Origin: a bacterium
GTDB taxonomy: Bacteria; UBA9089; CG2-30-40-21; SBAY01
Assembly: GCA_040757115.1 (NCBI GenBank)
Contig: JBFLYA010000030.1
Location: forward strand, 11,233-26,595
Length of the DNA stretch: 15,363 bases
Direction of reading: 5' to 3'
The notes beneath the pieces are model-generated. The model had not been told where the DNA came from, made no database searches, and was given only the letters and a program-made list of their open reading frames with translations. Positions 1 through 15,363 of this stretch are shown piece after piece. The position numbers were made by a program, and so were the translations under genes. How positions within the stretch are numbered: position 1 is the stretch's first letter; the number at the start of each line of letters is the position of its first letter.

Positions 1-34
1 GGTAGGGAGTAGGGTCGGGTAGGGAGTAGGGTCG
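1..34. repeat. 17-bp perfect tandem repeat, two copies
   Basis: The unit GGTAGGGAGTAGGGTCG occurs twice with no mismatch. It belongs to the AGTAGG-type simple repeats seen again near 5044 and 9850-10180. From 35 to about 90 there is no gene; this is the non-coding end of a cassette whose body lies to the left of the window. Confidence 0.9.
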
Positions 35-118
35 CATCTTGAATTGTGAATTGGTATTCTGAAATAAGATACTTTAGCCAGCAAGGAGAAAAGAAAAAAG
101 ACGGCAGTGTGCAGCTTT

Positions 119-254
119 TTCTAACCATTCGCTGCACCTGACTGCGAGGGGCTGTGGCGTGATTGAAATAGTTTTGTGCTTTATCAAAGTTTTAACCTAG
201 TTATAAAGTTTAGTGGTAATTTCCCCTCGCAGCAGGTGAGCTCAATCGTTAGCC
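119..254 (+). other. attC site 1 (integron recombination site)
   Basis: The R'' box is TTCTAAC at 119-125 and the R' box is GTTAGCC at 248-254. The outer arms are complementary: CGCTGCACCTGACTGCGAGG on the left pairs with CCTCGCAGCAGGTGAGC on the right, with a few unpaired bases as in folded attC sites. The arms are a matched pair (type A/A). About 70 bp of AT-rich central sequence, conserved in the other sites here, lies between them. It closes a cassette that begins left of the window. Confidence 0.9.
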
Positions 255-340
255 GGATACCAACTTACTATTTATGCTTAAGAAGAAAACTGGACTATGC
301 TATCACAGAATTTGAACTTGTTGATTGAATGAGGTGGACG

Positions 341-550
341 ATGAATGCTATAGAATTTCAAACCACAGTCAAGAACAATATCATTGAGATTCCTCACAGA
401 TACCTCAGCAATCTCACGAAGCGCGTGCGTGTGATCTTGCTGGTTGAAGGAAACAAACCTGCTGTGAATTTCATTGATGAATTACTTGCACATCCTGTGC
501 AAGTAAAAGGTTTTCGTTCTTTAACGAGAGAAGAAGTCTATGCCAGATAA
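341..550 (+). CDS. VapB-like antitoxin (partner of PIN toxin)
   Basis: This small protein of about 69 aa probably neutralises the PIN toxin encoded directly downstream. Its N-terminus (MNAIEFQTTVKNNIIEIP) has the short beta-hairpin pattern of antitoxins that pair with VapC-type toxins, and the C-terminus ends in a FRSLTREEVYAR tail, typical of the toxin-binding end in this group. I chose the ATG at 341 because GAGGTGG lies just before it; an in-frame ATG at 329 has no ribosome-binding site and overlaps that motif. The stop codon overlaps the toxin start by 11 nt, indicating translational coupling. The family call rests on the motif pattern and the context; the exact antitoxin family is not certain. 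Confidence 0.75.
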   Translation: MNAIEFQTTVKNNIIEIPHRYLSNLTKRVRVILLVEGNKPAVNFIDELLAHPVQVKGFRSLTREEVYAR

Positions 551-968
551 CGAACGCACAACTTGCTTCATTGATACGAATATCTGGCTATATGCCTTTA
601 TCGAAGGGGATGACTCAACCAAATCGGGAATAGCACGCGCGCTGATTCAAGAAACGGCACCTATGCTTAGTACACAGGTGATCAACGAAGTATGTGTCAA
701 CTTGCTGAAGCAAGCCAACTTTACCGAAGAACAAGTATGCCAACTCATCGAGTCGTTCTATGAGAAATACGTCGTTACTGAGTTAAACAAGTCAGTGCTA
801 TTGACTGCGTCGCAACTTCGCCAGCAGTATTCCTTGTCCTTTTGGGACAGCACGATTATAGCAAGTGCACTCAGTGTGGGTGTTCCCATTCTATATTCCG
901 AAGACTTGCAAGAGGGATTAATTATTGAAAGGCGACTTAAGGTGCTCAATCCATTCGGACAGAGATAG
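540..968 (+). CDS. vapC: PIN-domain toxin, VapC family
   Basis: A predicted Mg2+-dependent RNase, the toxin half of a type II toxin-antitoxin pair. The 142-aa protein has the four acidic PIN residues in the expected order: D12 in FIDTNIW, E50 in STQVINEV, D103 in SFWDSTIIASA and D122 in YSEDLQEG. Length and domain layout are those of a complete single-domain PIN protein. The start at 540 overlaps the antitoxin stop. The gene fills integron cassette 1 (249-1186) together with its antitoxin. VapC enzymes commonly cut tRNA or rRNA; the substrate of this one cannot be read from the sequence. Confidence 0.9.
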   Translation: MPDNERTTCFIDTNIWLYAFIEGDDSTKSGIARALIQETAPMLSTQVINEVCVNLLKQANFTEEQVCQLIESFYEKYVVTELNKSVLLTASQLRQQYSLSFWDSTIIASALSVGVPILYSEDLQEGLIIERRLKVLNPFGQR

Positions 969-970
969 TT

Positions 971-1103
971 GGAGATATTTTACGGTCAAACCGTGAATGT
1001 GGAATGCACAATAATTTGGTGAGGCAGAGGAAAAGGAAAAGACAGCGAATCAAAGCTTTTGTCTAACCCTGCGTTGCAGTTGACGGCGGGGGACTGTGCC
1101 GTG
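971..1103 (+). repeat. Duplicated cassette end, copy 1 (copy 2 at 4442-4573)
   Basis: About 130 bp, from GGAGATATT through the tail GCAGAGGAAAAGGAAAAGAC and the first 40 bp of attC 2, recur almost without change at 4442-4573. The two genes upstream (PIN toxin and Cys-rich protein) are unrelated. Identity stops inside the attC, after GGGACTGTGCCGTG. No gene is visible in 969-1060 beyond this. Confidence 0.9.
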
Positions 1104-1192
1104 GTCAGAGTTTTGTGGTCTCTCAAAGTTTTATCTTGCTATCAAACTTTTGTGGTAATTCTCCCCGCCGCACCTGAACTTTATCGTTAGAC
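1061..1192 (+). other. attC site 2
   Basis: R'' is GTCTAAC at 1061-1067 and R' is GTTAGAC at 1186-1192; these two boxes are perfectly complementary. The arms are a variant pair: TTGCAGTTGACGGCGGGGG on the left, CCCCGCCGCACCTGAAC on the right. From about 1087 to the R' box the sequence is identical to the matching part of attC 12 (10266-10370). Confidence 0.9.
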
Positions 1193-1265
1193 ATAAGGTG
1201 GAGCGTATTATCGCGAATATCAAATCGAGATATCCACATTCCATAGAAATGAAAGGGAAAGGTCA

Positions 1266-1550
1266 ATGCATATCATTACTCGAAAACGGTTGAATGAATT
1301 TGCAGAGAAACATCCTGATGCCAAGTTGGTTCTTCAACATTGGTATGGTTTGATGAAATCGGGACGGTTTCGTTCGTTTCCAGAATTGCGTGCAGTCTTT
1401 CAGGACGCTGACCAGATAGGAAAATTGACCGTTTTTAATATTGGCCGCAAAGTGCGTCTAATTGCAGCTATCCATTACAATCGACAGAAGGTTTACATTC
1501 GTGCTGTATTAACGCACGACGAGTATAATAAAGGCTTATGGAAGGAGTAA
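1266..1550 (+). CDS. higB: HigB-type mRNA interferase toxin
   Basis: A 94-aa protein of the HigB group of the RelE superfamily, a ribosome-dependent endoribonuclease that cleaves mRNA during translation. Family signatures visible are MHIITRKRLNEFAEKHPDA at the start, HWYGLMKSGRFRSFPELR in the middle, VFNIGRKVRLIAAIHYNRQKVYIR, and the ending VLTHDEYNKGLWKE. Length is normal for a complete HigB. AAAGG lies upstream of the start. Toxin-first order with the antitoxin 3 nt after the toxin stop is typical of higBA modules. It occupies cassette 2 (1187-1940). Confidence 0.92.
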   Translation: MHIITRKRLNEFAEKHPDAKLVLQHWYGLMKSGRFRSFPELRAVFQDADQIGKLTVFNIGRKVRLIAAIHYNRQKVYIRAVLTHDEYNKGLWKE

Positions 1551-1553
1551 CCC

Positions 1554-1781
1554 ATGATGGTAGAAGTACAAACAGCGGAACGCGTCTGGCCAACACTCGC
1601 ACCAGTCGTATTTGCTCCGCATACGGAGAGTGAATATCAACGACTTGTGGCTTTACTTGATGCTTTGATTGATGTGGTAGGTGAGAATGAAAGTCATCCC
1701 CTATCCTCGTTGATGGAAGTGATTGGTGTGCTGATTGAAAAGTATGAGGACGAACATGTCCCAGAACTGACAGAGATATAG
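1554..1781 (+). CDS. HigA-like antitoxin lacking the HTH domain
   Basis: The partner of HigB. The 75-aa protein matches the N-terminal region of HigA-family antitoxins: a TAERVWPTLAP start, then EYQRLVALLDALIDVVGE, then ESHPLSSLMEVIGVLIEKYE and DEHVPEL. In full-length relatives this is followed by a Cro/C1-type helix-turn-helix of about 50-60 residues. Here the protein stops at ELTEI, and no reading frame before the attC (1815) continues the HTH. AAGGAG within the last codons of higB serves as ribosome-binding site. The toxin-binding part may be intact, but autoregulation by DNA binding is probably lost. Confidence 0.8.
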   Translation: MMVEVQTAERVWPTLAPVVFAPHTESEYQRLVALLDALIDVVGENESHPLSSLMEVIGVLIEKYEDEHVPELTEI

Positions 1782-1814
1782 CCATTGAATCATTTGTAGA
1801 GAATAGCAAGAGAA

Positions 1815-1946
1815 TTCTAACCAGTCGTTGCATCGGACGGCGGGGGAGCTAACCACTTCTCAAAGTTTTGTGGTTGACCAAAGTTTTGTTGTGTATATAA
1901 AGTTTAGTGGCAATTCTCCCCGCCGCCGCTGAACTCAGCGTTAGAC
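1815..1946 (+). other. attC site 3
   Basis: R'' is TTCTAAC (1815-1821) and R' is GTTAGAC (1940-1946). Arms are of type B on both sides: GTTGCATCGGACGGCGGGGG pairs with CCCCGCCGCCGCTGAAC. It closes the higBA cassette. R'' is not perfectly complementary to the first bases of its own cassette, so the end may have been exchanged or has mutated. Confidence 0.88.
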
Positions 1947-1988
1947 AAATAGAATATTAACACTCAAGATGAATTGGTAAAATGAAAT

Positions 1989-2285
1989 ATGTTATTATTT
2001 GAGTGGGATCCAAGAAAAGCAATTAAGAATATAAATGTCCATGGTATATCTTTTGATGAAGCCAGCACAACTTTTAGCGATACACTATCATTAACAATCT
2101 ATGATCCGTTACATTCTGAGCAAGAAGACAGATTTATTTTAATTGGGAATTCACTTAAACATCGTGTGTTAGTAACTGTTCATACAGAAAGAGGGGATAA
2201 AATTAGAATAATAAGCTCGAGAAAGGCAACAGAAAATGAAAGGAGACAATATGAAGAGAATGCAAAAAGATCGGGATATGCTTGA
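1989..2285 (+). CDS. brnT: BrnT-family toxin
   Basis: A 98-aa protein of the BrnT group, a RelE-fold ribonuclease toxin. The family pattern is clear throughout: FEWDPRKAIKNINVHGISF at the start, DEASTTFSD, the DPLHSEQEDRFILIG block, HRVLVTVHTERGDKIRIIS, then SRKATENERRQYEE. Length is normal. No strong ribosome-binding site is visible before the ATG, and the nearer upstream ATG (1982-1984) runs quickly into a stop. It is the first gene of cassette 3 and overlaps the start region of its partner. Confidence 0.9.
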   Translation: MLLFEWDPRKAIKNINVHGISFDEASTTFSDTLSLTIYDPLHSEQEDRFILIGNSLKHRVLVTVHTERGDKIRIISSRKATENERRQYEENAKRSGYA

Positions 2286-2460
2286 AGAATATGATTTCAG
2301 CAAAGGTATTCAGGGAAAATACGTAAAAAAATACTGCGAAGGGACAAATGTTGTAGTTATTGATACTGATGTTATCAAATTTTTCCCTGACCATGAATCT
2401 GTAAATCAAGCATTAAGATCATTAATTGATATTATTAAGAGACAAAAACAATATGCTTAA
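2251..2460 (+). CDS. Probable antitoxin of the BrnT toxin
   Basis: A protein of about 69 aa starting MKRMQKDRDMLEEYDFSKG, followed by GKYVKKYCEGTNVVVIDTD and a C-terminal helix (ESVNQALRSLIDIIKRQ). The pattern matches small conserved proteins encoded right after BrnT/RelE-like toxins, with the VVVIDxDV(xx)FPD(xx)SVNxALR segment resembling the DNA-binding part of BrnA-like antitoxins. The ATG at 2251 is preferred over 2236 because AAAGGAGA precedes it at good spacing. It overlaps brnT by 35 nt in another frame. Its TAA stop lies inside the R'' box of attC 4, so the cassette end supplies the stop codon. Confidence 0.75.
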   Translation: MKRMQKDRDMLEEYDFSKGIQGKYVKKYCEGTNVVVIDTDVIKFFPDHESVNQALRSLIDIIKRQKQYA

Positions 2461-2586
2461 TCACTCGCTGCACCTGACTACGGGGGGCTGTGCCGTAATT
2501 AGAGTTTTGTGGTATCTCAAGCTTTTATCTTGTTTACAAAGTTTGGTGGCAATTCTCCCTGCCGCCGCTGAACTCAATTGGTAGAA
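2455..2586 (+). other. attC site 4, degenerate in both core boxes
   Basis: The central region and both arms are clearly attC, but R'' reads GCTTAAT (AAT instead of AAC) and R' reads GGTAGAA (GGT instead of GTT). Arms are of unlike type: CGCTGCACCTGACTACGGGG on the left and CCCTGCCGCCGCTGAAC on the right. With the conserved GTT changed, integrase exchange here should be poor, so cassettes 3 and 4 may move only as a unit. Confidence 0.8.
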
Positions 2587-2596
2587 CTAAAATATT

Positions 2597-3118
2597 ATGG
2601 GATACAATCTGTATCTGGTAAAAAAAGAAAATTGGTTTGATAAGGAGAATGTATTTACCCAAACCGAATGGGAAGATATTCAAAAATATCAGATATCGAA
2701 TTGGCTTTATTTTGATGAAGGGACAATTACAATTAAAAATCCTTCGAAAGAACAAGTAATAGATTTTGTCAAGATGGCAAAAAGATATAATTGGTTCGTT
2801 CAAGGCGACGATGGCGAAAAATATTCAGAAGATGGCTCGCCTATTTATGAGAAACCTAAAAAATCTGGACTATTTGGGGGAATTAGATATCTTATATCAG
2901 AGTTATTGGCAAAAAAGAAAATCGAACATTCAATGAAAAGTGTAACTTGCCCTTTTAAAGTCGGAGATAAAGTAAAAACGACACACAGAACGGGTGGTGT
3001 TGTTATTGACATAGATCCAAAAGCAAATCATGGCTTAGGCAGTATCAAGGTAAAGTTTCCTGATGGAGTTGTCTTAGGGGGAACTTTTATTGCTCACGGT
3101 TTTGAAAAAGAGTTCTAA
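2597..3118 (+). CDS. Unrecognised 173-aa cassette protein, possibly two domains
   Basis: I do not recognise a named family. The N-terminus (MGYNLYLVKKENWFDKEN, then TEWEDIQKYQ) resembles a family of small cytoplasmic hypothetical proteins that begin MGYDLxITRKxxWxDE. An internal stretch includes VQGDDGEKYSEDGSPIYEKP, then a basic linker around residues 87-115. The C-terminus from about 120 (CPFKVGDKVKTTHRTGGVV, IDIDPKANHGLGSIKVKF) looks like a small beta-barrel of KOW/SH3 type (pattern-based inference). No signal peptide or membrane segment. The ribosome-binding site is weak. The TAA stop lies within the R'' box of attC 5. It is the only gene of cassette 4 (2581-3167). Confidence 0.7.
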   Translation: MGYNLYLVKKENWFDKENVFTQTEWEDIQKYQISNWLYFDEGTITIKNPSKEQVIDFVKMAKRYNWFVQGDDGEKYSEDGSPIYEKPKKSGLFGGIRYLISELLAKKKIEHSMKSVTCPFKVGDKVKTTHRTGGVVIDIDPKANHGLGSIKVKFPDGVVLGGTFIAHGFEKEF

Positions 3119-3173
3119 CAACTCGCTGCAGCCGACATAGCTTACGCTCGGTGGCTGAGCTCGGTCGTTAGGT
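3113..3173 (+). other. attC site 5, short type (61 bp)
   Basis: R'' is TTCTAAC (3113-3119) and R' is GTTAGGT (3167-3173). The arms CTCGCTGCAGCCGACATAGC and GCTCGGTGGCTGAGCTCGG pair as an imperfect hairpin with almost no central spacer. It lacks the 70-bp core of all the other sites here and looks like an ordinary short attC from another source. R'' with its flank (GTTCTAAC) matches the first bases of its cassette, GGTAGAAC, except for the mutated GGT. Confidence 0.85.
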
Positions 3174-3194
3174 CTGAAAAATTGGAGGATAGTC

Positions 3195-3410
3195 ATGAAT
3201 ACATTGACATATGATAATTTAATTGACACTGTAAAATCATTATCAATTGAAGAAAAAGAGGAACTTAAATTTTTGATGGAGAGGTATCTTATAGAGGAAC
3301 GGAGAGAAGAAATCTATAAAAATTATCAAAATAGCTTGAAAGAAGCTGAAAAAGGGAAGTTAGAATTTTCAAGTAATGTCCGCAAACTAAGGAAAATGGT
3401 AGAAAAGTGA
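3195..3410 (+). CDS. Antitoxin of a RelE/ParE-type module
   Basis: A 71-aa protein, MNTLTYDNLIDTVKSLSIEE followed by KEELKFLMERYLIEERREEI and NYQNSLKEAEKGKLEFSSN. Almost entirely helical and highly charged, as expected for the toxin-wrapping antitoxins paired with RelE/YafQ-like toxins. GGAGG lies upstream at good spacing. The stop overlaps the toxin start in a GTGA tetranucleotide (3407-3410). The family is inferred from pattern and position; the DNA-binding part is not obvious. Confidence 0.75.
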   Translation: MNTLTYDNLIDTVKSLSIEEKEELKFLMERYLIEERREEIYKNYQNSLKEAEKGKLEFSSNVRKLRKMVEK

Positions 3411-3676
3411 TAGAAATCAGTTTTAGTTCTTCTTTTAAAAGAGCGTATAAGAAAAGGATTAAATGGTCTGATGAGTTAGAACGGAAATTTTGGGAAAGAG
3501 TAGAGATGTTTACAAAAGCTCCTTTTGATAGAATTTTGAAGACACACAAGTTATCAGGAAGACTACAAGAATTATGGAGTTTTAGTATTGAATACGATGT
3601 CCGGGTAATATTTTATTTTGCTGATAGGAATAGGGTGGTATTTGTAGATATAGGAAAACATGATGAAGTTTATTGA
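3407..3676 (+). CDS. RelE/YafQ-type mRNA interferase toxin
   Basis: An 89-aa protein with the RelE fold pattern: FSSSFKRAYKKRIKWSDELE at the N-terminus, a KAPFDRILKTHKLSGRLQEL block, then SFSIEYDVRVIFYFADRNR and VVFVDIGKHDEVY at the end. Length is complete for the family. It starts with GTG, sharing the overlap GTGA with the antitoxin stop, so the two are translationally coupled. The stop codon touches the R'' box of attC 6. Family members cut mRNA in the ribosome; the target is not predictable here. Confidence 0.9.
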   Translation: MIEISFSSSFKRAYKKRIKWSDELERKFWERVEMFTKAPFDRILKTHKLSGRLQELWSFSIEYDVRVIFYFADRNRVVFVDIGKHDEVY

Positions 3677-3808
3677 CCTAACAATTCGTTGCAGCGGACG
3701 GCGGGGGACTGTGCTGTAATTGAGAGTTTTGTAGTATATCAATAGGTAATCGTGCTTACAAAGTTTGGTGGCAATTCTCCCTGCCGCCGCTGAACTCAAT
3801 TGTTAGGC
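3676..3808 (+). other. attC site 6
   Basis: R'' is ACCTAAC (3676-3682) and R' is GTTAGGC (3802-3808). R'' with one flanking base, GACCTAAC, is perfectly complementary to the first bases of its own cassette, GTTAGGTC at 3167-3174, which fixes the boundaries of cassette 5. Arms are a matched B/B pair (GTTGCAGCGGACGGCGGGGG with CCCTGCCGCCGCTGAAC). Confidence 0.92.
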
Positions 3809-3825
3809 AGATAGGAGACAACGGG

Positions 3826-4080
3826 ATGATACCCATACAATGTAAGAAATGCGGACATATTCAAGATGCTGGGAGTACCTTGTCACCCAATGACACCTGT
3901 GAACGATGCGGTACACCCATCTACGGACCCAGAGCTCACAATCCAACAACTATGGCAATTCTCGCCGTAGTAACAGTGATTGGTGCCGCGATACTGGGTA
4001 TGCCCAAGAACTTCCTGCTCATAGTCGGTATCTTGGCTGCCTTCTTGGTGATCAACGCAGTCATAAGGCGAAAGAGGTGA
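3826..4080 (+). CDS. Small zinc-ribbon membrane protein
   Basis: An 84-aa protein of unknown function. The N-terminal 35 residues hold two CxxC pairs (IQCKKCGHI and DTCERCGTP), a rubredoxin/zinc-ribbon-like knuckle likely to bind one Zn2+. Two hydrophobic segments follow (about residues 44-60 and 63-79), with a basic end RRKR, so the ribbon would sit on a membrane hairpin. AGGAGA lies 7-8 nt before the ATG. The next gene starts 3 nt after the stop and has similar base composition, so the two form one unit in cassette 6. Confidence 0.7.
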   Translation: MIPIQCKKCGHIQDAGSTLSPNDTCERCGTPIYGPRAHNPTTMAILAVVTVIGAAILGMPKNFLLIVGILAAFLVINAVIRRKR

Positions 4081-4083
4081 GAC

Positions 4084-4440
4084 ATGGGGACAGTCGTATT
4101 TCTCGTCGCCATTATAGTCGGTGCTGTGATATCCGCAATCTTTTACTGGCTTTTCCCCTTTGAGCCGCCTATTCAGAAGTGCGAAACATGCTTTCACCAA
4201 ATGCAGGTCCTTAAGTTCACAGGCAGAGGTGGAGTGATGCTTTTGCGGGAAGAAATGGTCTCCGGCATCGGCTATGCGGAACAATGTTGGGAGTGTGGCA
4301 GGGTGTATTGTGCCGAGTGCTATCCTTCGCGTCCGCGGAACACTTGTGTTTGCGGACGGGGGAGGGACGCTGTGCGTCATATCGGAGGCACAGTCTATCG
4401 AGGTTCATTACGGCTTGTGAAAGTCCGATACATCAATTAA
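4084..4440 (+). CDS. Cys-rich membrane-anchored protein, unknown function
   Basis: 118 aa. An N-terminal membrane segment (about residues 4-24, VFLVAIIVGAVISAIFYWLF) is followed by a cytoplasmic or periplasmic domain with four Cys pairs: CETC, CWEC, CAEC and CVCG, a spacing that suggests two zinc sites of treble-clef/RING-like type. The ending GGTVYRGSLRLVKVRYIN is unremarkable. AGGTGA, overlapping the stop of the previous gene, is the ribosome-binding site. Composition is more GC-rich than neighbouring cassettes, which fits separate origins of cassettes. The two neighbouring zinc proteins may act as a complex; this is inference. Confidence 0.65.
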   Translation: MGTVVFLVAIIVGAVISAIFYWLFPFEPPIQKCETCFHQMQVLKFTGRGGVMLLREEMVSGIGYAEQCWECGRVYCAECYPSRPRNTCVCGRGRDAVRHIGGTVYRGSLRLVKVRYIN

Positions 4441-4441
4441 A

Positions 4442-4573
4442 GGAGATATTAGGGTCAAACCGTGAATGTGGAATGCACAATAATTTGGTGAGGCAGAGGA
4501 AAAGGAAAAGACAGCGAATCAAAGCTTTTGTCTAACCCTGCGTTGCAGTTGACGGCGGGGGACTGTGCCGTGA
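4442..4573 (+). repeat. Duplicated cassette end, copy 2 (copy 1 at 971-1103)
   Basis: Near-perfect copy of 971-1103, differing by a 1-2 nt change near its start. It includes the tail GCAGAGGAAAAGGAAAAGAC and the left part of attC 7. Confidence 0.9.
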
Positions 4574-4661
4574 TTGAAAGTTTTATAGTATCTCAAAGGT
4601 TAATCGTGCGGACAAAGTTTGGTGGTAATCCTCTCCGCCACCGCTGAACTCAGTGTTAGAC
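4530..4661 (+). other. attC site 7
   Basis: R'' is GTCTAAC (4530-4536) and R' is GTTAGAC (4655-4661). The left arm equals that of attC 2 (TTGCAGTTGACGGCGGGGG), but the right arm is of type B (CTCCGCCACCGCTGAAC), so the site is a hybrid. It closes cassette 6. Confidence 0.88.
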
Positions 4662-4673
4662 TAAAAGAGATTA

Positions 4674-4858
4674 AACCACGAACGACCCACAAGTGGGTAC
4701 CCCGGAAGAACACGAAGTGAAATTTGATGAAATATCTAATAAAGTTAGCAAATATTAAAGTTGGCTTGTTGATAAATTTCAATGTAGAAAGTTTGAAAAA
4801 AGGCATAAAAAGATTTGTCTTGTCCAATCTTCGTGACCTTCGTGCTCTTCGTGATGAA
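4674..4858. repeat. CACGAAG-type palindromic repeat pair
   Basis: The left arm AACCACGAACGA (4676-4687), resuming with GAACACGAAG after a short insert, faces the right arm CTTCGTGACCTTCGTGCTCT (4829-4848). The insert contains a perfect small hairpin, ACCCAC-AA-GTGGGT. The pair flanks the remnant at 4727-4861. Apart from that remnant no gene is visible between attC 7 and 4930. Confidence 0.75.
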
Positions 4859-4861
4859 TAG
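4727..4861 (+). pseudogene. C-terminal remnant of a GxxExxY-type protein
   Basis: An open frame of 44 codons, MKYLIKLANIKVGLLINFNV then ESLKKGIKRFVL, followed by SNLRDLRALRDE read through the flanking simple repeat. The part up to RFVL matches the usual ending of GxxExxY proteins (a PD-(D/E)xK-like family: ...YLK..G.KVGLLINFN...L..GI.R.V). The catalytic N-terminal two thirds are missing. No ribosome-binding site is present. Probably a dead leftover in cassette 7. Confidence 0.65.
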
Positions 4862-4930
4862 TTACATAAATCTTTTTATTATCTCTAAAATATAAAAGTA
4901 TTATACCAGACCTTGATTATGTAGAAATAA

Positions 4931-4983
4931 GAAGAAAAGACGGCGAAGTGGAATTTTTACTTAATCAATCGCTGATCCTGACC
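4931..4983 (+). other. Cassette tail plus truncated attC
   Basis: The tail GAAGAAAAGACGGCGAAGTG is followed by an R''-like ACTTAAT (4959-4965) and the beginning of a left arm (CAATCGCTGATCCTGACC). The rest of the attC is absent, and a small transposable element starts at 4984. The same tail precedes attC 8 at 5873-5908, so both ends derive from one cassette lineage. Non-functional as a recombination site. Confidence 0.75.
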
Positions 4984-5192
4984 GTAATACGTCAGTTATT
5001 TGGGGGAATGAACATTAACCTGCGGAGGACAGAGCAATGAAAATAGTAGGCAAGTAGGTAGTAGGGAAGTAGGAAAGGGATAAAGGATGTGCACGGTATT
5101 CCTCTTCTGGGGGCAATGTCTCCCCCTTTCCTACTTTCCTACTCTCCTACTTCCTACTTTCAGGAGAATCCCCCATTTCAGTGACGCATTAC
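4984..5192. mobile_element. MITE-like element, 209 bp, with TIR and 8-bp TSD
   Basis: The ends are imperfect inverted repeats of about 26 bp: GTAATACGTCAGTTATTTGG at the left and, reading inward from the right end, GTAATGCGTCACTGAAATGG, both followed by GGGA. The element is flanked by the direct repeat TCCTGACC (4976-4983 and 5193-5200), the mark of a target duplication. Its core (5039-5164) is an AGTAGG hairpin, nearly identical to 10074-10184. There is no coding capacity. It sits next to the broken attC. Confidence 0.85.
5039..5164. repeat. AGTAGG hairpin repeat, copy 1
   Basis: The arms GTAGGTAGTAGGGAAGTAGG and CTACTTTCCTACTCTCCTAC are self-complementary around a spacer that includes AAAGGATGTGCACGGTATTC. 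Copy 2 at 10074-10184 differs by a 9-bp deletion in the left arm and a few changes. Confidence 0.88.
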
Positions 5193-5211
5193 TCCTGACC
5201 GATTTTTTCAC

Positions 5212-5240
5212 TTGACAACAAATATCAACAATGATACTAT
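5212..5240 (+). promoter_or_regulatory. Strong sigma-70-type promoter of hicAB
   Basis: TTGACA (5212-5217), 17-bp spacer, TACTAT (5235-5240). The expected transcription start falls at or within a base or two of the hicA ATG (5247), and no Shine-Dalgarno sequence is present, so a leaderless mRNA is likely. Confidence 0.7.
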
Positions 5241-5246
5241 ATTTAC

Positions 5247-5507
5247 ATGGCAAAGGTTGAAGAAATTATTACCCGTATGAAGCGGAATCCTAACGATATC
5301 CGATTCAGTGAGTTGTGCAAGGTATGTAATTACTACTTTGGAAAATCTCGTCAGAGTAGTAGTAGTCACCGAGTATATAAAACTCCATGGCAAGGTAATC
5401 CACGGATTAACATACAAAATAATAAAGGAAAAGCTAAAACATACCAAATAAAACAGGTCATTTTAGCTATTGAAAGATTGGAGGTAGAACATGGCCATAA
5501 AAAATGA
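5247..5507 (+). CDS. hicA: HicA mRNA interferase toxin
   Basis: An 86-aa double-stranded-RNA-binding-fold toxin that cleaves mRNA independently of the ribosome. Visible signatures are the start MAKVEEIITRMKRNPNDIRF, the conserved catalytic histidine in SSSSHRVYKTP, and the ending KTYQIKQVILAIERLEVEHG. Longer than the minimal HicA (about 60 aa) but within the range of the VEDI..R...NP.... subgroup. The start has no ribosome-binding site; see the promoter. It overlaps hicB by 17 nt. Confidence 0.88.
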   Translation: MAKVEEIITRMKRNPNDIRFSELCKVCNYYFGKSRQSSSSHRVYKTPWQGNPRINIQNNKGKAKTYQIKQVILAIERLEVEHGHKK

Positions 5508-5907
5508 TCGTTATACCTATCGAGTAACATGGTCAGAGGATGATAATGAATATGTTGGTTTATGTATAGAGTTTCCAGGTTTGAGTTGGCTTGCTAAAAC
5601 TTCTGAAGATGCCTTAAAAGGGATACAGAGATTAGTTGCTGATGTTATAAAAGATATGTTTGAAAATGGTGAAACTATACCTAATGCAATATCCTGTAAA
5701 CAGTATAGTGGTAAATTTATGGTACGCGTCCCACCTGAAGTTCATCGGAAGCTTGCAATTAAGGCGGCAGAATCAGGAGTCAGTTTAAATCGGTTTGCCA
5801 GTTCAAAATTAAGTCAAGGAGTTGAATTGAAATCAGACTTTGGTTATGGAATACAGGAAAAATTAGGAAGGAAGGAAAAAAGACGGCGAAGTGGAATTTT
5901 TACTTAA
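5491..5907 (+). CDS. hicB: HicB antitoxin
   Basis: A 138-aa antitoxin. The N-terminal domain (RYTYRVTWSEDDNEYVGLCI, EFPGLSWLAKTSEDALKGIQ) is the partial RNase H-like HicB fold that binds HicA. The C-terminal part (MVRVPPEVHRKLAIKAAESG, VSLNRFASSKLSQ) is a ribbon-helix-helix-type DNA-binding domain, so autorepression is likely. GGAGG precedes the ATG. The final 13 residues (GRKEKRRRSGIFT) are encoded by the shared cassette tail, and the TAA stop is inside the R'' box of attC 8, so the original C-terminus may have been replaced when the cassette end was exchanged. Confidence 0.9.
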   Translation: MAIKNDRYTYRVTWSEDDNEYVGLCIEFPGLSWLAKTSEDALKGIQRLVADVIKDMFENGETIPNAISCKQYSGKFMVRVPPEVHRKLAIKAAESGVSLNRFASSKLSQGVELKSDFGYGIQEKLGRKEKRRRSGIFT

Positions 5908-6034
5908 TCAGTCGTTGCAGCGGACGGCGAGGGACTGTGCCGTGATTGAAAGTTTTGTAGTATCTCAAGGGATAATCATGCGGACAAAGTTTAGTGGCAA
6001 TCCTCCCCGCCGCACCTGAACTTTATCGTTAGAC
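5902..6034 (+). other. attC site 8
   Basis: R'' is ACTTAAT (5902-5908; AAT rather than AAC) and R' is GTTAGAC (6028-6034). Left arm type B (GTTGCAGCGGACGGCGAGGG), right arm CCCCGCCGCACCTGAAC, a hybrid pair. The defective R'' may lower exchange at this site. Confidence 0.85.
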
Positions 6035-6074
6035 GTATACCACTGGAAGAAAAATGATCTTTAGGAGGGCTTAA

Positions 6075-6797
6075 GTGAGTTCATTGTTGATTGGAGTAAT
6101 TGCTTCTTTAATTTCTACTATCATAGGTTACTTAATAGCTAAGGCAGTTCAATATTTGAGAGAATTAAGACCACTCCAAAAAACTTGGCAGTTTAGAAAG
6201 GATGAGCAAATTTGTGTTTTTATAGCGAGTCCTGGAGAAATAGATACAGGTGTCTATAAAAAGAGAATTACTACTTTAGGCCATATTTATGGTTTTGCTT
6301 ATATTTTAAATTCTATTAAAAAGGGATATCCCAATTTAGAAATTAATCATCTATATTTCACCCGAGACTCAAAAACCGATAATTTCTCTTCCGAACTCCT
6401 TGGGTCAACTGGTATTTGTTTAGGAGGACATAAACATAATTGGGTAACAAAATTATTCCTTGAAGAGATACATCCACCAGTTGTGTTCGATGAAAACGAT
6501 AACTTAATAGACTTACTGAATAAAAAAATATATAAACCTAAAGTAGAAGACGATAGAATATTAGAAGATTATGGAATAATTATCAAAACAGTAAATCCCA
6601 ATAACAGAAGGAACAAGGTCTTCATATTTGCAGGTTGTCATACTTACGGGGTTATTGCTGCAGCCAAATTCTTCTACGAAAATCTCCCTAAAATGGAAAT
6701 AGTTAAGTACAACCAATTCGAAGTTATAGTAAGTGGGAAGGTTATAGGTTCTCATGTATATCAGTTAAATAAAATAGACCAGCATATAATAGATTGA
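6075..6797 (+). CDS. Membrane-anchored protein of unknown function
   Basis: A 240-aa protein starting with GTG after a good AGGAGG. Residues 4-24 form one membrane segment; the remainder is soluble and probably cytoplasmic, with alternating beta/alpha pattern. Motifs that stand out are EQICVFIASPGEIDTGVY, STGICLGGHKHNWVTKLFLE (a Gly-Gly...Asn...Thr loop), YGIIIKTVNPNNRRNKVF and FIFAGCHTYGVIAAAKFFYE. The last three recur, from memory, in conserved hypothetical proteins with patterns like GGP..N..T, DYG.I.R..NP and AG.H.YGT.AAA, a Rossmann-like arrangement. I cannot name a family or a reaction. It is 12 nt upstream of the HAD gene and both are AT-rich, so they form a single two-gene module in cassette 9. 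Confidence 0.65.
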   Translation: MSSLLIGVIASLISTIIGYLIAKAVQYLRELRPLQKTWQFRKDEQICVFIASPGEIDTGVYKKRITTLGHIYGFAYILNSIKKGYPNLEINHLYFTRDSKTDNFSSELLGSTGICLGGHKHNWVTKLFLEEIHPPVVFDENDNLIDLLNKKIYKPKVEDDRILEDYGIIIKTVNPNNRRNKVFIFAGCHTYGVIAAAKFFYENLPKMEIVKYNQFEVIVSGKVIGSHVYQLNKIDQHIID

Positions 6798-6809
6798 GGG
6801 AGGTTATTA

Positions 6810-7520
6810 ATGGAAAAAGTTATATTATTTGATATTGGAAAAACTTTAATTGATGGAGATGCTATTATTAATGGAGCGTTAGAACACTCTGCTAAGAAAT
6901 TGAAAAAGTTAAAATTCATCGATGATGAGGAAAAATTTATTATAGCCTATTTAGAGGCAGACAAAGATACTACTTTTGCCCATATACATCATACTTACTC
7001 AGATTTTGAAATAATAAAAAAAGCATGGAAAAATCTTGGTCGTGAGGATAACTACAAAGTTTATGCTAATTTTCTCCTTGAATATAGAAATTATGTAAGG
7101 AGCAAAATTAAACCTGATTCAAAGATTTTAAAAACATTCCAACATTTACAGAATAAGAAGATGTTGCTTGGAATTGCTTCAGATGGTACTATCGTAGAAC
7201 AGTTAGAAACTCTTGTGCGATTAAGAATAATTTCATATTTAGAACCCAACTTAATTTTCGTGTCTGAAGATATTGGAGTTGAAAAAACCAATAAAGATTT
7301 CTATAAATATATTCTCCAAAAGAATGGTAATCCAAATAGAAGAATGGTTATAGTTGGAGATAGACTTGAAGCTGATATTCTTATACCAAAGCAATTAGGA
7401 TTTAAAACAGTGCTGGTTCTCAAATATGCAAAATATATAGAAGAAAAAATTAAATATGTAAACCCTGATTTTGTAATAAATGACATTCCTGAGATGGAAA
7501 GAATTGCTGATTTAATATGA
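6810..7520 (+). CDS. HAD-family hydrolase, motif I altered
   Basis: A 236-aa haloacid-dehalogenase superfamily protein. Motif I is ILFDIGKTLIDG with nucleophile D8, but the second Asp (+2) is Gly10. Motif II is the S/D pair in LGIASDGT, motif III the Lys in GVEKTNKDFYKYIL and motif IV VIVGDRLEADILIPKQLGFK. A helical cap (about residues 20-110) places it in the C1-cap group. Loss of the general acid/base Asp is known in some FDxGxT members and suggests altered or slow phosphatase activity. GAGGGAGG is the ribosome-binding site. Substrate unknown; coupling to the upstream membrane protein suggests they act together. Confidence 0.85.
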   Translation: MEKVILFDIGKTLIDGDAIINGALEHSAKKLKKLKFIDDEEKFIIAYLEADKDTTFAHIHHTYSDFEIIKKAWKNLGREDNYKVYANFLLEYRNYVRSKIKPDSKILKTFQHLQNKKMLLGIASDGTIVEQLETLVRLRIISYLEPNLIFVSEDIGVEKTNKDFYKYILQKNGNPNRRMVIVGDRLEADILIPKQLGFKTVLVLKYAKYIEEKIKYVNPDFVINDIPEMERIADLI

Positions 7521-7536
7521 GATTTGAGTTATATGG

Positions 7537-7556
7537 CGTCTAACAAAAAAATGAAC
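7537..7556 (+). other. Stranded R'' box of an older attC
   Basis: CGTCTAAC (7537-7544) is perfectly complementary to GTTAGACG (6028-6035), the first bases of cassette 9. It lies 16 nt after the HAD stop codon, where the cassette's own attC is expected. The following AAAAAAATGAACCAGACG does not resemble the local attC family and breaks off into repeats, so it may be what remains of a foreign-type attC. Confidence 0.5.
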
Positions 7557-7564
7557 CAGACGAG

Positions 7565-7596
7565 GATAGTGACGGGGTCGGATAGTGCCGGGGTCA
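7565..7596. repeat. 16-bp imperfect tandem repeat
   Basis: GATAGTGACGGGGTCG is followed directly by GATAGTGCCGGGGTCA, with two differences. The GTGCCGGGGTCAGACC motif resembles end sequences I associate with REP-type transposase elements, but this is from memory and unverified. Confidence 0.7.
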
Positions 7597-7600
7597 GACC

Positions 7601-7861
7601 TCGAGTGAGTGTTGACAAGAAAAACTACATTTTGTTTGACGATGAACAAATTTTAGTGTATGTATAACTCTATTAAAATAAAGCAATTAAGAAATTAGGT
7701 ATAAACTTACATGGAGTATTCACTAATTCATATCATAAGATTTTGATCATAAATGAAAAAGTGGAGTATCTTTACATCTATATTCAATCTATTGTTTTTC
7801 AATGGGTTATGCAATATTCATCAAATTATATAGATGAAAAGATTTGTCAACACTCACTCGA
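7601..7861. mobile_element. Inverted-repeat-bounded element, 261 bp, non-coding
   Basis: Perfect 18-bp inverted repeats, TCGAGTGAGTGTTGACAA (7601-7618) and TTGTCAACACTCACTCGA (7844-7861), enclose an AT-rich interior. The interior has one open frame without a start codon (from about 7677) that I do not recognise. No clear flanking target duplication. Together with 7521-7600 this explains the gene-free stretch before attC 9. Confidence 0.75.
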
Positions 7862-7893
7862 AAGCAGAATTAACTCAGCAAAATGCAGCTTTT

Positions 7894-8025
7894 GTCTAAC
7901 CAATCGCTGCACCTGACTGCGGGGGGCTGTGCCGTTTTCAATGTTTTGTGGTATCTCAAGCTTTTATCTTGTTTACAAAGTTTGGTGGTAGTCCTCCCCG
8001 CAGCAGGTGAGCTCTATCGTTGTGC
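7894..8025 (+). other. attC site 9, with R' variant GTTGTGC
   Basis: R'' is GTCTAAC (7894-7900); R' is GTTGTGC (8019-8025). Arms are a matched A/A pair (CGCTGCACCTGACTGCGGGG with CCCCGCAGCAGGTGAGC). The bases after the first G of R' belong to the next (serpin) cassette, which explains the unusual GTTGTGC. The inner core equals that of attC 4. Confidence 0.9.
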
Positions 8026-8044
8026 GGAAGGAGGTTGAAAGAAA

Positions 8045-9274
8045 ATGCGAGGATTTCATACCGCTGTAACACTTTTCCTGGTAATTCTGGCCGCAATACC
8101 ACGCGTGTTCTCTGCAGAGGCGCCCTCTGCTGATCTAAAGGCCGTTGTCAATGGTAATACCCAGTTTGCGCTTGATTTGTATTCAAAGTTGAAAGAGACG
8201 ACGGAAGCCAATCTCTTTTTCTCTCCGTACAGTATCTCGGTCGCACTGGCCATGACTTATGGCGGTGCACGAGGCAACACGGCAAAGGAGATGGAAAATA
8301 GTCTGCATTTCACACTTAAAGAAAAAACCCATCTGGCATTTGCTGAACTGGACACGAGGCTTGACGAAGTACAGAGGAAAAGGAAAGTGCAATTGCACAT
8401 TGCGAATTCCCTTTGGCCTCAAAAGGACTACCGTTTTCTTCCTGAATACATCTCGTTGATAAAGCAGCACTACGGAGTCTCCATCACACCATTGGACTAC
8501 ACCAAAGCAGTGGAGGAAGCTTGTAGGATCATCAACAAATGGGTTGAAGATGAGACAAAGGAGAAGATCAAAGACCTTATTCGTAAAGGCGGTCTGAATC
8601 CTCTAGTCCGTCTCGTCTTGGTCAACGCTATTTATTTCAAAGGAGACTGGGCCAGTCAATTCGATCCAAAACAAACAGCCAACATCAACTTCACCTTATT
8701 AAACGGCGAGAAGAAGCGAGTTCCTATGATGCAGCAGAAAGGTAAGTTCAGATACCGGGAGATAGAAAAGGCTCAATTGTTGGAGTTGCCCTATATTGGC
8801 AAGCAATTATCAATGATAATTCTTCTCCCACAGGACCCAAATGGCCTTTCCGATATTGAGAATCAATTGTCAGAAAGGAAACTCGATTCTTGGTTTTCCA
8901 ACCTTACTGAGGAGGAAGTCAAGGTTTACCTACCTAAGTTCAAAATAACTTGGGGTACATTTGAACTGAACGATCAGCTCAAAGCATTGGGTATGCGAGA
9001 TGCTTTCGTTTTTAGCCGGGCTGACTTCTCTGGCATGGATGGCACGAAAGATCTGTATATCAGTTTGGTCCTTCATAAAGCCTTCGTTGAAGTCAATGAA
9101 GAGGGTACTGAGGCAGCCGCAGCCACAGCTGTGACTATGAAGGTAGGAGGTCGTCTTCCTAGAATACGAACCTTCAAAGCAGATCACCCATTTGTTTTTT
9201 TCATCCGTGACAATACCACAGGAAGTATTTTGTTTCTCGGTAGAGTAGTCGACCCAAGCAAAAAAGAAGAATAA
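8045..9274 (+). CDS. Secreted serpin (serine protease inhibitor)
   Basis: A 409-aa complete serpin. Residues 1-23 form a signal peptide (FHTAVTLFLVILAAIPRVFS, probable cleavage near 23/24), so it acts outside the cytoplasm. Serpin hallmarks: ANLFFSPYSISVALAMTYGG near 57-76, LVNAIYFKGDWASQFDP in the middle, and the hinge VEVNEEGTEAAAATAVTM before the reactive loop. The hinge has the GTEAAAAT pattern with small side chains needed for loop insertion, so it should be an inhibitor, not a storage-type serpin. The ending ADHPFVFFIRDNTTGSILFL with GRVVDP is typical. The loop (KVGGRLPRIRT) is slightly long; P1 is ambiguous, with Gly by counting from the hinge and Arg nearby. AAGGAGG lies upstream, inside the cassette's first 15 bp. 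It fills cassette 10 and is more GC-rich than neighbours. Confidence 0.95.
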   Translation: MRGFHTAVTLFLVILAAIPRVFSAEAPSADLKAVVNGNTQFALDLYSKLKETTEANLFFSPYSISVALAMTYGGARGNTAKEMENSLHFTLKEKTHLAFAELDTRLDEVQRKRKVQLHIANSLWPQKDYRFLPEYISLIKQHYGVSITPLDYTKAVEEACRIINKWVEDETKEKIKDLIRKGGLNPLVRLVLVNAIYFKGDWASQFDPKQTANINFTLLNGEKKRVPMMQQKGKFRYREIEKAQLLELPYIGKQLSMIILLPQDPNGLSDIENQLSERKLDSWFSNLTEEEVKVYLPKFKITWGTFELNDQLKALGMRDAFVFSRADFSGMDGTKDLYISLVLHKAFVEVNEEGTEAAAATAVTMKVGGRLPRIRTFKADHPFVFFIRDNTTGSILFLGRVVDPSKKEE

Positions 9275-9279
9275 TGACC

Positions 9280-9412
9280 GCACAACAAATCGTTGCAGCG
9301 GACGGCGGGGGACTGTACCGTGATTGAAAGTTTTGTAATATCTCAATGGATAATCGTGTTTACAAAGTTTAGTGGTAATCCTCCCCGCCGCCGCTGAACT
9401 TTGTCGTTAGAA
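9280..9412 (+). other. attC site 10, with variant R'' GCACAAC
   Basis: R'' with flank, CCGCACAAC (9278-9286), is perfectly complementary over 9 bp to GTTGTGCGG (8019-8027), the start of the serpin cassette, so 8020-9406 is one intact cassette. R' is GTTAGAA (9406-9412). Arms are a matched B/B pair. Confidence 0.93.
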
Positions 9413-9636
9413 TGAAAAAATAATCATACAAAGTCACAAAGAAATTGAATAAAAAGAATAAATCTTTGTGTACTTTGAGGCTTTGTGTGAGGATATAAAA
9501 GAAAAATTCTAACCCTTCGCTGCACCTGACTGCGAGGGGCTGTGGCGTGATTGAGATAGTTTTGTAGTTTACCAGAGTTTTATCTTGCTTATGAAAGTTT
9601 GGTGGTAATTCTCCCCGCCGCATCTGAACTTTATCG
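9407..9636 (+). other. Gene-free integron cassette, 230 bp
   Basis: The cassette begins GTTAGAAT at 9406 and ends with R'' ATTCTAAC (9506-9513), perfectly complementary over 8 bp, so its boundaries are certain. Between them are about 95 bp with no plausible ORF, made mostly of a CACAAAG/CTTTGTG palindromic repeat. Confidence 0.85.
9430..9492. repeat. CACAAAG/CTTTGTG palindromic repeat
   Basis: The left arm CAAAGTCACAAAGAAATT faces the right arm AAATCTTTGTGTACTTTGAG followed by GCTTTGTGTG. It could form an imperfect hairpin. It has the same layout as the CACGAAG pair at 4674-4858 but with almost no interior. Confidence 0.75.
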
Positions 9637-9642
9637 TTAGAC
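9507..9642 (+). other. attC site 11
   Basis: R'' is TTCTAAC (9507-9513) and R' is GTTAGAC (9636-9642). Left arm type A (CGCTGCACCTGACTGCGAGG), right arm CCCCGCCGCATCTGAAC, a hybrid pair. Confidence 0.88.
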
Positions 9643-9830
9643 AGGCTGGGCAGACAAGAAGAAGGATGAGTTATTCCTGTTGGAAGTTTTGGTGAGAATA
9701 TTTGCTCCTTTAGTGGACTATACCAGGACTGCGAGATTGATGCTTTCCTGAAAGAGTTGCTTATTCCTTAGAAGCAACAGGGGGAGGCTAAGAGGGGCTA
9801 CTGAAAGGTGATAGTTAAGTAAGATAGAGG
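9643..9830. other. Gene-poor stretch of cassette 12
   Basis: No complete gene. One frame without a start reads VIPVGSFGENICSFSGLYQD then CEIDAFLKELLIP before a stop near 9770; it might be the tail of a lost small gene, but I do not recognise it. The rest up to the mobile element is featureless. Confidence 0.4.
9823..9830. repeat. Target-site duplication GATAGAGG, left copy (right copy 10198-10205)
   Basis: GATAGAGG occurs immediately outside both inverted-repeat ends of the element at 9831-10197. Confidence 0.85.
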
Positions 9831-9904
9831 GTAACTATTCAGCATACCAAGCAAGTAGGAAGTAGGAAGTAGGAAAGTAGGAAGTAGGAAGAGGGGAAAA
9901 TACT

Positions 9905-10030
9905 TCATACTATTTTACTCTTAATTGATTTGATTAAACCTATAAGCATCCTACTCACTTCTTCAGATATATCCCAAATGGATTGAAAATCTGGCAGATA
10001 ATTAAGATCTTTAGATAGAATTAGATAATA
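9905..10030 (-). pseudogene. C-terminal remnant of a four-helix-bundle (S23/IVP-like) protein
   Basis: The minus strand reads YYLILSKDLNYLPDFQSIWD then ISEEVSRMLIGLIKSIKSKI and V before a TGA stop. This matches the ending usual in the four-helix-bundle family related to the protein of 23S rRNA intervening sequences (EYYLILAKDLGYL... EEVSRMLNGLIKSL). Two more codons upstream there is a stop in the simple repeat, so roughly two thirds of the gene are missing. Not functional. Confidence 0.75.
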
Positions 10031-10073
10031 CCTTTCTTACTTTCCTACTCTCCTACTTCCTACTTTCAGGAGG

Positions 10074-10184
10074 AAATAGTAGGCAAGTAGGTAGTAGGAA
10101 AGGGATAAAGGATGTGCACGGTATTCCTCTTCTGGGGACAATGTCTCCCCTTTCCTACTTCCCTACTCTCCTACTTTCCTACAG
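10074..10184. repeat. AGTAGG hairpin repeat, copy 2
   Basis: Shares GTGCACGGTATTCCTCTTCT and both arms with the copy at 5039-5164. The left arm lacks 9 bp present there. Confidence 0.88.
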
Positions 10185-10239
10185 GCTGAATAGTTACGAT
10201 AGAGGAAGTAAAAAGAAAGAGACGGCGAAGTGCAGCTTT

Positions 10240-10371
10240 TTCTAACCCTTCGCTGCACCTGACTGCGGGGGACTGTGCCGTGGTCAGAGTTTTGTGGTCT
10301 CTCAAAGTTTTATCTTGCTATCAAACTTTTGTGGTAATTCTCCCCGCCGCACCTGAACTTTATCGTTAGCT
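10240..10371 (+). other. attC site 12, last of the array
   Basis: R'' is TTCTAAC (10240-10246) and R' is GTTAGCT (10365-10371). It is preceded by the shared tail AGACGGCGAAGTGCAGC. Left arm type A, right arm CCCCGCCGCACCTGAAC. No further attC is found to the right, and no sequence complementary to GTTAGCTC follows the next genes, so the array ends here or the next cassette has lost its attC. Confidence 0.9.
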
Positions 10372-10402
10372 CGCATAAATAGTTCAGAGGAAAACTTTTT
10401 GA

Positions 10403-10431
10403 TTGACAGAGAGTAAAATTCTCGCTAAAAT
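10403..10431 (+). promoter_or_regulatory. Sigma-70-type promoter before the DUF2339 operon
   Basis: TTGACA (10403-10408), 17-bp spacer, TAAAAT (10426-10431). Expected start of transcription is about 10438-10440. It lies only 32 bp after the last attC. Confidence 0.65.
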
Positions 10432-10450
10432 ACTTTCAGAGGGAACAAAA

Positions 10451-10498
10451 ATGGGTATAACAGTCAAAACACTCAAAAAGCAAATTTCTATCAGTTGA
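10451..10498 (+). CDS. Possible 15-aa leader peptide or gene remnant
   Basis: A short frame, MGITVKTLKKQISIS, begins after CAGAGGGA at good spacing and ends 10 nt before the DUF2339 start, within the 5' leader of the predicted transcript. It could be a leader peptide, or the start of a lost gene. Nothing supports a specific role. Confidence 0.3.
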   Translation: MGITVKTLKKQISIS

Positions 10499-10507
10499 AG
10501 GTGTAGA

Positions 10508-13486
10508 ATGAATGCTTTTTTAATACTTATCGTAGTTGTAATTATAGCAGGTATTTCCGCCGCCTCAGGTAATGTAAATAATTTTAACTTGCTTTGTATT
10601 CTATTCCTGTTATTTTTGGTTATACGATTAAGAAGTAAATTTAAGACAATTTTAGCCCACATTGCGTCTATTGAAGAAGATTTAGAGGATTTAAAAAATA
10701 TCCAATCAACCCACTTACCAGAAAAAGAAATAGAGCCTACTTTACCCTCCTTAGATGAATCCAAATTTGCTGAGCCACAACCAGAACTTGCTTTTGAAGT
10801 TCAACCAGTTACTTCTGAAAAAGTCCAGCTACAAGAAGTATCTCCTATTTTGAAGACAAAATGTGACTGGTTGCCAAAACTTACTGAAAAATTTGCTGAG
10901 AATTGGACAGGAATATTAGGTGCAATTACTATGGTTATGGGGGTAGCATTCTTAGGTATCTATGCCGCACTAAAATGCACACCATTTTATCGATTTATTA
11001 TCATGGTGATTTTTTCGGGGATATTGACGGGCTTATTTTTTATTTTGAAGGAAAAACCACCATGGCGTAAGTTATCACTATGGTTGAGAAGTAGTGCTGG
11101 GGCAATCTTTTTATTTGCCTGCTTGGGTTCTGGTGGTATTCCCGGGCTACAATGGATTATAGACCCTTTCAACGCACTTGTTTTACTACTGTTTGGAATC
11201 AGTGCAAATATATATTTAAGTTACATTGGCAAGACGCCGCTTTATGCCTCATTCCATGTGGTATTAAATCTCATTGCACTATCAATAGCCCCACAAACAA
11301 CTATTGTTTTTATTGTTGCTGGAATTGTAACATTGTTAGGCATTGTGATTAATTATAAAGAAAAATGGGAATATCATCTAATTACCTGTATCTCAGCTTT
11401 TTTCCTTTATCACCTATACTGGTATTTTACTAAAACTGCAGAGATGACCGATATCCAACATTATCTGGGTATGGGAAATGTAGCGTTGGTCAGTTTTACT
11501 GCCTTATTAGTTCATTATCGGGATATTTATAAAACTAAAAATTTCGAATACATCCCATTTATCTCCCATTTTCTAAACTGGTTTTATTTTGGTATTGGTA
11601 TTTGGATACATTCATTTGATTTTAATGGCAGACCAATTATTATTATCGTTGGTGCATTTGTATCATTTTTCATTGCCCAAAAAGCAAAAAAGAAAGGCAT
11701 TCGGTGGGTTTATACGACTGATATGCTGGTCGCCCAAATTGGGATTTTGCTGGCGATTGTATCAATGACTATGTGGAAAATGGAAATATATTACCTTTTG
11801 GGATTAATGTATCTTGAAACATTATTGTATAGTTTTGTGGTTTTGAAAGAAAATGAAAGGCTTCTTTTCCGTATCGGGATATGGCTTGCCAATGTATTAT
11901 CTCTTATCTTACTGATTACCGCATTTAAGAGTATCAATTTTTCTGATACTATGTTACTATATAAACATTCAACAACACTGTTAATTACCGTAGTGATAGG
12001 AGTTTTCTTCCATTTGTATCAAGCAAAATATGGAGGAGAGGTTTTTGACTGTATATCAGTTTATATTACAAAAACAGGTTCTGAGTATTTGCACAAGTTT
12101 TCGGTATCCGGAATTCTGTTACCCATTATGGGATTTACTGTCTATTTTCATTTAGCTCAGATGATGTGGGGACCAGTTGTAGTAATGATAATCGGAATAA
12201 GTTTTCTGTATGCACGGCAGAAATATCAACTCAATGGATTCGGTATTGGCATCCTCCTGTATCTTTTGGGAGTTTATTATCTTGGGTGGTATAAAATATA
12301 TAGATTCAATAATTGGGATGAGAAAATTATATATAGTCTGCCGTTTTTTTTCTTATCCTTCGCCAGTATTAAGTTATCCTACCTTGAAAAAATCAACAAT
12401 TATGCAAAATATGTTGGTATTTATCTGCTATATATTCATCTTGCATTTACCGTCCATTATGCATTTAATTCTATATCTCCTTTTATCAGTGGAATTGTCT
12501 GGCTTTGTATCAGCATCATCAATTTAGAAATTGCAACATTCTTGCGCACAAAATATGGTGATACAATAATTCAAAAAGGTTCACCTGACCGCTTTCTGAT
12601 GCACATCGGATATATTTTCATTGGACTCTTTCTAATTCGGCATATTTGTGTTCACCTACAATCTGAAATATACATCGGGCTCATTCAACTGCGATTTTTA
12701 ATAGAACTATTCGCATTGTTGACATTTGTGTATTGGCTACTCCATAAAAAACCACAGATGCAGATTATTGATAAACATTGGATTCGTATCTATCCATTGA
12801 TGGTGGAACTTATTGTGCTTTTTTCAGTACTTACCATTGCTGTTGAGTTATCTTCTAAATGGCATCCTGTAGCATGGGGAATCTCTGCATTTATCTGCCT
12901 ATTTTTAGGTCAAACATTTTCATCAAGATTATCTCAATTAAAGTTTTATTCGCTATTATTTTCGTGGGCAAATGCATTTCATGTAGCATTTAAAACCGCA
13001 GTAGAAATTACGCCATCAACAAAATGGCATGAGCAGTCATGGATGAGTGGATTAATTGCCATTGTATTGCAATTTATGTACATCGTGTGGATTCACCGAA
13101 AAAATATTTTTACTCCTATCGAATTTCCACCAATACTTAAATCCCTTTCGCATTGGGTTGGGGTGATACAAAAAAGAAAAAATCTCTGGATTTATTACCC
13201 ATTGTTCCTCAGTATCACTATGTTTCTTTATTTCTCATTTGAGAAATCAATATTAACGCTTCTCTTAGTATTAGAATGCTTTTTTATTTTTGTTATCAGC
13301 CTTATATTGCGAGAGGACAACTTTCGGTATCTTTCAATGGCAGGACTTATCCTCTGTCTTATCCGACTTATTTTCTATGATTTGGTACAGGCGGGGACTT
13401 TGATGAGGGCTGTTGTATTTTTATGTGTTGGTATTATTATGCTTGGTATGAATTTTATTTATAGCAAATATAAACAGAGGCAATAG
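10508..13486 (+). CDS. DUF2339 polytopic membrane protein
   Basis: A 992-aa inner-membrane protein of unknown function. Residues 1-16 and 25-42 are hydrophobic, followed by a charged stretch (ASIEEDLEDLKNIQSTHLPE) and a Pro/Glu-rich linker. From about 125 the DUF2339 signature appears (FAENWTGILGAITMVMGVAF), and then more than 20 membrane segments to the end, as usual in this family. Length is normal (800-1,100 aa). GAAGGTG precedes the ATG. The M48 peptidase starts 2 nt after its stop, so they are cotranscribed. DUF2339 proteins are suspected of envelope roles, but no activity is established; any link to the peptidase is inferred from gene order. Codon use is AT-rich and unlike the serpin. 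Confidence 0.85.
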   Translation: MNAFLILIVVVIIAGISAASGNVNNFNLLCILFLLFLVIRLRSKFKTILAHIASIEEDLEDLKNIQSTHLPEKEIEPTLPSLDESKFAEPQPELAFEVQPVTSEKVQLQEVSPILKTKCDWLPKLTEKFAENWTGILGAITMVMGVAFLGIYAALKCTPFYRFIIMVIFSGILTGLFFILKEKPPWRKLSLWLRSSAGAIFLFACLGSGGIPGLQWIIDPFNALVLLLFGISANIYLSYIGKTPLYASFHVVLNLIALSIAPQTTIVFIVAGIVTLLGIVINYKEKWEYHLITCISAFFLYHLYWYFTKTAEMTDIQHYLGMGNVALVSFTALLVHYRDIYKTKNFEYIPFISHFLNWFYFGIGIWIHSFDFNGRPIIIIVGAFVSFFIAQKAKKKGIRWVYTTDMLVAQIGILLAIVSMTMWKMEIYYLLGLMYLETLLYSFVVLKENERLLFRIGIWLANVLSLILLITAFKSINFSDTMLLYKHSTTLLITVVIGVFFHLYQAKYGGEVFDCISVYITKTGSEYLHKFSVSGILLPIMGFTVYFHLAQMMWGPVVVMIIGISFLYARQKYQLNGFGIGILLYLLGVYYLGWYKIYRFNNWDEKIIYSLPFFFLSFASIKLSYLEKINNYAKYVGIYLLYIHLAFTVHYAFNSISPFISGIVWLCISIINLEIATFLRTKYGDTIIQKGSPDRFLMHIGYIFIGLFLIRHICVHLQSEIYIGLIQLRFLIELFALLTFVYWLLHKKPQMQIIDKHWIRIYPLMVELIVLFSVLTIAVELSSKWHPVAWGISAFICLFLGQTFSSRLSQLKFYSLLFSWANAFHVAFKTAVEITPSTKWHEQSWMSGLIAIVLQFMYIVWIHRKNIFTPIEFPPILKSLSHWVGVIQKRKNLWIYYPLFLSITMFLYFSFEKSILTLLLVLECFFIFVISLILREDNFRYLSMAGLILCLIRLIFYDLVQAGTLMRAVVFLCVGIIMLGMNFIYSKYKQRQ

Positions 13487-13488
13487 AT

Positions 13489-14367
13489 ATGGGTAATTGG
13501 CGATTTTTACTCCTTTTTATTATTATAATCTTTGGCATTTCGCTTACAGTCATTAGTTTTAGAAAACAAATAAAAACACCTTTATCCTCTACACTCGCTC
13601 CTTTTTTTCAAATACTGGGAATATCAGTCAAGTCAGTTAACACAGCGATTTCCAGAATCATTCCCGTTGATGTACTTGACGAAAAAGAATATGGAGAAGC
13701 GATAGCCAAAGAGATTGAGTGTTCTTTGAGTGATAAAGGTACAGAGCACATATATTTAAATAATATTGTAACTCATCTGAGCCGATACGCCAAAAAGCCA
13801 TTTAAGTACCGTGTTTATGTTGATGATTATGGAGGAATACCTAATGCCTATGCACTTCCGGGTGGAGTAATTGTTGTTTCAAAGGCACTGCTTACAGTTT
13901 TGAACTCAGAGGCAGAGGTTGCCGCAGTTATTGCCCATGAAATGGGGCATATTGAATTATCACATTGCTTTGAAGCAGTAAAATATGAGTTACTTATGAG
14001 GAAAATAAAGAATGCTTCATTAGGTCAACTGGCTGATATGGCGATAGCTGTTCTTATTCGGCATTCTTTCAGCAAAACACAGGAAAACGAAGCAGATGAA
14101 TATGCATACAACCTTATCTTACAGACAAAGTATGACCCGCTTTGTGTAGGCAAAGCATTCAAAAGTCTTAATTCCTGGTATGAAAAACATATAGATAATA
14201 GACAATCAGATGATGAGGCTAATATTATACGGGACTATTTTCTTTCTCACCCCCCGTTGAAGTTACGGATGGAAAAGTTCACTGAGCGGGCTCAAGTATG
14301 GTGGAAAACGCACCCAAAAGAAAAACGGTTTTGGGGTGAAAGGAGAGAAGAACCGAAAGGATCGTAA
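13489..14367 (+). CDS. M48-family membrane zinc metallopeptidase
   Basis: A 292-aa protein. One N-terminal membrane anchor (residues 5-21, RFLLLFIIIIFGISLTVISF) precedes a peptidase domain. The zinc motif HEMGH is at residues 150-154 (VIAHEMGHIELSHC), and the third ligand is probably E201 in ENEADEYA. NAYALPGGVIVVSKALL before the motif and FLSHPPLKLRMEKF after it are typical of the HtpX/BepA/LoiP-like M48 group that degrades misfolded envelope proteins. It is second in the operon after the DUF2339 gene with 2 nt between them. No lipobox Cys is seen. Confidence 0.9.
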   Translation: MGNWRFLLLFIIIIFGISLTVISFRKQIKTPLSSTLAPFFQILGISVKSVNTAISRIIPVDVLDEKEYGEAIAKEIECSLSDKGTEHIYLNNIVTHLSRYAKKPFKYRVYVDDYGGIPNAYALPGGVIVVSKALLTVLNSEAEVAAVIAHEMGHIELSHCFEAVKYELLMRKIKNASLGQLADMAIAVLIRHSFSKTQENEADEYAYNLILQTKYDPLCVGKAFKSLNSWYEKHIDNRQSDDEANIIRDYFLSHPPLKLRMEKFTERAQVWWKTHPKEKRFWGERREEPKGS

Positions 14368-14570
14368 CTAAAGCTCCTTTTGTGAAATCAGCAAATCTGT
14401 GTAATCCGCAGAGAACATAAATTAACAAATCAAAAATTTATTAGAATACAAAATGTTGGGGGAAAAGACACCTAATGTGCAGGGACAAATTACAATCTCT
14501 AAAGAATATCGTAAGCGCTCAGGTGTAAGTAAGGGAAAATGGAAAAGTAGGGAAAAAGGGGAAAATATAA
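14368..14570. other. Gene-free region with repeat debris
   Basis: Contains GCAAATCTGTGTAATCCGCA, a simple-repeat fragment resembling the palindromic repeats elsewhere in the window. A frame at 14453 gives GQITISKEYRKRSGVSKGKW, similar to the start of AbrB-like DNA-binding domains, but there is no complete domain and it runs into the hdrA fragment. No clear terminator. Confidence 0.4.
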
Positions 14571-15295
14571 CTCAAAGAGATAAGTCCCCAAACACAAATT
14601 TATATTCTGTATCGAGACATAAGGACTTACGGCTTCCGTGAAGATTACTATCGTCAAGCACGCGAGGCGGGAGTAATCTTTATTCGATACGAAGAAGATG
14701 CAAAACCAAAGGTCAGAAGACAGAGGACAGACAACAGACCACAGACAACAGACCACAGAGGACAGATGACTGATGACAGAAGTCAGATGTCAGGAGTTAG
14801 ATTCTTTCCGAGTCCCGAATCCCGAGTCCCGAACCCCGAGTCCCGAGCCCCGAGCCCCGATTTTGAGTCAGAAATCGAAAATCTCCTGGAAGTAGAAGTT
14901 GTTGACCCGATAATGGGAGAGAAATTGGTTTTGAATCCGAATTTGGTGGTGCTGGCACCGGCTATTCTTTCAGACCCAGGAAATGAAAGTTTATCTCCAT
15001 TGTTGAAAAGGTAACATTGAATGCCGAGCGATTTTTCCTTGAAGCGCATATGAAACTTCGGCCGGTAGATTTTGCTTCAGAGGGTATGTTTTTATGTGGG
15101 CTGGCACATTCACCCAGGCTGATTGAAGAGTCCATCGCCCAGTCACAAGCCGCCGCTGGTCGAGCGGCTACTATCCTTGCAAAAGACCACTTAGATGTAG
15201 GTGGAGTTGTTTCGGTTATTGACGGAAATAAATGCGTTATCACCTATTTCGAACCGATAGTTATTCCCACTTTTTTCCCTGGTCACTTGAACTGA
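14571..15295 (+). pseudogene. hdrA: Decayed fragment of hdrA (heterodisulfide reductase subunit A)
   Basis: HdrA is the FAD/iron-sulfur subunit of heterodisulfide reductase-like electron-bifurcating complexes. Its middle-to-C-terminal part is recognisable: LKEISPQTQIYILYRDIRTY, GFREDYYRQAREAGVIFIRY (14571 on), LLEVEVVDPIMGEKLVLNPN, APAILSDPGNESLSPLL, then, after a frameshift near 15010, RFFLEAHMKLRPVDFASEGM, FLCGLAHSPRLIEESIAQSQ, AAAGRAATILAKDHLDVGGV and VSVIDGNKCV. The N-terminal half with the FAD site is missing. About 49 codons of simple repeats (14713-14860) interrupt it in frame. After KCV the CxxCxxxC ferredoxin loop is absent; the text jumps to ITYFEPIVIP. Not functional as HdrA. Confidence 0.85.
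14713..14861. repeat. Low-complexity repeat block inside the hdrA fragment
   Basis: Two parts: ACAGACCACAG-type repeats (about 14716-14792, AGACAACAGACCACAGACAA) and a 7-bp CCCGAGT-type repeat (about 14810-14861, CCGAGTCCCGAACCCCGAGT). Their combined length keeps the reading frame. Confidence 0.85.
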
Positions 15296-15363
15296 AAGTC
15301 TAAGGAGTGGTTGTTCAGCCAGGAGACTTTGGGGTTAACTCCTTTGCTTTTAAGTTTCTCTTC

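Follow-up and report, generated by a model that had tools for sequence, protein, structure and literature searches.

Gene content of the window

The window, i.e., the whole stretch of 15,363 nucleotides analysed here, covers positions 11233-26595 of contig JBFLYA010000030.1 (C30) in a fragmented, MAG-like assembly of an uncultivated bacterium (4.3 Mb in 462 contigs). It holds part of an array of gene cassettes, and one of these cassettes carries a serpin gene (Table 1).

Table 1 Features of the serpin cassette and its array. Positions refer to the window unless C30 is given
Feature	Position	Strand	Details and basis
Integron integrase (intI) fragment	C30:7354-7995	-	Directly precedes the array; contains a stop
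Cassette array, portion in the window	118..10371	+	12 attC; more attC upstream on C30
attC of the preceding cassette	7894..8025	+	Alignment; covariance model, 138.8 bits; bottom-strand hairpin
Serpin cassette, 1387 bp	8020..9406	+	Cut points G|TT at both ends; 9-bp closure GTTGTGCGG/CCGCACAAC
Leader between R' and ATG	8027..8044	+	Ribosome-binding-site-like AAGGAGG; sequence reading
Serpin ORF, 409 aa, ATG start, predicted exported	8045..9274	+	PF00079, AlphaFold2, Foldseek
Signal-peptide-like N-terminus	8045..8113	+	MRGFHTAVTLFLVILAAIPRVFS; hydropathy only
Hinge and reactive-centre loop, residues 352-384	9098..9196	+	EEGTEAAAATAVTMKVG/GRLPRIRTFKADHPFV; alignment with chloropin
attC of the serpin cassette	9280..9412	+	147.1 bits; bottom strand an interrupted stem with unpaired bases

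Fourteen attC sites of ~132 bp on C30 align with a mean column identity of 80%. A covariance model was built from them, so they are its training set. With these sites included, the model gave 131 matches in the genome. Its matches were present in 18 of 21 genomes (the source genome and 20 relatives; the phylum sample comprised 19 genomes), and the sole congener examined had 91. On the bottom strand, most sites form a hairpin whose stem is interrupted and leaves some bases unpaired, as is typical for attC; sites n and o fold poorly. Some R boxes of neighbouring attC have decayed, e.g., GGTAGAA at 2579. The intI fragment on C30 covers profile positions 103-315 only, so that the N-terminal third is missing. 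A second intI, on contig C39, is intact (368.6 bits in a profile search); array and integron integrase are thus both present in the genome. Other cassettes of the array carry the toxin-antitoxin genes PIN, HigB, BrnT, YafQ, HicA, and HicB, and such cassettes are usual for large integrons. The product of an early cassette (L010 8453-9085) is a HEAT-repeat protein belonging to the DNA alkylation repair family.

Three further observations concern the contig. A unit of ~210 bp, made of an attC and its upstream leader, is repeated with 88-95% identity (window 971-1189 and 4442-4650, C30:10816-11032); the cassettes that follow the copies differ, as though attC and leader had been copied together. 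Past the last attC, the region 10508-14367 codes for a DUF2339-like membrane protein (992 aa) and for an M48 peptidase, and neither gene has its own attC. The end of C30 (window 14569-15238) is a partial copy, 88% identical, of an hdrA-like gene that precedes the array (C30:6354-7048), which is either a duplication or an assembly join.

Anatomy of the serpin cassette

The R' box of the upstream attC (8019-8025) doubles as the cassette's 5' end. This end, GTTGTGCGG, complements the cassette's own R'' box, CCGCACAAC, at 9 of 9 bases, the longest closure among the array cassettes checked. Each of the two sequences occurs once on C30 (8019-8027 and 9278-9286). With GTT and AAC taken as fixed, the chance that the six further bases match is ~3e-4 at the local base composition. 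The R' heptamer GTTGTGC was seen in 1 of 35 sites on four contigs of the genome, where GTTAG-types dominate, and the following cassette begins with GTTAGAA at 9406. Within the whole genome, the upstream attC and the cassette's own attC reach E ~1e-36 and ~1e-38, respectively, both sites being in the training set. Distances from R' to the start codon range from 24 to 592 nt in the source array. Searches in Rfam, NCBIfam, and PHROGs gave no match for the serpin or the attC.

An earlier note on this DNA had proposed an intact integron cassette with its own attC. The 9-bp closure and the attC at both sides confirm this. Its extent of 8019-9413 took in a few extra bases on each side; by integron convention, the cassette ends at the cut points given in Table 1.

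Serpin protein

The product matches PF00079 from position 2 to 370 of 370 (E 2.5e-126; 422.3 bits against a cut-off of 27) and is the only serpin in its genome. The best relatives of known structure are chloropin from Chlorobium limicola (PDB 8gxv; 6e-103) and leukocyte elastase inhibitor (4ga7). An AlphaFold2 model based on 41 homologues has a mean pLDDT of 85.8, and only the loop 366-378 falls below 50. Foldseek paired it with antithrombin, chloropin 8gxv, and other serpins at probability 1.00. As the top matches are mostly the "L" chains of antithrombin entries, several of which are cleaved forms, and as a strand is predicted at 354-365, we interpret the model as a loop-inserted conformation. 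This interpretation carries no information on the native state.

The hinge, EEGTEAAAAT, spans residues 352-361. Its P17-P9 portion (residues 352-360) fits the inhibitory motif ExGTEAAAA as given in PMC8233489, which predicts loop insertion and an inhibitory-type (suicide) serpin. After a single Arg, the N-terminus is strongly hydrophobic, with a peak mean Kyte-Doolittle value of 3.14 in an 11-residue window, and suggests that the protein is exported. Identity as a serpin, an inhibitory-type hinge GTEAAAAT, and a signal peptide had all been claimed before; the full-length match confirms the first, the motif is as described, and the hydropathy of the N-terminus resembles that of an export signal.

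Chloropin, whose inhibitory function is proven, resembles the window serpin in the full serpin fold, the hinge, the signal peptide (only predicted here), and the broad tree clade. The two differ at P1, which is Arg383 in chloropin (PMC10090351) and, by alignment with that residue and by the 17-residue hinge count, Gly368 here, with Val at P2. They also differ in setting: the window serpin is cassette-borne, and no report of a cassette context for chloropin was found in the literature consulted. Lys366 and Arg370 lie near P1, but either would be usable only with a shifted register. Gly is an unusual specificity residue at P1. Together with the Val at P2, it would fit a serpin that is not an inhibitor at all, or one directed at an unexpected class of target, e.g., papain-like cysteine proteases, and not at trypsin-, subtilisin-, or elastase-like enzymes. 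A neighbouring gene in a relative points the same way: in a genome of the same family (G003), a serpin adjoins a gene for a secreted papain-like protease (L027 6248-8796), possibly as an inhibitor-protease pair. That serpin, however, belongs to a different clade, and the P17-P9 match to the inhibitory motif argues for an inhibitor, so we regard this alternative as unlikely. According to a title cited in PMC10090351, miropin uses several bonds of its loop.

Expression

No sigma-70-like promoter was found on the + strand in 7500-9450, and no terminator was found near the serpin gene. Expression would therefore need read-through. The serpin cassette lies more than 11 kb away from the integrase, and with no promoter at hand it may be silent. 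It could then be a real, once-mobile cassette that sits deep in the array as a passenger with no present role. The truncated intI with its stop and the decayed R boxes of some neighbours are consistent with this. Against it, the ORF, the hinge, and the full fold are intact, which implies purifying selection until recently or a newly arrived gene. In addition, an intact intI is present elsewhere in the genome, and the ribosome-binding site permits translation by read-through. On balance, we doubt that the gene is without function; a secreted inhibitor carried as cassette cargo remains our preferred reading.

Serpin cassettes in other genomes

A scan of serpin gene flanks with a general attC regular expression gave mostly chance matches, and covariance models and a closure test were used instead. 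The test asks for a closure of at least 6 bp within set distances of the serpin gene, and it was applied to 167 distinct serpin loci. Closures were found at 5 of the 167 loci compared with 31 of 5360 in the control. The five are the window, three Omnitrophota genomes (L081, L122, and L060), and L175, whose closure (43 nt) we take as chance. Thus, three intact serpin cassettes besides that of the window were found, all in Omnitrophota (L081 3915-5245, L122 1412-2680, L060 3890-5180; the window cassette is 8019-9412 on the same count).

The four intact cassettes belong to two serpin clades. In all of them, the start GTTGTRCG stands exactly 26 nt ahead of the ATG, and the closure lies 9-12 nt past the stop codon. 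Two further Omnitrophota loci (L066 and L080) and one in Cloacimonadota (L078) share this leader, but their R boxes are mutated, and these cassettes look decayed. Taken together, the intact and decayed Omnitrophota cassettes resemble that of the window in GTTGTRCG 24-26 nt before the ATG, in a signal-like N-terminus, and in the hinge. Their serpins, in contrast, fall in a different clade and are 47-53% identical to the window serpin. All seven cassette serpins share the hinge and the export-like N-terminus.

At L081, the serpin cassette comes last in an array on a 15.8-kb contig, where another nine attC matches point the same way; three of the nine trained model R2, and the rest are independent of it. 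L060 and L066 each have a single attC immediately upstream, and both of these sites were used for training. For L081 and L060, R boxes were also read by eye. At L083, an attC stands beside a Phycisphaerales serpin, but it terminates a cassette that points the other way, and the serpin was not counted: the CAAX-protease gene with its own attC (3927-5100) lies tail to tail with the serpin gene.

That an ordinary chromosomal serpin came to lie between attC sites by chance or by assembly is very improbable: most serpin loci checked are without attC and the partial hdrA copy at the contig end speaks for a complex contig history, but the ends close exactly, orientation and spacing match those of other cassettes, the R' heptamer is unique among the 35, and three independent loci have the same anatomy.

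Distribution and ancestry

Serpins had been called rare in bacteria, which our counts contradict. A scan of GTDB gave at least 586 pattern matches and at least 556 relatives that passed, in many phyla. Serpins are present in 20 of 384 genomes of the phylum of an Omnitrophota locus, 45 of 124 for a Cloacimonadota locus, and 25 of 395 for a Desulfobacterales locus, the counts per phylum having been made with different cut-offs. Bacterial serpins are patchy but widespread rather than rare. They had also been called unusual as cassette cargo. The window is not unique in this respect, as a search of other loci, which the earlier note had proposed, found three more intact cassettes and three that look decayed.

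Serpin orthologues at the same chromosomal place without attC in relatives would have spoken against a cassette. None was found: the sole congener examined has no serpin, and the two serpins of G003, 51 and 48% identical to that of the window, lie elsewhere, at sites without attC. One of the two (on C183) recurs at L061 (SBAY01000342.1), which is labelled Nitrospira sp.; the NCBI label may be wrong. The closest GTDB serpins among the matches listed are 59-60% identical (L031 on the bin44 chromosome and L032 of Aminicenantes) and stand in unrelated contexts; in contrast to the window, the stretches examined around these two genes contain no attC. Phage or plasmid serpins were considered as a source and rejected, as the best matches are only 32-43% identical. 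Other mobile carriers of serpins do exist, namely a 13.7-kb Psychrobacter plasmid (H10 NZ_CP029790.1) and gut phage contigs (H16 MT835510.1), with 35-37% identity.

In a tree of 51 serpins, the window serpin groups with L031, L033, and Geomonas L037 (support 100/99), with L032 close to this clade. The Omnitrophota and Cloacimonadota cassette serpins form another clade with the C183 serpin of G003 (99/93). A constraint uniting the window serpin with that clade and its close relatives was rejected (AU p 0.0057; the group was chosen after the first tree). The AU test thus speaks against one shared origin of all serpin cassettes. Hence, serpins were probably captured at least twice, or once with later gene exchange of which no local trace remains. 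We also considered a recombinant 5' part that would connect the window serpin with the Omnitrophota cassettes, but identity shows no local rise. GTTGTRCG and the 26-nt spacing are common to both lineages although common descent of the genes is rejected.

Discussion

We consider it likely, with a probability of roughly three in four, that the locus is an integron gene cassette within a large chromosomal cassette collection and that it carries a bacterial serpin which is secreted and of the inhibitory type. The anatomy of the cassette, the identity of the serpin, its hinge, the abundance of attC, and the two lineages are legible in the sequences, and from them we infer export, inhibition, past mobility, and benefit. 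Under this reading, the integron integrase would have captured a circular molecule with the gene and its attC into the collection. If expressed, the serpin would be exported by its Sec signal. Once a protease had cut the exposed reactive loop, insertion of the alanine-rich hinge into beta-sheet A would trap the enzyme covalently. The cell envelope or its surroundings may thus be shielded from stray or foreign proteases.

Cassettes of large chromosomal integrons (Vibrio, archaeal and bacterial MAGs; PMC9668308) share with the window the attC structure, the R''/R' closure, one gene each, and many toxin-antitoxin cassettes, and exported proteins are common cargo among them. What sets the window cassette apart is its serpin and its 132-bp attC, whose family occurs across this small phylum. 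In the open-licence literature, we found no relevant paper on serpin cassettes, protease-inhibitor cassettes, or Omnitrophota serpins. The parts are already known; the combination of serpin and cassette and its recurrence are new.

Serpins entered the cassette pool, it appears, at least two times, once as the window serpin and once as the separate Omnitrophota/Cloacimonadota lineage. More tentatively, and with somewhat less than even confidence, we propose that serpins are recurrent integron cargo, i.e., a pool of exported suicide inhibitors that passes between distant phyla (the source phylum, Omnitrophota, and Cloacimonadota), was captured at least twice, and is favoured by selection as protection from foreign proteases. 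If true, this would explain part of the patchy distribution of serpins.

A phylogeny from 2021 (PMC8233489) describes the role of prokaryotic serpins as enigmatic, their distribution as sparse, and transfer between chordates and many prokaryotes as without a conceivable mechanism. A cassette-borne serpin has no bearing on transfer from or to chordates, but it offers a concrete vehicle for transfer among bacteria. An inhibitor famed from eukaryotes joins the list of integron cargo, and the benefit of serpins to environmental bacteria becomes testable in a portable unit. Unnamed cassettes may also be worth searching for exported protease defence.
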